NCBI RefSeq assembly: GCF_000342045.1 | Contig: NZ_AONQ01000001.1 | Coordinates: forward strand, 1 to 64,000 | Length of the DNA stretch: 64,000 nt | Source of the DNA: Paramagnetospirillum caucaseum | GTDB taxonomy: Bacteria; Pseudomonadota; Alphaproteobacteria; Rhodospirillales; Magnetospirillaceae | Reading direction: 5' to 3' | Part shown: piece after piece, positions 1 to 64,000 of the stretch | Layout: each line of letters opens with the position of its first letter | Position numbering within the stretch: position 1 is the first letter of the stretch | Translations under genes and position numbers: made by a program | The notes under the pieces: generated by a model | The model's database searches: none | What the model was told of the DNA's origin: nothing | Seen by the model: only the letters and a program-made list of their open reading frames with translations

Positions 1-623
1 GCATCGGACATCGGACCGCAATGGAATTGCGGGGCATCTCGTGTTGGCCGCTGGAGCGAAATGTTCCGGACAAAAAATCCTGCTGCGTCTCCAGGGCGTT
101 TGGCCAAGTGGTGACCGAGCTTTCAGCGGTTCGAGAAGCTGTGGCCAGTCATGCTGCCCGAGCAGCCCAGAAACTGCGCCGCGATGGACTGGTGGCCAGC
201 CACATCACCGTGTTCCTGATGACAGACCGATTCGACAATGGCGACCGGGTTCTTCCTCGGTCTGATTACGAAAGTGCCGCGACCGCTGAATTAGGAGGTT
301 GGACCGCTGATAGTCGGAGGTTGGTCGGGGCTGCTACAGCAGTCGTCGAGCGGCTATTCCGTCCAGGTCGTGATTACAAAAAAGCCGGTGTAATTCTGCC
401 GTTCCTCGAACCGGATGCATGCGCTCCACGAGGGCTATTCGACCGGCCTGAACCGAAATCGAAGAACCTCATGGCGGCGTTGGATGCGATTCACGCCCAG
501 TACGGTCGCCGTTCAATTCACTTCGCCGCTGAAGGCACAAAAAAAGCCTGGGAGATGAAGCAGGAATTACGGTCTCCGCGCTATACAACCTGCCTTTCGG
601 ATGTTCCGAATGTGCGGTGTTGA
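1..623 (+). CDS. umuC: DNA polymerase V catalytic subunit UmuC, C-terminal part (5' end outside window)
   Basis: Y-family translesion polymerase subunit, SOS mutagenesis. The reading frame is open to the first bases of the window (frame 3), so the gene starts upstream; about 206 residues are visible. What is seen is the little-finger and C-terminal part: an RTxxELRG segment, KKSCCVSRAFG, AAQKLRRDG, HITVFLMTDRF, YKKAGVILP, LMAALDAI and a terminal SPRYTT, all typical of UmuC C-termini. The catalytic palm residues lie off the window. It converges on the DUF2442 gene with only 4 bases between stop codons. umuDC copies are common on plasmids and integrated elements, which suits the island context. 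Confidence 0.85.
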   Translation, partial: IGHRTAMELRGISCWPLERNVPDKKSCCVSRAFGQVVTELSAVREAVASHAARAAQKLRRDGLVASHITVFLMTDRFDNGDRVLPRSDYESAATAELGGWTADSRRLVGAATAVVERLFRPGRDYKKAGVILPFLEPDACAPRGLFDRPEPKSKNLMAALDAIHAQYGRRSIHFAAEGTKKAWEMKQELRSPRYTTCLSDVPNVRC

Positions 624-627
624 GCCG

Positions 628-1155
628 TCAAGCCGGTGTCGAATTTCCAGGCCGCCCAACAGACCTGGGATGATAATAGGCTTCGAAAAAAATGGGGTCG
701 CGTTCCGTTGCCGAACAAGCAATCTGGACGGCCCGAGGAATTCTGGACTTCCCCCCTTTGTAGTTCAGCCAGGTGCTTTGACTCACGCCAAGCAGGTCGG
801 CGGCCTCTTGATTGGACACCTTCATGCGGCGCTGCCATTCAGACAGTTCTCGGCTCTCAAACGGACGTTGCTGGTCACGGAGAGCTTCAAGATGAACGCT
901 ATCAATCGCCGCATTGCCATCCTCATCCCACTCGACCGACAGTCCGTATTCCGCCACAGCGGCCCGTGAAAAGAACGCGGTCTTGAGCAGCGGCGAAAGC
1001 AGAGTGCCCCCCGTGGAAATCCATCCCGAGAGGTCAACGGAATCGGTGTGCCCGTCTTCCCAGGTGACAACCAGAATTGTCTTCGGTGCGGTGGCCACGG
1101 AGGCAATGCGCGGAATCGGGCGGGTATCGGGAAACGCGGGCACTCGAACCTCCAT
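628..1155 (-). CDS. DUF2442 protein with C-terminal HTH domain
   Basis: About 175 residues. The N-terminal half has the DUF2442 pattern (VVTWEDGHTDSVDLSGWI, then a VEWDEDG strand); the C-terminal half contains a helix-turn-helix (NQEAADLLGVSQSTWLNYKGG), so it probably binds DNA. The start at 1155 is chosen because its ATG overlaps the TGA of the upstream DUF4160 gene (ATGA), implying translational coupling; an ATG 36 bases earlier is possible. DUF2442 and DUF4160 proteins are often encoded side by side in a toxin-antitoxin-like layout. By that logic this HTH protein would be the regulator or antitoxin; that role is inference. Confidence 0.75.
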   Translation of the reverse strand: MEVRVPAFPDTRPIPRIASVATAPKTILVVTWEDGHTDSVDLSGWISTGGTLLSPLLKTAFFSRAAVAEYGLSVEWDEDGNAAIDSVHLEALRDQQRPFESRELSEWQRRMKVSNQEAADLLGVSQSTWLNYKGGKSRIPRAVQIACSATERDPIFFEAYYHPRSVGRPGNSTPA

Positions 1156-1427
1156 CAAACAACCGGGTAACGCGGGTTGCACAAATTCCACTCGGAAATC
1201 AGCCGGTCACGGTTTGAATCTGCCCAACCGGAAATTTCGCCGAAAACATCGGCAGGAACAGACCCACGAAGAATCGCGACCGGGGAAATTCCGACCAAAG
1301 CCGAGAAATCAGGCGCAAGCACATGGAAGTGAGGCGGCAGGTGGTCGTTGCCATACACGCGGAGAATCACGTTTCCGAACTGCGTCAGTTTGCCCACATA
1401 CACCTCATTCCGAGCCGGGGAAAACAT
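1155..1427 (-). CDS. DUF4160 family protein
   Basis: Ninety residues with the family signature of an N-terminal strand, then NDHLPPHFHV followed by the ISPVAILRGSVP strand and a C-terminal helix (ISGWADSNRDRLISEW). Biochemical function is not established for the family. First gene of a two-gene minus-strand operon: its stop overlaps the start of the DUF2442-HTH gene. The pairing resembles a toxin-antitoxin module, with this the candidate effector, but nothing in the sequence shows toxicity. Transcription starts in the 1428-1610 interval shared with the divergent resolvase gene. Confidence 0.72.
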   Translation of the reverse strand: MFSPARNEVYVGKLTQFGNVILRVYGNDHLPPHFHVLAPDFSALVGISPVAILRGSVPADVFGEISGWADSNRDRLISEWNLCNPRYPVV

Positions 1428-1478
1428 ACCACAAAAATTACACTGCCTGGGAGCAGTTTTTGCGCTGACATTTCGATG

Positions 1479-1596
1479 CGTCTCGATAGACCGAGGTTCA
1501 TTGGGCCAGTTCGCCGAGGCCCCATTTCCGTCTCAATAGAGTGATAATTTGACTTTTGGGACGATTCTCTTTAAAGTCTTAGGTCTCATTGAGACG
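1479..1596. repeat. Three related dyads upstream of the resolvase gene (candidate res site / operator)
   Basis: Three imperfect inverted repeats with the same core lie between the divergent DUF4160 and resolvase genes: CGTCTCGATAGACCG (1479-1493), CGTCTCAATAGAG (1529-1541) and GGTCTCATTGAGACG (1582-1596). The last is nearly perfect. Centres are about 50 and 54 bases apart. Several dyads just upstream of a resolvase gene is the arrangement of a resolution site that also serves as operator. Function is inferred. Confidence 0.5.
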
Positions 1597-1610
1597 AGGC
1601 GGGATGAATT

Positions 1611-2168
1611 ATGATTATCGGTTACGCCCGAACTTCGACCTTGGACCAAGTCGCCGGTATTGAGGCCCAGGTCCGCGACCTCACGGCAGCAGGTTGCGAA
1701 AAGATTTTTCAGGAGCAGGTCTCGTCGGTTGATGTCGCTCGTCGCGAACAGCTTGAACTGGCGCTCGAATTCACCCGTGAAGGGGACACCCTCGTGGTCA
1801 CAAGGCTGGACCGGCTCGCGAGGTCCGTTTCCCATCTCCTGGGAATTATGGAGACCCTTCGAGGAAGGGGCGCTGAATTGCGAATTTTGGGAATGGGCAT
1901 CGATACAGCGACGCCGACCGGCAAATTGATGCTGACGGTATTGAGCGGTGTCAGCGAATGGGAGAGGGAGATTATGCTTGAGAGACAGAGAATCGGGGTG
2001 GAGAAAGCAAAACGTGAGGGGAAGTACAAGGGCCGGAAGCCCTCCGCCATGCTCAAATCGGACGAAGTTCGACGGCTGAAGGCGGACGGACTTGGCGCAA
2101 CTGAAATTGCAACCCGACTTGGAATTGGCCGCGCGTCGGTTTATCGCGTTCTTTCCGCCGACGCTTGA
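1611..2168 (+). CDS. Serine recombinase, resolvase/invertase family
   Basis: 185 residues, the usual length of a small Tn3/Hin-type serine recombinase. It starts with MIIGYARTSTLDQ (catalytic Ser at about residue 9), has the DTLVVTRLDRLARS segment with the conserved Arg pair, then SEWEREIMLERQRIG at the start of the long E helix, and ends in an HTH (LGATEIATRLGIGRASVYRVL). It probably resolves multimers or inverts or resolves an element; no transposase is seen beside it. Upstream are three dyads that could be its recombination site. Its 3' end overlaps the convergent DUF6626-like gene by 28 bases. Confidence 0.9.
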   Translation: MIIGYARTSTLDQVAGIEAQVRDLTAAGCEKIFQEQVSSVDVARREQLELALEFTREGDTLVVTRLDRLARSVSHLLGIMETLRGRGAELRILGMGIDTATPTGKLMLTVLSGVSEWEREIMLERQRIGVEKAKREGKYKGRKPSAMLKSDEVRRLKADGLGATEIATRLGIGRASVYRVLSADA

Positions 2169-2518
2169 ACTGGATTCGGTATTGTTTTGTTCTCAAGAAA
2201 TGAAAATCGCATCATTGCTTTTTCAAGAATAGCCTTTTCCATTTCATCGCGAATGATTTTTAGCTCTTCAAGGCCCTCAGTCAGTGCCTCTGCTTCGTCT
2301 TCATTATCAGTTTCTGATAGCGCAATTTCCGTGTCTGCTTTGATTCTGTCTATTTGAATTCGAAACATACAAAGTGGGTAAATTCCTGGTTCTCGACCTC
2401 TCGATGTCGTGGAACTAAACCAAGATGGCTCCATGCCCCATAATCTACTAAATTCGCGCTGGCTATAGACAGCGCCCATTTCTAAAAACTCCGCATATAA
2501 TTCTTTCAAATTCCTCAT
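2141..2518 (-). CDS. Small DUF6626-like protein
   Basis: About 125 residues beginning MRNLKELYAEF, with SQREFSRLWGMEPSWFS, which reads as a short helix-turn-helix-like region near the N-terminus and resembles the DUF6626 family. The rest is acidic and helical (ETDNEDEAEALTEGLEELKIIRDEMEKA), likely a coiled coil. An ATG three codons earlier is also possible. A/T-rich codon use unlike the resolvase beside it. Proteins of this kind occur on plasmids and prophages; function unknown. Confidence 0.6.
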   Translation of the reverse strand: MRNLKELYAEFLEMGAVYSQREFSRLWGMEPSWFSSTTSRGREPGIYPLCMFRIQIDRIKADTEIALSETDNEDEAEALTEGLEELKIIRDEMEKAILEKAMMRFSFLENKTIPNPVQASAERTR

Positions 2519-2981
2519 TCGAATCACCTTTGCAAATTGCTACCTGTGTAGCTATTTATCAAATGATTCAAATTTTCTGTTCGTTATTTATTTTTTAATT
2601 CATGGAATTTTTTCTCGATAAAATTAAGCATGACTGCCATCGCTTCGCTCGGCAGCGCATGCGTCGCTGTGAACGCCGTCGCTCGCATGCTCGCTCGGCT
2701 TATCTCGCGACCTATCGCTTTCGCTCCTGTACAAATTCATATTTTATAATATTAATATTTCCCCTGTATGGGCGCGAAGGGAATAGGTTTTATCCCCCCT
2801 GGAATATCTCAACATAATTAAATATTCCAAGGGGGATAATCTCTTCACTTCGGCATGGTATGCTTCGGTCAAGGTTCAATGTTCGGGCGGTTTTCAATGT
2901 TTGAAACAATGCAGGCGGTTATCCTGTACCTGCTTTAACCCGGATTAACTGTCTCCACGACAACAACGGTTCAGCAACAAT
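2519..2981. other. A/T-rich intergenic stretch without a convincing gene
   Basis: No frame here has both a ribosome binding site and protein-like composition; the plus-strand frame at 2602-2817 looks accidental (Arg/Cys-rich from repeated cgct runs). The only clear structure is the long hairpin at 2790-2839. Confidence 0.5.
2790..2839. repeat. Long inverted repeat / hairpin
   Basis: Two 18-base arms, TTATCCCCCCTGGAATAT (2790-2807) and its near-perfect complement ending at 2839, with one mismatch and a loop of about 14 A/T-rich bases. It has no T run, so it is not a typical terminator. It could be a protein binding site, the remnant end of a mobile element, or the stem of a small RNA. Confidence 0.6.
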
Positions 2982-3134
2982 TTAAACTGATTGGGTAAGT
3001 CTGTCTGTCCCACTCTTGCTCAATATGGCAAGCAGTGTTTGGTGTGGATTTCGTTCGGCCATGTCCAAAATAGTATTCATCGACAAGTTTGCTGCTGATG
3101 ATGGTTGATAATTTCTAATCAGAGCCATCGTCAT
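2982..3134 (-). CDS. Small hypothetical protein (50 aa)
   Basis: A 50-codon frame beginning MTMALIRNYQPSSAAN and ending in DRLTQSV. The ATG at 3134 is preceded by GTAGGAGAA, a good ribosome binding site, and the protein has a helical middle (NTILDMAERNPHQTLLAIL). No family recognised. Supported by the start signal and composition only. Confidence 0.4.
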   Translation of the reverse strand: MTMALIRNYQPSSAANLSMNTILDMAERNPHQTLLAILSKSGTDRLTQSV

Positions 3135-3325
3135 TTCTCCTACGCCGTCAGCGAGGGTGCCACTTTGTTTACAGTCGCGGCGGCAATCTCAAGGCATCCC
3201 ATGGGGCTTGGATTTGCTTACAATTCGACTTGGTGGCGGTGCCCACCTCAACTACCCGTTATGCGTATAAAGTTAAATATATGCGTTGGTAGGCTTTAAT
3301 AACAACAACACCGCTGTAATAATAT

Positions 3326-3553
3326 TTAGTTCAATTTCCTAATTTTATATCTTTCCGCAATTTCTGCAAATAATTTCTCTAGCTCGTCCTTGAGCATTTC
3401 GGGGTGGTCATTGACGAGTTGAGCCATTAACTTGGCTCTCCAACTGTCACGCTTCGAAACAAAGTCTCTTCGTAAATTCAGGGGGCGGCGAAAGTGCATT
3501 CCTTGAATGAATTTTATTGATGCCATTGTTTTGCTCTTACCTTTGTAATTCAT
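3326..3553 (-). CDS. Small basic hypothetical protein (75 aa)
   Basis: Starts MNYKGKSKTMASIKF after TGAGGATATTT, which is why the ATG at 3553 is preferred to the in-frame TTG four codons earlier. The central part (RRPLNLRRDFVSKRDSWRAKLMAQLV) is basic, followed by an amphipathic helix (HPEMLKDELEKLFAEIAERYKIRKLN). No family recognised. A strong terminator-like hairpin lies just upstream of the gene. Confidence 0.5.
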   Translation of the reverse strand: MNYKGKSKTMASIKFIQGMHFRRPLNLRRDFVSKRDSWRAKLMAQLVNDHPEMLKDELEKLFAEIAERYKIRKLN

Positions 3554-3570
3554 AAATATCCTCAAATAAC

Positions 3571-3605
3571 AAAAACCCCCAAGGGTCGCACGCCTTGGGG
3601 GTTTT
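3571..3605. terminator. Bidirectional rho-independent terminator
   Basis: Stem CCCCCAAGG / CCTTGGGGG around an 8-base loop, with AAAAA on the left and TTTT on the right, so it can work on both strands. It sits upstream of the 3326-3553 gene and insulates it from the minus-strand gene at 3818-4015. Confidence 0.85.
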
Positions 3606-3817
3606 CACTTATTGTCCACTACTGGACGCCGAAAACACATTGAACTATTGTGCGACCTTGTTCATATCTATTTATCATTTTCTCTTAAATTCACGGCTAA
3701 ATCAATTTAATTCTCGACTTTACGAAAATTCTGGTGTCGGAAAAATTGTCCAGCAAACGGACATTGTGGGGAGTGGCGGCGAGGTATGAGCCCGCCGCCA
3801 CCATCGTTGATATCTTG

Positions 3818-4015
3818 TTATGGTTTTGAGTCTGAATTTTTCAGATAACTGCTTATGTTTTCGTCGGATGTGAAAAAATATGCGCCCTTCATTTCATTCA
3901 TTAACGAATAAGATGTTGGCATATCCACCTCTATGGCGTTTTCAACCTCACCCCAGTATGTTCCATTCCACCATTCCTTCAACTTCGAACCTAACATTTG
4001 TCTTGATATGTACAT
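3818..4015 (-). CDS. Small hypothetical protein (65 aa)
   Basis: Starts MYISRQMLGSKLKEWWNGTYWGE at an ATG preceded by AGGAGATGCT. Acidic and aromatic-rich, ending YLKNSDSKP. No family recognised. Acidic small proteins occur on mobile elements, some as DNA mimics, but nothing here shows that role. Its transcript would end at the bidirectional terminator at 3571-3605. Confidence 0.45.
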   Translation of the reverse strand: MYISRQMLGSKLKEWWNGTYWGEVENAIEVDMPTSYSLMNEMKGAYFFTSDENISSYLKNSDSKP

Positions 4016-4122
4016 AGCATCTCCTATTTGTTATTTTACAATGTTCTCGCGTGAGCGAATTTTCGTCAATTTAATTTTATGGCGACAGAGCTTAAGTCTG
4101 CCACCAATGGGAAAATCCCCAC

Positions 4123-4317
4123 TTAGGACTGACGCAGTCTGATTTTGGTTGCAATATTTTCATCCAGAAACTCATCCCACATGATTCGTATCAGGTCGAA
4201 ACCATACGCATCAATGTTGTCATTGATGAATGTCTTGAACCGTTGAATTATCGAATCATCAACGTCTTTATCTGTGAACATCTCAACCATATCCCGTGTT
4301 TTAAATTTGAAATTCAT
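4123..4317 (-). CDS. Small acidic hypothetical protein (64 aa)
   Basis: Reads MNFKFKTRDMVEMFTDKDVDD, then helical segments including DAYGFDLIRIMWDEFLDENIATKI. The ATG at 4317 is preferred because AAGGAG lies 12 bases upstream and leaves no gap before the ATG at 4329. Strongly acidic and A/T-rich. No family recognised; possibly co-transcribed with the small gene at 3818-4015. Confidence 0.45.
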   Translation of the reverse strand: MNFKFKTRDMVEMFTDKDVDDSIIQRFKTFINDNIDAYGFDLIRIMWDEFLDENIATKIRLRQS

Positions 4318-4623
4318 CTCGATTGGCATCTCCTTGCGTTGTTATCCGTGGCCAGAGTTACTCAAACTGCCCACACACGTATGGTCGCCGCCCGGTGCCG
4401 ATTTTGGCAATTTAATTTAAAAATTGACATGCGGTTTTTCGGATTTAGCTGACGTAGCGTTGCAATTATGCAACATGCGATTAACCCTAGCGTGTACTTT
4501 TCCACGCGATACAATGTGTTCAGAATTTCAGAATTTCAGAATGAGGCCCCATTGACCTCCTTCGCTTTTTCACCATAGGCTTTTCGAGCCGATGGCCATG
4601 CTGGGCAACGGGAGGGTGGCGCA
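4318..4623. other. Intergenic region upstream of the restriction-modification operon
   Basis: About 300 A/T-rich bases between divergent genes. It should hold the promoter of the helicase-mod-res operon. A GTTGCAATTATGCAAC dyad is visible around 4457-4472, a possible operator. Nothing coding was recognised. Confidence 0.4.
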
Positions 4624-7600
4624 TTGCGTCTCATTAAAAACAGCGGGAACGACCGCGTCATCGACGAACTGCGTCATTGCCTTCACTCGAAGTCCTCACT
4701 GGATATAGCATCCCCCGAGTTTTCCCTGTTTGCCTTCGCCGAGTTGATGGACCTTTTGGCGGGCGTCGAGCAGGCTCGGTTGGCCTTGCCCTCACCTGAC
4801 CGCAACGACTGGGCAATGCTTGGCAACGAGTCGGACAGGGCGTTTCGCAATCGGCTGCAAATCCGCTGGCTCGCCAAGCAATGCGCTGACTGGGTGGCGA
4901 CGAAGGCCGAAATCAAACAGGCCAGCAGTTCCATTCCGCAATCGACCATGGTTGTCCGTTCCGACGCAGGCGTCCCGAGTCGCGTCATCACGGGCACCAG
5001 TTCATTTTCCACCAGCGGACTGGGCCTTACGCCGAATCACCAACTCAGCCTCATCCAGGCGGCGGAAAATGCCGATGAATGTTCGCTGTTGGCCTCATGG
5101 TTCGACGGCCTATGGTCAAGTCTGCCTGTAACCGGGGATGCCAAGGTCAACCTGCTTGCGCGGTTGCATGAATTGTCGGCCCATCGGCGGCCTTCGCTCA
5201 TCTACTACCTGACGCTTTTCCACCTGTTCAAAGACCTCGGCGACGAACTCGATGAGGAAAAAATCATCAAGTCGGCCACGGGCATCAAGAACAGCGTTGT
5301 CTGGCAGAAGCTCTACAAGTTCCAGCGGGACGGCGTTGTCGGGGCCATCGACAAACTGGAACGCCACGGCGGCTGCATCATCGCCGACAGTGTCGGCCTT
5401 GGCAAAACCTTCGAGGCCTTGGCCATCATCAAATATTACGAACTGCGAAACGACCGCGTGCTGGTGCTGGCACCGAAGCGGCTTCGCGACAACTGGACCA
5501 TTTACAAGGCCAACGACCGCCGGAACGTACTCGCCGCCGACCGTCTGCACTACGACGTTCTGAATCACACCGACCTTTCTCGCGAGGGTGGCCAGTCCGG
5601 CGACATCAACCTGTCGCACATCAACTGGGGCAACTATGATTTGGTTGTCATCGACGAGTCGCACAATTTCCGAAACAAGATTACCCACCAGGGTAGGGAA
5701 AGCCGCTACGACCGCTTGATGCGTCAAATCATTCGCGAAGGTGTCAAGACCCGAGTGCTGATGCTCTCGGCCACTCCCGTCAACAATCGGCTCGCTGACC
5801 TCAAAAACCAGATTGCATTCCTCACCGAGGGAGCGGACGGGGCACTCGACGGCCATGGCATTCCCAGCATCGAGGCGACGGTTCGTCAGGCCCAATTGCA
5901 GTTCAATCGCTGGCTTCGCCTGGAGGAGGCCGACCGCAGACCGTCGCGGTTAATGGACATGCTCGGCTTCGACTATTTCAAGCTGCTCGACCTGCTGACC
6001 ATTGCCCGCTCCCGGAAGCACATCGAAAAGTATTACGGCACCGCCGAGACAGGCACCTTTCCGACGCGCTTGAAGCCGCTCAACATCAAAGCTGATGTGG
6101 ATTTGGCGGGCCAGTTTCCGGCCATCCGCGATATCAACAACGAGATTCGGCGGCTGAACCTGAGCCCCTATGCGCCGTTGCGGTATGTCCTGCCGCACAA
6201 AATGGCGGATTACGACGCCAAGTACAGCACCCGCATTCGCGGCGGCCAGAGTTTTTTCCGACAGGCTGACCGCGAGGAAAGCCTGGTGCATCTGATTCGC
6301 GTCAATCTGCTGAAACGCATGGAAAGTTCCGTGGCGTCGTTTGCCTTGACCTTGAAGCGGCAACTCGGCGGCGTCGATGCCTTGCTTGCCCGCATTGATG
6401 CTCACGAGGATTCTGTCGAGGAACTGGACATCGACGACGTGGAAATCGACGACCCCACCTATGAGTCGCTGCTGGTGGGCCGCAAGGTCAAGGTGCTGTT
6501 GCAGGACGTTGATAGGGTGCGTTGGCGTCAGGACTTGCAGGAGGACCGCAACCGCCTTGCGACGCTGCTCTCCGCCGCCGAGCAGATATCGGCAGAGCGG
6601 GATGCCAAATTGGCGGCGCTTCGTAAACTCATTGCCAACAAGGTCAGCCAGCCCATCAATGCGGAAAACAAGAAGGTCATCATCTTCACCGCTTTCGCCG
6701 ACACGGCGATGTATCTGTATCAGGAACTGTCGGGCTGGGCGCAGAAGGAACTCGGCGTGCATTCGGCGGTGATTGTCGGGGCGGGCAGCAATAAGACCAA
6801 TCAGCCCAAGTTGCGGACGGACCTTGCCTCCCTGCTGACGGCGTTTTCACCGCGCTCGAAGGAGCGGCCCGCCGAATTTTCCAGCGAGGGCGATATCGAT
6901 TTGCTCATCGCCACCGACTGCATATCGGAAGGCCAGAACCTGCAAGACTGCGACTACCTCATCAACTACGACATTCACTGGAACCCCGTTCGCATCATTC
7001 AGCGGTTCGGACGAATCGACCGCATCGGCTCACCGAACGCCAGCATCCAGCTTGCCAATTTCTGGCCCAACATGGAGTTGGAGGAATACATCAATCTCGA
7101 ACAGCGGGTGAGCGGCAAGATGGTCTTGCTCGATATCTCGGCCACGGGTGAGGAAAACCTCATCGAGCAGCAATCGGGCAATCAGATGAACGATTTGGAA
7201 TACCGCCGCCAGCAACTCTTGAAGCTGCAAGACACAGTCATCGACCTCGAAGACCTGTCCAGCGGCGTCTCCATTGCCGACCTGACGCTGAACGATTTCC
7301 GCATCGACCTTGCGGGCCACTTGCGGGAACACCCAGGAATGCTCGACTCCCTGCCGCTGGGTTCGTTCGCCGTCACCACGGCGGCGGAATTGGGCGATGC
7401 GGCGATTCCTCCGGGTATGGTGTTTTGCCTGCGTGCCGTTGGCGAGGCGGGAACCAATATGGCCGAATCGGGCTATCCGCTGGCTCCACACTATCTGGTT
7501 CATGTCGGCGACGATGGCGCGGTGCTGTTGCCTTTCAACCAGCCAAAGCAGATTCTCGACCGTCTGAAAAAGCTCTGCATTGGGCGCGACATGCCCGACG

Positions 7601-7830
7601 CTTCGGCCTGTGCCAGATTCGACAGGGCCACACGCGACGGCAAGGACATGGGGCGCGCCCAAGGCCTGCTGGCCAAGGCCATCGCATCGGTTGTTGGCAA
7701 GAAGGAGGAGAAGGCGGTTGCCAGTCTCTTCACTGCTGGCGGAACCCACGCCCAAAAAGGGGAGTTTGCGGGCGGCAGTGATTTTGAGGTGGTGGCATGG
7801 CTCGCCATTTTGTCGGAGGCGGCTGCATGA
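4624..7830 (+). CDS. Large SNF2-like superfamily 2 helicase of an extended type III restriction locus
   Basis: 1068 residues from a TTG start preceded by GGGAGGGTGGCGCA. Residues 1-230 are an uncharacterised N-terminal domain. Motor motifs follow: Walker A DSVGLGKT at about 256-263, DESH box at about 344-347, LSATPVNN near 381, then a long helical insertion, and the second RecA lobe with ATDCISEGQNLQDCD and QRFGRIDRIGS near 793-803. The Q-R-FGRIDRIG motif places it with SNF2-like helicases that translocate on double-stranded DNA. No nuclease motif was seen. Its stop overlaps the start of the DUF4391 gene, so the four genes to 13684 form one operon. Expected role: DNA translocation or remodelling in defence. 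Confidence 0.85.
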   Translation: MRLIKNSGNDRVIDELRHCLHSKSSLDIASPEFSLFAFAELMDLLAGVEQARLALPSPDRNDWAMLGNESDRAFRNRLQIRWLAKQCADWVATKAEIKQASSSIPQSTMVVRSDAGVPSRVITGTSSFSTSGLGLTPNHQLSLIQAAENADECSLLASWFDGLWSSLPVTGDAKVNLLARLHELSAHRRPSLIYYLTLFHLFKDLGDELDEEKIIKSATGIKNSVVWQKLYKFQRDGVVGAIDKLERHGGCIIADSVGLGKTFEALAIIKYYELRNDRVLVLAPKRLRDNWTIYKANDRRNVLAADRLHYDVLNHTDLSREGGQSGDINLSHINWGNYDLVVIDESHNFRNKITHQGRESRYDRLMRQIIREGVKTRVLMLSATPVNNRLADLKNQIAFLTEGADGALDGHGIPSIEATVRQAQLQFNRWLRLEEADRRPSRLMDMLGFDYFKLLDLLTIARSRKHIEKYYGTAETGTFPTRLKPLNIKADVDLAGQFPAIRDINNEIRRLNLSPYAPLRYVLPHKMADYDAKYSTRIRGGQSFFRQADREESLVHLIRVNLLKRMESSVASFALTLKRQLGGVDALLARIDAHEDSVEELDIDDVEIDDPTYESLLVGRKVKVLLQDVDRVRWRQDLQEDRNRLATLLSAAEQISAERDAKLAALRKLIANKVSQPINAENKKVIIFTAFADTAMYLYQELSGWAQKELGVHSAVIVGAGSNKTNQPKLRTDLASLLTAFSPRSKERPAEFSSEGDIDLLIATDCISEGQNLQDCDYLINYDIHWNPVRIIQRFGRIDRIGSPNASIQLANFWPNMELEEYINLEQRVSGKMVLLDISATGEENLIEQQSGNQMNDLEYRRQQLLKLQDTVIDLEDLSSGVSIADLTLNDFRIDLAGHLREHPGMLDSLPLGSFAVTTAAELGDAAIPPGMVFCLRAVGEAGTNMAESGYPLAPHYLVHVGDDGAVLLPFNQPKQILDRLKKLCIGRDMPDASACARFDRATRDGKDMGRAQGLLAKAIASVVGKKEEKAVASLFTAGGTHAQKGEFAGGSDFEVVAWLAILSEAAA

Positions 7831-8615
7831 GTTTTGCCGCATTCCTCGATGCACTGGCATTGCCTGCCGATGCCAAGGTCGAGCAGAGAGTTCCAAAGAA
7901 ACTGCTGGTGGAGCAAGGGGCACCGACGGCGGCGGACAAGCGCCAAATTCAAGACGGCATCGACGAATTGCAATGGGTCGCGGCGCTGAAGCCGACAAAC
8001 ATCGGCGTCCCCATGTTCCGCGACGCTGACCGTGAATATCTTGAAATCGCCGTTTTGACGGCAGTCTTCCGCCAGAACGCCAAGGCGGCCCGATTGATTG
8101 AACTCATTCATCGGGCGATTCCCTACCCGGTCCTGCTGGTGTCGTCATTCCTCGATGCGGACAAGCGGTGTGTCAACGTGTCGGCGGCACACAAGCGGTT
8201 TGCCCAGAATGAAGCGGGCAAGTTCGTCATCGATGAAATCCTGACCACGAGCCCCATCGCCCAGGATGTGGTGACCACCGCGACCGCGCAGGCATTTCTC
8301 GGTTCGCTTGCGTTGTCCAGATTGCCAACCCGTGACCTTTTCGCTTTCTATCAAGGCTGGATGGATGGCATCGTCGGCCTCGCAGCATCCAGCATAACGG
8401 GCCGATTCTCCTTGCCTGAATCGCCCGAGCAAACGCGACAAATGAGAGAATCCATCGCCAGGAATTCACGTATCATCGACGAGCTATCCGCGCTACGGAC
8501 GCAGGCGGTCAAAGAAAAACAGATGAACCGACTCGTTGAACTGAACATGAATATCAAACGGCTGGAATCTGAATTGGCCGCGAACCAATCCGCATTAAAC
8601 GGAATACATTTGTGA
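7827..8615 (+). CDS. DUF4391 family protein, partner of the helicase and methyltransferase
   Basis: 262 residues starting MSFAAFLDAL; the ATG overlaps the helicase stop (ATGA). The N-terminal two thirds match the DUF4391 layout (KVEQRVPKKLLVEQGAPTAADKRQIQDGIDELQWVAALKP, then YLEIAVLTAVFR and an EL.HRAIPYPVLL strand). The last 60 residues form a coiled coil (IARNSRIIDELSALRTQAVKEKQ and onward). DUF4391 proteins are typically found beside type III-like methyltransferases and helicases; no catalytic site is known. It may bridge helicase and modification subunits. Only 10 bases separate it from mod. Confidence 0.75.
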   Translation: MSFAAFLDALALPADAKVEQRVPKKLLVEQGAPTAADKRQIQDGIDELQWVAALKPTNIGVPMFRDADREYLEIAVLTAVFRQNAKAARLIELIHRAIPYPVLLVSSFLDADKRCVNVSAAHKRFAQNEAGKFVIDEILTTSPIAQDVVTTATAQAFLGSLALSRLPTRDLFAFYQGWMDGIVGLAASSITGRFSLPESPEQTRQMRESIARNSRIIDELSALRTQAVKEKQMNRLVELNMNIKRLESELAANQSALNGIHL

Positions 8616-8625
8616 GAGCCACGCT

Positions 8626-10644
8626 ATGAAAAAAATCGACGCCAATGACCCAGCATCCCAGTCCGCAGACATTGTCACCGACAATTTGTCGCAACTGAAA
8701 TCTCTGTTTCCCGAGGCGTTTGCCGAAGGAAAAGTCCAGTTTGACGTGCTCCGGCAGTTGCTGGGCGGCGCTGTCGATGAGGCGGACGAGAAATACGGCC
8801 TCAACTGGCACGGCAAGCGTCGGGCACGGCAAATCGCCTTGACGCCGAGCACTGGCACGTTGCGGCCTTGCCCTGATGAAAGCGTTGATTGGGACACCAC
8901 ACAGAATCTGATGATTGAGGGCGACAACCTCGAAGTGTTGAAGCTCTTGCAGAAAAGTTATGCGGGGAAGGTAAAACTCATTTACATCGACCCGCCTTAC
9001 AACACGGGCAAGGACTTCGTTTATCCAGACAACTTTCAAGACAGCATTAGAAGCTATCTCGAAATAACAGGGCAGGTTGATGGTGGCAACAGACTAACGG
9101 CAAATACGGAGTCAAGTGGTCGTTTTCATACAGACTGGCTTAATATGATGTACCCGCGATTGAGGCTTGCCAGAAGCCTGTTACGTGAAGATGGTGCCAT
9201 AATAATTTCTATTGATGAGAAGGAATTGCAGCATCTGAGATTGTTGGCGAACGAAATATTGGGCGAGGAAAACTTTGTTGCGACTGTCAGTGTTGTTTCT
9301 AATATGAAGGGTAGAAATGATAAAAAGCATATTGCTGCTTGTCATGAATATATCGTCATATACGCAAATCCAAAATTCATATCAAATGGACTACCTCTGA
9401 CGGATGAACAAAAGGCTGCATTCAAGTTTACTGATGAGGACGGCTATAGATATGCGTTGAGAGACCTTCGTAAAAGAGGTGGCCCTGACCGTCGAGAGGA
9501 TAGGCCAAAAATGTTCTTCCCAATTTACTGGGATGTAACATCCGATAAGTGTTCGATGGAAAGGGTTTCTGCCACAGATATTGAAATATATCCCTACCGG
9601 GGCGATGGAGCAGAAGGGCGTTGGCGATGGGGTAAAGAAAAAGTAATGAGTCATCTCGACTGGCTCAAAGCTAAGCGTTCTGAGCGCACAGGACGTCTTG
9701 ATGTTGAGCATCGTGTTTATCTCGACCCCAGCAAATCTCTTGAATCTGAAGTTGATGATGACCTTGATGATGATGACGACGAAGAAGCAGTCGAGCGGAC
9801 ATCAAAGCCGAAATCAATTTGGATTGGGGGAGAGCTTTCCAGTGATAGTGGCAAGCGGTCTCTAAAGGAACTTTTACCCGGAACTGCGTTTGATTTTCCG
9901 AAATCGGTTGAACTTATTAGGACGTGTGTGCTTATCGCAACATCAAAAAATGATATAGTGTTGGATTTCTTTGCGGGTTCGGCCACAACGAGTCAATCGG
10001 TCATGGCACAAAATGCCATTGATGGACATAGCCGCCGATTTATCATGGTTCAGTTACCAGAGCTTCTTGATATTAAAGATAAAGACCAGAAAGCTGCCGC
10101 AGCATTTTGTGATTCTATTGGTCGCCCAAGAAACTTGTCAGAGATAACAAAAGAGCGAATGCGTCGGGCTGGAAAGAAAATTAAGGATGACAACCCTCTC
10201 TTCTCTGGCGATACAGGATTTAGAGCATTTAAACTTGATGCATCGAACATCCGTGCATGGAACCCAAACCCAGAAAATATTGTGTCGTCGCTGTTGGAGC
10301 ACCATGAGCATTTGCTGGAAGATAGAACTGAGGCCGACGTAATCTATGAATTGCTGTTGAAGCTTGGCCTCGATTTGTGCGTTCCGATGGAATCACGGAC
10401 GGTGGCTGGCAAGTCGGTCAAGGCCGTCGGCGACGGCGTGCTGATGCTGTGCTTGGCCGAAAAACTGGTAGCCACGGAAATCGAGGCGGTCGCGGCTGGT
10501 ATCGTGTCATGGCACAAGGAGCTTGCCCCTGCGGGCGATTCAACCGTGGTGTTCCGCGACAGTGCATTTGACGGCGACGTTGCCAAGACCAACATGGCCG
10601 CCATCCTCGCCCAGAACGGCCTCGAAAACGTTCGCAGTCTGTGA
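8626..10644 (+). CDS. mod: Type III restriction-modification DNA methyltransferase (Mod, beta class)
   Basis: 672 residues. Catalytic motif DPPYNTG begins at about residue 122 and the AdoMet-binding motif FAGSATT near 449, the order of beta-class N6-adenine methyltransferases such as type III Mod. The ENLMIEGDNLEVLKLLQ segment precedes the catalytic motif as usual. Between the two motifs lies the target recognition region, with an acidic run (DDDLDDDDDEE around 380). Bases from about 9030 to 10330 are visibly more A/T-rich than both ends of the gene, as if the recognition part had been exchanged. It sets sequence specificity for the Res protein encoded next. Confidence 0.93.
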   Translation: MKKIDANDPASQSADIVTDNLSQLKSLFPEAFAEGKVQFDVLRQLLGGAVDEADEKYGLNWHGKRRARQIALTPSTGTLRPCPDESVDWDTTQNLMIEGDNLEVLKLLQKSYAGKVKLIYIDPPYNTGKDFVYPDNFQDSIRSYLEITGQVDGGNRLTANTESSGRFHTDWLNMMYPRLRLARSLLREDGAIIISIDEKELQHLRLLANEILGEENFVATVSVVSNMKGRNDKKHIAACHEYIVIYANPKFISNGLPLTDEQKAAFKFTDEDGYRYALRDLRKRGGPDRREDRPKMFFPIYWDVTSDKCSMERVSATDIEIYPYRGDGAEGRWRWGKEKVMSHLDWLKAKRSERTGRLDVEHRVYLDPSKSLESEVDDDLDDDDDEEAVERTSKPKSIWIGGELSSDSGKRSLKELLPGTAFDFPKSVELIRTCVLIATSKNDIVLDFFAGSATTSQSVMAQNAIDGHSRRFIMVQLPELLDIKDKDQKAAAAFCDSIGRPRNLSEITKERMRRAGKKIKDDNPLFSGDTGFRAFKLDASNIRAWNPNPENIVSSLLEHHEHLLEDRTEADVIYELLLKLGLDLCVPMESRTVAGKSVKAVGDGVLMLCLAEKLVATEIEAVAAGIVSWHKELAPAGDSTVVFRDSAFDGDVAKTNMAAILAQNGLENVRSL

Positions 10645-10651
10645 GGCCGTG

Positions 10652-13600
10652 ATGAAACTGCACTTTGAATCCAATCTGGATTACCAGCACGCGGCCATCG
10701 AGTCGGTGTGCGACCTGTTCCGTGGCCAGGAAATCTGCCGCACGGAGTTCACGGTTTCCAGCCAGAGCGAGCGGAAGGTTCTCGGCCAAGCCGACCTCCC
10801 CTTGGGCGGCAGTTTTTCGCAAGGCCAATTCGGCCTGGTTCAAAACGAGTTGGGCGTCGGCAACAGATTGACCCTGCTCGATGATGAACTGCTCGCCAAC
10901 CTCAACGAGATTCAGCTTCGGAACGGCCTGCGTCCGTCGGCCTCGCTGGCCTCTGGTGACTTCACCGTCGAAATGGAAACGGGGACGGGTAAGACCTATG
11001 TCTATATCCGTAGCGTCTTCGAGTTGAACAAGCGATACGGCTTCACCAAGTTCGTGATTGTCGTGCCTTCAGTCGCCATCAAGGAAGGCGTCTACAAGAC
11101 GCTGCAAATCACGGCGGAGCATTTCCGCAATCTCTATGCGGGCGTGCCGTTCGATTTTTTCCTGTACGACTCGTCGAAGTTGGGACAGGTCAGGAACTTC
11201 GCGACCAGCCAAAATATCCAGGTGATGGTTATCACCGTAGGTGCCATCAACAAGCAGGATGTGAACAACCTCTACAAGGACAGCGAGAAGACCGGCGGCG
11301 AGAAGCCGATTGACCTGATTCGCTCGACCTGTCCCATCATCATCGTCGATGAACCCCAGAGCGTTGATGGCGGCCTCGAAGGACGGGGCAAGGAAGCCCT
11401 GGACAAGATGAACCCGCTTTGCACCTTGCGGTATTCGGCCACCCATGCGGACAAGCATCATCAGGTCTATCGTCTCGACGCTGTGGATGCGTATGAGCGG
11501 AAACTGGTGAAGCAGATTGAGGTGGCTTCGGCGGCAGTCGATGGCGGCCACAACAAGGCCTATGTTCGGCTGGTGTCGGTCAGCAACAAGTCCAACAAAA
11601 TCCGTGCTGTCCTCGAAGTCGATGTTCAGCGTGGAACGTCTGTGTCGCGTGACCAGATTACGGTCCAGGCCGGTTACGACCTGGAGCAATACACCAATCG
11701 CCCCATCTATTCGGGCTATCTGGTGGAGGACATCGGCTGCCGCAAGGGTGACGAGTACGTCCAACTCAGCAATCAGGAAGAACCGTTGCGTATCGGCGGG
11801 GCCATTGGTGGCGTCGATGAGGATGCTGTGAAGCGGCAGATGATTCGCCGCACCATCGAGGAGCACCTGGACAAGGAGCTTCGTTTCAACCCGCTTGGCA
11901 TCAAGATTCTGTCGCTGTTTTTCATCGACGTGGTGGAGCATTACCGCCAATACGACAGCAACGGTGCGCCCGTGAAGGGCAAATACGCCGAGATGTTCGA
12001 GGCCGAATACAAGATTGCCGCCGCCAAGCCGAAATTCCGCACCCTGTTCCATGAAATCGACCTGACGCACGAGGCGTCGGACGTGCATGACGGCTACTTC
12101 TCCATCGACAAGAAAGGAAAATGGGCACAACCCGACCTTGATGCAGATGGAGAAATGAAGAATCAAACAAGCAGGGACAATGCGGAGCGGGCCTACAATC
12201 TCATCATGAAGGACAAGGAGAAGTTGCTCGGCTTTGAGACGAAGCTGAAGTTCATCTTTTCGCACTCGGCCTTGCGGGAGGGCTGGGATAATCCGAACGT
12301 GTTTCAGATTTGTGCGCTGCGTGAAATGGGAACCGAGCGGGAGCGGCGACAGACCATCGGTCGCGGCCTACGCCTGTGCGTCAATCAGAATGGGGAGCGG
12401 CAACGCGGATTTGAGGTCAATACGCTGACGGTCGTCGCGACAGAGAGCTACGAAGATTTTGCCTTCAACCTGCAAAAGGAAATCGAGGCCGATACGGGCA
12501 TTCGCTTCGGCATCGTGGAGAAGCACCAGTTCGCAGCGATTGCCGCGCCCGACGCCAATGGCGAGGCCAAACCGCTGGGCGTGGCGAAATCCGAGGCCAT
12601 CTGGACGTATCTGAAAGAGGCTGGAATGCTCGACGCCAAGGGCAAGGTCCAGGATGCCCTTCGCACGGCCTTGAAGGACAAGACGTTCACACTGCCCGAG
12701 GAGTTCGCTTCGCAAAAAGCCGAAGTCAGTGAATTGCTGAAAAAGCTGGCGGGCGGCCTCACGGTCAAGAACGCCGACGACCGCAAGCAAATCCAGACCC
12801 GCCAAGCCGTCGTGCAGAGTGCCGAGTTCAAGGCTCTCTGGGACAGAATCAAACACAAGACAACCTATCGGGTGCAGTTCGATAATGAGGCCTTGATTGC
12901 CGCCTGCGTTCAGGCGGTGAAAGATTTACCTGTGGTCATCAAAACCCGCCTGCAATGGCGTAAGGCTGATTTGGCCATTGGCAAGGGCGGTGTGGGCACC
13001 CACGAAACCTCATCGTCAGCCCCCATCATCCTCGAAGAGCAGGACATCGAGTTGCCCGACATCCTGACCGAGTTGCAGGACAGGACTCAACTGACGCGAC
13101 GCAGTCTTGTCCGCATCCTGACCGACAGCGAACGGCTCGACGACTTCTTGAAAAATCCGCAGCAGTTCATTGACCTGGTTGCCGACTCCGTCAATCGGGC
13201 GAAGCGCATGGCCCTCGTTGATGGCATCAAGTATCAGCGCATCGGCGATGAGGCCTATTACGCACAGGAGCTTTTCAACCAGGAAGAACTGACGGGCTAC
13301 CTGAAAAACATGCTGCCTGCGACCAAGGCCGTCTATGAATATGTGGTCTATGACTCTGGCGGCGTTGAGAAGGGTTTTGCCGAGGACCTGGAGAAGAACG
13401 ACGCGGTGAAGGTCTATGCGAAGCTACCGGGATGGTTCCGTGTTCCGACGCCGCTGGGCACCTACAACCCTGATTGGGCGGTGCTTGTAGAAGTCGATGG
13501 CATGGAAAGGCTCTACTTCGTCGTGGAAACGAAGAGCAGTCTTTTCGCTGAGGATTTGCGCGACAAGGAGAGTGCAAAAATCAAATGCGGGAAGGCTCAT

Positions 13601-13684
13601 TTTGAGGCTCTGGCCGTTGGTGAAAATCCCGCCACATATTTGGTAGCGAGAAACATCAACGACCTGATGGCAAAAGTGATGTAG
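10652..13684 (+). CDS. res: Type III restriction enzyme Res subunit (helicase-nuclease)
   Basis: 1010 residues starting MKLHFESNLDYQ, 7 bases after mod. Motor motifs: ETGTGKT near 109-115; DEPQ box at about 233-236, the DEAD-box variant typical of type III Res; RYSATH near 267; REGWDNPNVFQ near 543; QTIGRGLRL near 567. The C-terminus has a PD-(D/E)xK nuclease pattern: YNPDWAVLVE near 936 and VVETKSS near 957. Res with Mod translocates and cleaves unmethylated DNA. A helical region of about 250 residues with coiled-coil character separates motor and nuclease. Confidence 0.93.
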   Translation: MKLHFESNLDYQHAAIESVCDLFRGQEICRTEFTVSSQSERKVLGQADLPLGGSFSQGQFGLVQNELGVGNRLTLLDDELLANLNEIQLRNGLRPSASLASGDFTVEMETGTGKTYVYIRSVFELNKRYGFTKFVIVVPSVAIKEGVYKTLQITAEHFRNLYAGVPFDFFLYDSSKLGQVRNFATSQNIQVMVITVGAINKQDVNNLYKDSEKTGGEKPIDLIRSTCPIIIVDEPQSVDGGLEGRGKEALDKMNPLCTLRYSATHADKHHQVYRLDAVDAYERKLVKQIEVASAAVDGGHNKAYVRLVSVSNKSNKIRAVLEVDVQRGTSVSRDQITVQAGYDLEQYTNRPIYSGYLVEDIGCRKGDEYVQLSNQEEPLRIGGAIGGVDEDAVKRQMIRRTIEEHLDKELRFNPLGIKILSLFFIDVVEHYRQYDSNGAPVKGKYAEMFEAEYKIAAAKPKFRTLFHEIDLTHEASDVHDGYFSIDKKGKWAQPDLDADGEMKNQTSRDNAERAYNLIMKDKEKLLGFETKLKFIFSHSALREGWDNPNVFQICALREMGTERERRQTIGRGLRLCVNQNGERQRGFEVNTLTVVATESYEDFAFNLQKEIEADTGIRFGIVEKHQFAAIAAPDANGEAKPLGVAKSEAIWTYLKEAGMLDAKGKVQDALRTALKDKTFTLPEEFASQKAEVSELLKKLAGGLTVKNADDRKQIQTRQAVVQSAEFKALWDRIKHKTTYRVQFDNEALIAACVQAVKDLPVVIKTRLQWRKADLAIGKGGVGTHETSSSAPIILEEQDIELPDILTELQDRTQLTRRSLVRILTDSERLDDFLKNPQQFIDLVADSVNRAKRMALVDGIKYQRIGDEAYYAQELFNQEELTGYLKNMLPATKAVYEYVVYDSGGVEKGFAEDLEKNDAVKVYAKLPGWFRVPTPLGTYNPDWAVLVEVDGMERLYFVVETKSSLFAEDLRDKESAKIKCGKAHFEALAVGENPATYLVARNINDLMAKVM

Positions 13685-13738
13685 TCCCGAGGTTCATCGT
13701 TTTTGGATGAATGGGCCGGTGCGGGAATGCGGCCCGCA

Positions 13739-14245
13739 TCAACCGAGACAATGCAGCATGCGGCGGTTGGCCCCCAGACGGCGGTCGCCGAATTCCACCA
13801 ACATGCGATTTGGCTGCGCCTGCGGTCGTAGCCTTTTGATGTGTTCGAAGGCTTGAAATTCTTGCCCTGGCCGATGCTGACAGGCCAGCAGATATGCTGC
13901 CGCCGTACTCCGACTGATACCGGCCCAACAATGGGTCAGCACCCTGGCCCCCTTCGTCAGTGTCTTGCCGAATTCCAGGATGGCCTCGGCGTGGGTGGGA
14001 GATGGGCACCCCGCGTACTCCAACAGCGCTGAATTCGAAGACGTAACGGTCATTCCATGGGCATCCCAAAAGTCCAATTTAAGGACATTCATGGAGACCG
14101 AGAATTCAGGACGGTCATCGCCAGGGTCAAGAATTGAAACGACATGGGTAGGAGCGAACTCCTCCAGCATTTCGGGCAGTTCATTGAGCCCGCAGATGGC
14201 GAGCATGAAGGGCAGATTCCACAATTTCTTGGAATTCGTAGTCAT
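13739..14245 (-). CDS. Tyrosine / dual-specificity protein phosphatase
   Basis: 168 residues. The P-loop HCWAGISRS fits H-C-x5-R-S of cysteine phosphatases, with the general-acid region upstream around ILDPGDDRPEF. The fold resembles small bacterial tyrosine phosphatase-like proteins found near mobile genes. Convergent with res, with 54 bases between stops, so it is a separate transcript. Its substrate is unknown. Confidence 0.8.
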   Translation of the reverse strand: MTTNSKKLWNLPFMLAICGLNELPEMLEEFAPTHVVSILDPGDDRPEFSVSMNVLKLDFWDAHGMTVTSSNSALLEYAGCPSPTHAEAILEFGKTLTKGARVLTHCWAGISRSTAAAYLLACQHRPGQEFQAFEHIKRLRPQAQPNRMLVEFGDRRLGANRRMLHCLG

Positions 14246-14375
14246 CCCCGGACATTACCAAATTCATACCGCAAAACCAACGCCATCCTTTCTGAAAAAT
14301 CTGAATAAAATTGATAGTTACTTAATGCTGTGAGTCTTGCTATAGTATAAAAATAATATGCCTCAGGAGGCAAGA

Positions 14376-14816
14376 ATGCTTAATCTCAAACTGTCCGACA
14401 TCAAGCGGCCTCTTGTGGCCGAAACCCGTAAAAAGTCTACTCGCGATGTTGTCGCTGATGCCATTTTGCATCAAATTTCATTGCTCAAAAATCCGGAATA
14501 CGTCATTGAGCGGACTCGCTACACCAAAGACGACCAGGGCACCTATGGCCGCAAGGTCGTTGCTCTTCCGCCGAAGCCGTGGTGGTGGCAGGCCGTCGAT
14601 GGCACCATGATGGTCCAGGTCAAGTACGGTTCCTCCACCATCGTGGAACTTGAGGCCGGTAAGCCGACCATCATCGCCGGGAAAAGCACCAAGGACGTGG
14701 AGGTGGCGCTGACCCAGGTCGCCGAAGCGGTGAAGGCGGGAAAGCTGGATGCCCAAATTGAGACCGCCAAAGCCCGCGCAAAGGACAAGCGCAAGCCCAG
14801 GAACAAGGCCAATTAG
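14376..14816 (+). CDS. DUF6641-like protein
   Basis: 146 residues starting MLNLKLSDIKRPLV after AGGAGGCAAG. Features: a basic N-terminus, Tyr-rich middle, then LPPKPWWWQAVDG, QVKYGSSTIVELEAGKPTIIAG and a C-terminal Lys/Arg-rich helix (DAQIETAKARAKDKRKPRNK). The WWW followed by a KYGS strand and a GK-x-I segment resembles DUF6641 proteins of plasmids and prophages. Probably nucleic acid binding from its basic ends; function unknown. A hairpin follows the stop. Confidence 0.65.
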   Translation: MLNLKLSDIKRPLVAETRKKSTRDVVADAILHQISLLKNPEYVIERTRYTKDDQGTYGRKVVALPPKPWWWQAVDGTMMVQVKYGSSTIVELEAGKPTIIAGKSTKDVEVALTQVAEAVKAGKLDAQIETAKARAKDKRKPRNKAN

Positions 14817-14821
14817 GCCTT

Positions 14822-14854
14822 ATGGGGCGGGATGGATGTTACCTCCCGCCCCAT
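14822..14854. terminator. Perfect 11-bp hairpin after the DUF6641-like gene
   Basis: ATGGGGCGGGA (14822-14832) pairs perfectly with TCCCGCCCCAT (14844-14854) around an 11-base loop. No T run follows, so it may stabilise the 3' end or be a weak terminator. Confidence 0.55.
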
Positions 14855-14920
14855 CCCTGGCTTCGCATTGAAGGAATATCACCAATTGTTTTCCATAAAT
14901 ATTTTTGCTATCGCTGCAAT

Positions 14921-15376
14921 ATGAATATATTTATCGATTTAGATGGCGTGGTTTTTCGAAATCCCAACAATAATGTTTGGGGTGGTGAGTGCGAGATTTC
15001 ACCACACGCCTTGGAGTTTCTTCAATTCTCTGTACTGAATTTTAACTGCTTCTGGCTTACGGCCAGAGATAGGTCTGGTAACATTAAGAATATTGAAGCT
15101 GCATTCAAGATGGCGTTGAAAGTCGAAATTATTCCTGGTGAGTTGGCCTCCTTGATTCAAGATATTCGGCCAGTTTACTGGAGCGGTACGAAAACCACCG
15201 CCATTGACCTGGAATCTGACTTCTATTGGCTCGACGATAACCCCCATCCTGACGACCTGTTGAGGCTCGAATCTGCTGGACGGCTCGACCGGTGGGTTGA
15301 GGTTAACACCGAGGTTAATTTTGATGATTTGCTCAGGGTCATGGTGCTGCTGGAGCCTCTGTCCTTCAAACGGTGA
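14921..15376 (+). CDS. Small HAD-superfamily hydrolase-like protein
   Basis: 151 residues starting MNIFIDLDGVVFRNP, the HAD motif I (DxDGV), then WLTARD as motif II (Ser/Thr position), a Lys in SGTKTTAID and DDN-P-HPDD as motif IV. The compact form, with little cap domain, resembles HAD-like phosphatases of phage and plasmid origin, some linked to RNA repair. Codons are A/T-rich. It follows the DUF6641-like gene after about 100 bases. Confidence 0.7.
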   Translation: MNIFIDLDGVVFRNPNNNVWGGECEISPHALEFLQFSVLNFNCFWLTARDRSGNIKNIEAAFKMALKVEIIPGELASLIQDIRPVYWSGTKTTAIDLESDFYWLDDNPHPDDLLRLESAGRLDRWVEVNTEVNFDDLLRVMVLLEPLSFKR

Positions 15377-15412
15377 TAAATACTCGGTGAATTTACATCC
15401 GAGGAGCAACGC

Positions 15413-15622
15413 ATGCGACTGCATCAATTTAGCCCGTCATCATTCCCTTCTACGCCAGCAAAATCGCCAGACATCTCGAATGGCGATGATGAAGGGGCTC
15501 AGGTTCTTGACGATATCAAGGCCATGGCCGCCCGCTTGAACCGGTTTCTCGATGATGCCTTTGGCAGCATTGAGGCATTTAACCGCCGCCCGAAGCGACC
15601 AGCTAAAGCAGACGAACGCTGA
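15413..15622 (+). CDS. Small hypothetical protein (69 aa)
   Basis: Begins MRLHQFSPSSFPSTPAKSPD after GAGGAGCAACGC, a good ribosome binding site. The C-terminal half is an amphipathic helix and basic tail (LDDIKAMAARLNRFLDDAFGSIEAF, then RRPKRPAK). No family recognised. It overlaps the convergent 15603-16361 gene by 20 bases. Confidence 0.5.
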   Translation: MRLHQFSPSSFPSTPAKSPDISNGDDEGAQVLDDIKAMAARLNRFLDDAFGSIEAFNRRPKRPAKADER

Positions 15623-16361
15623 GAATTTGATAGGCTTGGTCGGTCGCCGTCCAGCCCGTCTCGACACGCCTGGACCAATGAGCCAAGCTTGATGAGCCTG
15701 TTTCCGCCCCAGGGGCTCCGCATGTACAAAATCCGATTGGGGATTGCGGTGAGGCATTCTCCAGGTCGTAGACCAGTTCGTTCATTTCATCGTCCGTCAT
15801 GGATTTGGATGCCCGTGCAGCCAGTTCGCGGCTGGCGACGTGCAGGACCGTGTATTCCGCCTCCCTCTGGCATGACCGACAGGGTGTTCGGGAAATGACC
15901 TCCACGACCCCGTAATCGGATTCTGGAGCCACGCTGACCGCGTCCTTGGCGGTGATGGTCATGTCGGTCCTCGTCGCATCCTCGGCGCAGAGGGCGACTT
16001 GCATAATCCGCCCAAAAGAATCGACCATGGTCAGGGGAGAGCCGATTTCGGTCGTGATGTTGGTGATTGCTCCGGTCAGGTGGCCGAATAGCCCAAAAGT
16101 TCCATCCAGTAAGCGGGTGCGGGCTTCATTGAAGTCGGTAGCCGCCATGGAGATGCTGCCCTGGGCGGCCACGGATACATTGCCGTTTGAATAGTGCCGC
16201 AGAATCTCGATGGTCGCGCCATCGACGACTTTGCCCTCGAATTTGAGGCCCAGTCTGGAGCCACGGTCGATGGGATGTTTGGCGGCCTCCCCAACAAGGC
16301 GGAACGGTATGACGAACGTGGATAGGCTGCTGCGTTGATGGGCGGGATTTTGGTAATTCAT
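15603..16361 (-). CDS. Hypothetical protein with Cys-rich C-terminal half
   Basis: 252 residues, start ATG preceded by AAGGAGGTCTCC. The first half is beta-rich (GLKFEGKVVDGATIEILRHYSNGNVSVAAQGSI). The second half has CRSCQREAEYTV and later FCTCGAPG, two Cys pairs that could bind a metal. No family recognised. Second gene of a run on this strand after the 16384-16704 gene, 22 bases downstream of it. Confidence 0.55.
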   Translation of the reverse strand: MNYQNPAHQRSSLSTFVIPFRLVGEAAKHPIDRGSRLGLKFEGKVVDGATIEILRHYSNGNVSVAAQGSISMAATDFNEARTRLLDGTFGLFGHLTGAITNITTEIGSPLTMVDSFGRIMQVALCAEDATRTDMTITAKDAVSVAPESDYGVVEVISRTPCRSCQREAEYTVLHVASRELAARASKSMTDDEMNELVYDLENASPQSPIGFCTCGAPGAETGSSSLAHWSRRVETGWTATDQAYQILSVRLL

Positions 16362-16383
16362 GGAGACCTCCTTATAGAGGTAT

Positions 16384-16704
16384 TTATCCTGCTACGCTCG
16401 CAGCCTGTACCGAACGCTCTTTGAGAATTCCTGCCTCGATTCCGGCGGCGAGTACCGTATCACCGAGAGCGTTTCTGACCTCGTCGGGCAGAACAACGAG
16501 TGGTCGCTTCTGGCGGTCAACCGGAAGCCGAACAGCCGTCCCATTAGAGTCGGCTTCGACTCGCACCGAGTTGATGATGATTTCGATACCGGCGATTTCG
16601 ATGACAACATCGGCAAGGGCGAGCAGCCGACCACAGCCACTCACGGGAGTGATGGCAATGCACTCGCACCTGATGGCGATGCTCTCTTCGTCCGATTCGC
16701 TCAT
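16384..16704 (-). CDS. Hypothetical 106-aa protein
   Basis: Begins MSESDEESIAIRCECIAITPVSG after AGGGGCAAC. The central part reads as beta strands (DVVIEIAGIEIIINSVRVEA) followed by TAVRLPVDRQKRPLVVLPDEV, a layout slightly like small SpoVG-type nucleic acid binding proteins, though the resemblance is weak. Lies between the DUF5131 gene and the 15603-16361 gene, all on the minus strand. Confidence 0.5.
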   Translation of the reverse strand: MSESDEESIAIRCECIAITPVSGCGRLLALADVVIEIAGIEIIINSVRVEADSNGTAVRLPVDRQKRPLVVLPDEVRNALGDTVLAAGIEAGILKERSVQAASVAG

Positions 16705-16770
16705 GTTGCCCCTGCACGACCGTGATTGTAGGCTTCACAGCTATAAGGCCGCTGTGATGACCACAAACTG

Positions 16771-18282
16771 CTACTCTTCGTCTGTGGCCTTAACTCGGCG
16801 CTTAATTGAGACGGCAATTAATTTACCCCCCATCTTAAACCCTCCCTTGAGTAACATCATGATTATATCATCCTTGTTTTCGAGCCAAAAACACGGTTCC
16901 AGCTTAAGATACCTCGAATCATCACTATCCGCAGTCGTAACCGAATACAGTCCCTTTACACTCTCCTCCAATACCGCCTTAACCTCATGCGGGTTTACAT
17001 GCTCGCTCCATTCCAGTTGGACCCATTTCTTTTTTTGTATTTTCGGAGAACCCTTAATATAACCTTTAACCAGATTAATTTGGTCAAAATAATACCGTCT
17101 TTTGGCGATATCATTTTCCTCCCGCATCAGAAATACTAATTTATCAATTACCGCGTGGCACCGGGCGGCATTGAACCAATTGACATGATTAGTAATCGGG
17201 TAATCATGTCCAAACCAATTACTATCAATGACAGAGGCTGGTACATGCACCATCTTACTGGCCATATCCTTTATTATATAACATCCATTTACAGCCTCGC
17301 CATATGGGCCTGTAGTGGTGGTGATTACCTCTACCGCTGGCTCTGGCTCGGGGCTATGGATAATCAATATAGGCCCTACAGTGGGAGCGGATACGATGGG
17401 GTTGGATTGCGCTTTGCGCGCACGCATCGTCACCCACGCCTTGTGGGCGGCTGCAACCCTCTTGGGGTCTTTTCCCCCGCCCGGTGGGGATGTAGGGGGG
17501 ACAGGAGCTATAGGCCCCTGTAGGCCCGGCAATTGATGCCACTCCACACCATCAATGGTGGGGGGATACTCAACATCCTTCTTGGGGTGCGCCGCACTCC
17601 ACTGCTTCATAAAAAACGGCACCCCATACTTTTGGCATTGGCGCAGGATGGCCTCGGCCCACTCCCGTTGCATCGGGCGGTGTTTGGCCCCCGATTCACC
17701 CCCCACAATGACCCATTGCAGTGTGCCATCAGCCAGCCATGGGGTTAGGTCCACCGGCTCTAATAGCGGCTCGACCGATACAAATCTAACGGCGGCTTTG
17801 ACCCGCCGCAAATCGTCAAGTCTATGATATGACTTAGGGGTGCCACAAGTAGTACCCATCCAAACATTGGCGGGCACATCTAATGTTTGACTCATATCGG
17901 CCATTCGGTCAGACCGTTTTGAGCAAATCAAAAAATTTGTGCCTTTGTTATTTGACTTAATGGCGTCAAATAACTGTATTATAGTGCCATCGTCAACCCC
18001 GGAATGGAATGTATCAGACATTGAGTTCACGAATAGGCGGTCAGACCTAACAGTTTTAATCTTATCAATCTCTTTATCGACAATTCCAATTTTTCCGGTG
18101 GGGTGGACAACACCATTAACCTTATGTGTCGTCCCCGCATATCCTGGGGTGCCCATGGCTTGATGCCGATGCGCCCAGTTAGTCATATAGCAATTTGCAC
18201 ATTCTGGGCCAATTTTTGAGCAGCCCTTAAACGGATTACTTGTGCCTGTGGCCCATGCTATCCCTGTCGTCATGTTTACCAT
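16771..18282 (-). CDS. DUF5131 (phage Gp37/Gp68-like) protein with a C-terminal extension
   Basis: 503 residues. The first 245 match DUF5131: TGIAWATGTSNPFKGCSKIGPECANCYM with three Cys (C-x7-C-x2-C), RSDRLFVNSMSDTFH, FLICSKRSDRM, NVWMGTT, VSVEPLLEPVDL, WVIVGGESG and PFFMKQW. The Cys cluster suggests Fe-S or metal binding, and the family occurs in phages and mobile elements, often with a three-Cys-motif partner (TcmP) that is absent here. A Pro-rich linker leads to about 170 A/T-rich, charged residues of unknown type ending ISIKRRVKATDEE-like. Start chosen at ATG 18282 after GAGAGGG. Confidence 0.8.
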   Translation of the reverse strand: MVNMTTGIAWATGTSNPFKGCSKIGPECANCYMTNWAHRHQAMGTPGYAGTTHKVNGVVHPTGKIGIVDKEIDKIKTVRSDRLFVNSMSDTFHSGVDDGTIIQLFDAIKSNNKGTNFLICSKRSDRMADMSQTLDVPANVWMGTTCGTPKSYHRLDDLRRVKAAVRFVSVEPLLEPVDLTPWLADGTLQWVIVGGESGAKHRPMQREWAEAILRQCQKYGVPFFMKQWSAAHPKKDVEYPPTIDGVEWHQLPGLQGPIAPVPPTSPPGGGKDPKRVAAAHKAWVTMRARKAQSNPIVSAPTVGPILIIHSPEPEPAVEVITTTTGPYGEAVNGCYIIKDMASKMVHVPASVIDSNWFGHDYPITNHVNWFNAARCHAVIDKLVFLMREENDIAKRRYYFDQINLVKGYIKGSPKIQKKKWVQLEWSEHVNPHEVKAVLEESVKGLYSVTTADSDDSRYLKLEPCFWLENKDDIIMMLLKGGFKMGGKLIAVSIKRRVKATDEE

Positions 18283-18362
18283 AATGATGCCCTCTCATTT
18301 AAAACAACTCACAAATGGCATCACTACTTTGCTCGGATTTTCCCATTGTTTTGTGGTACTTA

Positions 18363-18668
18363 TTAATAAGCGTGAGCGCTATGTGATGCCTGCTCATATA
18401 TATTCTTGATATCCATACCGCCATTTGTCCACATTATTTTTGTAGTATAGATTTTGCCAGAATGAGTAATGAAAATCATTACTGCTATTCTTACATGGTT
18501 ATCACCCGATAACCATGTATAGATTGAACTCACAACATACCTCATACATATACGCATATGCCCTATGGCAGTACCTGTTTTGTTCCATCTGGGCCGATAG
18601 TTATGTATAGTTTGACCCTTGATGTATAACCCTCCAACCACCACGGCGCGGACCAGTAACGGATTCAT
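18363..18668 (-). CDS. Doubtful hypothetical protein
   Basis: 101-codon frame ending DIKNIYEQASHSAHAY. The second half (DNHVRIAVMIFITHSGKIYTTKIMWTNGG) looks protein-like, but no clear ribosome binding site precedes the ATG. A competing 43-codon frame on the same strand at 18601-18732 (MAGPGMGGRIYGTVKGQYW) is also plausible, so the true start or a frameshift in this region is unresolved. Confidence 0.3.
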   Translation of the reverse strand: MNPLLVRAVVVGGLYIKGQTIHNYRPRWNKTGTAIGHMRICMRYVVSSIYTWLSGDNHVRIAVMIFITHSGKIYTTKIMWTNGGMDIKNIYEQASHSAHAY

Positions 18669-18732
18669 CTACCGTCCAGTATTGGCCCTTTACGGTCCCG
18701 TATATCCGCCCACCCATCCCAGGACCAGCCAT

Positions 18733-18981
18733 CATTACCTATTTTTTGGAGTAATGCAGGTTTTTGCAAAATTCGCCTTTACCATTGCCCATAATAAAGA
18801 CGAATTATGTAATTAATAAGCACCGTAACCAATACGCTATCGGTCAAAGACGCCTTAAAACAATACGTTAAAATCACTCTATACTACACTTTGTACTGTC
18901 AATACTTCATTTTGTCAAAATTGACCGGCGCGAAATATTATGGCAACCTCTGCCCATCGACAACACCAGGGGTAATTAACC
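18733..18981. other. Intergenic, A/T-rich, no gene recognised
   Basis: Low-complexity A/T-rich bases between the doubtful minus-strand frame and the small plus-strand gene. TACACTTTGTACTGTCAATACTTCATTTTG near 18885-18915 could hold a promoter for the 18982-19390 genes. Confidence 0.3.
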
Positions 18982-19155
18982 ATGACTACCTATCAGGATA
19001 TGCGCCAAAATCTGACCGACAACATGTCGCTTGAGGACGTTAAGGCGTACGCACTTAACTACCTCGACATAATCGAGCAAGTTTTTGCAATCCTCGCCGA
19101 CACCACCGCCCGTAACCGGGCTGCATTGGACGAATATAACGAGGCCATGACCTAA
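18982..19155 (+). CDS. Small helical protein (57 aa) upstream of an excisionase-like gene
   Basis: Reads MTTYQDMRQNLTDNMSLEDV and on through YALNYLDIIEQVFAIL to NEAMT, almost all predicted helix. AGGGGTAATTAACC precedes the ATG. Ends 19 bases before the HTH gene, so the two are likely co-transcribed and may act together in element control. Confidence 0.55.
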   Translation: MTTYQDMRQNLTDNMSLEDVKAYALNYLDIIEQVFAILADTTARNRAALDEYNEAMT

Positions 19156-19174
19156 CCTAATATCGGGGATAGCC

Positions 19175-19390
19175 ATGGACAAGGTTTGGCTCACCAGTAA
19201 GGAGGCGGCTGCATATACGGGGGTGGCCGTAGGCACCTTATATAACCGTCACACGCTAGGCCAGCCCCCCAAGGCCCAAAAAATTGGCAACCGACTCCGG
19301 TACCATGTCAGCGAGTTGGACCGGTGGATAACCTCCAACGATAACCACCCACCCCCACCAGCAAAACGAGGGCGAAAACCGATATATTAG
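19175..19390 (+). CDS. Excisionase-like HTH protein (AlpA/Xis type)
   Basis: 71 residues. LTSKEAAAYTGVAVGTLYNRH is a MerR-like winged helix-turn-helix, followed by GNRLRYHVSELDRWI, the classic pattern of Xis/AlpA/plasmid HTH_17 proteins. The tail is Pro-rich then basic (PPPPAKRGRKPIY). Such proteins act as excision directionality factors or repressors of integrated elements. It is the last island gene before a terminator and the nir locus, where an excisionase would be expected. No integrase gene is visible next to it. Confidence 0.8.
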   Translation: MDKVWLTSKEAAAYTGVAVGTLYNRHTLGQPPKAQKIGNRLRYHVSELDRWITSNDNHPPPPAKRGRKPIY

Positions 19391-19404
19391 CACTCGTTAA
19401 AACA

Positions 19405-19427
19405 CCCCGCCTTGAGCGGGGTTTTTT
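19405..19427 (+). terminator. Rho-independent terminator
   Basis: CCCCGC-cttga-GCGGGG followed by TTTTTT, 15 bases after the HTH gene stop. Ends the last island transcript. Confidence 0.9.
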
Positions 19428-19470
19428 ATGGCTTCGTTCTAATTAAGTTCACGAATTCCGGTAACCATGC

Positions 19471-19527
19471 GGTAACTCAAAATCGTGAAAGTGCATGATA
19501 ACTCATGAAAGCGAGTGAAGATAACTC
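19471..19527. repeat. Directly repeated RTAACTC sites at the island edge
   Basis: GGTAACTC (19471-19478), GATAACTC (19497-19504) and GATAACTC (19520-19527) recur at 26- and 23-base intervals, with related GTGAAAGTG and GCGAGTGAAG between them. They lie between the excisionase-like gene and nirN, where arm-type sites for an integrase or Xis would be expected. Function is inference. Confidence 0.45.
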
Positions 19528-19584
19528 TACCGTGTGTTGCAATAGCATTTTATCAAGCTATTGATTTATATGGTATTTTTTGCC

Positions 19585-21222
19585 TCAGTGGCTGGTTCCG
19601 CTAGAATAGTTGATTTTATTGAAGACGTTGTACTTGCCCACCGGCCGCTTCATGGGCATGCGGGCGACCACCTCGAAGCGCTCGGCGTCGAAGACGATCA
19701 GTTCGCCGTCGGCCTCCATCACCGAGATCAGCACATGCTTGCCCGAGCGGTCGAACTCGGCATGCGCCGTGGTGCGGCCCGGCGCCGGGCGCAGCGTCCT
19801 GGCGATCTCCATGGCATTGAGATCGATGATCTGGATGGCGTCCTTCTCCTTGCCCATGGAGACGTCGATCCAGGCATAGCCGGTGTTTTCGTGGCTGCGC
19901 ATGAAGAAGCCGGGACCCAGCGTCGGGATGCGCTTGACCGTCTTCCAGGTCTCCATGTCGATGATGCTGATCACCGCCTCCTTCAGGTGCGGCGTCGCCA
20001 TGTAGTCGCGGCCGTCCTTCCTGAAGATGATGCCCGAGCCCAGATGCGGCATGCCGGGCAGATCGATCTCGGCGATCTTGCGCTTGATGTCCAGATCGAC
20101 CACCAGCCCCTTCTTGCCGTCGCGCGACGCCCCCATCACCCGCTCGTAGGTGCGGTCGAAGAAGAAGTCGTCCAGGTAGTCGGGGGTGCGGATGCGGATG
20201 GCCTGGAAGCGGCCGCCGGGGCTGATGCCTTCCTCCAGGCCCTTCTCGTAGGAATGGACGAAGCCGTTCATCACCGGCCCGGCGTCGTCGGCGTAGGGAA
20301 TCTCCCAGACCTCCAGGATATCCTTCAGCGCCACCACGAAACTGGACCTGGGCGGCGCGGTATAGACCGCCGAAACCCGCGAGGTGGCCTTCTCGTCGCC
20401 CACCACCGGAATCACCTGGAGCGGCGACAGGTCGCGGGCGTCCAGCGCCACCAGGGTGTGGGGCAGCATGTTGCCGACCATCAGGAAGCGCCCGTCGTGG
20501 GAGACGGCGACGTTGCGGGTGTTCACCCCGGCCCGGATCTCGGCGACGATCTGCAGGGTATAGAGGTCGTACTTGGTGATCCAGCCGTCGCGCGACGCCA
20601 GATAGACGAAGCGGCCGTCGGGCGAATACTTGGCGCCGCCGTGCAGGGCGAAGCGGCTGGCGAAGCGGGCCAGCGGCTTGAACGAATCGCCGTCCAGGAT
20701 GGTGACGTGATGGTCGCCGGTCTCCACCACCGTGAACAGGTTCAAGGGGTCGGTGGTCCATTGCGGCCGGGCCGGCAGGCCGGCGGGATCGACGCTGACC
20801 ACGTGCGACGCCTTGATCTCCGCCATGCCCCAGGACGGCACCGCCGCCAGCGGGGTGTAGACGTATTCGGCCAGCACCTTGATCTGCTCCGGCGACAGCT
20901 TGTCGGCATGGCCGGGCATCTGGGTGGCGTCGCGCCCCTGGGCGATGACCTTCTCGGCCTCGGCCTTCCTGAGACGGCCGAGATTCTCGGGCAGCAGGGC
21001 CGGGCCGATGGCGCCCAGACGGTCGCCACCGTGGCAGGCGGCGCAATGCTCGGCGTAGAGACGGGTGGCATCTTCGGCCGCCAGGGTGGGGGCGGCGAGA
21101 ATTGTCATCCCGACGACCATCGGAAGGAGGGATCCCATCCTGGCGCGCCTAAGCAAAGCTCGCACGACGGAGCAGGCGGAGATCCCTCGCTGCGCTCGGG
21201 ATGACAGGTCGGAAATGCTCAT
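19585..21222 (-). CDS. nirN: NirN, periplasmic cytochrome c / heme d1 protein (last step of heme d1 synthesis)
   Basis: Cytochrome cd1-like protein; NirN dehydrogenates dihydro-heme d1 in the periplasm. Heme c motif CAACH near the mature N-terminus, then a YVxTPL helix and an eight-bladed d1-type propeller with HVTILDGDSFK, DGRFVYLASRDGWI, GVNTRNVAVSHDGR and TTAHAEFDRSGKH. The chosen ATG at 21222 overlaps the nirJ stop (ATGA) and has GAGGAG upstream, giving 545 residues. The first 35 or so residues come from a palindromic repeat; the signal peptide hydrophobic part (MGSLLPMVVGMTILAAPTLAA) is partly encoded by the repeat end. A start at 21138 or 21120 is an alternative. Confidence 0.9.
   Translation of the reverse strand: MSISDLSSRAQRGISACSVVRALLRRARMGSLLPMVVGMTILAAPTLAAEDATRLYAEHCAACHGGDRLGAIGPALLPENLGRLRKAEAEKVIAQGRDATQMPGHADKLSPEQIKVLAEYVYTPLAAVPSWGMAEIKASHVVSVDPAGLPARPQWTTDPLNLFTVVETGDHHVTILDGDSFKPLARFASRFALHGGAKYSPDGRFVYLASRDGWITKYDLYTLQIVAEIRAGVNTRNVAVSHDGRFLMVGNMLPHTLVALDARDLSPLQVIPVVGDEKATSRVSAVYTAPPRSSFVVALKDILEVWEIPYADDAGPVMNGFVHSYEKGLEEGISPGGRFQAIRIRTPDYLDDFFFDRTYERVMGASRDGKKGLVVDLDIKRKIAEIDLPGMPHLGSGIIFRKDGRDYMATPHLKEAVISIIDMETWKTVKRIPTLGPGFFMRSHENTGYAWIDVSMGKEKDAIQIIDLNAMEIARTLRPAPGRTTAHAEFDRSGKHVLISVMEADGELIVFDAERFEVVARMPMKRPVGKYNVFNKINYSSGTSH
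21103..21206. repeat. Palindromic repeat element inside the 5' end of nirN
   Basis: Bounded by perfect 11-base inverted ends, TGTCATCCCGA (21103-21113) and TCGGGATGACA (21196-21206), with the internal hairpin CCCTCGCTGCGCTCGGG. Its minus-strand translation begins SSRAQRGIS, a signature of short repeats scattered through alphaproteobacterial genomes. It reads in frame within nirN and supplies part of the signal peptide region. Confidence 0.75.
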
Positions 21223-22361
21223 GCCAGTCCGATCTCCTCGTCGCTCAAGTAGCATCCCGGGTCTTCCGCCCAGGCGTTGCCGGTGACCCGCTGGGCCCGC
21301 ACCCGGGTGTTGCCGTTACACATGTCGAGATGGGCGCAGGCCTTGCAGCGCCCCTCCACCGGCCGGGGCCGCGCCTTCAGCCCGGCCATCAGCGCGTCCG
21401 AGGTATCGGGCCAGATGGCGGAGAACTGCCGGTCGCGCACGTTGCCCAGATTGTGGTTCCACCACATGGTGTCAGGGTGGACCTCGCCCAGATTGTCGAT
21501 ATTGGCGACGTTGATGCCCGACGCGTTGCCGCCCCACTGCACCAGCTTGGCGGCGATGTGTCCGGCCTTGTCCGGGTGGTTGCGCCGGACCCAGGACAGG
21601 AAATAGGGACCGTCGGCGTCGTTGTTGCCGCTGACGAACTCCCGCTCGCGCCCGGCCGAGGCATGAGCCCAGGCGGTGTCGAACAGATAGTCCATGGCGT
21701 TGCGCGTCACCTGGATGGTGGCGTCGTCCAGACGGTTCTTGTTGCCGCGCCCGGCGTAGTTCAGGTGCGAGAAGTAGAACTTGGCCACCCCCTCGCTCTC
21801 CATCAGGTCAACCACCTGGGGCAGTTCGGCGGCGTTGTCCATGGTCATGGTGAAGCGCAGGCCGACCTTGACGCCCCTCTTCACGCAACGGCGGATGCCG
21901 CCCATGGATTCGGCGAAGGCCCCCTGGCGCGCCCGGAAGCGGTCATGGGTGGCATCGATGCCGTCGATGCTGATGCCGACGTAATTGAAGCCGATCTCGG
22001 CGATACGGTCGGCGACCCTGTCGTCGATCAGGGTGCCGTTGGAGGACAGCGCGGTATAGAACCCCATCTCCTTGGCGCGGATGGCGATGTCGAAGATGTC
22101 GGGACGCAGCAGGGGCTCGCCGCCCGACAGGATCAGCACCGGCACGCGGAAGGACTTCAGATCCCGCATCACGCCGAACACCTCGTCGGTGGACAATTCG
22201 CCGGCGAAATCCTTGTCGGCCGAGATGGAATAGCAGTGCTTGCAGGTCAGGTTGCAGCGGCGGATCAGGTTCCAGATGACCACCGGTCCCGGCGGATCGC
22301 GGCGCGGCCCCACGGCGGACGGGGCGACAAGCTCGTGCATGAACTGGGAAACGCGGAACAA
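21219..22361 (-). CDS. nirJ: NirJ, radical SAM heme d1 biosynthesis protein
   Basis: 380 residues. Radical SAM motif CNLTCKHC near residues 36-43, GGEP at about 80, and a C-terminal SPASM-type region with CKACAHLDMCNG and a later Cys in DPGC for a second Fe-S cluster. NirJ replaces propionate side chains of didecarboxysiroheme with oxo groups on the heme d1 pathway. Lies 9 bases after nirH and shares ATGA with nirN. Cytoplasmic. Confidence 0.93.
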   Translation of the reverse strand: MFRVSQFMHELVAPSAVGPRRDPPGPVVIWNLIRRCNLTCKHCYSISADKDFAGELSTDEVFGVMRDLKSFRVPVLILSGGEPLLRPDIFDIAIRAKEMGFYTALSSNGTLIDDRVADRIAEIGFNYVGISIDGIDATHDRFRARQGAFAESMGGIRRCVKRGVKVGLRFTMTMDNAAELPQVVDLMESEGVAKFYFSHLNYAGRGNKNRLDDATIQVTRNAMDYLFDTAWAHASAGREREFVSGNNDADGPYFLSWVRRNHPDKAGHIAAKLVQWGGNASGINVANIDNLGEVHPDTMWWNHNLGNVRDRQFSAIWPDTSDALMAGLKARPRPVEGRCKACAHLDMCNGNTRVRAQRVTGNAWAEDPGCYLSDEEIGLA

Positions 22362-22370
22362 GGCGAACTC

Positions 22371-22850
22371 CTACAGACGAAGGCCCGTCTTCTTGAGGAT
22401 GCGCGACGAGAACAGCACCAGATGGCCGCGCGACAGCGGCCCCAGCGCATCGGCGACGCGCTGGACCAGGGCATCGGCATCGGCCTTTTCCTTGGCGTGG
22501 ATCATGGCGAACAGGGAATAGGGCCAGTCGGGCAGATGGCGCGGCCGGTGATAGCAATGGCTGACGAACTCCAGCTCGCCCACCCGCCGCCCGGCCTCGG
22601 CAATATCCTGGTCGGCCACGTCCCACACGGTCATGCCGTTGAACTTGTAGCCCAGCGCGTAATGATTGGGCACCACCCCGATGCGGCGGATGACGCCCTC
22701 GTGCAGCATGCGCTCCATGCGGTTCATCACGTCCTCGGCGGAGGTGCCCACCTGGCGCGCCACCTCGTGATAGGGCTTGTCCACCAGCGGCAGCCCGTCC
22801 TGGGTGGCGACCACGATGGCGCGGTCGATGGGATCGAGGGGGGTGGTCAT
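22371..22850 (-). CDS. nirH: NirH, siroheme decarboxylase subunit (Lrp/AsnC-like)
   Basis: 159 residues. N-terminal winged helix (PYHEVARQVGTSAEDVMNRMERMLHEGVIRRIG) and an RAM-like domain with the family segments CYHRPRHLPDWPYSLFAMIHAK and LFSSRILKKTGLRL. Overlaps the nirG stop by 4 bases. Similar in length and motifs to NirL, so it would be the AhbB-like partner of NirG. The four DLGH proteins decarboxylate siroheme to didecarboxysiroheme. Confidence 0.88.
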   Translation of the reverse strand: MTTPLDPIDRAIVVATQDGLPLVDKPYHEVARQVGTSAEDVMNRMERMLHEGVIRRIGVVPNHYALGYKFNGMTVWDVADQDIAEAGRRVGELEFVSHCYHRPRHLPDWPYSLFAMIHAKEKADADALVQRVADALGPLSRGHLVLFSSRILKKTGLRL

Positions 22851-23290
22851 GCCTCAAACCTCAGTCCCACGTAGAACTCCTGGATCTTCGGCATATCGTG
22901 AACTTCGACCCCGGTCCTGGCCTCGATCTCGGCCAGCACCTCGGCCTTGCGGCCCGGCTTTTCCGTGGCGACCACGAACCACATGTTCAGCGCGTGCTCG
23001 CGGGCGTAATTGTGCGCCACCTCGGGGTAGGAATTGACCAGTTCGGCCACCTCGTCGAAGCGCTCGGCCGGCACCTTCATGGCCGACAGGGTCAGTTCGC
23101 CCCCCATCCTCTCGGCGTGCCACATGGGGCCGAAGCGCGAGATGATGCCGTCTTCCTTCAGCTTGCGGATACGGGCCATCAACTGCGTCCCGGTCAGGCC
23201 CAAGGGTTCGGCGATGGCCCCGAACGGCTGGTCGCAGATGGGGAAGCCACCCTGCAGGGAATTGATGATGGCGCGGTCGATGTCGTCCAT
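22847..23290 (-). CDS. nirG: NirG, siroheme decarboxylase subunit (Lrp/AsnC-like)
   Basis: 147 residues starting MDDIDRAIINSLQGGFPICD. Winged helix followed by FDEVAELVNSYPEVAHNYAREHALNMWFVVA, the AhbA/NirD-type pattern with the His-N-Tyr-x-R-E-H segment used in siroheme decarboxylation. Ends EFYVGLRFEA. Pairs with NirH by gene order. Its start is 9 bases after the nirL stop. Confidence 0.88.
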   Translation of the reverse strand: MDDIDRAIINSLQGGFPICDQPFGAIAEPLGLTGTQLMARIRKLKEDGIISRFGPMWHAERMGGELTLSAMKVPAERFDEVAELVNSYPEVAHNYAREHALNMWFVVATEKPGRKAEVLAEIEARTGVEVHDMPKIQEFYVGLRFEA

Positions 23291-23299
23291 GGCCCGCTC

Positions 23300-23806
23300 C
23301 TATTCCGCCGCCGCCGCCCGGGGGATGGGGCGGCCGTAGCGCGCCCCGGTCTGCTTGAACCGCCGGGTGGAAAACAGCACCGCATGGGGATAGGCGCCCA
23401 GGTCGAAGCGCCGCACCAGCCCCGCCACGATCTCCTCCACCGCCGCCCGGTCGCGGCCGTGGATCATGCAGAACAGGTTGTAGGGCCAGTCGGGCAGGCG
23501 GGGCGGCCGGCGATAGCACAAGGTCACCTCGGGCGCGTCGCCGAGGCGGCGGCCCACCTCGCTGACCACCGCGTCGGGGATGCTCCACACCGACATGGCG
23601 TTGGCCTTGAAGCCCAACTCGTGGTGGCGGACGATGATGCCGAAGCGGCGGATGACGCCTCCGTCGCGCATGGCCTGGATGCGTCCGATCACCTCGGCCT
23701 CGTCCATGCCCAGTTGCGCCCCCACCGCCCGGTAGGGATGGGAAACCAGGGGCAGGCCCTCGGCCAGGGCCGAAACCAGGGCGTGATCGCGGTCGCTCAG
23801 CTCCAT
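23300..23806 (-). CDS. nirL: NirL, siroheme decarboxylase subunit (Lrp/AsnC-like)
   Basis: 168 residues starting MELSDRDHALVSALAEGLPL. Winged helix, then FGIIVRHHELGFKANAMSVW, CYRRPPRLPDWPYNLFCMIHGRD and LFSTRRFKQTGARY, the AhbB-like pattern shared with NirH. A short Ala-rich tail follows (RAAAAE). Its start overlaps the nirD stop by 10 bases. Product partner is expected to be NirD. Confidence 0.88.
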   Translation of the reverse strand: MELSDRDHALVSALAEGLPLVSHPYRAVGAQLGMDEAEVIGRIQAMRDGGVIRRFGIIVRHHELGFKANAMSVWSIPDAVVSEVGRRLGDAPEVTLCYRRPPRLPDWPYNLFCMIHGRDRAAVEEIVAGLVRRFDLGAYPHAVLFSTRRFKQTGARYGRPIPRAAAAE

Positions 23807-24246
23807 TTGAGGTCGAATCCCAGGTCGATGTGAAAATGCTCGAGCAGCGGCAGGTCGAGGACCTCGATCCCGGCGCTTTGGGAAATCTCGGCCAGCACCT
23901 CGGCCACCCGCGCCTTGGACGGCGCGGTCACCACGAACCACAGGTTCAGGCGGTGCTCGCGCTGGTAATTGTGGTTGACCTCGGGGAAGGCGTTGACCAG
24001 ATCGGCCACCTCTTCCAGGCGGTGGTCCGGCACCGCCATGGCCGCCAGGGTCGAGCCGCCCACCGTGTGGGGACGGAACACCGCGCCGACCCGGCTGACG
24101 GAGCCGCCGCGGGTCAGGCGCGCCAACCGGTCCATCACCTCGTCCTCGTCCAGCCCCAGACGCTCGCCCAGCACGGCATAGGGCCGGGATTCCAGCGGGA
24201 AGTCCTGCTGGAACTCGTTCAGTAGCCTCTGGTCGAGGTGATCCAT
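23797..24246 (-). CDS. nirD: NirD, siroheme decarboxylase subunit (Lrp/AsnC-like)
   Basis: 149 residues starting MDHLDQRLLNEFQQDFPLES. Winged helix (LGERLGLDEDEVMDRLARLTRGGSVSRVG), then LEEVADLVNAFPEVNHNYQREHRLNLWFVV, closely matching NirG. Two bases separate it from the nirF stop. A longer upstream frame exists but is the shadow of nirF; the ATG at 24246 fits the family length. Confidence 0.88.
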   Translation of the reverse strand: MDHLDQRLLNEFQQDFPLESRPYAVLGERLGLDEDEVMDRLARLTRGGSVSRVGAVFRPHTVGGSTLAAMAVPDHRLEEVADLVNAFPEVNHNYQREHRLNLWFVVTAPSKARVAEVLAEISQSAGIEVLDLPLLEHFHIDLGFDLKWS

Positions 24247-24248
24247 GC

Positions 24249-25427
24249 CTACAGCCCCGTCTTGCCGGCGCGGCTGGTGAAGAAGATGCCGCTGGGCTTG
24301 ACGGCGGGCAGTTCCGCCACCGGGGCCAGGGTCTCGGTGTCGTAGACCACCACCTTGTCGGAATCCCGGGCCGACAGCCACACCCGCTCGCCCTTGGCGG
24401 TGAATTCCATGTGCAGGATGGCCAGCCCCGGCTCCAGGGTCTTGATCACCGTCTTGGTCTGCGTATCGATCACCTGGACCTTGGAGTAATCGGGCAGGGC
24501 GAAATTGACCCACACCTGCTTGCCGTCGGGCCGCGCCATGGCGAAGACCGGCTGGCCCGCCACGTCGACACGGGCCTTTTCCGTCCATTTGCCCTTGTCC
24601 ACCACCAGCACCTGATGATGCCCGATGGCCGGCAGCCACACCTCGTCGCCGGCCACCGCCCAGCCGCGCAGATGGGGCATCTTGTAGACCGGCAGGGCCT
24701 CCTTGCCCTTGCCGTAATGGTCGAGGATGCGCTTCACACCCTTGTCGGGGTTCCACAGGTCGAGCAGCGCGATGCCGTCCTCGCCGAACAGCCCGGCCAG
24801 ATACCAGCGCCCGTCGCCGGTGATCAGCGCGTCATAGGGCAGCTTGCCGATATTGGTGTGCTTGGTGAGCCTGGGGGCCTTGGGGTCGGTCAGGTCGGCG
24901 ATCCAGATCTCGCCGGCGTCGTAGAGGGAATAGATGAAGCGCCGGCCCGACAGGTCGGCGATGCCGATCACCTTGCTGGCCTTGCCGTCGGCGCCGATGG
25001 CGGGAATGTCGGCCACCTGCTCCAGCGTGGCGGCGTCGAACACCTTGATGCCGCCCGGCGTGTAATTGGCCACCGCCACCAGCGAGCCGTCCTGGGAAAT
25101 GGCGCCGCCGATGGAATTGCCCGACTGCATCACCCGCCCGGCGATGGCGCCGCTCAGGATGTCCACCTTGGTCAGCCCGCCGTCGCGGCCGAACACATAG
25201 GCGAAGCGCTGATCGCGGGAATAGACCAGGGCGGCGTGGGACAGATCGCCCAGGCCGGACACGCTGGCCAGCTTGGTGGACGTGCTGTTCTCCACCACCA
25301 TCAGGCGGCCGTCGGCGCGCTCCACCACTAGGCCGAGGTCGCCGGTACCGCGCAGGACGGGCTGGCAGGCCGACAGCAGGCCGAGGCCCAGACCAAGGCC
25401 CAGAACGGTGGCGGCAAGGCGCTTCAT
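24249..25427 (-). CDS. nirF: NirF, heme d1 biosynthesis protein (lipoprotein)
   Basis: 392 residues. The ATG at 25427 overlaps the nirC stop (ATGA). N-terminus MKRLAATVLGLGLGLGLLSAC is a lipoprotein signal with Cys at 21 as the anchored residue. A seven- or eight-bladed propeller related to the d1 domain of NirS follows (GDGRWYLAGLFGEDGIALLDLWNPDKG, DEVWLPAIGHHQVLVVDKG). NirF is required for a late, periplasmic step of heme d1 synthesis. Confidence 0.93.
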   Translation of the reverse strand: MKRLAATVLGLGLGLGLLSACQPVLRGTGDLGLVVERADGRLMVVENSTSTKLASVSGLGDLSHAALVYSRDQRFAYVFGRDGGLTKVDILSGAIAGRVMQSGNSIGGAISQDGSLVAVANYTPGGIKVFDAATLEQVADIPAIGADGKASKVIGIADLSGRRFIYSLYDAGEIWIADLTDPKAPRLTKHTNIGKLPYDALITGDGRWYLAGLFGEDGIALLDLWNPDKGVKRILDHYGKGKEALPVYKMPHLRGWAVAGDEVWLPAIGHHQVLVVDKGKWTEKARVDVAGQPVFAMARPDGKQVWVNFALPDYSKVQVIDTQTKTVIKTLEPGLAILHMEFTAKGERVWLSARDSDKVVVYDTETLAPVAELPAVKPSGIFFTSRAGKTGL

Positions 25428-25744
25428 TTCAGCTCTCCCATCAGATAGGCGGCGATCCAGGCCGCCTCCTCGCGGCTCAGCATGGCCTTCCACGGCGGCA
25501 TGGGGGTGCCGGGGCGCCCCTCCAGGATGGTCTCGATCACCGCTTCCGCCGACAGCTTGGCCAAGTCTTCCTGCCGCAGGGGCGAGCCCAGCCCGCCCTG
25601 GCGAGTCATGCCGTGGCATGAACCGCAATCCTGGGCCACCATGTCCTTGAGCTTGGCCTGACGCGCCGGTGCGACCTCCGCCGCCGCCGGCCACGCCGCC
25701 AGCGCCAACACCACCGCTCCCGTCACTGCCGCAAGCATTCGCAT
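25424..25744 (-). CDS. nirC: NirC, small periplasmic cytochrome c
   Basis: 106 residues from the ATG at 25744, giving signal peptide MRMLAAVTGAVVLALAAWPAAAE. One heme c site, CGSCH, and a distal Met in GTPMPPWKAML. The pattern is a class I c-type cytochrome. NirC has been implicated as electron acceptor or donor around NirN/NirF in heme d1 synthesis. Lies 90 bases after nirE. Confidence 0.88.
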   Translation of the reverse strand: MRMLAAVTGAVVLALAAWPAAAEVAPARQAKLKDMVAQDCGSCHGMTRQGGLGSPLRQEDLAKLSAEAVIETILEGRPGTPMPPWKAMLSREEAAWIAAYLMGELK

Positions 25745-25833
25745 CCTCGGCCCTCCCACAGGCTGAGCGAGGAATATCACTCCCCGTTCCCCAGCGGCTT
25801 GACGTTGAGCAAGAGTTTGGAACCTGACCAATC

Positions 25834-26634
25834 TCACGCCTCGGCGGCGCCGGCCCATTCGGCCATGTCCTGCTCGGCGGCCAGGGCCACCACCTTGCCG
25901 ATGATCAGCAAGGCGGGCGGCTCCACCTGCCAGCGGGCCACATCGGCCTCCAGTTCGGCCAGGGTGCCGCGCAGCACCCGCTGGGCCGCCGTAGTGCCCT
26001 TTTCCACCACCGCCACCGGAGTGGCGGGGTCGAGGCCGGCGCCGGTCAGCCCCCGGGAGATCAGGCCGGTGGTGCCCACCCCCATGTAGACCACCAGGGT
26101 GCAGGAGGGATCGGCCAGCCGTTCCCAGTCCAGGTCCAGGGTCTGGTCCTCCAGCAGATGGCCGGTGACCAGACGGACGCTGCGCGCCACCTCGCGGTGG
26201 GTCAGCGGAATGCCGGTGGCGGCGGCGCAGCCGGCGGCGGCGGTGATGCCCGGCACCACCTCGGTGGCGATGCCGTAGCGGGCCAGATACATGGCCTCCT
26301 CGCCGCCCCGACCGAAGACATAGGGGTCGCCGCCCTTGAGACGGACCACCTTGCGGCCGGGCCGGGCCAGGCTGACCAGCAGATCGTTGATCTGGTCCTG
26401 GGGCAGCAGGTGATGGCCCTTGGCCTTGCCCACCGAGATGCGGGTGGTGCCCGGCGGAATCAGGTCGAGAATGCCGTCGCCCACCAGACGGTCGTAGACC
26501 ACCACGTCCGCCGACGAGATCAGGCGCAGCGCCTTGACCGTCAGCAGATCGGGATCGCCCGGCCCCGCCCCCACCAGATGGACCAGCGGCCTCACATCAT
26601 CGGCCATATCGCCCCCGTCCCCCCTGTTGCTCAC
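25834..26634 (-). CDS. nirE: NirE, uroporphyrinogen-III C-methyltransferase
   Basis: 266 residues from a GTG that overlaps the cupredoxin stop (GTGA); an ATG at 26607 is the alternative start. SAM-dependent tetrapyrrole methylase motifs: LVGAGPGDPDLLTVKALRLI, VVYDRLV, RLKGGDPYVFGRGGEEA, EVVPGITAA and TLVVYMGVG. It methylates uroporphyrinogen III to precorrin-2, committing it to siroheme and heme d1. Within the nir operon the dedicated NirE role is more likely than a general CobA. Confidence 0.93.
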   Translation of the reverse strand: MSNRGDGGDMADDVRPLVHLVGAGPGDPDLLTVKALRLISSADVVVYDRLVGDGILDLIPPGTTRISVGKAKGHHLLPQDQINDLLVSLARPGRKVVRLKGGDPYVFGRGGEEAMYLARYGIATEVVPGITAAAGCAAATGIPLTHREVARSVRLVTGHLLEDQTLDLDWERLADPSCTLVVYMGVGTTGLISRGLTGAGLDPATPVAVVEKGTTAAQRVLRGTLAELEADVARWQVEPPALLIIGKVVALAAEQDMAEWAGAAEA

Positions 26635-26966
26635 GGCGTCACTTCGACGGTTCCGACCATCTCCGGGTGCGGCCCGCAGCGGTACGGATAGGTGCCCGGC
26701 CTGTCGAAGGTCCGTTTCCAGCTTTCCCCCGGAAACAGCCGGTCGGATTCCTCCAGCCCTTCCTGTTCGAAGAACACGCTGTGGCTGGTACGCTTCTCGT
26801 CATTGACCCATTCCACCGTGGTGCCGGGCTTGATCCTCAGCGCCTGGGGCATGAACAGGTTCTTGTCCATGCCCACCCGGACGGTGTCGCCCGCCCGGGC
26901 GGCGGAGGGGCCGGTCAGGACCAGGGCCGCACCGCCGAGCAGGATCAGCAGGAACCGACGCGTCAT
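26631..26966 (-). CDS. Small periplasmic cupredoxin
   Basis: 111 residues with signal peptide MTRRFLLILLGGAALVLTGPSAARAG. The mature domain has the plastocyanin-like pattern: GTTVEWVNDEKRTSHSVFF with the first His ligand, then YRCGPHPEMVGTVEV with Cys, His and Met ligands of a type 1 copper site. Probably donates electrons to the nitrite reductase or accepts them from the multiheme proteins encoded just upstream in the operon. Not a blue copper nitrite reductase: far too short. Confidence 0.82.
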   Translation of the reverse strand: MTRRFLLILLGGAALVLTGPSAARAGDTVRVGMDKNLFMPQALRIKPGTTVEWVNDEKRTSHSVFFEQEGLEESDRLFPGESWKRTFDRPGTYPYRCGPHPEMVGTVEVTP

Positions 26967-26987
26967 GACCGGCCTCCGTTTCCTGGA

Positions 26988-27998
26988 TTACGGCAGCTTC
27001 ATCGCCTTGATCTCGCCCTCGGCGTCCAGACCCAGCTTCATGTCGAGGGACACGTGGTGGAAGCGGCCGTTGGCGAAGTCGTCGTGGACGGCGAAGCCGA
27101 CAGTATAGCTCTTGCCCGCCTCGAGGGCCACCGTGCCCGGCTGGGCGCTCTTCAGCTTGCGGGTCATGGTCACCACCCAGTTGCCGCCCTCCTTCTTGCC
27201 CGAGGCGGTGAGGTCGGTGCCCGGCTTGAGCACGCGCTCGGCCAGGACGTAGCCGTGCTCGGCGGCGCCCGACGACTTCCAGCGCAGCAGTTCCAGGAAG
27301 CCGCCGTTCTTCAGCAGGGCGTCCAAATCGGCCTGGGGCTTCAGCTTGTCCCAGTTGTCGCGCTTGGCGGTGTCGAACTGGGTGCGGCTTTCGGGAACAT
27401 ACTTGGTGACGTAGCCGGCCTTGGTGTCGATGCCCTTCACCGCACCCAGCGCGGCCGCCGCCGGAGCGGTCGGCATGTCACGGGCGTCGGAGTGGCAGCT
27501 GGTCCAGCAGCCCGAGCGGGCCGCCATGTCCACCTTGCCGCCGTCGATCATCATGGCGACCTTGACCTCGTTGTCGGGGTCGAGCTTGCCGCCCTTGGCG
27601 AAGGGTACGTCGGCATGGGGGCCGGCGGGAAATTCGAAGCGCAGGTAAAGGTTCTCGGCATCGTAGGCCGCCTTGACCTTCAGCGGGAAGGCGGGGCGCT
27701 TGCCCGCGATGGGGGTCTTCTCGGCCTTGGCGCCGGACACCAGCTTGGCCCCCATGTCGGTGGCCTCCTGGGAATGGCACTCGAAGCAGCGGTCGCCCTT
27801 CTTGAAGGCGCGCACGCCGCCGTGGTCGGCGCCAGTCAGAATCCATTCCATGGAGGTCTGGCCGGGATAGAACAGCATGGTTTCGGAAACGGGCACCCCG
27901 TCCCAGTTGACCGCCTTGGGGGCGGCATGGGCGGCACCGGCCACCAGGGTCGAGACGGCGAAAGCCGCGGCGGCGGCATGAAACGCGAACTTACCCAT
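26988..27998 (-). CDS. Periplasmic haem-binding protein (ethylbenzene dehydrogenase gamma-like domain), paralogue of the NirT fusion
   Basis: 336 residues from ATG 27998, chosen because GGGAGGG lies about 9 bases upstream (ATG at 28004 is too close to it). Signal peptide MGKFAFHAAAAAFAVSTLVAGAAHA. Mature protein carries CFECH and an unusual CWTSCH (three residues between the Cys). The domain resembles the haem-binding cytochrome c-552/DMSO reductase-like family. It is highly similar, over its full length, to the C-terminal half of the preceding gene product, so the two arose by duplication. Probable electron carrier in nitrite or nitrate respiration. Confidence 0.75.
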   Translation of the reverse strand: MGKFAFHAAAAAFAVSTLVAGAAHAAPKAVNWDGVPVSETMLFYPGQTSMEWILTGADHGGVRAFKKGDRCFECHSQEATDMGAKLVSGAKAEKTPIAGKRPAFPLKVKAAYDAENLYLRFEFPAGPHADVPFAKGGKLDPDNEVKVAMMIDGGKVDMAARSGCWTSCHSDARDMPTAPAAAALGAVKGIDTKAGYVTKYVPESRTQFDTAKRDNWDKLKPQADLDALLKNGGFLELLRWKSSGAAEHGYVLAERVLKPGTDLTASGKKEGGNWVVTMTRKLKSAQPGTVALEAGKSYTVGFAVHDDFANGRFHHVSLDMKLGLDAEGEIKAMKLP

Positions 27999-28069
27999 CT
28001 GCATTTCCCTCCCAGGATAAAACGACCGGATGCGGAGTCCCCACCCCGCATCCGGCCTTGTCCGTCAGG

Positions 28070-29719
28070 CTACATCTTGACCGCCTTGATCTCCCCTTCG
28101 GCGTCCAGACCCAGCTTCAGGTCGAGGGACACGTGGTGGAAGCGGCCGTTGGTGAAGTCGTCGTGGATGGCGAAGCCGACGCTGTACGACTGACCGGCGG
28201 CCAGATTGACCTGGCCCGGCTGGGTCGCCTTGAGACGGCGGACCATGGTGACCACCCACTTGTCGCCTTCCTTCTTGCCGGTATAGGCGACGTCGTTGGC
28301 GGCCTTCAGCACGCGCTCGGCCAGGACGTAGCCCTGTTCCGACGCGCCCGAGGATTTCCAGCGGGTCAGGTCGAGGAAGGTGCCGCCGGCCAGCAGGGCG
28401 TCGATGTCGGCCTGGGGCTTCAGCTTGTCCCAGTTGTCGCGCTTGGTGGTGTCGAACTGGGTGCGGCTTTCCGGCACATATTTGGTGACGTAGCCCGCCT
28501 TGGTGTCGATGCCCTGGACGGCGCCCAGGGCGCCGGCGGCCGGCGCGTTCGGCATGTCGCGGGCGTCGGCGTGGCAGCTGGTCCAGCAGCCCGAGCGGGC
28601 TCCCATGTCCACCTTGCCGTTGTCGATCATCATGGCGACCTTCATCTCGTTCTCGGGGTCGAGCTTGCCGCCCGCGGCGAACGGCACCGGATTGTGCGGG
28701 CTGGCCGGGAATTCGAGACGCAGGTACAGGTTGTCCGCGTCGTACGCCGCCTTGATGGACAGCGGGACGGCGGGACGCTTGCCGGGAATGGGGGTCTTTT
28801 CCGCCTTGGAGCCGGACACCATCTTGGCGCCCATGTCGGCGGCCTCGTTGCTGTGGCACTCGAAGCAGCGGTCGCCCTTCTTGAAGGCGCGGGTGCCGCC
28901 GTGGTCGGTGCCGGTCAGAATCCATTCCATGGCGGTCTGGCCGGGGTAGAACAGCACGGTCTTGGTCTCTGCCACCTTGCTCCAGTCCACGGCCTTGCCG
29001 GTGACGGGGGGCAGGGCGGCGCCGCCGGCGGCCGGAGCCGCGACGGTGGCGGTGGCCGCAGCCGGAGCGGCGGCGGTCTTGGTCGCGGCCTTCTTGGCGT
29101 CGGCCTCGGCCTTCTTCTTGGCCTCCTCGGCGGCCTTCTGCTCCTCCTCCTGCTCCAGCAGGTGGTGGACCGGCTTGTGGGCGATGCCCTTGTGGCAGTC
29201 GATGCAGGTGCCGCCCTCGGCCTGGGCGTTCTCGTGCTGCTTCTTGGCGCGCTGCTTCTGCACGGCCGGATTCATCTGGTCGAAGGCATGGCAATTGCGG
29301 CATTCCCGCGAATCCGTGCTCTTCATGGTCTCCCAGACGCGCTTGGCCAACTGGTAGCGCTTGCCGTCGAACTTCTCGGGGGTGTTGACGGTGCCCATCA
29401 GCCAGTGGAACACCTCGCCGCTGGCCTGAATCTTGCGGACGAACTTGTGGACCCAGTCCCTGGGCACGTGACAGTCGGAACACGTGGCCCGCACACCGGA
29501 ACGGTTGGTGTAGTGGACGGTCTTCACATACTCCTGGTAGACGTTATCCTTCATCTCATGGCAATTGATGCAGAAGCCAAGCGTGTTGGTGGCTTCCATC
29601 GCCGTGTTGAAGGCGCCCCAGAACATGATGCCGCCGACGAAGATCACCCCGGCGCCGAACAACGACGCGCCCAGGACTTTCATCCGCAGCAGTTTTCCGA
29701 GCAAGGATTCAGTAGCCAT
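28070..29719 (-). CDS. nirT: NapC/NirT-type tetrahaem cytochrome fused to an ethylbenzene dehydrogenase-like haem-binding domain
   Basis: 549 residues from ATG 29719 after GGGGAGCGCA. Residues 1-200: a membrane helix (LGASLFGAGVIFVGGIMFWG) and four heme c sites, CINCH, CSDCH, CRNCH and CIDCH, as in NapC/NirT quinol dehydrogenases. Then a charged helix and Ala/Pro-rich linker to about residue 265. Residues 265-549: a haem-binding domain with CFECH and CWTSCH, nearly matching the next gene's protein. NirT proteins take electrons from quinol to periplasmic nitrite reductase; the fusion would add a terminal carrier. First gene of the operon. Gene symbol by the N-terminal half only. Confidence 0.8.
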   Translation of the reverse strand: MATESLLGKLLRMKVLGASLFGAGVIFVGGIMFWGAFNTAMEATNTLGFCINCHEMKDNVYQEYVKTVHYTNRSGVRATCSDCHVPRDWVHKFVRKIQASGEVFHWLMGTVNTPEKFDGKRYQLAKRVWETMKSTDSRECRNCHAFDQMNPAVQKQRAKKQHENAQAEGGTCIDCHKGIAHKPVHHLLEQEEEQKAAEEAKKKAEADAKKAATKTAAAPAAATATVAAPAAGGAALPPVTGKAVDWSKVAETKTVLFYPGQTAMEWILTGTDHGGTRAFKKGDRCFECHSNEAADMGAKMVSGSKAEKTPIPGKRPAVPLSIKAAYDADNLYLRLEFPASPHNPVPFAAGGKLDPENEMKVAMMIDNGKVDMGARSGCWTSCHADARDMPNAPAAGALGAVQGIDTKAGYVTKYVPESRTQFDTTKRDNWDKLKPQADIDALLAGGTFLDLTRWKSSGASEQGYVLAERVLKAANDVAYTGKKEGDKWVVTMVRRLKATQPGQVNLAAGQSYSVGFAIHDDFTNGRFHHVSLDLKLGLDAEGEIKAVKM

Positions 29720-29967
29720 TGCGCTCCCCAGCGTACCCGAGTTGCCCGCCCTCAAGTGAAACCGATACCATGACGGATCGGAATCCGACTTGACCTTGGA
29801 CAATGATTGATCGGGACGCGGGGCCGGTTTCCATGGAGGCCTGCGTCCCTGACACTCTTCCGGTCAGGCCCGCGCCTTCCTCCTGTCCGCTTGCGCGGAC
29901 GCCCTCCGGACGGCATGCGCGGGCTCCGGAATGTGACGGACTGTAATCATCACCGGCGGCAATAGAC

Positions 29968-29981
29968 GTGATCTTGATCAA
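29968..29981. promoter_or_regulatory. FNR/DNR-type box upstream of the nirT-nirN operon
   Basis: GTGAT-cttg-ATCAA matches TTGAT-N4-ATCAA at 9 of 10 positions. It lies 249 bases upstream of the nirT-like start and 170 upstream of the first Crp/Fnr gene, so it could control either side. A weaker match, TTAAC-caag-ATCAA, lies at 30057-30070. Confidence 0.65.
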
Positions 29982-30150
29982 TTTACCTTGGGTTTGCCCG
30001 CCTTCATTAACATTAGGTCAGTCTAAAATAAAGACACCCCCGCGCCCCCTCCCCCCTTAACCAAGATCAAGTCGCCGCATTCTTTTTAGAGAGATGATAA
30101 TGAATGTTCGGGGGCGGCATCATCGAGTGCTCCCGGCGGCGGGAGGAACG

Positions 30151-30831
30151 ATGAATTCCGACACCCTGTGCGCGATGAGGCGAAGCCGGCTGTTTTCGGC
30201 GATTCCTGCCGCGGACGTTGCCGTCCTGCTGGAGGGGCACCGCACGCTGACCCTTCCCGACGGCGCCCTGGCATTCGCCGAGGGGACCCCCGCCGACTCC
30301 CTGCTCCTCGTCCTGTCGGGCGAAATCCTGATCGACCCCTCCGCCGTATCGCCCCAGCTCCGGCTGTCGGTGGGCGACACCGCCGGCGAGGAGGCGGTGC
30401 TGACCGGCACCCCCCATGCCGCGACGGGGCGGGCCGCCGGTCCGGTCACCCTGCTGGCCGTGCCGGCCGGCGTCCTGATGGCCTATCTGGAATCCCATTT
30501 CGACGTGGCCATCGCCACGATCTCGGCCATGGCCGGCCACCTGCGCGAGCAGGTCCGCGAGATCACCGAACTTAAGATGCAGTCCACCGCCGAACGCCTG
30601 GCCAGCTACCTGCTGGCCCTGGCCGGCGACGCCACCGGCCGCGCCGTGGTGCGGCTGCCCTACGAAAAGCGGCATCTGGCCGATCACCTGGGCATGGATC
30701 CGGCGACCCTGTCGCGGGCTTTTGCCAAGCTGCGCGATAAAGGTGTGGTGGCCAGCCGCACCGATAAGGTAGAAATCGCCGATGTGGCGAAGCTGAGGAC
30801 CTATGGCGACTGCGCTGCGTTCACCGCCTAG
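30151..30831 (+). CDS. Crp/Fnr family regulator (1)
   Basis: 226 residues from the ATG at 30151, which has GGGAGGAACG before it; longer in-frame starts lack such a site. N-terminal cNMP-like beta-roll (LFSAIPAADVAVLLEGHRTLTLPDG, VLSGEILID), dimer helix (AMAGHLREQVREITELKMQSTAERLASYLL) and a C-terminal winged helix (RHLADHLGMDPATLSRAFAKLRDKGVV). No Cys cluster for an Fe-S centre, so it is of the DNR/NnrR type, likely sensing nitric oxide through heme. Divergent from the nir operon, it is a probable activator of it. Confidence 0.8.
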   Translation: MNSDTLCAMRRSRLFSAIPAADVAVLLEGHRTLTLPDGALAFAEGTPADSLLLVLSGEILIDPSAVSPQLRLSVGDTAGEEAVLTGTPHAATGRAAGPVTLLAVPAGVLMAYLESHFDVAIATISAMAGHLREQVREITELKMQSTAERLASYLLALAGDATGRAVVRLPYEKRHLADHLGMDPATLSRAFAKLRDKGVVASRTDKVEIADVAKLRTYGDCAAFTA

Positions 30832-30838
30832 CGGATCC

Positions 30839-31642
30839 ATGGAACCGAAGATGTCGGGCGGCCCGGTGTCGTGCCCCTGCCATCCGTCCTGCGAGGGTCC
30901 CACCGCCGATTGCGACCGCACGCTGACCACGCCGCAGCGGGTCTTCAAGGGCGTGCGCAGCGCCCAGGAGGTGGTGGCGGCCCTGCCGCTGTTCGACGGC
31001 ATCCTGCCCGACGTGCTCAACCGCCTGCTGGCCGATTCCGCCACCATCACCCGGCGGCGCAGCACCTTGCTGTTCGGGGCCGGCGACGAGGCCGACTGTT
31101 TCTATATCGTGCTCGACGGGGCGGTGAAGCTGTTCGCCCTGGCCCAGGACGGCCGGGAAAGCATCGTCGAGATCTTCGGACCCGGCACCTCGTTCGCCGA
31201 AGCCGCCATGTTGTCCACCGGCCGCTTCCCGCTGCACGCCGAGGTGATCGAGGACGCCACCCTGATCCGGGTCGGGCGCCGCGCCTTTCTTTACACCCTT
31301 CACTCGGACCACGCCCTGGCCTACCGCATGCTGGCCGCCCTGGTGAAGTGGAACCGCCGCCTGGCGGGCGAGATTTCCGACCTCAAGGAACTGACCCCCT
31401 GGCAAAGGGTGGCCGAGTTCCTGCTGGCCCAGACGCCGGCCACCGAGGGTCGGGTCGAGGTGCTGCTGCCCTTCAACAAGGAAGTCCTGGCCAGCCGGGT
31501 GGGAATCCGCCGCGAAAGCCTGTCGCGGGTGCTGGGCCGGCTGCGCGTGCTGGGAGTGCATACTTCCGGCAATGCCGTCCAGATAGACGATGTAGACCTG
31601 TTGCGCCGCGCCTGCTTCGAAGCCGGCAGCGGCCGCAACTGA
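30839..31642 (+). CDS. Crp/Fnr family regulator (2) with an N-terminal Cys cluster
   Basis: 267 residues from ATG 30839, 7 bases after regulator 1. The N-terminus holds CPCHPSC-EGPTADC, four Cys spaced C-x-C-x3-C-x6-C before the beta-roll (LLFGAGDEADCFYIVLDGAVKLF). The HTH is EVLASRVGIRRESLSRVLGRLRVLGV. Its sensor strand-helix composition resembles DNR-type nitric oxide regulators, but the Cys cluster is unlike the usual FNR spacing. Possibly a redox- or zinc-binding extension. Located between regulator 1 and nirS. Confidence 0.75.
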   Translation: MEPKMSGGPVSCPCHPSCEGPTADCDRTLTTPQRVFKGVRSAQEVVAALPLFDGILPDVLNRLLADSATITRRRSTLLFGAGDEADCFYIVLDGAVKLFALAQDGRESIVEIFGPGTSFAEAAMLSTGRFPLHAEVIEDATLIRVGRRAFLYTLHSDHALAYRMLAALVKWNRRLAGEISDLKELTPWQRVAEFLLAQTPATEGRVEVLLPFNKEVLASRVGIRRESLSRVLGRLRVLGVHTSGNAVQIDDVDLLRRACFEAGSGRN

Positions 31643-31652
31643 TATGTACTGA

Positions 31653-33428
<1,776 letters not shown>

Positions 33429-33449
33429 GACACCAACTCCACCCTACGC

Positions 33450-33483
33450 CCCCGGGGATCGCAAGGTCCCCGGGGATTTTTTT
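33450..33483 (+). terminator. nirS terminator
   Basis: CCCCGGGGATC-gcaa-GGTCCCCGGGG followed by a run of seven T residues, 21 bases after the nirS stop. Confidence 0.92.
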
Positions 33484-33582
33484 GTCCTATGGCCGTCTCG
33501 CAGGACGACCATAGGCCTCATTCCCTCGGTATCTGGCGGAAGGGCGCGTCCTTGTGACGCTCTCCCGGAGCCTGCCCCACAG

Positions 33583-33612
33583 AAAAAAGCCCCCGGTCGC
33601 GAGACCGGGGGC
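33583..33612 (-). terminator. Terminator of the DsbA-like gene
   Basis: GCCCCCGGTC-gcga-GACCGGGGGC with AAAAAA on its left, which reads as a T run on the minus strand, 30 bases after the stop of the DsbA-like gene. Confidence 0.9.
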
Positions 33613-33641
33613 TCTTGCCGTCGGGACAGGACGCGAAAGGA

Positions 33642-34412
33642 TCAGCCGGCCTGCTTGGCGGCGGTGCGGCGCGCCGCGTCCATCAGCTGCTTCAGGGTCT
33701 GCTGGTCGAGAGCGCTGGAGATGATGCGGTCACCGACGATGAAGGTGGGCGTGCCGCCGATGTCCAGGGACCGGGCCAGATCGAAGTTCTTCTTCAGCTG
33801 CTTCTCGAGTTCGGCGCCGCCGATATCCTTCTTCAGCTGCTCGACGTTCATGCCCTGCTCGCCGGCAATCTTGTAGATGACCTTCTCGTCCAGGCGGCCG
33901 CGGAACTTCATGAAGGCGCGGTGGATGTCGTCGTACTTGGCCTGGCTCTGGGCCTTGGCCAGCAGGGCGACGCGGGCGGCCAGCACCGAATCCGGGCCGA
34001 GAATCGGGTATTCCTTGATCACCACGCGGACCTTGCCGTCGGCCTTGATGGCCTCCCACAGGGGGTCGAAGGCCTGCTTGCAGAAACCGCAATTGTAGTC
34101 GCTGAACAGCACGACGGTCAGGTCGCCCTTGAGGTTGCCGCCCTGGGGATCGTCGGCATTCTTGTAGATGTCGTCCTTGCGGGCTTCCAGCATCTTGTGG
34201 GCGTCGGCCTCGGCCTGGGCGCGCATCTTCTCGCGCAGCGCCTCCAGGGCCTCGCCCAGGACCTCGGGATGTTCCATCAGGTAGTCGCGCACCACCTTCT
34301 TGACCGCCTCGGTCTGCTTGGGGGTCAGCGGGACCTCCTGGGCGGCGGCGGGAAAGGAGGCAAGGGCAAGGCCCGACACCATCAGGGCAGCGGCGAAAGT
34401 CTTGGCGATCAT
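33642..34412 (-). CDS. Periplasmic DsbA-family thiol oxidoreductase
   Basis: 256 residues from ATG 34412 with signal peptide MIAKTFAAALMVSGLALASFPAAAQ. Thioredoxin-fold with NCGFCKQAF as the redox site (C-x2-C, CGFC), preceded by a helical N-terminal extension (EALREKMRAQAEADAHKM) as in ScsC/Com1-like trimeric or dimeric DsbA proteins. The cis-Pro region is DIGGTPTFIVG. Role: disulfide exchange in the periplasm; partners not identified. Own terminator downstream; the M48 gene lies 69 bases upstream on the same strand. Confidence 0.85.
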   Translation of the reverse strand: MIAKTFAAALMVSGLALASFPAAAQEVPLTPKQTEAVKKVVRDYLMEHPEVLGEALEALREKMRAQAEADAHKMLEARKDDIYKNADDPQGGNLKGDLTVVLFSDYNCGFCKQAFDPLWEAIKADGKVRVVIKEYPILGPDSVLAARVALLAKAQSQAKYDDIHRAFMKFRGRLDEKVIYKIAGEQGMNVEQLKKDIGGAELEKQLKKNFDLARSLDIGGTPTFIVGDRIISSALDQQTLKQLMDAARRTAAKQAG

Positions 34413-34481
34413 AGGCGAGGCACCCTCAGCAGGCGGAATGATGGCGGGCATATTGGCCGAAGCCGCAAGGCGGGGCAAGAC

Positions 34482-35852
34482 CTACCACCACTTGCGGCCC
34501 CTCTCCTGCTCGGCCCGGACATGCGAGGCGCGTTCCTTGATGTCCTGGATGCGCAGCCATACCGATCCCTGCTTGCCCAGCAACTGCTCGGCCTTGTTGG
34601 CGTGGAACTGCGCCTCGGACAGCTTGCCGGACAGCATGTAGTGCTCGGCCAGGGCATAGGAGGCCATGCCCTCCTTGCCGTTGCGGCCAAAGGCGATGGC
34701 CAGTTGCTGCCAGGCGAACCGATCCTCGGGCTCGCGGTTGACGGCGGCGGTGAGGTGGGTCTCGGCCTCGCCCAGCATGGCGGGGTCCTCGGTTTCGATC
34801 AGCACCTGCCCCAGGGCGATGCGCAGCAGGGCGCTGTCGGGCAGCAGCTTGACCGCCTTGCGGTAGGGCTCGACGGCCTCGGTGCCGCGGGCGTTCTCGA
34901 ACAGCATCTGCCCCTTCAGTTCCCAGAAATAGGGATCGTTGGGCCGTTCCTTGATCAGGCCGTCGATCAGCCCCAGCGCCATGGCCACATCCGGCTTGCG
35001 ATAGGCGGCGACGGCGCGGGCGTAGCGCGCCTCGATGCTGGCATCCGTTTCCTTGTAGCGCTGGAAGGTGCGGATGGGCGGCTCGATGAAGGCGAACAGC
35101 TTGGCCTTCATCCGCTTGTGCATCTCCACCCATTCCGGCGGCCAGGGCGTCTTGGAATAGGGCGAATGCTCCACCGCGTTGCGCACGAAGGAGACGCGGT
35201 CCCGGGTCAGCGGGTGGGTGCGGACATAGGGGTCCTGACGCGACGAGACCAGGGCTTCCTGGTCGCCGAGGATCTCGAAGAACTCGATCAGCCCCTTGCC
35301 CGATTGCCGGGTGTCGTCGAGGAAGCGCATGGCCATCTGGTCGGCCTGGCTCTCCTGGCTGCGCGAAAAGGCCAGCAGGCTGCGCATGGCCAGTTCGTTG
35401 CCGCCCAGCATCATGGCCGCCGCCGCGTCGCCGCGCCCCGAGGCGGCGCCGGCCGCCGCCGCCAGCAGGGTGGCGAGAATGGCCTCGGTCGAGGCGCTGG
35501 CCATGGCGTCGGTGCTACGGATCAGGTGGCCGCCGGCGATGTGGCCGGTTTCGTGGGCCATCACGCCGATCAACTGGCCGGGATGCTCGGACCGCACCAG
35601 CAGGCCGGTGTGGAAGAAGATGTTCTGGCCGCCGGCGACAAAGGCGTTCAGCGTCGAATCGATGATCAGGTTGATGCGCACCGCCGAAGGGTCCAGGCCG
35701 GCCGCCTGAAAAATTGGCGTCCCGAAAGTCCGGATGGTATTTTCCACCTCCGCGTCACGGATGAACTGCCGTCTGGGCTGCGATTGGGCCAGGGCGGGCG
35801 GCATCGAAGCGACCAACAGGAACGTCACCAGAAGGATAATGCGCGTGAGCAA
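34482..35852 (-). CDS. M48 metalloprotease with TPR repeats (BepA-like)
   Basis: 456 residues from a TTG at 35852 with GAGGAGAG upstream, giving signal peptide MLTRIILLVTFLLVASMPPALAQ. Zinc motif HETGH (VMAHETGHIAGGHL) at about residue 110, Glu ligand region around LAFSRSQESQADQMAMRFL. The C-terminal half holds TPR-type repeats (KPDVAMALGLIDGLIKERPNDPYFWELKG and others). BepA-like enzymes act on outer membrane protein assembly intermediates. Longer in-frame ATGs upstream would run through the divergent gene. Its start overlaps the start of the opposite gene. Confidence 0.85.
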   Translation of the reverse strand: MLTRIILLVTFLLVASMPPALAQSQPRRQFIRDAEVENTIRTFGTPIFQAAGLDPSAVRINLIIDSTLNAFVAGGQNIFFHTGLLVRSEHPGQLIGVMAHETGHIAGGHLIRSTDAMASASTEAILATLLAAAAGAASGRGDAAAAMMLGGNELAMRSLLAFSRSQESQADQMAMRFLDDTRQSGKGLIEFFEILGDQEALVSSRQDPYVRTHPLTRDRVSFVRNAVEHSPYSKTPWPPEWVEMHKRMKAKLFAFIEPPIRTFQRYKETDASIEARYARAVAAYRKPDVAMALGLIDGLIKERPNDPYFWELKGQMLFENARGTEAVEPYRKAVKLLPDSALLRIALGQVLIETEDPAMLGEAETHLTAAVNREPEDRFAWQQLAIAFGRNGKEGMASYALAEHYMLSGKLSEAQFHANKAEQLLGKQGSVWLRIQDIKERASHVRAEQERGRKWW

Positions 35853-37470
35853 GGATCTCTCCTCATCGGTCAATTCGTTGCGCGGCCGCAATTCCGCTGT
35901 TTGCCTCGCCGCTCTGGCGGCGGTGCTGGCGCTGGCCGCCTGCGGTGATCCGGCGCGGCCCGTCGGCCATGTGGGCCATATCTCCGGCTTCGCCGGCATG
36001 GTCGCCGCCGACGAGCCCCGCGCCGCCATGCTGGGCCGCGACGTGCTGTCGGCGGGCGGCACCGCCGCCGACGCCGCCACCGCCATCTACTTCGCCCTGG
36101 CGGTCACCTACCCGTCCACCGCCAGCCTGGGGGGCGGCGGAACCTGCATAGTACATGATAGCGGCAAAAAGAAGACGGAAGTCTTGGATTTCCCCGCCAT
36201 CGCCTCGGCCATGTCCGGGCCGCAGCCCTCGGCGGTGCCGGCCAATCCCCGCGGCTTCTACGCCCTGCACGCCAAGTACGGTCGGCTGCGCTGGGAAAGC
36301 CTGCTGGTCGAGCCCGAGCGGCTGGCCCGCAGCGGCGTCACCGTGTCGCGCGCCCTGGCCAACGACCTGTCGCGCGGCCTGCCGGTCATCGGCCGCGACC
36401 CGGCGGCGCGCGGCGTGTTCATGCGCCCCGACGGCTCGGTGCTGCGCGAGGGCGACCTGATGCTGCAGCCCCAGCTGGCCGGAGTGATCTCGACGCTGCG
36501 CCACCATACCGGCAATTTCTATGTTGGTCCCCAGGCCCGCGAGCTGGTCAAGGCGGTACAGGCGGCGGGCGGCACCCTGTCGCTGGACGACCTGCGCGAC
36601 ATCCGTCCCACCTGGCGCGACGCCATCTCCGTCAAGGTCGACAACGAAACCGCCTGGTTCTCGCCGCCGCCGTCGACGGGCAGCACCATGGCGGCCCAGC
36701 TGGTCGCCGCCCTGTGGCCGCGCTGGAGCGGGGCCGACGCCGCCGAGCGTCCCCACCTGCTGGCCGAAACCTCGGCCCGGGCCTTCGGCGAACGGGCCCG
36801 CTGGATGCGTCCCACCGGATGGAGCGACGAATCCCCCGATGCCCTGGTGGCCGAGGCGCGCATCGCCGCCATGATGGCCGGCTACGCCGCCGACCGCCAC
36901 CAGCCGGTGGGCGATGTCGCCGCGCCGCCCACCGACAGCCAATCGGGAACCGGCTTCGTCACCCTCGACATCAACGGCATGGCGGTGGCGTGCAGCGTCA
37001 CCAGCCACGGCCTGTTCGGCAACGGCCGCATGGCGCCCGGCACCGGCATGATGCTGTCGGGGGTTCCCGGCCTCAACGGGCCGCCGGCCACTGCCGTGAT
37101 GGTCAGCACCAACACCCACAATGGCGCCGTCCGCTTCATCGGCGCCGCCTCGGGCGGCGGTACCGCCGCCTCGGCCCTGGCCCAGAGCTTCCTGGCCGCC
37201 ACCAAGGACAACAAGCCGCTGTCCGAGTCCCTGGCCCTGCCGCGGCTGGTCCATGCCGGCAAGCCCGACGCGGTCTTCGCCGAGACCGGCGCCATCACCC
37301 TGGACCCGGCCCCGCTGCAGGCCCGCGGCCACCAGGTCAGCGCCACTCCCATGCCCAGCCGGGTGGAGGCCATCTACTGCCCCCAGGGCCCCAAGAACTC
37401 GGAAGGCTGCGACATGGCCACCGATCCGCGCGGCTTCGGCCTGGCCACGGTGGCGGGCAAGAAGGAATGA
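35845..37470 (+). CDS. Gamma-glutamyltransferase-like lipoprotein, probably lacking usual catalytic residues
   Basis: 541 residues from GTG 35845 (GAAGG upstream; ATG at 35839 is the alternative). A lipobox LALAAC follows a hydrophobic leader. Family marks: GTAADAATAIYFALAVTYPSTASLGGGG, and the C-terminal half with SGTGFVTLDINGMAVAC and GTGMMLSG. Unlike active enzymes, the segment after LD reads FPAIASA rather than the REtAP of the family, so the substrate-binding Arg is missing, and SGTGFVTLD replaces the TTH-x-S-V-x-D around the catalytic Thr. It may be inactive or have another activity. Confidence 0.7.
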   Translation: MSKDLSSSVNSLRGRNSAVCLAALAAVLALAACGDPARPVGHVGHISGFAGMVAADEPRAAMLGRDVLSAGGTAADAATAIYFALAVTYPSTASLGGGGTCIVHDSGKKKTEVLDFPAIASAMSGPQPSAVPANPRGFYALHAKYGRLRWESLLVEPERLARSGVTVSRALANDLSRGLPVIGRDPAARGVFMRPDGSVLREGDLMLQPQLAGVISTLRHHTGNFYVGPQARELVKAVQAAGGTLSLDDLRDIRPTWRDAISVKVDNETAWFSPPPSTGSTMAAQLVAALWPRWSGADAAERPHLLAETSARAFGERARWMRPTGWSDESPDALVAEARIAAMMAGYAADRHQPVGDVAAPPTDSQSGTGFVTLDINGMAVACSVTSHGLFGNGRMAPGTGMMLSGVPGLNGPPATAVMVSTNTHNGAVRFIGAASGGGTAASALAQSFLAATKDNKPLSESLALPRLVHAGKPDAVFAETGAITLDPAPLQARGHQVSATPMPSRVEAIYCPQGPKNSEGCDMATDPRGFGLATVAGKKE

Positions 37471-37492
37471 GCGAGGCGAAGAGGCAGACATC

Positions 37493-38647
37493 ATGAGCTT
37501 CAAGGCGGCCAGGCGGGGGGCCATCGCCCCCTTCATCGTCATGGACGTGATGCGGGCGGCGGCGGCGCGCGAGGCGGAAGGCGCCGACGTCATCCATCTC
37601 GAGGTGGGCCAGCCTTCGGGCCAGGCGCCGGCCAGGGTGCTGGAGGCGGCGTCCCGCGCCGTGCGGGCCGAGCCCCTGGGCTATACCCTGGCGCTGGGCC
37701 GCGATTCCTTGCGCGAACGCATCGCCCGGCATTACCGGCAGGCCTACGGCATCGCGGTGGCCCCCGAACGCGTCTGCGTCACCACCGGCTCGTCGGCCGG
37801 CTTCCTGCTGGCCTTCCTGGCCGCCTTCGAGCCCGGCGACCGGGTCGCCGTGGCCGCGCCGGGCTATCCCGCCTACCGCAACATCCTGGAAGCCCTGGGG
37901 GTGGAATGCGTGCTGGTGCCGGTCGGCCCGGCCAGCCGCTGGCAGATCACCGCCGACATCCTGGCCCGCGTCGAGGGCCGGCTGGACGGCGTGGTGGTGG
38001 CCAGCCCGTCGAATCCCACCGGCTCCATGCTGTCGGCCCCCGAAGTGGCGGAACTGGCCGCGTGGTGCGAACTGCACGCCATCCGGCTGATCTCCGACGA
38101 GATCTATCATGGCATCACCTACGGCCGCGCCGCCGCTACCGCCGCCGGCATGGCCGCCGCCTCCCATGCGGTGGTGATCAACAGCTTCTCGAAATACTAC
38201 GCCATGACCGGCTGGCGCCTGGGCTGGATGGTGCTGCCCGATGATCTGGCCCGCTCGGTGGAATGCCTGGCCCAGAACCTCTACATCTCGCCGCCCACCC
38301 TGTCCCAGGTGGCGGCCGAGGCGGTGTTCGACTGCATCGACGAGTTGGAGGCCCGGGTCGCCGCCTACCGCGCCAACCGCGACATCCTGCTGGCCGAACT
38401 GCCGGGGGCGGGTTTCGACCGGCTGGCACCCTCGGACGGCGCCTTCTACCTCTATGCCGACGTGTCGGAACTGACCGGCGACAGCCCGGAATTCTGCGCC
38501 CGCATGCTGGCCGAGACCGGAGTGGCCTGCACGCCCGGCGTCGATTTCGATCCCCTGGAAGGGACACGCACCCTGCGTTTCTCCTACGCCGGTTCGGCCG
38601 CCCACATGGTCGAGGCGGCCAGACGGCTCAAGGCGTGGAGAAAATAG
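37493..38647 (+). CDS. PLP-dependent class I/II aminotransferase
   Basis: 384 residues from ATG 37493. Fold-type I aminotransferase: VTTGSSAGFLLAFLAAF, SPSNPTGSMLS, ISDEIYHGITYG and the Schiff-base Lys in NSFSKYYAMTGWRLGW. Resembles aspartate/aromatic-type aminotransferases. It starts 22 bases after the gamma-glutamyltransferase-like gene and is probably co-transcribed. Substrate not deducible from the sequence. Confidence 0.85.
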   Translation: MSFKAARRGAIAPFIVMDVMRAAAAREAEGADVIHLEVGQPSGQAPARVLEAASRAVRAEPLGYTLALGRDSLRERIARHYRQAYGIAVAPERVCVTTGSSAGFLLAFLAAFEPGDRVAVAAPGYPAYRNILEALGVECVLVPVGPASRWQITADILARVEGRLDGVVVASPSNPTGSMLSAPEVAELAAWCELHAIRLISDEIYHGITYGRAAATAAGMAAASHAVVINSFSKYYAMTGWRLGWMVLPDDLARSVECLAQNLYISPPTLSQVAAEAVFDCIDELEARVAAYRANRDILLAELPGAGFDRLAPSDGAFYLYADVSELTGDSPEFCARMLAETGVACTPGVDFDPLEGTRTLRFSYAGSAAHMVEAARRLKAWRK

Positions 38648-38692
38648 ACGGCTAGGGCCAATCGACATTCAAGCGGATGGGACGAAAAATGG

Positions 38693-38780
38693 GCCACAGA
38701 TGAACACAGATTCCCGCTACGCCGGACACAGATAAGGAATATTCCCAATTCATCTGTGTTTACCTATGTTCATCTGTGGC
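38693..38780. repeat. Long palindromic repeat
   Basis: GCCACAGATGAACA (38693-38706) pairs perfectly with TGTTCATCTGTGGC (38767-38780); internal CACAGAT and ATCTGTG copies add a second stem. This CCACAGATGAACACAGAT-type sequence recurs in many unrelated bacterial genomes. It lies between the convergent aminotransferase and flgE-like genes. Confidence 0.7.
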
Positions 38781-38845
38781 TGAAATTTCTGTCTGGAAGA
38801 CGCTCTGGCCTGAAATCAGCCGAATTCCCTGAATGCCGATACAGC

Positions 38846-40462
38846 CTAGACCAGGTCCCGCACCACCTGGCTCATCTCGTCGGCGGCCTTGAAGACGTTG
38901 GCGTTCACCGAATAGGCCTTCTGGGTGACGATCATCTTGGTGAACTGGTCCTCGAGCGCCACGTTGGAGGTCTCGACGGCCATGGCCACGATGCCGGCGC
39001 CGCTGCCCTGGTCGGTGATGGCGGCGACGGTGAGTTCGCCCGCCTGCTCGGTGGCGCGGAACAGGGTGCCGGAAATGGGGTCCAGCTGATCGGCCGAAAC
39101 GAAGGTCGCCACCGGAATCTGGTACAGCGTCTTGGTCTCGCCGTTGTCGTAATGGGCGATCACCTTGCCGTCGGTGGCGATCTCCACCGAATCCATGGTG
39201 CCGCTGGCATAGCCGTCCTGGTCGATCACCTTGACGCCGAGGCGGGTGGCGCTGTCGCCGGAGAACTGGGTGAGCTTGCGCAGGTCCAGGGTCACCGTAT
39301 TGGATCCGGCATCGGCGTCGGCCCAGGTCACCGTGAAGGTGGCGCTGGCCGGCGTCAGGATGTTGCCCGCTCCGTCGAAGGTGATGGGAATGGCTTCGCC
39401 ATAGGTCGTGCCGTCACCGGTGAGATCGCTGACCGTCCCTTCGGCGGCGACCGGCTGGAAGCGCATGTACCACTGGCCGTTGGCGGTGTGCTCGAAGGTA
39501 AGCGTCAGGTTGTGGGCCTCGAACGCCTCATCGTAGATGGTCATCGTCTCGGCGATCTCCTCGAATTCCGGCTTGTCGGAATTGAGGTCGATGCTGGCGG
39601 TGCTCTGCAGGGTGGGACCGGCCGACCAGTCGACGATCAGGTCGGCGAAGCCGGTCCCCGACGGCGAGGTGGTCGGCGCGGTGATGTTGCCGTCGGCGTC
39701 CACGGTGACGGTCACCGGCGAGCCGGTGATGGTGCCGACGCTGCCGCTGGCCGGGTTGGCCGGCAGCGAGAACGCCACTTCCCAGGTATCGCCGTCGACC
39801 CGGTTCCAGGTCATGGTCAGGTCCTGGGCGGTGCCGAAACCGTCGGTGATGCTGGTGGTGTCGGTGAAGGTCTTGGTCGAGCCGGTCATGGCGGCGTTGG
39901 ACGGCAGATTGGCCACCAGCTGAATCTCGGTGGTGGCGAAGCCGTCGCTGCTCTGGCCGATATTGGCGTAGACCGGGGTCAGCGAACCGGGCATTACGAC
40001 GCCCAGTTCGTCGGCCTGCCAGCCCATCAGGTAATTGCCGTCGGCGGTGGTGAAGTAATTGTTGCCGTCGACCGCCCGCTGGGTGAAGTTGCCCGCCCGG
40101 GTATAGAGGGTGTTGGACGCGTTCCCGCTGCTCGGGGCGCCGGTGGCGTCGGGCTGCGTCACGATGAACAGGCCCCGGCCGTTGATGGCCATGTCGCTCC
40201 ACACGGTGGTCGGCGTGATGGTGCCGGCCTGGGTGATCAGGTTGCGGTCCACCGGCCGCACGCCGAAGATGTTCTTGTTGCCGGCGGTGGTCACCGGATT
40301 GACTTGGGCGGTGTGGGTTTCCGACAGCACCGTCTTGAAAAGGGTTTCCTTTTCCTTGTACCCGTTCGTGTTGACGTTGGCGATGTTCTGCGAGATCGAG
40401 CCCATGGCCCAATCCATCGTCTGCATCGCCTGGCTCGAATTGGCAAAAGCACCCCAGAGCAT
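38846..40462 (-). CDS. flgE: Flagellar hook protein FlgE-like, with two related central domains
   Basis: 538 residues from ATG 40462 after GGAGGCGACG. N-terminus MLWGAFANSSQAMQTMDWAM and SQNIANVNTNGYKEKETLF, and C-terminus SNVALEDQFTKMIVTQKAYSVNANVFKAADEM, are the coiled D0 segments of hook/rod proteins. The middle has two copies of one beta domain: the TFTDTTSITDGFGTAQDLTMTW block and the MTIYDEAFEAHNLTLTF block each lead to a TVTVDADGN / ITFDGAGN strand. No other flagellar genes are in the window, so the gene is isolated. It could also be a related hook-like filament protein. Confidence 0.8.
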   Translation of the reverse strand: MLWGAFANSSQAMQTMDWAMGSISQNIANVNTNGYKEKETLFKTVLSETHTAQVNPVTTAGNKNIFGVRPVDRNLITQAGTITPTTVWSDMAINGRGLFIVTQPDATGAPSSGNASNTLYTRAGNFTQRAVDGNNYFTTADGNYLMGWQADELGVVMPGSLTPVYANIGQSSDGFATTEIQLVANLPSNAAMTGSTKTFTDTTSITDGFGTAQDLTMTWNRVDGDTWEVAFSLPANPASGSVGTITGSPVTVTVDADGNITAPTTSPSGTGFADLIVDWSAGPTLQSTASIDLNSDKPEFEEIAETMTIYDEAFEAHNLTLTFEHTANGQWYMRFQPVAAEGTVSDLTGDGTTYGEAIPITFDGAGNILTPASATFTVTWADADAGSNTVTLDLRKLTQFSGDSATRLGVKVIDQDGYASGTMDSVEIATDGKVIAHYDNGETKTLYQIPVATFVSADQLDPISGTLFRATEQAGELTVAAITDQGSGAGIVAMAVETSNVALEDQFTKMIVTQKAYSVNANVFKAADEMSQVVRDLV

Positions 40463-40591
40463 CGTCGCCTCCATGTCACGACGGGCATTGATCCGCCTCC
40501 AGCGTTGCAATGCGGATGCCACTTGCAAGACCGTTGCATATCAATGCGTTATCTCATCGGAAGGCGGCAGGACTTGCCGGAAGCGGAGTGC

Positions 40592-40627
40592 AAAAAAGCC
40601 CGCCCGGCAGAACTTGCCGGGCGGGCC
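40592..40627 (-). terminator. Terminator of the ornithine/lysine decarboxylase gene
   Basis: GCCCGCCCGGCA-gaact-TGCCGGGCGGGC with AAAAAA on its left, read as a T run on the minus strand, 27 bases after the decarboxylase stop. Confidence 0.92.
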
Positions 40628-40653
40628 TTGCGTTCGCCCCCGATGGGGGAAAG

Positions 40654-41784
40654 CTAGATAAAATAGGCCTTCAAGGGCTCGAAGCCGTTGAAGTTCACCG
40701 CCGAGTAGGAGGTGGTATAGGCGCCGGTGGAGAGAATGCGCACCTTGTCGCCCACCTTGAGGGAGACGGGCATCTCGTAACCGGCCTTCTCGTACAGGAT
40801 GTCGGCGGAATCGCAGGTGGGGCCGGCCAGCACCACCGGGGCGGTATCGTCGCCGTCGCGGGTGGTGACGATGCGGTACTTGATGGCCTCGTCCATGGTC
40901 TCGGCCAAGCCGCCGAACTTGCCCACGTCGAGATAGACCCAGCGCACGTCGTCGTCGTAGCCCTTGCGGCTGATCAGCACCACCTCGGTCTCGAGAATGC
41001 CGGCGTCGCCCACCAGGGAGCGGCCGGGCTCGATGATCATGGCGGGGATGTTGTTGCCGAAATGCTTGGTCATGGCGTCCATGACGGCCTCGGCGTAACG
41101 CTCGATGCCGTCCACTTCCTTGCGGTAGCGGGCCGGGAAGCCGCCGCCCAGGTTGACCATGCGCAGGTCGATGCCGGCGGCGTCGAGCGCCGAGAACAGC
41201 ATGGCGGCCTTGCCCACCGCGATGTCCCACTGCTTCAGGTCGGTCTGCTGGCTGCCCACGTGGAAGGACACGCCGTAGGGGTCGAGGCCCAGGTCGCGGG
41301 CCTTGACCAGCAGATCCTTGGCCATGTCGATCTCGCAGCCGAACTTGCGCGACAGCGGCCATTCGGCGCCGTCGCAGGTCATCAGGATGCGGCAGAACAC
41401 GCGCGAGCCGGGCGCCGCCTCGGCCAGCTTCTCCAGCTCGGCCTCGGAATCGAAGGCGTACAGGCGGACGCCCTTGGCGTAGGCGTAGGCGATATCCGAC
41501 TGCTTCTTGATGGTGTTGCCGAACGAGATGCGCTCGGCCGGGGCGCCGTTGGACAGGCACAGGTCGATCTCGCCGCGCGACGCCACGTCGAAGCGCGAGC
41601 CCTCGCCCACCAGCATGCGCACGATCTCGGGGGCCGGATTGGCCTTGACCGCGTAATAGACCTCGGCCAGCGGCAACCAGCGTCGCAGGCCCTGATAATT
41701 GTCGCGCACCACGTCGAGATCGACGACCACGCACGGGGTGACGGGACGAACTTCCTCAAGGAAACGGGCAATCTTCGCGGTCAT
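40654..41784 (-). CDS. Ornithine/lysine decarboxylase, PLP-dependent group IV (eukaryotic-type)
   Basis: 376 residues from ATG 41784 (GAGGAATTCGCG upstream). Motifs: YYAVKANPAPEIVRML with the PLP Lys, FDVASRGEIDLCL, VSFHVGSQQTD, VNLGGGFPARY, IIEPGRSLV and GPTCDSADILYEKA with the catalytic Cys, plus AYTTSYSAVNFNGF. Group IV decarboxylases convert ornithine (or lysine) to putrescine (or cadaverine). The gene is preceded by a leader of about 380 bases with a small ORF and has a strong terminator, so it is a single regulated transcript. Confidence 0.92.
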   Translation of the reverse strand: MTAKIARFLEEVRPVTPCVVVDLDVVRDNYQGLRRWLPLAEVYYAVKANPAPEIVRMLVGEGSRFDVASRGEIDLCLSNGAPAERISFGNTIKKQSDIAYAYAKGVRLYAFDSEAELEKLAEAAPGSRVFCRILMTCDGAEWPLSRKFGCEIDMAKDLLVKARDLGLDPYGVSFHVGSQQTDLKQWDIAVGKAAMLFSALDAAGIDLRMVNLGGGFPARYRKEVDGIERYAEAVMDAMTKHFGNNIPAMIIEPGRSLVGDAGILETEVVLISRKGYDDDVRWVYLDVGKFGGLAETMDEAIKYRIVTTRDGDDTAPVVLAGPTCDSADILYEKAGYEMPVSLKVGDKVRILSTGAYTTSYSAVNFNGFEPLKAYFI

Positions 41785-42170
41785 CGCGAAATTCCTCTTC
41801 GAACAGGCCGGGGGCCGACGGCACCCGAAAACTCTCTCTGTTCGGCCCACGGCACTCAAACCGCGAGACGACGCTTAGGTGACGGCAATTCGGGAAGCCG
41901 TCAAATCCGCCGGGAGGTACTTCGCACATCGACCCACAGCAAGGCCCAGGCCTGCCGCGGGGGGAATCCGTTCGCGAAGAGAGGATTGGAGTTCATCGAC
42001 AGCGACTGCCGAGCCACCACGTTCATAGCTACTTCCTCCAAGCACCGGGGGCTTTACACCCCGCTTGCACCCAGAAGACGCCTTGGACGTCGTTACTTAA
42101 ACCCCCTCGGGGGCCAGAGGCACGTGCGCTGTACGTCTCACCTGAAGCCGCTATATACGCCGTTTTCGGA
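41785..42170 (-). ncRNA. Long structured leader of the decarboxylase mRNA (candidate speF-type element)
   Basis: The 5' leader has hairpins (CCCCCGAGGGGG near 42103-42114 and GACGGC / GCCGTC near 41881-41904), a 41-codon ORF, and two competing G/C-rich arms (GTGCCGTGGGCCG and GGTGCCGTCGGCC) just upstream of the decarboxylase start. Position and target match the speF regulatory RNA class reported upstream of alphaproteobacterial ornithine decarboxylase genes. The boundary at 42170 is a guess; a TATATA near 42152 might be the promoter. Confidence 0.5.
41901..42026 (-). CDS. Leader peptide ORF (41 aa) upstream of the decarboxylase gene
   Basis: ATG at 42026 preceded by GGAGGAAGTAGCT, an excellent ribosome binding site. 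The peptide starts MNVVARQSLSMNSNPLF and ends in an Arg-rich tail (VRSTSRRI); it has Pro-Pro-Arg in the middle. The stop falls within the GACGGC/GCCGTC hairpin, where ribosome position could alter folding. Candidate polyamine- or ornithine-sensing leader peptide. Confidence 0.55.
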   Translation of the reverse strand: MNVVARQSLSMNSNPLFANGFPPRQAWALLWVDVRSTSRRI

Positions 42171-42322
42171 CGATGAAAAGGGAAAAATGTCCCCTGGAAA
42201 AAAAAATCATGGCGGCCAGGGGCTTAGCCTATACTTTTCAAATGGTTATCATGGGAACGGGAATCCGTTTCCCATCCCGTACCCCCCCAGGGATAGCGCC
42301 GGCCGGCCGGGGCGGCGCACCA

Positions 42323-42865
42323 TCATTTGATCAGGGCGGAGAGTTCCTTGAATTCCGGGGTGCTGGCCCGGTGCAGCCACTCGAAGATCACCATCTCGAC
42401 GGTGACGATCCCGATTCCGCAGGCGGCCATGCGCGCCATGGCCGCCTGATAGTTGGCGGGATCGCGCGACGCGCAGGCGTCGGCCACCACCACCGGCTTG
42501 AACCCCGCCGCCAGGAAGCCGAGAGCGCTTTGCAGCACGCAGACATGGGATTCGATGCCGGCGATGACGATCTGGTCGCGGCCCGTGCCGCCGATGCGGG
42601 CGCGGATGCCCTCGTCGGCGGCGCAGGAGAAATGGATCTTCTCCATGACGGCGCCTTCCGGGGCGTATTCCAGCAACTCGCCCGAGGTGGTGCCCAGACC
42701 CTTGGGGTACTGCTCGCTGATCACCACGGGCAGGGCCAGCCGGGCGGCGGCGCGCAGCAGCAGGGAACAGCCGCGATAGACCCGGCGGGGGTCGCTCATC
42801 ACCGGCGCCAGGCCTTGCTGCACGTCGACGATCAGCAGGCTGGAACGGGGGGCTTCGATCAGCAT
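42323..42865 (-). CDS. Isochorismatase-family cysteine hydrolase
   Basis: 180 residues. Motifs of the family: SSLLIVDVQQGLAPV with the catalytic Asp, VISEQYPKGLG, IAGIESHVCVLQSALGFLAAGF with the catalytic Cys (HVCV), and VADACASRDPANYQAAMARM. Typical of ycaC-like hydrolases/nicotinamidase relatives; substrate not known. Transcribed alone, divergent from the DEAD-box gene, with about 120 bases between starts. Confidence 0.85.
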   Translation of the reverse strand: MLIEAPRSSLLIVDVQQGLAPVMSDPRRVYRGCSLLLRAAARLALPVVISEQYPKGLGTTSGELLEYAPEGAVMEKIHFSCAADEGIRARIGGTGRDQIVIAGIESHVCVLQSALGFLAAGFKPVVVADACASRDPANYQAAMARMAACGIGIVTVEMVIFEWLHRASTPEFKELSALIK

Positions 42866-42984
42866 GGCGGGGGGTCTCCATCAGGTCCGGAACCAGCCTA
42901 ATCCCGCCCCTGTGGACGGTACAATGGGGAAACCGTGTTCTGTCATTGACTTAAGGCGGGGAAACCATAATTATCCGCCCCCAC

Positions 42985-44703
42985 ATGACGACCCATCAAG
43001 ACATCGGCCGCGAAGACGGCCCGGAAACCGCCACGACCACCTTCGAAGACCTCGGCCTCGGGCCGGAGATTCTGAAGGCGCTCGCTGAATCGGGGTATAC
43101 GCACCCCACCCCCATCCAGGCCCAGGCGATCCCTGTGGTGCTCATGGGCCGCGACGTGCTGGGCTGCGCCCAGACCGGAACCGGCAAGACGGCGTCCTTC
43201 ACGCTGCCCATGATCGAGATCCTGGCAGCCGGCCGCGCCAAGGCGCGCATGCCGCGCTCGCTGATCCTGGCACCCACCCGGGAACTGGCCGCCCAGGTGG
43301 CGGAGAACTTCGACAAGTACGGCAAGTACCATCCGCTCAAGAAGGCGCTGATCATCGGCGGCGAATCCATGAGCGACCAGGTGGCCCTGCTGGACCGCGG
43401 CGTCGACGTTCTGATCGCCACGCCGGGGCGCCTGCTCGACATGTTCGAGCGCGGCCGCATCCTGCTCAACGACGTCAAGGTGCTGGTCATCGACGAAGCC
43501 GACCGCATGCTGGACATGGGCTTCATCCCCGATGTCGAGAAGATCGTCGGCCTGCTGCCCAAGATTCGCCAGACCCTGTTCTTCTCGGCCACCATGGGCC
43601 CGGAAATCCGTCGCCTGGCCGACGCCTTCCTGATGAACCCCAAGGAAGTGAAGGTCTCCACCGGCGCATCGGCCGCCACCACCGTGGTCCAGGCCATGGC
43701 CGTGGTCGAGGAGATCGACAAGCGCGAGACGCTGCGCCACCTGATCCGCATCGAGGAAGTGAAGAACGCCTTCATCTTCTGCAATCGCAAGCGCGACGTG
43801 GACGTGCTGTTCCGCTCCCTGAAGAAGCATGGCTTCGACGTGGTGCAGCTGCACGGCGACATGGCCCAGAGCGCGCGGGGCGAGACGCTGGAGAAGTTCA
43901 AGAAGGGCGAAGCCCGCCTGATGGTCTGCTCCGACGTCGCCGCGCGCGGCATCGACATCTCGGCGGTCAGCCATGTCTTCAATTTCGACGTGCCGATCCA
44001 CGCCGAGGACTACGTCCACCGCATCGGCCGCACCGGCCGCGCCGGCATGGAAGGCCACGCCTTCACCATCGCCAGCCCCGACGACGGCCGCTTCGTCGGC
44101 GCCATCGAATCGCTGATCGGCACCACCATTCCCCGCATCGAGGTCGAGGGCGTCCCCGCCCTGGACCTGGACATGACCGCCCGCAAGGGCCGGGGCGGCC
44201 GCACCGGCGGTTCCAAGGATTCCAAGCGCCCCGCCCGGAGCAAGGACGAGGGCCGCAAGGACGAGGGCGCCAAGCCCCGGCGCGAGCGCAAGCCCCGGCG
44301 TGAGGAGACTCCCGCCGCCGAGATCGAGGCCGAGGCCGAGGTCGCTCCCGCCGAATCCATCGAGTCGCCGCGCGAGGAACGTGCCGAGCGGCCCGAACGC
44401 GTCGAGCGCTCCCGCGGGCGCGGGCGTGATCGTGACGAGCCCCGCCGCGACGAGCCCCGCCGTGGCGGACGCAATCGCGACGAAGGCCGCCGTGACGAGC
44501 GCGGCGGACGCCGCCGTGGCCGCATCGACGAACTGGGTATCGGCGAGATGCTGCATCCCGACGGCGTCATCGGCTTCGGCGACCACATGCCCGATTTCAT
44601 CGCCGCCGCGGTGCCGCTGCCGGTCAAGTCGGCCAAATCCGCCGGCGACAGCGATGCGGATATGGATGCGGATGCGGATATGGATTCCGAATCCGAGGAT
44701 TGA
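42985..44703 (+). CDS. DEAD-box RNA helicase, RhlE/DeaD-like
   Basis: 572 residues. Q motif FEDLGLGPEILKALAESGYTHPTPIQ, Walker A AQTGTGKT, PTRELA, DEADRMLDMGF, SAT, then FCNRKRDVDVLF, DVAARGIDI and HRIGRTGRAG. The core is about 390 residues; a long tail follows, rich in Arg, Glu and Asp (blocks such as RDEPRRDEPRRGG) and ending in an acidic DADMDADADMDSESED run, encoded by a hexanucleotide-like repeat. Such tails bind RNA. Function: RNA remodelling in ribosome assembly or cold response. Confidence 0.92.
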   Translation: MTTHQDIGREDGPETATTTFEDLGLGPEILKALAESGYTHPTPIQAQAIPVVLMGRDVLGCAQTGTGKTASFTLPMIEILAAGRAKARMPRSLILAPTRELAAQVAENFDKYGKYHPLKKALIIGGESMSDQVALLDRGVDVLIATPGRLLDMFERGRILLNDVKVLVIDEADRMLDMGFIPDVEKIVGLLPKIRQTLFFSATMGPEIRRLADAFLMNPKEVKVSTGASAATTVVQAMAVVEEIDKRETLRHLIRIEEVKNAFIFCNRKRDVDVLFRSLKKHGFDVVQLHGDMAQSARGETLEKFKKGEARLMVCSDVAARGIDISAVSHVFNFDVPIHAEDYVHRIGRTGRAGMEGHAFTIASPDDGRFVGAIESLIGTTIPRIEVEGVPALDLDMTARKGRGGRTGGSKDSKRPARSKDEGRKDEGAKPRRERKPRREETPAAEIEAEAEVAPAESIESPREERAERPERVERSRGRGRDRDEPRRDEPRRGGRNRDEGRRDERGGRRRGRIDELGIGEMLHPDGVIGFGDHMPDFIAAAVPLPVKSAKSAGDSDADMDADADMDSESED

Positions 44704-44759
44704 CAGGCAACGGGGCGGGCCATCTCGGTGGCTCGCCGGCACGACGGAAGGCGTCCCCC

Positions 44760-44999
44760 ATGCAGACCATCTTCGTCCAGGTGAAATGCGAACTGGGGCT
44801 GGCCTATCAGGTCGCCGACGAGGCTGTCGATATCGAGCAGGTCTCGGAGGTCCACTCCATCTCCGGCCAGTACGACCTGATGGTGAAGTGCTACCTGGAC
44901 GATTCGGCCGATATCGGCCAGTTCGTGGTGGATACCATCCAGCGCCTGCCGGGCGTCAAGGATACCTTCACCCTGATCGCCTTCAAGGCGTTCTCCTGA
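44760..44999 (+). CDS. Stand-alone Lrp/AsnC ligand-binding (RAM) domain protein
   Basis: 79 residues starting MQTIFVQVKCELGLAYQVAD. The whole protein is one RAM domain (EVHSISGQYDLMVKCYLDDSADIGQFVVD, then TFTLIAFKAF). It lacks the winged helix of Lrp regulators. Such small proteins assemble as amino-acid-binding oligomers and may regulate other proteins. The ATG at 44760 fits the domain start; the gene follows the DEAD-box gene by 56 bases. Confidence 0.85.
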   Translation: MQTIFVQVKCELGLAYQVADEAVDIEQVSEVHSISGQYDLMVKCYLDDSADIGQFVVDTIQRLPGVKDTFTLIAFKAFS

Positions 45000-45052
45000 A
45001 GTCTTGTTGGGCCGGACTGCCGCCGGGGCGGTGAAATCCACCCACCTCACAC

Positions 45053-45069
45053 TTTAGAATTATTTTAAA
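45053..45069. promoter_or_regulatory. Irr-like (iron control element) box upstream of rubrerythrin
   Basis: TTTAGAA-tta-TTTTAAA matches the alphaproteobacterial iron control element TTTAGAA-N3-TTCTAAA at 13 of 14 positions. It lies 120 bases upstream of the rubrerythrin start, suggesting control by Irr, i.e. by iron or heme supply. Confidence 0.6.
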
Positions 45070-45189
45070 GCCGTGACATCCTCCCCACCTTCCTGACAGG
45101 GCCTCTCCGTTCCGGGCCTTTGGCCTCGGACGGCGGCGCCTTCCCCGACGCGCCCCATGACGGTCGCGAGGACCAGCAGGAGGAACCCC

Positions 45190-45612
45190 ATGGCATCCCT
45201 GAACGGCTCCAAGACTATGGACAACCTGAAGGCGGCCTTTGCCGGCGAGAGCCAGGCCAACCGCCGCTACCTCTATTTCGCCCAGAAGGCGGACGTGGAG
45301 GGACACAACGACGTCTCCGCCCTGTTCCGCTCGACGGCGGAGGGCGAGACCGGCCACGCCTTCGGCCACCTGGAATTCCTGGAGGCGGTGGGCGACCCGG
45401 CCACCGGCCAGCCCATCGGCCCCACCGATTCCAACCTCAAGGCGGCGGTTGCCGGCGAGACCCACGAATACACCGACATGTATCCCGGCATGGCCCGTAC
45501 CGCCCGCGACGAGGGTTTCGACGAGATCGCCGACTGGTTCGAGACCCTGGCCAAGGCGGAGAAATCCCATGCCGGCCGTTTCCAGAAGGCCCTGGACGGA
45601 ATGGGAAGCTGA
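45190..45612 (+). CDS. Rubrerythrin (ferritin-like domain only)
   Basis: 140 residues from ATG 45190 with AGGAGGAACCCC upstream. Ferritin-like di-iron ligands: [32 protein letters not shown] and [10 protein letters not shown] (E-x2-H type). There is no C-terminal rubredoxin-like CxxC pair, so this is a short rubrerythrin, 30-40 residues shorter than the classical type. Expected role: peroxide reduction or iron handling. First gene of a likely three-gene operon behind an Irr-like box. Confidence 0.92.
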
Positions 45613-45716
45613 CGCTTCTGTCCGCGCCCTGTGCGGGCAGGATGCCTGCGCTCCAAGGAGGACGGCTTTCCTTGGGGCGCGGCCGTCCCGGCCGCATCGC
45701 CTTGAAGGAGGACATC

Positions 45717-47066
45717 ATGCGCGAAGGCAGCCTGGAAGCCCCCACCCGCCATGCCCATGACTGGCGGAGTCCCGATTACCTGGACCCGACCAGGGTGGAC
45801 GCGGAGCTGCGCCGCCAGTTCGAGATCTGCCACGGCTGCCGCCGCTGCTTCAACCTGTGCGATTCCTTCCCCCGCCTGTTCGACCTGATCGACGCGGCGG
45901 GCGATGCCGAGCTGGCGGGTGTTTCCACCCCGGCGCTGAAGCCGGTGGTCGACGCCTGCACGCTCTGCGACATGTGCTTCATGACCAAGTGTCCCTACGT
46001 GCCGCCCCACGCGTTCGACCTGGACATCCCCCACCTGATGGTGCGCTACCGCGCCATGGAGACGGCCCGGGGAAACACGCCCTTCGTCGCCCGCCAGCTG
46101 ACCCGGACCGACCGTAACGGAAGGCTGGCCGGGCTGGCCCCCGCCCTGGCCAACTGGGCGACACGGCGCGGCAACCGCCTGACCCGGCCGCTGCTCAAGC
46201 TGGCCGCCGGCATCCATCCCGATGCCGACCTGCCCCGCTATCACGCCGACACCCTGGAAAAACGCGCCAGGGCCGGGGCGCCGCCCATCAACCAATCCGC
46301 CCCCGCTTTGGGGCGCAAGGCGGTGCTGTTCGCCACCTGCTTCGGCAATTACAACAATCCCGACATCGGTTCCGCCGCCCGCGCCGTGCTGGCCCATAAC
46401 GGCGTGGTCACCGAGCTGGTCTATCCCGAATGCTGCGGCATGCCGCAACTGGAGCACGGCGAGATGGAGGAGGTGGCGCGCAAGGCCCGCTCCGTCGCCC
46501 GATCCCTGGGCGAATGGATCGACAAGGGCTGGGACATCGTCGCCCTGGTGCCGTCCTGCGCCCTGATGCTGAAATTCGAGTGGCCGCTGATCGAGCCCGG
46601 CGACGAGGCGGTCCGGCAACTGGCTGCCGCCACCTGGGACATCACCGAATACATCGTCGACATCGCCCGCAAGGAGGGCCTCGCCCCCGGCTTGAAGCCG
46701 GTGCCGGACGGCGTGGTGCTGCACCTGTCCTGCCACGCCCGCGCCCAGAACATGGGGGCCAAGGGCGCCGACCTGCTGCGCCTGATCCCCGACACCCCGG
46801 TCAAGGTGGTGGAACGCTGCTCGGGCCACGGCGGATCGTGGGGGATCAAGACCGGGTTCTTCCCGGTGGCGCTGAAGGTGGGCAAGCCCGCCGCCCGCCA
46901 GGCCGCCGACAGCGGCTGCGGCCACTTGGCCGCCGAATGCCCCCTGGCCGGGGCGCATGTGGCCCAGGGGATCGAGGGCATCGACCCCGCCTCACGGCTC
47001 AAATCCTCGCGCCATCCCGTCGAGATTTTCGCCGCCGCCTACGGCTTGAGCGGAGGGAACCGGTGA
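45717..47066 (+). CDS. Heterodisulfide reductase/GlpC-related Fe-S protein
   Basis: 449 residues from ATG 45717 (GAAGGAGGACATC upstream). Two [4Fe-4S] ferredoxin-type clusters: [11 protein letters not shown] near residue 40 and [13 protein letters not shown] near 82. The C-terminal half has CCG-type repeats: [16 protein letters not shown] and a degenerate second, [12 protein letters not shown], which lacks one Cys. Similar to anaerobic glycerol-3-phosphate dehydrogenase subunit C and HdrD-like electron-transfer subunits. Starts 104 bases after rubrerythrin. Electron donor or acceptor not known. Confidence 0.85.
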
Positions 47067-47159
47067 ACCGGGCCCCGACTAGGCCCAAGGGGTCGCGCTG
47101 CTTATGCCGCGAAAGCCAAGCGGAATTTATCGAGGCGTCGCTATGAAAGGGAACGGAAA

Positions 47160-47741
47160 ATGACCGTCATCACTCCCGCCGACATCCTGCCGCTCGACGC
47201 CTATGAGAGGGTGCGGCCCCAGACCCGCGCCGCCATCATCGCCCTGAAGCGCAACCGCCGGCTGGCGGTGGGGCCGCATGTCACGGTGTTCTTCGAATGC
47301 CGCGACACCATGCTCTACCAGATTCACGAGATGCTGCGCGCCGAGAAGGGCGGCGCGGCCCAGTTGGAAGGCGAGTTGGAGGCCTACAATTCCCTGATCC
47401 CCAACGGCGGCGAGCTGATCGCCACCCTGATGATCGAGATCGACGACGAAGGCCTGCGCCACCGGGTGCTGTCGGGGCTGGGCGGCATCGAGGAGAGCAT
47501 CGCGCTCGAGGTGGACGGCGAAGCCGTCGCCGCCCGCCCCGAGACCGACGTGGAACGCACCACCGCCGACGGCAAGACCTCGTCGGTGCATTTCCTCCAC
47601 TTCCCCTTCACCCCCGCCCAGATCGAGCGCTTCCGCCGCCCCGGCGCCCGGGTGGTGTTCACCGTTTCCCATCCCGGCTACGGCCACATGGCGGTGCTGC
47701 CGCCGGCCACCATGGCCGCGTTGGCGGGCGACTTTTCCTAA
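47160..47741 (+). CDS. DUF3501 family protein
   Basis: 193 residues beginning MTVITPADILPLDAYERVRP, with RNRRLAVGPHVTVFFECRDTMLYQIHEMLRAE and SVHFLHFPFTPAQIERF, the DUF3501 pattern. Encoded after the Fe-S protein, matching a recurrent rubrerythrin / HdrD-like / DUF3501 gene set. No catalytic residues are established. It may help assemble or partner the Fe-S protein. A gap of 93 bases separates them, containing no gene. Confidence 0.85.
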   Translation: MTVITPADILPLDAYERVRPQTRAAIIALKRNRRLAVGPHVTVFFECRDTMLYQIHEMLRAEKGGAAQLEGELEAYNSLIPNGGELIATLMIEIDDEGLRHRVLSGLGGIEESIALEVDGEAVAARPETDVERTTADGKTSSVHFLHFPFTPAQIERFRRPGARVVFTVSHPGYGHMAVLPPATMAALAGDFS

Positions 47742-47869
47742 CTCCCCATCCGGGTGGCACGGGGCCTATCCACAAGAATCTTGCGGATAGGTCCGAACGG
47801 GTGTTCCTACGCTTGACCCGGCCCCCCACTATCGGCCAAAACACCTCACCGGAAATTGGATGTTGGCCG

Positions 47870-48844
47870 ATGACCGAACAGTGCAAGCCTGGGACCGGCA
47901 GCGGGACCATCGGAGCCTATGAACTGCGCCGCGCCACCGAGGCGGCGGCGCGGGCCGCCTATGCCTGGATCGGGCGCGGCGACAAGGCCCTGGCCGACGA
48001 TGCCGCCGTCTCCGCCATGCAGGCCGGGCTGGACAGCCTGAACCTGGACGGGCGGATGCTGGTGGGCGAAGGCCCCGCCGACGAGATCGGCATGCTCTAT
48101 CACGGCCAGCGCTTCGGCTCCGGCACGGCCGAGCCCGCCTGGGACCTGGTGGTCGATCCGCTGGAGGGCACCTCGTTCCTGGCCAAGGGGATGACCAACG
48201 CCATGGCGGTGGTAGCCATGGCGCCCCACGGCAGCCTGTTCGACCCGGCTCCGGCCCGCTATATGGAAAAGCTGGCCGCTCCGCCCGCCGCCAAGGGAAA
48301 AATCGATCCCCAGGCCCCGGTGGCCGAGCGGTTGCGGCAATTATCCGGGGCGCTGAACAAGCCGGTCGAGGACATCACCGTCTACGTGATCGAGAAACCG
48401 CGCCACAAGGCGCTGGTCCAGGCCATCCACGCCGCCGGGGCCCGCGTCGCCCTCTATCCGGCCGGCGACGTGGCCGGCGCCCTGATGGCGGCCATTCCCG
48501 GTTCCGGCATCGACGCCCTGATGGGCACCGGCGGCACGCCCGAAGGCCTGCTGTCGGCCATGGCCATCCGCGCCATGGGCGGCGAGTTCCTCGGCCGCAT
48601 CGACCCGCAGCTGGCCACCGAGGCCGCCGCCGTCCAGGCCGCCGGCATGGACCTTGGCCGCTGGTACCTGTTATCCGAGATGGTCCGCACCGACGACGTG
48701 GTGTTCTGCGCCACCGGGATCACCACCGGCCTGCTGCTCGACGGCGTCGAGCGCACCCGCGAATCGGAAAAGACCCAGACCCTGATGATCGGCGGGGCCG
48801 CCGGGCCGCGCCAGATGCTGACCTCGTGGCACCACCGCGCCTGA
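47870..48844 (+). CDS. glpX: Class II fructose-1,6-bisphosphatase (GlpX-like)
   Basis: 324 residues. Metal-dependent phosphatase motifs: DDAAVSAMQAGLDSLNLDGRMLVGEGPADE, WDLVVDPLEGTSFLAKG, GTGGTPEGLLSAMAIRAMGGEF. Cleaves the 1-phosphate of fructose-1,6-bisphosphate (and possibly sedoheptulose-1,7-bisphosphate). First gene of a set with tkt, fba and rpe, so a Calvin-cycle or pentose phosphate regeneration role is likely. 32 bases separate it from tkt. Confidence 0.92.
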   Translation: MTEQCKPGTGSGTIGAYELRRATEAAARAAYAWIGRGDKALADDAAVSAMQAGLDSLNLDGRMLVGEGPADEIGMLYHGQRFGSGTAEPAWDLVVDPLEGTSFLAKGMTNAMAVVAMAPHGSLFDPAPARYMEKLAAPPAAKGKIDPQAPVAERLRQLSGALNKPVEDITVYVIEKPRHKALVQAIHAAGARVALYPAGDVAGALMAAIPGSGIDALMGTGGTPEGLLSAMAIRAMGGEFLGRIDPQLATEAAAVQAAGMDLGRWYLLSEMVRTDDVVFCATGITTGLLLDGVERTRESEKTQTLMIGGAAGPRQMLTSWHHRA

Positions 48845-48876
48845 CTTGACCCTTCACTTTAGTTAAGGACTCCTCG

Positions 48877-50850
48877 ATGACCACCCACGCCGCAATGGCC
48901 AATGCCATCCGCTTCCTGACCATGGACGCCATCGAGAAGTCCAAATCGGGGCATCCCGGCATGCCCATGGGCATGGCCGACGTGGCCACCGTGCTGTTCT
49001 CGCGCTTCCTCAAGTTCGATGCCAAGGCCCCCAAATGGGCTGACCGCGACCGCTTTGTGCTGTCGGCCGGTCATGGCTCCATGCTGCTCTACGCCCTGGG
49101 CTACCTGACCGGCTTCGACGACCTTTCCGATATCGAGCAGATCAGAAATTTCCGCCAGTTGGGCTACCGCACCGCCGGCCACCCGGAATTCGGCCACGTC
49201 GCCATCGCCGAGACCACCACCGGCCCGCTGGGCCAGGGCATCGCCAACGCCGTGGGCTTCGCCCTGGCCGAGAAGATGGCCGCCGCCCGCCATGGCGCCG
49301 ACATCGTCGACCACTACACCTACGTCATGGCCGGCGACGGCTGCCTGATGGAGGGCCTCAGCCAGGAGGCCATTTCCCTGGCCGGCGTGTGGAACCTGTC
49401 CAAGCTGATCGTACTGTGGGACGACAACCACATCTGCATCGACGGCGACACCGCGGTGTCCACCTCGGACGACCAACTGGCCCGCTTCGCCGCCTCCAAC
49501 TGGGACGTGTGCCGCGTCGATGGCCATGACCCCGAGGCCATCGCCACCGCCATCGAAGCCGCCCGGCAAACCGGCCAGCCCAGCCTGATCGCCTGCCGCA
49601 CCACTATCGGCAAGGGCGCCCCCACCAAGGCGGGCAGCGAGAAGGTTCACGGCGCGCCGCTGGGCGGTGACGAGATCGCCGCCGCGCGGACCGCCGCCGA
49701 CTGGCCGCACGCTCCCTTCGAGATTCCCGCCGACGTGCTGTCCGCCTGGCGCGCCGCCGGGAGCAAAGGCGCGGCGGCCCGCGCCCAGTGGGAGAAGCGC
49801 CTGGGCGCCTATGGGGCCAAGGCCGAGTTCGAGCGCACCAATACCGGCCAGTTGCCCGAAGCCTGGAAGCAGGCGGTGTCGGCCTTCAAGCAGAAGGTCT
49901 CCGCCGAACAGCCCAAATGGGCCACCCGCAAGGCCAGCCAGGAAGTGCTGGAAGCGCTGACCCCCGCCATCCCCGAGATGATCGGCGGCTCGGCCGACCT
50001 CACCCACTCGAATCTCACCATCACCAAGGCCACCAAGCCGGTGTCGGCCAGGGACTTCTCGGGCCGCTACATCCATTACGGCGTGCGCGAACACGGCATG
50101 GCCGCCATCATGAACGGCCTGTCGCTCCACGGCGGTTTCATCCCCTATGGCGGCACCTTCCTGATCTTCGCCAACTACCTGTGGCCGGCGCTGCGCATGA
50201 GCGCCATGATGGACCAGCGGGTGCTCTACGTGCTGACCCACGATTCCATCGGCCTGGGCGAGGACGGCCCCACCCACCAGCCCATCGAGACCCTGGCGGC
50301 GCTGCGCGCCACCCCCAACGTGCTGGTGTTCCGCCCCGCCGATCCGGTGGAGACCATGGAGGCCTACGAGGCCGCCCTGGAAAACACCACCGGCCCCAGC
50401 GTCTTCGCCCTGTCGCGCCAGAACCTGCCGACGCTGCGCACCACCCACACCGACGAGAACCTCACCGCCAAGGGCGCCTATGTGCTGGCCGAGGCGGAGG
50501 GAAGCAAGCGCCAGGTCACCCTGATCGCCACCGGCTCGGAAGTCAGCCTGGCCATGGAGGCCCGCAAGCTGCTGGCCGGCAAGGGCATCGCGGCCGCCGT
50601 GGTCTCCATGCCCTGCTGGGAACTGTTCGAACGCCAGCCGAAGGAGTATCGTTCGGCTGTGCTGGGTGAAGGCACCGTGCGGGTCGCCGTCGAGGCGCTG
50701 GGCACCTTCGGGTGGGAGCGCTGGACCGGTGAAAACGGCGCCGTCATCGGCATGAACGGCTTCGGAGCCTCGGCCCCCGCCGAGAAACTCTACGAGCATT
50801 TCGGCATTACCGCCCAAGCGGTGGCCGACGCCGCCCAGGCCCGCCTCTAA
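48877..50850 (+). CDS. tkt: Transketolase
   Basis: 657 residues, standard length. ThDP-binding [13 protein letters not shown] and NNWD-like region [12 protein letters not shown], substrate His residues near the N-terminus ([11 protein letters not shown]), pyrimidine domain [12 protein letters not shown] and C-terminal domain from about 530. Transfers C2 units between sugar phosphates. Between glpX and fba, fitting a cbbT-type role. Confidence 0.96.
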
Positions 50851-50892
50851 GACGGGCCGGACCGGAAAACGCCAGGAAGGAGATGAAGTAAG

Positions 50893-51957
50893 ATGTCCCT
50901 TGTTTCCATGCGCCAGCTCCTCGACCACGCCGCGGAGAACGGCTACGGCATTCCCGCCTTCAACGTGAACAACATGGAGCAGGTCAAGGCGATCATGGAG
51001 GCCGCCTCGGCCACCGATTCGCCCGTCATCCTCCAGGCCTCGGCCGGCGCCCGCAAGTATGCCGGCGAGCCCTTCCTCCGCCACCTGATCCTCGCCGCCA
51101 TCGAGGCGTTCCCCCAGGTTCCGGTCTGCATGCACCAGGACCACGGCACCAGCCCGGCCATCAACGTGCGGGCCATCCAGTCCGGCTTCTCGTCGGTGAT
51201 GATGGACGGCTCGCTCAAGGAAGACGGCAAGACTCCCGCCAGCTGGGACTACAACGTCGACGTCACCCGGCGGGTGGTCGATATCGCCCATGCCTGCGGC
51301 GTCTCGGTCGAGGGTGAGCTGGGCTGCCTGGGCTCGCTGGAAAGCGGCATGGCGGGCGAGGAGGACGGCGTCGGCGCCGAGGGCAAGCTGGACCATTCCC
51401 AGCTGCTGACCGACCCGAACGAGGCCGCCGAATTCGTCAAGCTGACCCAGGTGGACGCCCTGGCCATCGCCATCGGCACCAGCCACGGCGCCTATAAGTT
51501 CACCCGTCCGCCGACCGGCGAAGTGCTGGCCATCAAGCGCATCAAGGAAATCCACGCCCGCATCCCCAACACCCATCTGGTGATGCACGGCTCCTCCTCG
51601 GTGCCCCAGGACCTGCTGAAGATCGTCAACGATTTCGGCGGCGATCTGGGCCAGACCTACGGCGTGCCGGTCGAGGAAATCGTCGAGGGCATCAAGCACG
51701 GCGTGCGCAAGATCAACATCGACACCGATCTGCGTCTGGCCGTCACCGGCACCATCCGCAAGTACTTCCACGACAACCCCAAGAAGTTCGACCCCCGCGA
51801 CTACCTGAAGCCCTCCATCGCCGCCATGGTCAAGGTCTGCACGTCGCGCTACGAAGCCTTCGGCACCGCCGGCCAGGCCTCGAAGATCAAGGTGATCGGG
51901 CTGGAGGACATGAGCAGCCGCTACGCCAAGGGCGAGCTGGCTCCCAAGGTGAACTGA
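50893..51957 (+). CDS. fba: Class II fructose-bisphosphate aldolase (CbbA-type)
   Basis: 354 residues. Zinc and substrate motifs: [35 protein letters not shown] and [10 protein letters not shown], with NIDTDLRLA near the C-terminus. Catalyses fructose-1,6-bisphosphate formation from triose phosphates (reversible). It follows tkt by 42 bases with AGGAGATGAAGTAAG upstream. The sequence is of the long class II type seen in Calvin-cycle operons. Confidence 0.95.
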
Positions 51958-51971
51958 GAAACCTCAACATG

Positions 51972-52034
51972 TCGTCACCCCCGGGCTCGTCCCGGGGGGG
52001 CCATGGATGGCCGGGTCAAGCCCGGCCATGACGA
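51972..52034. repeat. REP-like palindromic repeat between fba and rpe
   Basis: Terminal TCGTCA / TGACGA, with two inner hairpins, CCCCGGG-ctcgt-CCCGGGG and GGCCGGG-tcaa-GCCCGGCC. The GGCCGGGTCAAGCCCGGCC core is a common alphaproteobacterial repeat. Could modulate the fba-rpe mRNA. Confidence 0.7.
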
Positions 52035-52056
52035 TTTCTAAGACAGGACCACCCCC

Positions 52057-52698
52057 ATGACCGTCAAGATCGCGCCTTCCATCCTGTCCGCCGACTTCGC
52101 CCGCCTGGGCGATGAGGTCAGGGCCATCGACGAGGCCGGCTGCGACTGGGTGCATATCGACGTCATGGACGGCCACTTCGTGCCGAATCTCACCTTCGGC
52201 CCGGCCATCATCAAGGCCATCCGGCCCTATACCACCAAGGTCTTCGACGTCCACCTGATGATCGACCCGGCCCAGCCCTATATCGAGGACTACGCCAAGG
52301 CCGGGGCCGACATCATCGTGGTGCACGCCGAGGCCGACAAGCACCTGGACCGCTCGCTGCAGCTGATCCGCTCGCTGGGCAAGAAGGCCGGCGTGTCGCT
52401 CAACCCCTCGACCCCCGAGACCGTCCTGGAATACGTCATGGACAAGCTCGACCTGGTGCTGGTGATGAGCGTCAATCCCGGCTTCGGCGGCCAGAGCTTC
52501 ATCGAGGCCCAACTGGAAAAGATCGCCCGCATCAAAAGGATGATCGGCCACCGCATGATCGACCTGGAAGTGGACGGCGGCGTCACCGCCGACAACGCCC
52601 ACCGCGTGGTCGCCGCCGGCGCCAACGTCCTGGTGGCCGGCTCGGCGGTGTTCAAGACCAAGGATTATGCTGCTAATATTGCGGCGTTGCGGCGCTAA
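52057..52698 (+). CDS. rpe: Ribulose-phosphate 3-epimerase
   Basis: 213 residues, standard TIM barrel. [63 protein letters not shown] and [10 protein letters not shown]. Interconverts ribulose- and xylulose-5-phosphate. Last gene of the sugar phosphate group; a 99-base interval with a REP-like repeat separates it from fba. Its stop overlaps the convergent VOC gene by 4 bases. Confidence 0.96.
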
Positions 52699-53120
52699 TC
52701 CGGCAGCGTCAGCCTCCCGTCCTCGCCCAGATTGAAGCCGGGATTCCACGCCACCTCCCAGGCGAAGCCGTCGGGATCGGCGAAATAGCCGCTGTAGCCG
52801 CCCCAGAACGCCTCCTCGGCCGGTTTGAGCAGGCGGGCTCCGGCCGCCACCGCTTCGGCCAGCACCCTATCCACCTCGTCGCGGCTGCGGGTGTTGTAGG
52901 CCAGGGCGAAACCGGGAAAGCCGCTGCCCTCGGCCGACAGGCGGGCATCGGCGGCAAGGTCGCTCCGGGGATAGAGCGACAGGGCCAGGCCGCCCATCTG
53001 ATAGAAGGCGACGCCTTCGGCCGCCGCCACCTTGCGCCGCCAGCCCAGCCCTTCATAGAAGGCCCGCGCCCGGTCAAGGTCGGCGACGCCCAGGGTGATC
53101 AGACTGATGCGTGGTTCCAT
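52695..53120 (-). CDS. VOC (glyoxalase/bleomycin resistance) family protein
   Basis: 141 residues from ATG 53120, [27 protein letters not shown]. One half of the fold, then [21 protein letters not shown] and [18 protein letters not shown]. Family proteins bind a metal and small molecules; no specific substrate is indicated. Overlaps the end of the upstream PNPOx-family gene by 22 bases, so the two are co-transcribed. Confidence 0.85.
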
Positions 53121-53749
53121 GGCGTCTCTCCTCGAGACGAGGATGCCCCCTCGCCGCCGCCATCGGCAACAGGTTCCCCCCGCGCCTGCATCACCGGCAC
53201 CACACCTGCCCACACCGGCCAGGATATGTCCGCCTCGTCGTCCACCGGCGGGCCGGAGCGGGTCTTGGCCGATCCCTCGGTGATGGCCAGCGCCAGCAGC
53301 CTTGTGGCCGCCAGTTCCTTGGCGGTGACCGGCCGCACGGCGGCGCTGCGCCCCGGCGCCAGCTTGTCGATCAGGGCGGCGAAGGCGGCTTCCTTCTCCG
53401 CCGGATCGGTGACCTCCACCGCCCGGCCGAACAGCACGACCGACCGGTAGTTCATGGAATGGTGAAAGGCCGAGCGGGCCAGCACCATTCCGTCCACCAG
53501 GGTCGCGGTAATGCACAGCTCGGCCCCCGCCGCCATGGCCTTGGCGAGGCGCGAGCCCTGGCCTCCGTGGAACAGCACGCGGTCGCCCATGCGCCAGTGG
53601 GTGGTTGGTATACCGACCGGTCGCCCATCCTCGACGAAGGCCACGGTGCAGACCAGCGCCTCGTCGAGGATGGCGGCGATGACCGCGGGGTCGAAGCTGC
53701 CCCGCTGGGGCCGCTGGCGGAACGTGGTACGGTCGGTTCTGGCAAGCAT
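53099..53749 (-). CDS. Pyridoxamine 5'-phosphate oxidase family (FMN-binding split barrel) protein
   Basis: 216 residues from ATG 53749. TFRQRPQRGSFDPAVIAAILDEALVCTVAFVEDGRPVGIPTTHWR is typical of the flavin-binding split-barrel family of pyridoxamine oxidase relatives, with HSMNYRSVVLFGRAVEV further on and a C-terminal disordered Glu/Ser tail. Divergent from a MocR regulator, a pairing seen for vitamin B6-linked genes. Exact substrate unknown. Confidence 0.85.
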   Translation of the reverse strand: MLARTDRTTFRQRPQRGSFDPAVIAAILDEALVCTVAFVEDGRPVGIPTTHWRMGDRVLFHGGQGSRLAKAMAAGAELCITATLVDGMVLARSAFHHSMNYRSVVLFGRAVEVTDPAEKEAAFAALIDKLAPGRSAAVRPVTAKELAATRLLALAITEGSAKTRSGPPVDDEADISWPVWAGVVPVMQARGEPVADGGGEGASSSRGETPWNHASV

Positions 53750-53785
53750 GCTGGTCTCTCCTTTCCCATCTATACTGCCCAACGG

Positions 53786-53830
53786 GTGGTTCCCTGTGAA
53801 GGTCCAGTTCTTCTATGATGATAGAACCAC
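53786..53830. promoter_or_regulatory. Candidate MocR operator
   Basis: Nested inverted repeats in the interval between the divergent PNPOx-family and MocR genes: TTCTAT-gatg-ATAGAA (53811-53826) and, outside it, GTGGTTC (53786-53792) with GAACCAC (53824-53830). Confidence 0.5.
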
Positions 53831-53845
53831 TTCGCAAGGCCCGCC

Positions 53846-55291
53846 ATGTCCCTGCCCCTCGTCCTGCCCGCCGATGACACCGGTCTGCCGCTGCACCGCC
53901 GGCTCTATCTCGGCCTGCGCGAAGCCATCCTGGACGGGCGGCTGGCGGAGGGTGCCGCCCTGCCCTCGTCGCGTACCCTGGCAGCGCAATTGGGCGTGGC
54001 CCGCAACACCGTGCTGGCCGCCTACGACCAGTTGGCGGCCGAGGGCTTCACCGAGGGTTTCCAGGGCTCGGCCACCAGGGTGGCGACCCGCCAGCGCCCG
54101 GTGGGGACGCCGCCATCCGCCCGCCCCGCTCCGCCCCCCGCCCTGGGCAGGCGCGCCCAGGCCTGGAACGCCGCCCCGCCCATGCTGATGGCGCGCGACC
54201 CGTCGCGCCCCCTCGCCCCCGGCGTGCCCGATCTGGCCGCCTTTCCCCATGCCGAGTGGCGCCGCGTACTGGGGCGGCTGTGGCGGCGCCCGCCGGTGGA
54301 CCTGATGTGCGGCGTCGATCCCCTGGGCCATCCGCCGCTGCGCCGGGCCATCGCCGAGCATGTGGGACGGACGCGGGCGGTGCGCTGTGTTGCCGATCAG
54401 ATCATGGTGGTGGGCGGCTCGCAGCAGGCCCTCGACCTGGTAGCCCGCGTGCTGCTGGAACCCGGCGAGACGGTGCTGGTGGAAGACCCCGGCTATGGCG
54501 GGGTGGCAGGCGTGCTGCGCGCCGCCGGCGCCCTGGCCGAGGCGGTGCCGGTGGACGCAGACGGCTTCGACCCCGTCTTGGCCGAGGCGCTGTGCCCCGA
54601 AGCCCGGCTGGCCTTCGTCACCCCGTCGCATCAGTTTCCCAGCGGGGCCACCATGCCGCTGTCCCGCCGCCTGGCCCTGGTCGGGTGGGCGGCGCGGCGG
54701 GACGGCTGGATCGTCGAGGACGATTACGACAGCGATTTCCGCCACTCGGGATCACCCACCGCCTCGCTGCAGGGTCTGGACCGCCATGGCCGGACGCTGT
54801 ATCTCGGCACCTTCTCCAAGAGCATGTTCCCCGGCCTGCGCCTGGGCTGGCTGGTGGTGCCGCCGCCCCTGCTGCCGGCCTTCGTGGCGGCGCGGCGCAC
54901 CGCCGACATGGCCCCGGCCGGACTGACCCAGGCGGCCATGGCCGCCTTCATGGAGGAAGGCCATTTCGGCGCCCACCTGCGGCGCATGCGCGCCCTGTAC
55001 GGCAGGCGGCGGCGGGAACTGCTGGCGGCGGCGGAGCGCATCCTGGGGCCGGGCCTGCCGGTCACCGCCGGCGAGGCCGGCCTGCACGCCATCCTCTGGC
55101 TGCCGGAGGGCAGCGACGAGCAAGGGGCGGCGGAGGCGGCTCGTGCCCAGGGGCTGGCCCCGGCGCCGCTCGGTTTCCACCGTGTCACAAAAGGCCCGCC
55201 GGGACTGATCCTGGGCTATGGCAATCTGGCCGGATGGAGCCTGGATGAGGCGCTGAAACGGCTGAAAACCACCATCAGCCCCTTGATATAA
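53846..55291 (+). CDS. MocR/PdxR-type transcriptional regulator (GntR HTH with aminotransferase domain)
   Basis: 481 residues. N-terminal winged helix: LHRRLYLGLREAILDGRLAEGAALPSSRTLAAQLGVARNTVLAAYDQLAAEGF (GntR). Residues about 110-480: fold-type I aminotransferase domain with GGSQQALDLVARVLLEPGETVLVEDPGYGG, IVEDDYDSDF and the PLP Lys in LGTFSKSMFPGLRLGW. Regulates vitamin B6 or amino acid genes in response to PLP; here it likely controls the divergent PNPOx-family and VOC genes. Confidence 0.92.
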   Translation: MSLPLVLPADDTGLPLHRRLYLGLREAILDGRLAEGAALPSSRTLAAQLGVARNTVLAAYDQLAAEGFTEGFQGSATRVATRQRPVGTPPSARPAPPPALGRRAQAWNAAPPMLMARDPSRPLAPGVPDLAAFPHAEWRRVLGRLWRRPPVDLMCGVDPLGHPPLRRAIAEHVGRTRAVRCVADQIMVVGGSQQALDLVARVLLEPGETVLVEDPGYGGVAGVLRAAGALAEAVPVDADGFDPVLAEALCPEARLAFVTPSHQFPSGATMPLSRRLALVGWAARRDGWIVEDDYDSDFRHSGSPTASLQGLDRHGRTLYLGTFSKSMFPGLRLGWLVVPPPLLPAFVAARRTADMAPAGLTQAAMAAFMEEGHFGAHLRRMRALYGRRRRELLAAAERILGPGLPVTAGEAGLHAILWLPEGSDEQGAAEAARAQGLAPAPLGFHRVTKGPPGLILGYGNLAGWSLDEALKRLKTTISPLI

Positions 55292-55305
55292 CCGGATTAA
55301 TCTTT

Positions 55306-55345
55306 CCGTCACAAAAGCTTCACGCTTCCGTCGCCGGGCTGTAAC
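55306..55345 (+). promoter_or_regulatory. Tandem Pho box upstream of pstS
   Basis: Four 7-base repeats exactly 11 bases apart: CCGTCAC (55306), GCTTCAC (55317), CCGTCGC (55328), CTGTAAC (55339), with the first spacer AAAA. This is the PhoB pattern CTGTCAY-N4-repeat, in two consecutive Pho boxes, 70 bases upstream of the pstS ATG. Confidence 0.7.
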
Positions 55346-55415
55346 ACAGCACCGGTATAGTGTCGGCCGTGGGAGCTTAGCCTCCCCATCCCGTTGCCTG
55401 CCCTTCGGAGGTTCC

Positions 55416-56450
55416 ATGTCCACCAAGACCCTGGCCGTCGCCGCAATCGCCCTGGCCGCCATCGCCACCGCCGGCGCGGCGCAAGCCCGCGATCAGATCC
55501 GCATCGTCGGCTCGTCCACCGTCTACCCGTTTTCGACCGCCGTGGCCGAGGCCTTCGGCAAGGCCGGCAAGTTCAAGACCCCGGTGGTGGAAAGCACCGG
55601 CTCGGGCGGCGGTCTCAGGCTGTTCTGCTCGGGCGTCGGCCCGGACTTTCCCGACGTGGCCAATTCGTCGCGCCGCATCAAGGCGTCCGAGGTCGAGTTC
55701 TGCGGCAAGAACGGCGTGACCGCCATCACCGAGATGAAGATCGGCTATGACGGCATCGTGCTGGCCTCGTCCAAGAAGGCCAAGCCCATCAACCTGACCC
55801 GCCAGCAGCTGTTCATGGCCCTGGCCAAGGACGTGCCCCAGGGCGGCAAGCTGGTGCCCAACCCCTATCAGAAGTGGAACCAGATCGATCCGTCGCTGCC
55901 CGATGCCAAGATCGTCGTGCTCGGCCCGCCGCCCACCTCGGGCACCCGCGACGCCTTCGTCGAGCTGGTCATGGAGACCGGCGCCGAGAAGTTCCCCGAG
56001 CTGGTCGAGCTGAAGAAGGCCGACGCCAAGGCCTTCCAGAAGGCCTACAGCGCCATCCGCGAGGACGGCGGCTACATCGAGGCCGGCGAGAACGACAACC
56101 TGATCGTCCAGAAGCTGGAAGCCAACACCGCCATCTTCGGCATCTTCGGCTATTCCTTCCTCGACCAGAACGGCGATAAGGTCCAGGGCGCCACCATCGA
56201 GGGCAACCAGCCGACCTTCGACAACATCGCGGCGGGCAAGTACACCGTGTCGCGCCCGCTGTTCTTCTATGTCAAGAAGGCCCATGTGGGGCAGATCGCC
56301 GGCATCAAGGAATTCGTCGGCGAATTCGCCTCGGAGAAGGCCTGGGGCAAGTCCGGCTATCTGGCCGACAAGGGCCTGATCCCCATGCCCGACGCCGAGC
56401 GTAAGGAATGGGCGGCCAAGGCCGCCGGCCTCGCCGACCTGAAGATGTGA
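55416..56450 (+). CDS. pstS: Phosphate ABC transporter, periplasmic binding protein PstS
   Basis: 344 residues. Signal peptide MSTKTLAVAAIALAAIATAGAAQA. Phosphate-binding segments: IVGSSTVYPFSTAVAEAF, STGSGGGLRLFCSGVG, SSRRIKASE and PPPTSGTRDAFVEL. Binds phosphate in the periplasm and delivers it to PstCA. Under a Pho box; starts a six-gene operon. Confidence 0.95.
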   Translation: MSTKTLAVAAIALAAIATAGAAQARDQIRIVGSSTVYPFSTAVAEAFGKAGKFKTPVVESTGSGGGLRLFCSGVGPDFPDVANSSRRIKASEVEFCGKNGVTAITEMKIGYDGIVLASSKKAKPINLTRQQLFMALAKDVPQGGKLVPNPYQKWNQIDPSLPDAKIVVLGPPPTSGTRDAFVELVMETGAEKFPELVELKKADAKAFQKAYSAIREDGGYIEAGENDNLIVQKLEANTAIFGIFGYSFLDQNGDKVQGATIEGNQPTFDNIAAGKYTVSRPLFFYVKKAHVGQIAGIKEFVGEFASEKAWGKSGYLADKGLIPMPDAERKEWAAKAAGLADLKM

Positions 56451-56513
56451 TCAAGCGGGGGGAACCGGAACGGTTCCCCCCTTCCTTTCGGTTTTCCCGG
56501 TCCGGTCATCGCC

Positions 56514-57887
56514 ATGCCCACCATCCTCCTTACCCTGGTCCTGCTGGGCCTTGCCTCCGCCGCCTATCATCTGGGACGGGGCAAGGCCTTGTCGGTTTCG
56601 GCCGACGGCGCGCCGCTGCATTCGCTGCCCCGCTACCACGGCTATTACGTGGCCCTGTGGTGCGGCCTGCCCGCCCTGGCCCTGCTGGTCGCCTGGACCG
56701 TGCTGGAGCCCCAGGCGCTCCGCGCCCTGATGATCGCCGCCCTGCCGCCCGAGCTGCGCGGGCTGTCGTCCCAGCATCTGTCCCTGGTGGTCAACGAAGT
56801 GCGCAACGTCGCCCTGCACGGCGCCCAGCCCAGTTCGGCGGCGGTGGCCGAGGCGGCGCGGCATTACACCGCCCTGTCCGCCACCGGAAGCTGGCTGCTG
56901 ACGGCGCTGTGCGCCGCCCTGGCCGTGGCCGGGCTGTCCTGGGGCCGTTCGCGCATCCACGCCGACGCCCGCATGCGCAACGCGGTGGAGCGGGTGGTGG
57001 GCGTCGCCCTGGTGGCTTGCTCGACGGTGGCCATCCTCACCACCATCGGCATCGTGCTGTCGCTGATCTTCGAATCCCTGCTGTTCTTCGAGCATGTTCC
57101 GCTGCACGCCTTCCTGTTCGGCACCGAATGGAGCCCGCAGATGGCCATCCGCGCCGATCAGGTGGGCAGCTCGGGGGCGTTCGGCGCCGTGCCGCTGTTC
57201 GCCGGCACCTTGCTGATCAGCGCCATCGCGCTGGCGGTGGCGGTGCCGTTGGGCCTGCTGTCGGCCATCTACATGTCGGAATACGCCCAGCCGCGCTTCC
57301 GCGCCGTGGCCAAGCCGCTGCTGGAGATCCTGGCCGGCATTCCCACCGTGGTCTACGGCTTCTTCGCCGTGCTGACCATCTCGCCCTTCCTGCGGGCCGT
57401 CGGCGCCAGGCTGGGCCTGGGCATCGAGGCGGAAAGCGCCCTGGCCGCCGGGCTGGTCATGGGCATCATGATCATTCCCTTCGTGTCGTCGCTGTCCGAC
57501 GACGTCATCAACGCCGTGCCCCAATCCCTGCGCGAAGGCGCGCTGGGCCTGGGCGCCACCCGCTCGGAGACCGTCATCCAGGTGGTGATCCCCGCCGCCC
57601 TGCCCGGCATCATCGGCGGCGTGCTGCTGGCCGCGTCGCGGGCGATCGGCGAGACCATGATCGTGGTGATGGCCGCCGGCATGGCCGCCAACCTCACCGC
57701 CAATCCCTTCGCCGCCGTCACCACCGTCACCGTGCAGATCGTCACCCTGCTGGTGGGCGACCAGGAATTCGACAGTCCCAAGACCCTGGCGGCCTTCGCC
57801 CTGGGGCTGGTGCTGTTCTGCGTCACCCTGGCGCTGAACATCGTCGCCCTGCACATCGTCAACAAGTACCGAGAGAAGTATGACTGA
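56514..57887 (+). CDS. pstC: Phosphate ABC transporter permease PstC
   Basis: 457 residues, longer than the E. coli protein (about 320) owing to an N-terminal extension of two extra membrane segments before the permease core. Core motif EAA loop-like ALGLGATRSETVIQVVIPAALPGIIGG, preceded by AGIPTVVYGFFAVLTISPF. Inner membrane channel subunit with PstA. Its stop overlaps the pstA start by 8 bases. Confidence 0.95.
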   Translation: MPTILLTLVLLGLASAAYHLGRGKALSVSADGAPLHSLPRYHGYYVALWCGLPALALLVAWTVLEPQALRALMIAALPPELRGLSSQHLSLVVNEVRNVALHGAQPSSAAVAEAARHYTALSATGSWLLTALCAALAVAGLSWGRSRIHADARMRNAVERVVGVALVACSTVAILTTIGIVLSLIFESLLFFEHVPLHAFLFGTEWSPQMAIRADQVGSSGAFGAVPLFAGTLLISAIALAVAVPLGLLSAIYMSEYAQPRFRAVAKPLLEILAGIPTVVYGFFAVLTISPFLRAVGARLGLGIEAESALAAGLVMGIMIIPFVSSLSDDVINAVPQSLREGALGLGATRSETVIQVVIPAALPGIIGGVLLAASRAIGETMIVVMAAGMAANLTANPFAAVTTVTVQIVTLLVGDQEFDSPKTLAAFALGLVLFCVTLALNIVALHIVNKYREKYD

Positions 57888-59202
57888 CATGGCCGAAATC
57901 ACCGCCGCCCCGGCCGCCGCCCAAGCCGCGGCCCGAACCGACGTGATCGCCCGGCGCCTGGCGCGCCGCCACGCCGCCGAACGGCGCTTCCGCGCCATCG
58001 GCATCGGCGCGGTGGTGGTCTCGGTGGCCTTCCTGGGCACCCTGCTGTTCAACATCCTGTCCAACGGCTTCGGCGCCCTGCTGCAGACCCGCATCCTGCT
58101 GGACGTGGCCTTCGACCCGGCGGTGATGGACATCGGCGAGCGGCGCGACGCCGATTCCCTGGCTGCGGCCGATTACGGCGGGCTGGTCAAGGCGGCCATG
58201 GCGGCCCGCTTCCCCGAGGTCGCCAGCCGGGGCGAGAAGCGCGAGCTGAACGCCCTGCTGTCCAACGGGGCCGGCGACGCGCTGCGCCGCATGGTGCAGG
58301 ATGATCCGAGGATCATCGGCACCACCCGGCCGATCTGGCTGATCGCCTCGTCGGACCTGGACATGGCCGTCAAGGGCATCATGCCGCGCCAGGCGGGGGC
58401 CGAGGGCTTGCGCTTCAGCGAGCGCCAGCTGGCCTGGATCGGCAAGCTGGAGGCCGAGGGCGCCCTGGCCCGCCAGTTCAACACCCGGCTGTTCACCGCC
58501 GGCGACTCGCGCGAGCCGGAGCTGGCCGGCCTGTTGGGCGCCATCGTCGGCTCGGCCTTCTCGCTGGGCATCACCTTGCTGATCTGCTTTCCCATCGGGG
58601 TGGCCACCGCCGTCTATCTCGAGGAATTCGCGCCCAAGAACCGCTGGACCGACCTGATCGAGGTCAACATCAACAATCTGGCGGCGGTGCCCTCGGTGGT
58701 GTTCGGCCTGCTGGGGCTGGCCATCTTCCTCAACACCTTCGGCCTGCCCCGCTCGGCGCCGCTGGTGGGCGGGCTGGTGCTGGCGCTGATCAGCCTGCCG
58801 ACCATCATCATCGCCGGCCGCGCCGCCTTGAAGGCGGTGCCGCCCTCCATCCGCCAGGCGGCCATGGGCCTGGGGGCGTCCAAGCTGCAGACCGTCACCG
58901 ACCACGTCCTGCCGCTGGCCATGCCCGGCATGCTGACCGGCACCATCCTGGGCATGGCCCATGCCCTGGGCGAGACGGCACCGCTGCTGATGATCGGCAT
59001 GGTGGCCTTCATCGTCGACATTCCCGCCGGGCCGCTGGACCCCGCCGCCGTGTTGCCGGTCCAGGTCTATCTGTGGTCGGACAGCCCGGAACGCGGCTTC
59101 GTCGAGAAGACCTCGGCGGCGATCATCGTGCTGCTGGTCTTCCTGTCCCTGATGAATCTGGCGGCCATCTGGCTGCGCAAGAAATTCGAACGCCGGTGGT
59201 AG
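57880..59202 (+). CDS. pstA: Phosphate ABC transporter permease PstA with N-terminal DUF3333 region
   Basis: 440 residues. Residues 1-200: one membrane helix and a periplasmic domain of the DUF3333 type ([32 protein letters not shown], then the long soluble part). Permease core from about 215 with [31 protein letters not shown] and the EAA loop [24 protein letters not shown]. Partner of PstC. Confidence 0.95.
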
Positions 59203-59207
59203 CCCCC

Positions 59208-59987
59208 ATGAACCAGTACATTCCCAAGGGAACGGCCAAGGTCTCGGCGCGTGGCCTCGACGTCTTCTACGGCGACAAGCAGGCGCTGCACCATATCGAC
59301 CTGGACATCGCCGCCGGCGAGGTCACCGCCCTGATCGGGCCGTCCGGCTGCGGCAAGTCCACCTTCCTGCGCTGTATCAACCGCATGAACGACCTGGTGG
59401 AGGGCGCCAGGGTCAGCGGGACGCTGACCCTGGACGGCAACGACATCCACGACCGCCGGCTGGACGTGGTGCAACTGCGCGCCCGGGTCGGCATGGTGTT
59501 CCAGAAGCCCAACCCCTTCCCCAAATCCATCTACGAGAACGTCGCCTACGGGCCGCGCATCCACGGCCTGGCCCGCGACCGGGCCGAGCTGGACGAGATC
59601 GTCATGAACAGCCTGGAAAAGGCCGGCCTGCTGGCCGAGGTGGAAAGCCGCCTGTCGGAATCCGGCACCAGCCTGTCGGGTGGCCAGCAGCAGCGCCTGT
59701 GCATCGCGCGGGCCATCGCGGTCAACCCCGAGGTGATCCTGATGGACGAGCCCTGCTCGGCGCTCGACCCCATCGCCACCGCCAAGGTCGAGGAACTGAT
59801 CGACGAGTTGCGCGACAACTACACCATCGTCATCGTCACCCATTCCATGCAGCAGGCGGCCCGCGTCTCGCAGCGCACCGCCTTCTTCCACCTGGGCAAG
59901 CTGATCGAGGTGGGCGGCACCGAGGAGATCTTCACCAATCCCTGCGAACCGCTGACCCAGGGCTACATCACGGGCAGGTTCGGTTGA
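59208..59987 (+). CDS. pstB: Phosphate ABC transporter ATPase PstB
   Basis: 259 residues from ATG 59208. Walker [10 protein letters not shown], signature [14 protein letters not shown], Walker [14 protein letters not shown], switch His in VTHSMQQA, and the Q-loop [10 protein letters not shown]. Powers phosphate uptake by PstCA. Only 5 bases after pstA. Confidence 0.97.
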
Positions 59988-60090
59988 TGAGCGAGGCGCA
60001 GCCGAAGCGCGGCGCCATTGCGGCGCCCGAAGCGAAGCGGAGGAGCCAAGGGTGCGCGAGCACCCACCCGGCATTTGAGGGGCACGCAAA
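59988..60090. repeat. Structured G/C-rich intergenic repeat between pstB and phoU
   Basis: Hairpins GGCGCC-attgc-GGCGCC (60011-60027) and GGGTGC-gcga-GCACCC (60051-60066), flanked by repeated GCGCAGCCGAAGCG and GCCCGAAGCGAAGCGG units. It reads like a species-specific intergenic repeat and may attenuate phoU-phoB expression relative to pst. Confidence 0.5.
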
Positions 60091-60786
60091 GTGAGCGAGC
60101 ATACGGTCAAATCCTACGACGACGAGCTGTCCCACCTGTCGGGCATGATCGCCCGCATGGGAGGGATGGCCGAGGCCCAGCTGGGTTCGGCGCTGCAATC
60201 CCTGGCCCGGCGCGACGACGATCTGGCCCACAAGGTGATCGACAGCGACGCCCGCATCGACGAACTGGACCACGAGGTGGACAGCTTCGCGGTGCGCCTG
60301 CTGGCGCTGCGCCAGCCCATGGCCGGCGACCTGCGCCACATCGTGGCGGCGCTGAACATCTCGGGCGAGATCGAGCGCATCGGCGATTACGCCGCCAACG
60401 TGGCCAAGCGGGTCCTGGTGCTCAACCAGCTTCCCCCCACCTCCAGGGCCGCCGGCGTAATCCGCCTGGGCGAACTGGTGCAGGCCCTGCTGAAGGACAT
60501 CCTGGATGCCTATGTGGACCGCGACCTGGACAAGGCCATCGGCGTCTGGGGACGCGACGAGGACGTGGATTCCCGCTACAATGCCGTCTTCCGCGACCTG
60601 CTCGCCCAGATGACCGGGGATCCCGGCACCATCACCGCTTCGACCCACCTGCTATTCATCGCCAAGAACATGGAACGCATCGGCGACCACGCCACCAACA
60701 TCGCCGAGACCCTGCACTTCCAGATTCTCGGCACCCAGCCCAAGGGCGAGCGGCCCAAGGGCATTTCCCCCGGAGCCCAGGAATGA
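60091..60786 (+). CDS. phoU: Phosphate signalling regulator PhoU
   Basis: 231 residues from GTG 60091. Two copies of the three-helix PhoU bundle with the E/DxxxD metal motifs: SDARIDELDHEVDSFAVRLLALRQPMAGDLRHIVAALNI and MERIGDHATNIAETLHF. Links PstSCAB to the PhoR/PhoB pathway. Its TGA overlaps the phoB ATG (ATGA). Confidence 0.95.
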   Translation: MSEHTVKSYDDELSHLSGMIARMGGMAEAQLGSALQSLARRDDDLAHKVIDSDARIDELDHEVDSFAVRLLALRQPMAGDLRHIVAALNISGEIERIGDYAANVAKRVLVLNQLPPTSRAAGVIRLGELVQALLKDILDAYVDRDLDKAIGVWGRDEDVDSRYNAVFRDLLAQMTGDPGTITASTHLLFIAKNMERIGDHATNIAETLHFQILGTQPKGERPKGISPGAQE

Positions 60787-61505
60787 CCGCCCGCGACACC
60801 GCCAATCCCTCCAAGCCCCTGGTCCTGGTCGTCGAGGACGAGGCGGCGCTGGCCACCATGCTGCGCTACAACCTGGAAAAGGAAGGCTACCGCGTCGCCG
60901 AGGCCGGCGACGGCGAGGAGGCGCTGACCCTGCTGGCCGAGCGCAAGCCCGACCTGGTGCTGCTGGACTGGATGCTGCCCTCGCTGTCGGGCATCGAGAT
61001 CTGCCGCCAGATCCGCCGCAAGCCCGCCACCCGCGAGCTGCCCATCATCATGCTGACCGCCCGGGGCGAGGAAGGCGACAAGATCAGGGGGCTGAACACC
61101 GGCGCCGACGATTACCTGACCAAGCCGTTCTCGCTGCCCGAGCTGATGGCCCGGGTGCGCGCCCTGTTGCGCCGCGCCCAGCCGGTCAGCCAGAAGGGCC
61201 AGATCGGCTGGGGCGACATCACCATGGATCTGGCCGCCCACCGGGTGACGCGCGGCGGCAAGGCCATCCATCTCGGCCCCACCGAATTCCGCCTGCTGCA
61301 ATTCTTCATCCAGCATCCCGGCACGGTGTTCTCGCGCGAGGAATTGCTGGACGCCGTATGGGGGCCGGACATCTACGTGGAGCCGCGCACCGTCGACGTC
61401 CACATCCGCCGCCTGAGGAAGGCGCTCAACTGCGACACCGAGGCCGACATCATCCGTACGGTGCGCGCCGCCGGCTATGCCCTGGACAGCGAGGACGCTG
61501 CGTAA
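60783..61505 (+). CDS. phoB: Phosphate response regulator PhoB
   Basis: 240 residues from ATG 60783. Receiver domain VVEDEAALATMLRYNL, phosphoacceptor Asp in LVLLDWMLP, conserved Lys in LTKPFS; C-terminal OmpR-type winged helix ending VDVHIRRLRKALNCDTEADIIRTVRAAGYAL. Activates pho regulon promoters such as the pstS box. The histidine kinase gene phoR is not in this operon or window. Confidence 0.93.
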   Translation: MTARDTANPSKPLVLVVEDEAALATMLRYNLEKEGYRVAEAGDGEEALTLLAERKPDLVLLDWMLPSLSGIEICRQIRRKPATRELPIIMLTARGEEGDKIRGLNTGADDYLTKPFSLPELMARVRALLRRAQPVSQKGQIGWGDITMDLAAHRVTRGGKAIHLGPTEFRLLQFFIQHPGTVFSREELLDAVWGPDIYVEPRTVDVHIRRLRKALNCDTEADIIRTVRAAGYALDSEDAA

Positions 61506-61607
61506 AACCCACACACCTTAAACCGTTGAAACTTTCCAAGCCCCGCCTGTATGATCCGCCCGCCTTCCGTCCGGGAGGCGCGTCGAGGCAGAATCAGGTT
61601 CCCGCCC

Positions 61608-62759
61608 GTGGCCGTTCCTCTTCACCAGTCCATCCGCATCGGTTCCTACATCGTGCGCCAGCACCTTTCCGGCAATAAGCGCTATCCGCTGGTGCTGATG
61701 ATGGAGCCGCTGTTCCGCTGCAACCTGACCTGCGCCGGCTGCGGCAAGATCGACTATCCCGACGCCATCCTGAATTCCCGCATCTCGGTGGCCGACGCCC
61801 TGGCCTCCATCGACGAGTGCCCGGCCCCCGTGGTGGTGCTGGCCGGCGGCGAGCCGTTGCTGCACCGCGAAATGGACCAGATCGTCGAGGGCGCCCTGGC
61901 CAGGGGCAAGATCGTCTTCGTCTGCACCAACGCCCTGCTGCTGGAAAAGAAGCTCGACAGCTTCAAGCCGCACAAGAACTTCACCTGGACCGTCCACCTG
62001 GACGGCAACCGCGAGGACCACGACCGCGCCGTGTCGCGCGAAGGCACCTTCGACCAGGCGGTATCGGCCATCAAGGCCGCCAAGGCCCGGGGCTTCCAGG
62101 TCAACATCAACTGCACCCTGTTCAACAACGCCGATGCCGAGCGCATGGCGGAGTTCTTCGACTACACCAAGACCATCGGCATCGGCGGCATCACCCTGTC
62201 GCCCGGCTACGCCTACGAGCGCGCCCCCGACACCGAGCACTTCCTCAACCGCCGCGCCACCAAGGAGCTGTTCCGCAAGCTGTTCCGCCTCGGCAAGGGC
62301 AAGAAGTGGGAATTCACCCAGTCGTCGCTGTTCATGGACTTCCTGGCCGGCAACCAGACCTACCAGTGCACGCCGTGGGGCAATCCGACCCGCAACGTGT
62401 TCGGCTGGCAGCGCCCCTGCTACCTGCTGGGCGAGGGCTACGCCAAGACCTACAAGGAACTGATGGAAGAGACCAACTGGGACTCCTACGGCACCGGCAA
62501 GTACGAGAAGTGCGCCGATTGCATGGTCCATTCGGGCTACGAGGCCACCGCCGTCACCGACACCATCAGCCATCCGCTGAAGGCGGCCCTGGTGGCGCTG
62601 CGCGGCCCCCGCACCGAGGGCCCCTTCGCTCCCGATCTGCCGCTGGACAACCAGCGCCCGGCCATCGACAACTACGACGAACTGATGGCCAAGAACCTGG
62701 AAATGCTACACACCGAGGGTCGGACCAACAACCTTCACCGCGTCTCCCAGGGCAACTAG
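61608..62759 (+). CDS. hpnH: HpnH, radical SAM adenosylhopane synthase
   Basis: 383 residues from GTG 61608, chosen because MAVPLHQSIRIGSYIV is the family N-terminus; upstream codons have no such similarity. Radical SAM motif CNLTCAGC near residue 38, GGEP near 80, and a C-terminal Cys cluster (CADCMVH). Adds an adenosyl group to diploptene, the first step of side-chain extension in bacteriohopanepolyol synthesis. Confidence 0.95.
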   Translation: MAVPLHQSIRIGSYIVRQHLSGNKRYPLVLMMEPLFRCNLTCAGCGKIDYPDAILNSRISVADALASIDECPAPVVVLAGGEPLLHREMDQIVEGALARGKIVFVCTNALLLEKKLDSFKPHKNFTWTVHLDGNREDHDRAVSREGTFDQAVSAIKAAKARGFQVNINCTLFNNADAERMAEFFDYTKTIGIGGITLSPGYAYERAPDTEHFLNRRATKELFRKLFRLGKGKKWEFTQSSLFMDFLAGNQTYQCTPWGNPTRNVFGWQRPCYLLGEGYAKTYKELMEETNWDSYGTGKYEKCADCMVHSGYEATAVTDTISHPLKAALVALRGPRTEGPFAPDLPLDNQRPAIDNYDELMAKNLEMLHTEGRTNNLHRVSQGN

Positions 62760-63413
62760 GGCGGCGCGGCTGTCGAGGCCGACCCGGATCAGCCCCGGCA
62801 GTTCCCACGGGCGGCGAGCCAGCGCCGCCATGACGGCCAGCGGCCGGGGGGAGCCGTCGGGAGCCAGCCCCACGAACACCGATCTGGGCAACCCCCGATC
62901 CGCCGGATCGGCCACGGCGCGCAGTACGGCGAAGGGCTTTCCCGCCCTGGCGCAGACCCGGGCCATGGCCCCGCTTTCCATATCGACGATGGACGCGCCG
63001 CCGTCATGAAGGGCGCGCTTGGCCGCTGGCGTGGCGGCGATGCGGCCGACCGCCGCCACGGTGCCGGAGCGCGAGAAGGGAATGCCCGACAGCAGGCGGC
63101 ATTTCCACACGCCGTCCGCCTCGAAGGTCTCGCCCTCCCACTGGACGTCGCTGCCCACCACCACATCGCCGGGCCGGAGTGCCGGGTCGAGGCCGCCGGC
63201 GATGCCGAAGGACAGCAATCCCTCGGCGCCCTCGGCCAGCAGCCGTTCCGCCAGTTCGGTCACCCGCCGGGTCACGCCGCCCGCCGCCGCCCAGACGGTG
63301 CCGGGGGGCAGCAGGGCGCCCTCGGCGGTCATGCCGACGATGACGCCCACCCGCGCCCCCTTGCCCAGTCCCGGCCCCCAGCAGGATTCGGGAAAGGCGT
63401 GGTCAGAGGGCAT
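62706..63413 (-). CDS. hpnG: HpnG, hopanoid-associated nucleoside phosphorylase
   Basis: 235 residues. GVIVGMTAEG.., SFGIAGGLDPALRPGDVVVG, SIVDMESGAMARVCARAGKPFAVLRAVADPADR match the nucleoside phosphorylase fold used by HpnG to remove adenine from adenosylhopane. Its start overlaps the end of hpnF (11 bases). The 3' end overlaps the convergent hpnH end by 54 bases. Confidence 0.92.
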   Translation of the reverse strand: MPSDHAFPESCWGPGLGKGARVGVIVGMTAEGALLPPGTVWAAAGGVTRRVTELAERLLAEGAEGLLSFGIAGGLDPALRPGDVVVGSDVQWEGETFEADGVWKCRLLSGIPFSRSGTVAAVGRIAATPAAKRALHDGGASIVDMESGAMARVCARAGKPFAVLRAVADPADRGLPRSVFVGLAPDGSPRPLAVMAALARRPWELPGLIRVGLDSRAALVALGDAVKVVGPTLGV

Positions 63414-64000
63414 GCATCACGGGCCCGGCATTGCCGGTGGTGAGGTTGCGGTAGCGGGCCAACGCCCAGACCGGGAAAAACTGGCGATAGCCGTGGTAGC
63501 GCAGGTAGAACACGCGGGGGAACCCCACCGCGGTGTAATGCTCCTCGTCCCACAGGCCTTCGGCGTTGCGGGTGCGGATCAGGTAGTCGATGCCCCTGGC
63601 CACCGCTTGGCTCTTGGTCTCGCCCGCCGCCATCAGGCCCAGCACCGCCCAGGCGGTCTGGGACGGCGTGGAGGGACCACCCTCGCCCCTCGGCTGGTCG
63701 TCCCAGTAGGACCGGCCGCATTCGCCCCAGCCGCCATCGTCCCGCTGCTTGGATTCAAGCCACTTGACCGCCCGGCGGAAGGCCGGATGGTCATGGGGCA
63801 GGCCGGCGGCGTTGAGCGCGCACAAGCTTGACCATGTGCCGTAGACGTAATTGGTGCCCCAGCGGCCGAACCACGAGCCGTCTTTCTCCTGCTCGCGCAG
63901 CAGGTAGTCGACGCCTTCGTGCGCCACCTTGTCCTTGCCGCGCTCGCCCAGCACCGACAGCACCGAGACGCAGCGGGCCGATACGTCGGCGGTGGGCGGG
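63403..64000 (-). CDS. hpnF: Squalene-hopene cyclase, C-terminal part (5' end outside window)
   Basis: The frame is open to the window edge. About 198 residues remain: PTADVSARCVSVLSVLGERG, then QW repeats DGSWFGRWGTNYVYGTW, DDGGWGECGR, GPSTPSQTAWAVLGLMAAGE and the C-terminal FYLRYHGYRQFFPVWALARYRNL. This is the end of squalene-hopene cyclase, which forms hopene from squalene. The catalytic DxDD motif is off the window. Order cyclase - hpnG on one strand facing hpnH on the other. Confidence 0.93.
   Translation of the reverse strand, partial: PPTADVSARCVSVLSVLGERGKDKVAHEGVDYLLREQEKDGSWFGRWGTNYVYGTWSSLCALNAAGLPHDHPAFRRAVKWLESKQRDDGGWGECGRSYWDDQPRGEGGPSTPSQTAWAVLGLMAAGETKSQAVARGIDYLIRTRNAEGLWDEEHYTAVGFPRVFYLRYHGYRQFFPVWALARYRNLTTGNAGPVMHAL

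What the first reader, a model, noticed from the sequence alone, without database searches (positions are those of the whole stretch)
4624..13684. Four-gene extended type III restriction locus: helicase, DUF4391, Mod, Res
A classical type III system is just mod and res. Here a 1068-residue SNF2-like helicase with an unknown N-terminal domain and a DUF4391 protein precede them, with overlapping or near-touching genes (ATGA; 10 bases; 7 bases), so all four are made together. Two separate SF2 motors in one defence operon suggests a mechanism beyond ordinary Mod/Res cleavage, for example loading, roadblock clearance or abortive signalling. Whether this cassette is already described cannot be decided here.
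Basis: partly seen in the sequence, partly recalled or inferred. Interest (0 to 1): 0.72.

Follow-up and report, generated by a model that had tools for sequence, protein, structure and literature searches.

The report
Type III restriction with disarmed helicase
This is a bacterial defence operon in which an ordinary two-gene DNA-cutting system travels with two extra, closely co-inherited proteins: a DNA motor whose own cutting domain has decayed, and a partner of unknown function; the set occurs from an archaeon to gut bacteria, and no description of this four-gene form turned up in the papers searched.

Summary
Window 4624-13684 holds four intact, near-touching genes: SNF2-type helicase, DUF4391, type III Mod, type III Res. 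The order is conserved: all four in 60 of 80 named DUF4391 loci (15 of the 20 others end at a contig edge), and helicase-DUF4391-methylase in 14 of 14 annotated plasmid/phage records read, from an archaeon to Enterococcus. Across 73 complete cassettes helicase, DUF4391 and Res identities correlate (r 0.94-0.97) but not with the Mod recognition region (r 0.07-0.09), so the extra pair goes with Res rather than with sequence specificity.

The 'unknown' N-terminus is a phospholipase-D (HKD) nuclease fold; its catalytic residues are absent in 97 of 97 DUF4391-linked helicases and present in 6 of 6 relatives from genomes without DUF4391, which sit beside methylases. The motor motifs are intact. DUF4391 models confidently (pLDDT 95) but matched no known fold. 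The nearest published case (Murray 2021: one extra helicase 5' of mod) is different: the locus of E. coli NCTC86 that fits it has a DrmD-like helicase and no DUF4391. In 42 of 80 related cassettes extra ORFs, many of defence families, sit between core genes; not here. Verdict: a real, widespread new variant of type III restriction-modification; function untested.

The parts
4624..7830 (+). SNF2-type SF2 helicase, 1068 aa, first gene of the operon
   Evidence: SF2 motifs kept in the 97 DUF4391-linked relatives
4624..5127 (+). N-terminal phospholipase-D (HKD) fold with catalytic H, K and N replaced (approximate bounds, residues 1-168)
   Evidence: AlphaFold model of residues 1-238, pLDDT 85.9; Foldseek best SauUSI 7clg 1.6e-5, then BJ-TSA-9 and Zucchini; aligned relative L057 matches PLDc_2 3.3e-8; 0 of 97 keep H, K or N
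5296..7113 (+). SNF2/SF2 motor core (approximate bounds; Walker A at residue 258, DESH at 344, QRxGR at 793)
   Evidence: Pfam SNF2-rel_dom, ResIII, Helicase_C; motif places
7827..8615 (+). DUF4391 protein: alpha/beta domain followed by long helices
   Evidence: PF14335 1.8e-67; start by ATGA overlap; model pLDDT 94.9; no PDB or viral fold match at E<=0.001
7827..7830 (+). ATGA: overlap of helicase stop and DUF4391 start
8626..10644 (+). Type III methyltransferase Mod, 672 aa
   Evidence: PF01555 6.6e-30; PDLC03634 680 bits; EcoP15I Mod 4zcf_A 3.4e-56
9409..9783 (+). Mod recognition region as delimited for (residues 262-386, bounds chosen by me); 14% identical to relative L074 although helicase and Res are 89% identical
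10652..13684 (+). Type III restriction subunit Res, 1010 aa
   Evidence: PDLC03647 1257 bits; EcoP15I Res 4zcf_C 9.9e-64
13325..13615 (+). PD-(D/E)XK nuclease domain of Res
   Evidence: PF19778 2.6e-35; PD, E and K invariant in 73 of 73

Best explanation
The locus is one functional defence unit: a type III restriction-modification enzyme (Mod + Res) with a dedicated, non-cutting DNA motor (dead-HKD SNF2 helicase) and an adaptor with long helices (DUF4391). Shown by sequence: gene order, co-inheritance, absence of the HKD active site with an intact motor, Mod and Res active-site motifs present. Inferred: Mod recognises its unmethylated site and Res cuts as in EcoP15I; the helicase descends from the nuclease-helicase subunit of a methylase + HKD-helicase restriction system, was disarmed when it joined a system with its own nuclease, and now, docked through DUF4391, moves on DNA and helps Res in a way that does not depend on the recognition sequence, most likely by remodelling or clearing DNA so that Res can reach a productive (two-site) complex. 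That it is a unit is near certain; the specific task of the motor is a hypothesis.
For: All four in order in 60 of 80 named loci (the best 80 of 142), helicase upstream in 74 of 80 with 5 of 6 misses at contig ends; helicase-DUF4391-methylase in 14 of 14 annotated plasmid/phage records read. 20 of 21 strong helicase hits in 398 phylum genomes lie within about 520 bases of a DUF4391 match (at most two candidates per genome were scored). Identity correlations over 73 cassettes: helicase-DUF4391 0.97, helicase-Res 0.96, helicase-Mod core 0.92, helicase-recognition region 0.07. HKD residues absent in 97 of 97, present in 6 of 6 of the next-best relatives, whose genomes gave no DUF4391 match and which have an Eco57I/type ISP-like methylase directly beside them in 5 of 6 and 0.8 kb away in one. 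SF2 motifs kept in 97. The N-terminus has a PLD fold, best match the ATP-dependent restriction enzyme SauUSI.
Against: High correlation is also expected from simple linkage in an operon. The HKD loss may be one ancestral event, so 97 members are not 97 independent losses. Mod/Res of the same subfamily exist without the pair (six loci: L059, L060, L063, L066, L069, L072); three of them (L059, L063, L066) have full-length-looking Mod and Res, so the pair is not absolutely required. In Eco86II, a different three-gene system, the extra helicase was not needed for methylation nor detected in the partly purified enzyme (PMC8259958). Some loci keep helicase + DUF4391 with Mod or a Mod piece but no Res within 9.9 kb (L098, L107). 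No interaction was modelled or measured.
Confidence: 0.5

Rival explanations
1. Self-protection: the helicase-DUF4391 pair is a Mot1/RapA-like disassembly motor that strips stalled Mod-Res from host DNA (for example newly replicated, hemimethylated DNA) and so makes the restriction system safe to carry.
For: The nearest solved structures by sequence are RapA, a motor I recall as acting on DNA-bound RNA polymerase; the nuclease is dead and the motor intact; the pair follows Res, not the recognition region.
Against: Three full-length-looking two-gene loci live without the pair (L059, L063, L066); type III site orientation already protects replicated host DNA (recalled knowledge of EcoP1I/EcoP15I).
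Confidence: 0.2
2. The helicase-DUF4391 pair is a separate anti-phage module that only shares the operon with a complete type III system.
For: The operon hosts other genes: 42 of 80 loci carry a same-strand inserted ORF of at least 100 aa, with GmrSD, RhuM, Schlafen AlbA_2, DarT, Macro, Abi_2, Fic and others among 91 scanned inserts. Mod/Res can occur without the pair.
Against: I saw no other recurrent partner set of DUF4391 in the loci examined; incomplete loci only lack parts. Helicase-Res correlation 0.96. The pair has no recognised effector domain with live residues.
Confidence: 0.2
3. A member of DISARM or of the DUF499-centred BREX-related (Hma) systems.
For: The helicase gives partial matches to DrmD (139 and 163 bits) and HmaA (87 bits) models; Type-2 BREX-related systems have an HKD + SNF2 helicase (PMC12839542: passages and section 28 read).
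Against: The DrmD score of 163 bits is far below NCBIfam's cut-off of 610 and its best stretch lies in the helicase core; no DUF499 or DUF3780 and no further DISARM gene was found among the four genes or the ten neighbouring ORFs scanned.
Confidence: 0.02
4. An ordinary two-gene type III system next to unrelated genes by chance.
For: Mod and Res alone look like a complete enzyme.
Against: Conserved order in loci titled Pseudomonadota groups, Nitrospira, Acidobacteriaceae, Verrucomicrobia, Planctomycetota and Chloroflexi, and in Enterococcus and archaeal plasmids.
Confidence: 0.03

Closest known systems
Three-gene m4C type III systems Eco86II and BspHIV (Murray et al. 2021, PMC8259958; abstract, passages, section 17 read)
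   Same: Type III mod and res with an extra SF2 helicase-like ATPase gene 5' of mod, reported beside mod/res in more than 500 genomes, function unknown.
   Different: The locus of E. coli NCTC86 that fits Eco86II (NZ_LT601384 5046030-5055447) has no DUF4391 gene between helicase and mod. Its helicase is 98.6% identical to that of L159 (DrmD-type, 658 bits) but matches the window helicase over only 211 residues (33%), and its Res has no significant match to the window Res. Against the cassette helicase profile it scores 122 bits, the E. coli four-gene helicase L160 1514, the window 1842. I identified the locus by its description, having read about 142 kb of the 5.14 Mb record; BspHIV itself was not examined.
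EcoP15I / EcoPI type III restriction-modification
   Same: Mod and Res homologous (4zcf), catalytic motifs present.
   Different: Two genes only; no SNF2 helicase and no DUF4391 (recalled, and PMC8259958 introduction passage).
HKD + SNF2 helicase restriction systems (PADLOC C3a139; Type-2 BREX-related systems of PMC12839542; SauUSI by fold)
   Same: Same domain order: HKD/PLD fold, then SNF2/SF2 motor.
   Different: In the six relatives examined the HKD residues are present and a long methylase lies beside or near the helicase; here the HKD is dead and the nuclease is Res.
DISARM (DrmD)
   Same: SNF2 helicase beside a methyltransferase.
   Different: Helicase is not DrmD by the curated cut-off; no other DISARM gene found.

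Membership tests
Type III restriction-modification | Mod with beta-class methylase motifs and a variable recognition region | tested here: met
   recognition region variable
Type III restriction-modification | Res with SF2 motor and C-terminal PD-(D/E)XK nuclease | tested here: met
Type III restriction-modification | Mod2Res1 complex, ATP-dependent cutting between two inversely oriented sites, one-strand methylation | not testable with these tools
   needs biochemistry and methylome
Three-gene type III subgroup (Eco86II type) | Extra helicase of the Eco86II kind directly 5' of mod | tested here: not met
   different helicase and Res, and an intervening DUF4391 gene; rests on my identification of the NCTC86 locus
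DISARM | DrmD above model cut-off, together with DrmA, DrmB, DrmC | tested here: not met
   DrmD 162.6 bits against cut-off 610; no further DISARM gene in the four genes
DUF499-centred BREX-related (Hma) systems | DUF499 ATPase with N6-MTase and helicase (DUF3780 in type 2) | tested here: not met
   neither DUF499 nor DUF3780 in the four genes or the ten neighbouring ORFs scanned
Active HKD (PLD) nuclease | Catalytic H, K and N of the HKD motif | tested here: not met
   0 of 97 DUF4391-linked members keep H, K or N at the aligned columns (two have an HxK a few residues upstream, out of place)
PLD fold | Three-dimensional fold | tested here: met
   7 PDB matches at E<=0.001 (SauUSI 2 chains, BJ-TSA-9 4, Zucchini 1), query TM 0.39-0.45; a predicted model, moderate TM

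The most novel reading that the evidence does not exclude
A composite restriction system built from two: the nuclease-helicase of an HKD-type restriction system was disarmed and, through the adaptor DUF4391, became a sequence-independent motor subunit of a type III enzyme, giving it an activity that Mod2Res alone lacks (for example cutting DNA whose sites are few, all in one orientation, or coated). The same operon is a landing platform into which other defence genes are repeatedly inserted between the core genes.
Probability: 0.3. Interest if true: 0.78.

Novelty: new variant of a known kind. Interest (0 to 1): 0.6.

Why it matters
Type III enzymes are textbook two-gene systems, and an extra helicase beside some of them has been reported, without a function, since 2021. 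This locus shows a second, different solution: another SNF2 motor with a dead nuclease domain plus a protein family (DUF4391) that has no assigned function, matched no known fold here, and is named in one paper of the library searched. It poses a clear, testable question (what does a non-cutting motor do for Res?), would give names to many 'helicase-related' and 'DUF4391' genes, and suggests a detection rule (PADLOC-DB 2023 returned no model for DUF4391). The varied genes inside related cassettes are a further source of defence candidates.

Tried and rejected
DUF4391 as a known nuclease or other fold: the AlphaFold model is good, but there is no Foldseek match at E<=0.001 in the PDB or the viral library, and the best profile match to solved chains is E 0.015 to a mitochondrial ribosomal protein. 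Its function stays inferred.

DISARM, BREX-related and Eco86II-type membership: tested, not met.

Viral contigs: a single-protein scan found no relative; the profile scan found 4 (L154-L157). They are not among the 80; L154, L156 and L157 are among the 73 and the 97.

Earlier readings mended on checking: Res of L069 lacks about 85 residues, but so does its tree neighbour L070, so I no longer call it damaged; L060 (short Mod) and L072 (short Res) do look damaged.

Limits of the counts. The 80 loci are the best of 142. The 80-locus scan and the 23-locus survey overlap (for example L106 and L041 are the same contig), so they must not be added. Relatedness was not modelled; the permutation control only shuffles labels. 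Rows dropped: L001-L027 (short fetches, most of them of loci fetched longer later); 1 of 74 cassettes with an identical Res; 3 of 94 same-strand inserts (in L040, L047 and L154). Pieces below the cut-offs (helicase 250, DUF4391 30, Mod 150, Res 300 bits) count as absent, such as the helicase piece in L083. In some searches at most two candidates per genome were scored. The Res tree is a quick one, drawn with a midpoint root, with long branches for L067 and L070.

Rfam gave nothing at gathering cut-offs in 1-20000; ARAGORN found no tRNA in the window.
Full report
Observation. Four intact genes lie head to tail at 4624-7830, 7827-8615, 8626-10644 and 10652-13684 on the + strand. Pfam and PADLOC identify an SNF2 helicase, DUF4391, a type III Mod and a type III Res; Mod and Res are homologous to EcoP15I (4zcf; 3.4e-56 and 9.9e-64). 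The region has lower G+C (0.49-0.59 in 2-kb windows from 4 to 14 kb) than the DNA from 20 kb on (0.62-0.73). The window starts at a contig end (C1:1-64000), and a serine recombinase (1611-2168) lies 2.5 kb upstream, as fits a mobile island.

Is the arrangement conserved? DUF4391 is uncommon: 23 of 398 genomes of the phylum including this one, 2 of 60 relatives including this one. A scan of named genomes gave 142 confirmed relatives, of which the best 80 were kept. In these a helicase of the same family lies upstream on the same strand in 74 of 80 (5 misses have under 200 bases upstream; L083 has a helicase piece below the cut-off), Mod downstream in 75 of 80, Res in 63 of 80 (12 of the 17 misses have under 3 kb downstream; L083, L098, L106, L107 and L131 have more), all four in order in 60 of 80. 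Of 50 plasmid and phage records with DUF4391 I read 14 through those hits; all 14 show helicase-DUF4391-methylase in order and 12 list a Res-like gene further on. In L028 res is interrupted by an IS element; for L180 the gene table, which is incomplete, lists none. L030 has one more gene before the methylase and L178 a 1.7-kb stretch before Res. A further record, from E. coli, shows the same order. The 14 include an archaeal plasmid (Methanomethylovorans), Enterococcus faecium and Erysipelothrix phage phi1605. Conversely, of 21 strong helicase hits (345 bits or more to PDLC01075) in the 398 genomes, 20 lie within about 520 bases of a DUF4391 match; the exception is G130.

What the helicase N-terminus is. 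Pfam finds nothing before residue 239. The exception above (locus L057) aligns with it and matches the PLD-like domain PLDc_2 (3.3e-8), with HGKLIHI...GSSNFT where the window has PQSTMVV...GTSSFST. The AlphaFold model of residues 1-238 (pLDDT 85.9) has seven PDB matches at E<=0.001: SauUSI (an ATP-dependent restriction enzyme, 1.6e-5), human BJ-TSA-9 and Zucchini; NucT and BfiI follow. Query TM-scores are moderate (0.39-0.45). That BJ-TSA-9 is itself a PLD-like pseudoenzyme is recalled, not from a call. At the catalytic columns 0 of 97 DUF4391-linked helicases keep H, K or N, whereas the six next-best relatives keep all three; the genomes of those six gave no DUF4391 match. The motor motifs are invariant in the 97 except one residue in each of two SAT columns. 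Beside or near each of the six lies a long Eco57I-type or type ISP-like methylase: directly in five, 0.8 kb away in L057; three of the six show a recognisable specificity domain. There the HKD-helicase is probably the cutting subunit. In the cassette a nuclease is supplied by Res (PD, E and K invariant in 73 of 73). The simplest reading is that an HKD-SNF2 restriction subunit was disarmed when it joined a type III system. As the members are related, this may be a single loss.

What DUF4391 is. The model is confident (pLDDT 94.9, pTM 0.89): an alpha/beta domain followed by long helices. No significant fold match in the PDB or among viral models, and no convincing sequence match to solved chains. 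I infer an adaptor, not an enzyme.

Which part does the pair work with? In 73 complete, non-identical cassettes pairwise identities correlate: helicase-DUF4391 0.969, helicase-Res 0.964, DUF4391-Res 0.940, helicase-Mod core 0.923 (0 of 500 permutations as high for each). For the recognition region they do not: helicase 0.071 (53 of 500), DUF4391 0.080 (41 of 500), Res 0.087 (34 of 500); Mod core and recognition region correlate weakly, 0.233 (0 of 500). Against L074 the window's helicase and Res are 89% identical, DUF4391 72%, the recognition region 14%. The pair thus stays with Res while specificity is swapped. Linkage alone could give the high values, but the pair evidently need not match the DNA sequence read.

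Is the pair essential? A quick Res tree (56 rows) places six Mod/Res loci without the pair in several places among the cassettes (at least five changes forced for each of the two labels), so the pair was probably lost or gained more than once. Three of the six have full-length-looking Mod and Res (L059, L063, L066), L069 lacks part of Res as its tree neighbour does, and L060 and L072 look damaged. One branch (L067, L070) carries a DrmD-like helicase directly or 160 bases upstream of Mod (705 and 657 bits). Different SNF2-type helicases have therefore become linked to type III systems more than once.

Comparison with what is known. Murray et al. 2021 (PMC8259958; abstract, passages and section 17 read) report an extra helicase-like ATPase 5' of mod in BspHIV and Eco86II and in more than 500 genomes, not needed for methylation and not detected in partly purified Eco86II. 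In E. coli NCTC86 the matching locus (5046030-5055447; I read about 142 kb of the record) is SNF2-Mod-Res with no DUF4391. Its helicase and Res are 98.6% and 99.2% identical to those of L159, a DrmD-type locus with other Mod and Res families. Its helicase matches the window's over 211 residues at 33%, and its Res does not match the window's Res significantly. By near-identity search that three-gene type matches in 186 of 5426 E. coli genomes (145 over at least 80% of its length), the four-gene E. coli type in 10 (9 over at least 80%); more diverged copies would be missed. A full-text search of the held library for DUF4391 found one paper, where it is a line in a table; the listings of five further searches showed no description of this four-gene form. 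Subscription papers, supplements and bioRxiv are not covered, so 'undescribed' is limited to that.

Cargo. In 42 of 80 named cassettes at least one same-strand ORF of 100 aa or more is inserted between core genes: 31 between Mod and Res, 23 between DUF4391 and Mod, 8 between helicase and DUF4391 (ORFs only, some may be spurious). Of 91 inserts scanned, from the wider set of loci, Pfam finds GmrSD_N in 13, RhuM 9, AIG2 9, HATPase_c_4 6, AAA_21 4, Schlafen AlbA_2 4, DUF1016, DUF4276, DUF4062, Fic and zeta toxin 3 each, DarT, Macro and Abi_2 2 each (25 of 44 families shown). The window's cassette has none.

Mechanism. Shown: gene content, order, co-inheritance, dead HKD, intact motor motifs, Mod and Res motifs. 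Inferred from EcoP15I: site recognition and cutting. Inferred with less support: DUF4391 joins the motor to Res and the motor remodels or clears DNA for Res independent of sequence. Rivals are a self-protection motor and a separate module sharing the operon; the experiments that separate them are listed under next steps.

Noticed in passing
42 of the 80 loci L074-L153; also L036, L038, L157: Related cassettes carry varied ORFs between core genes, many of defence or toxin families (GmrSD, RhuM, Fic, DarT, Macro, Abi_2, Schlafen, AAA_21, DUF4276, DUF1016, zeta toxin). In L157:10752-12275 an ORF reads to me like a reverse transcriptase (by eye, not confirmed).
   Followed up: partly
L067:8635-16973, L070:8147-16046: A DrmD-like SNF2 helicase just upstream of a Mod and Res of the window's subfamily, without DUF4391: another helicase + type III association.
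   Followed up: partly
L057, L058, L165-L168: HKD-SNF2 helicases with intact HKD residues beside or near Eco57I/type ISP-like methylases: a possible source of the cassette helicase.
   Followed up: partly
window 1611-2168; also L057:3893-4549, L174:2353-2961, L179:2754-3389, L180:2801-3409: A serine-type or 'recombinase family' gene lies roughly 0.7-2.5 kb upstream of the helicase in several loci; in the window the gap (about 2530-4620) has no listed ORF of 80 aa or more.
   Followed up: no
window 628-1427 (- strand): Small gene pair: DUF4160 protein (1155-1427) and a protein with no Pfam match (628-1191), reminiscent of a toxin-antitoxin pair (recalled, not tested).
   Followed up: no
window 21-623: C-terminal part of a UmuC-like DNA polymerase (IMS_C, DUF4113) next to the contig start.
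   Followed up: no
window 16771-18282 (- strand): DUF5131 protein with a further C-terminal region without a Pfam match, in the same lower-G+C island.
   Followed up: no
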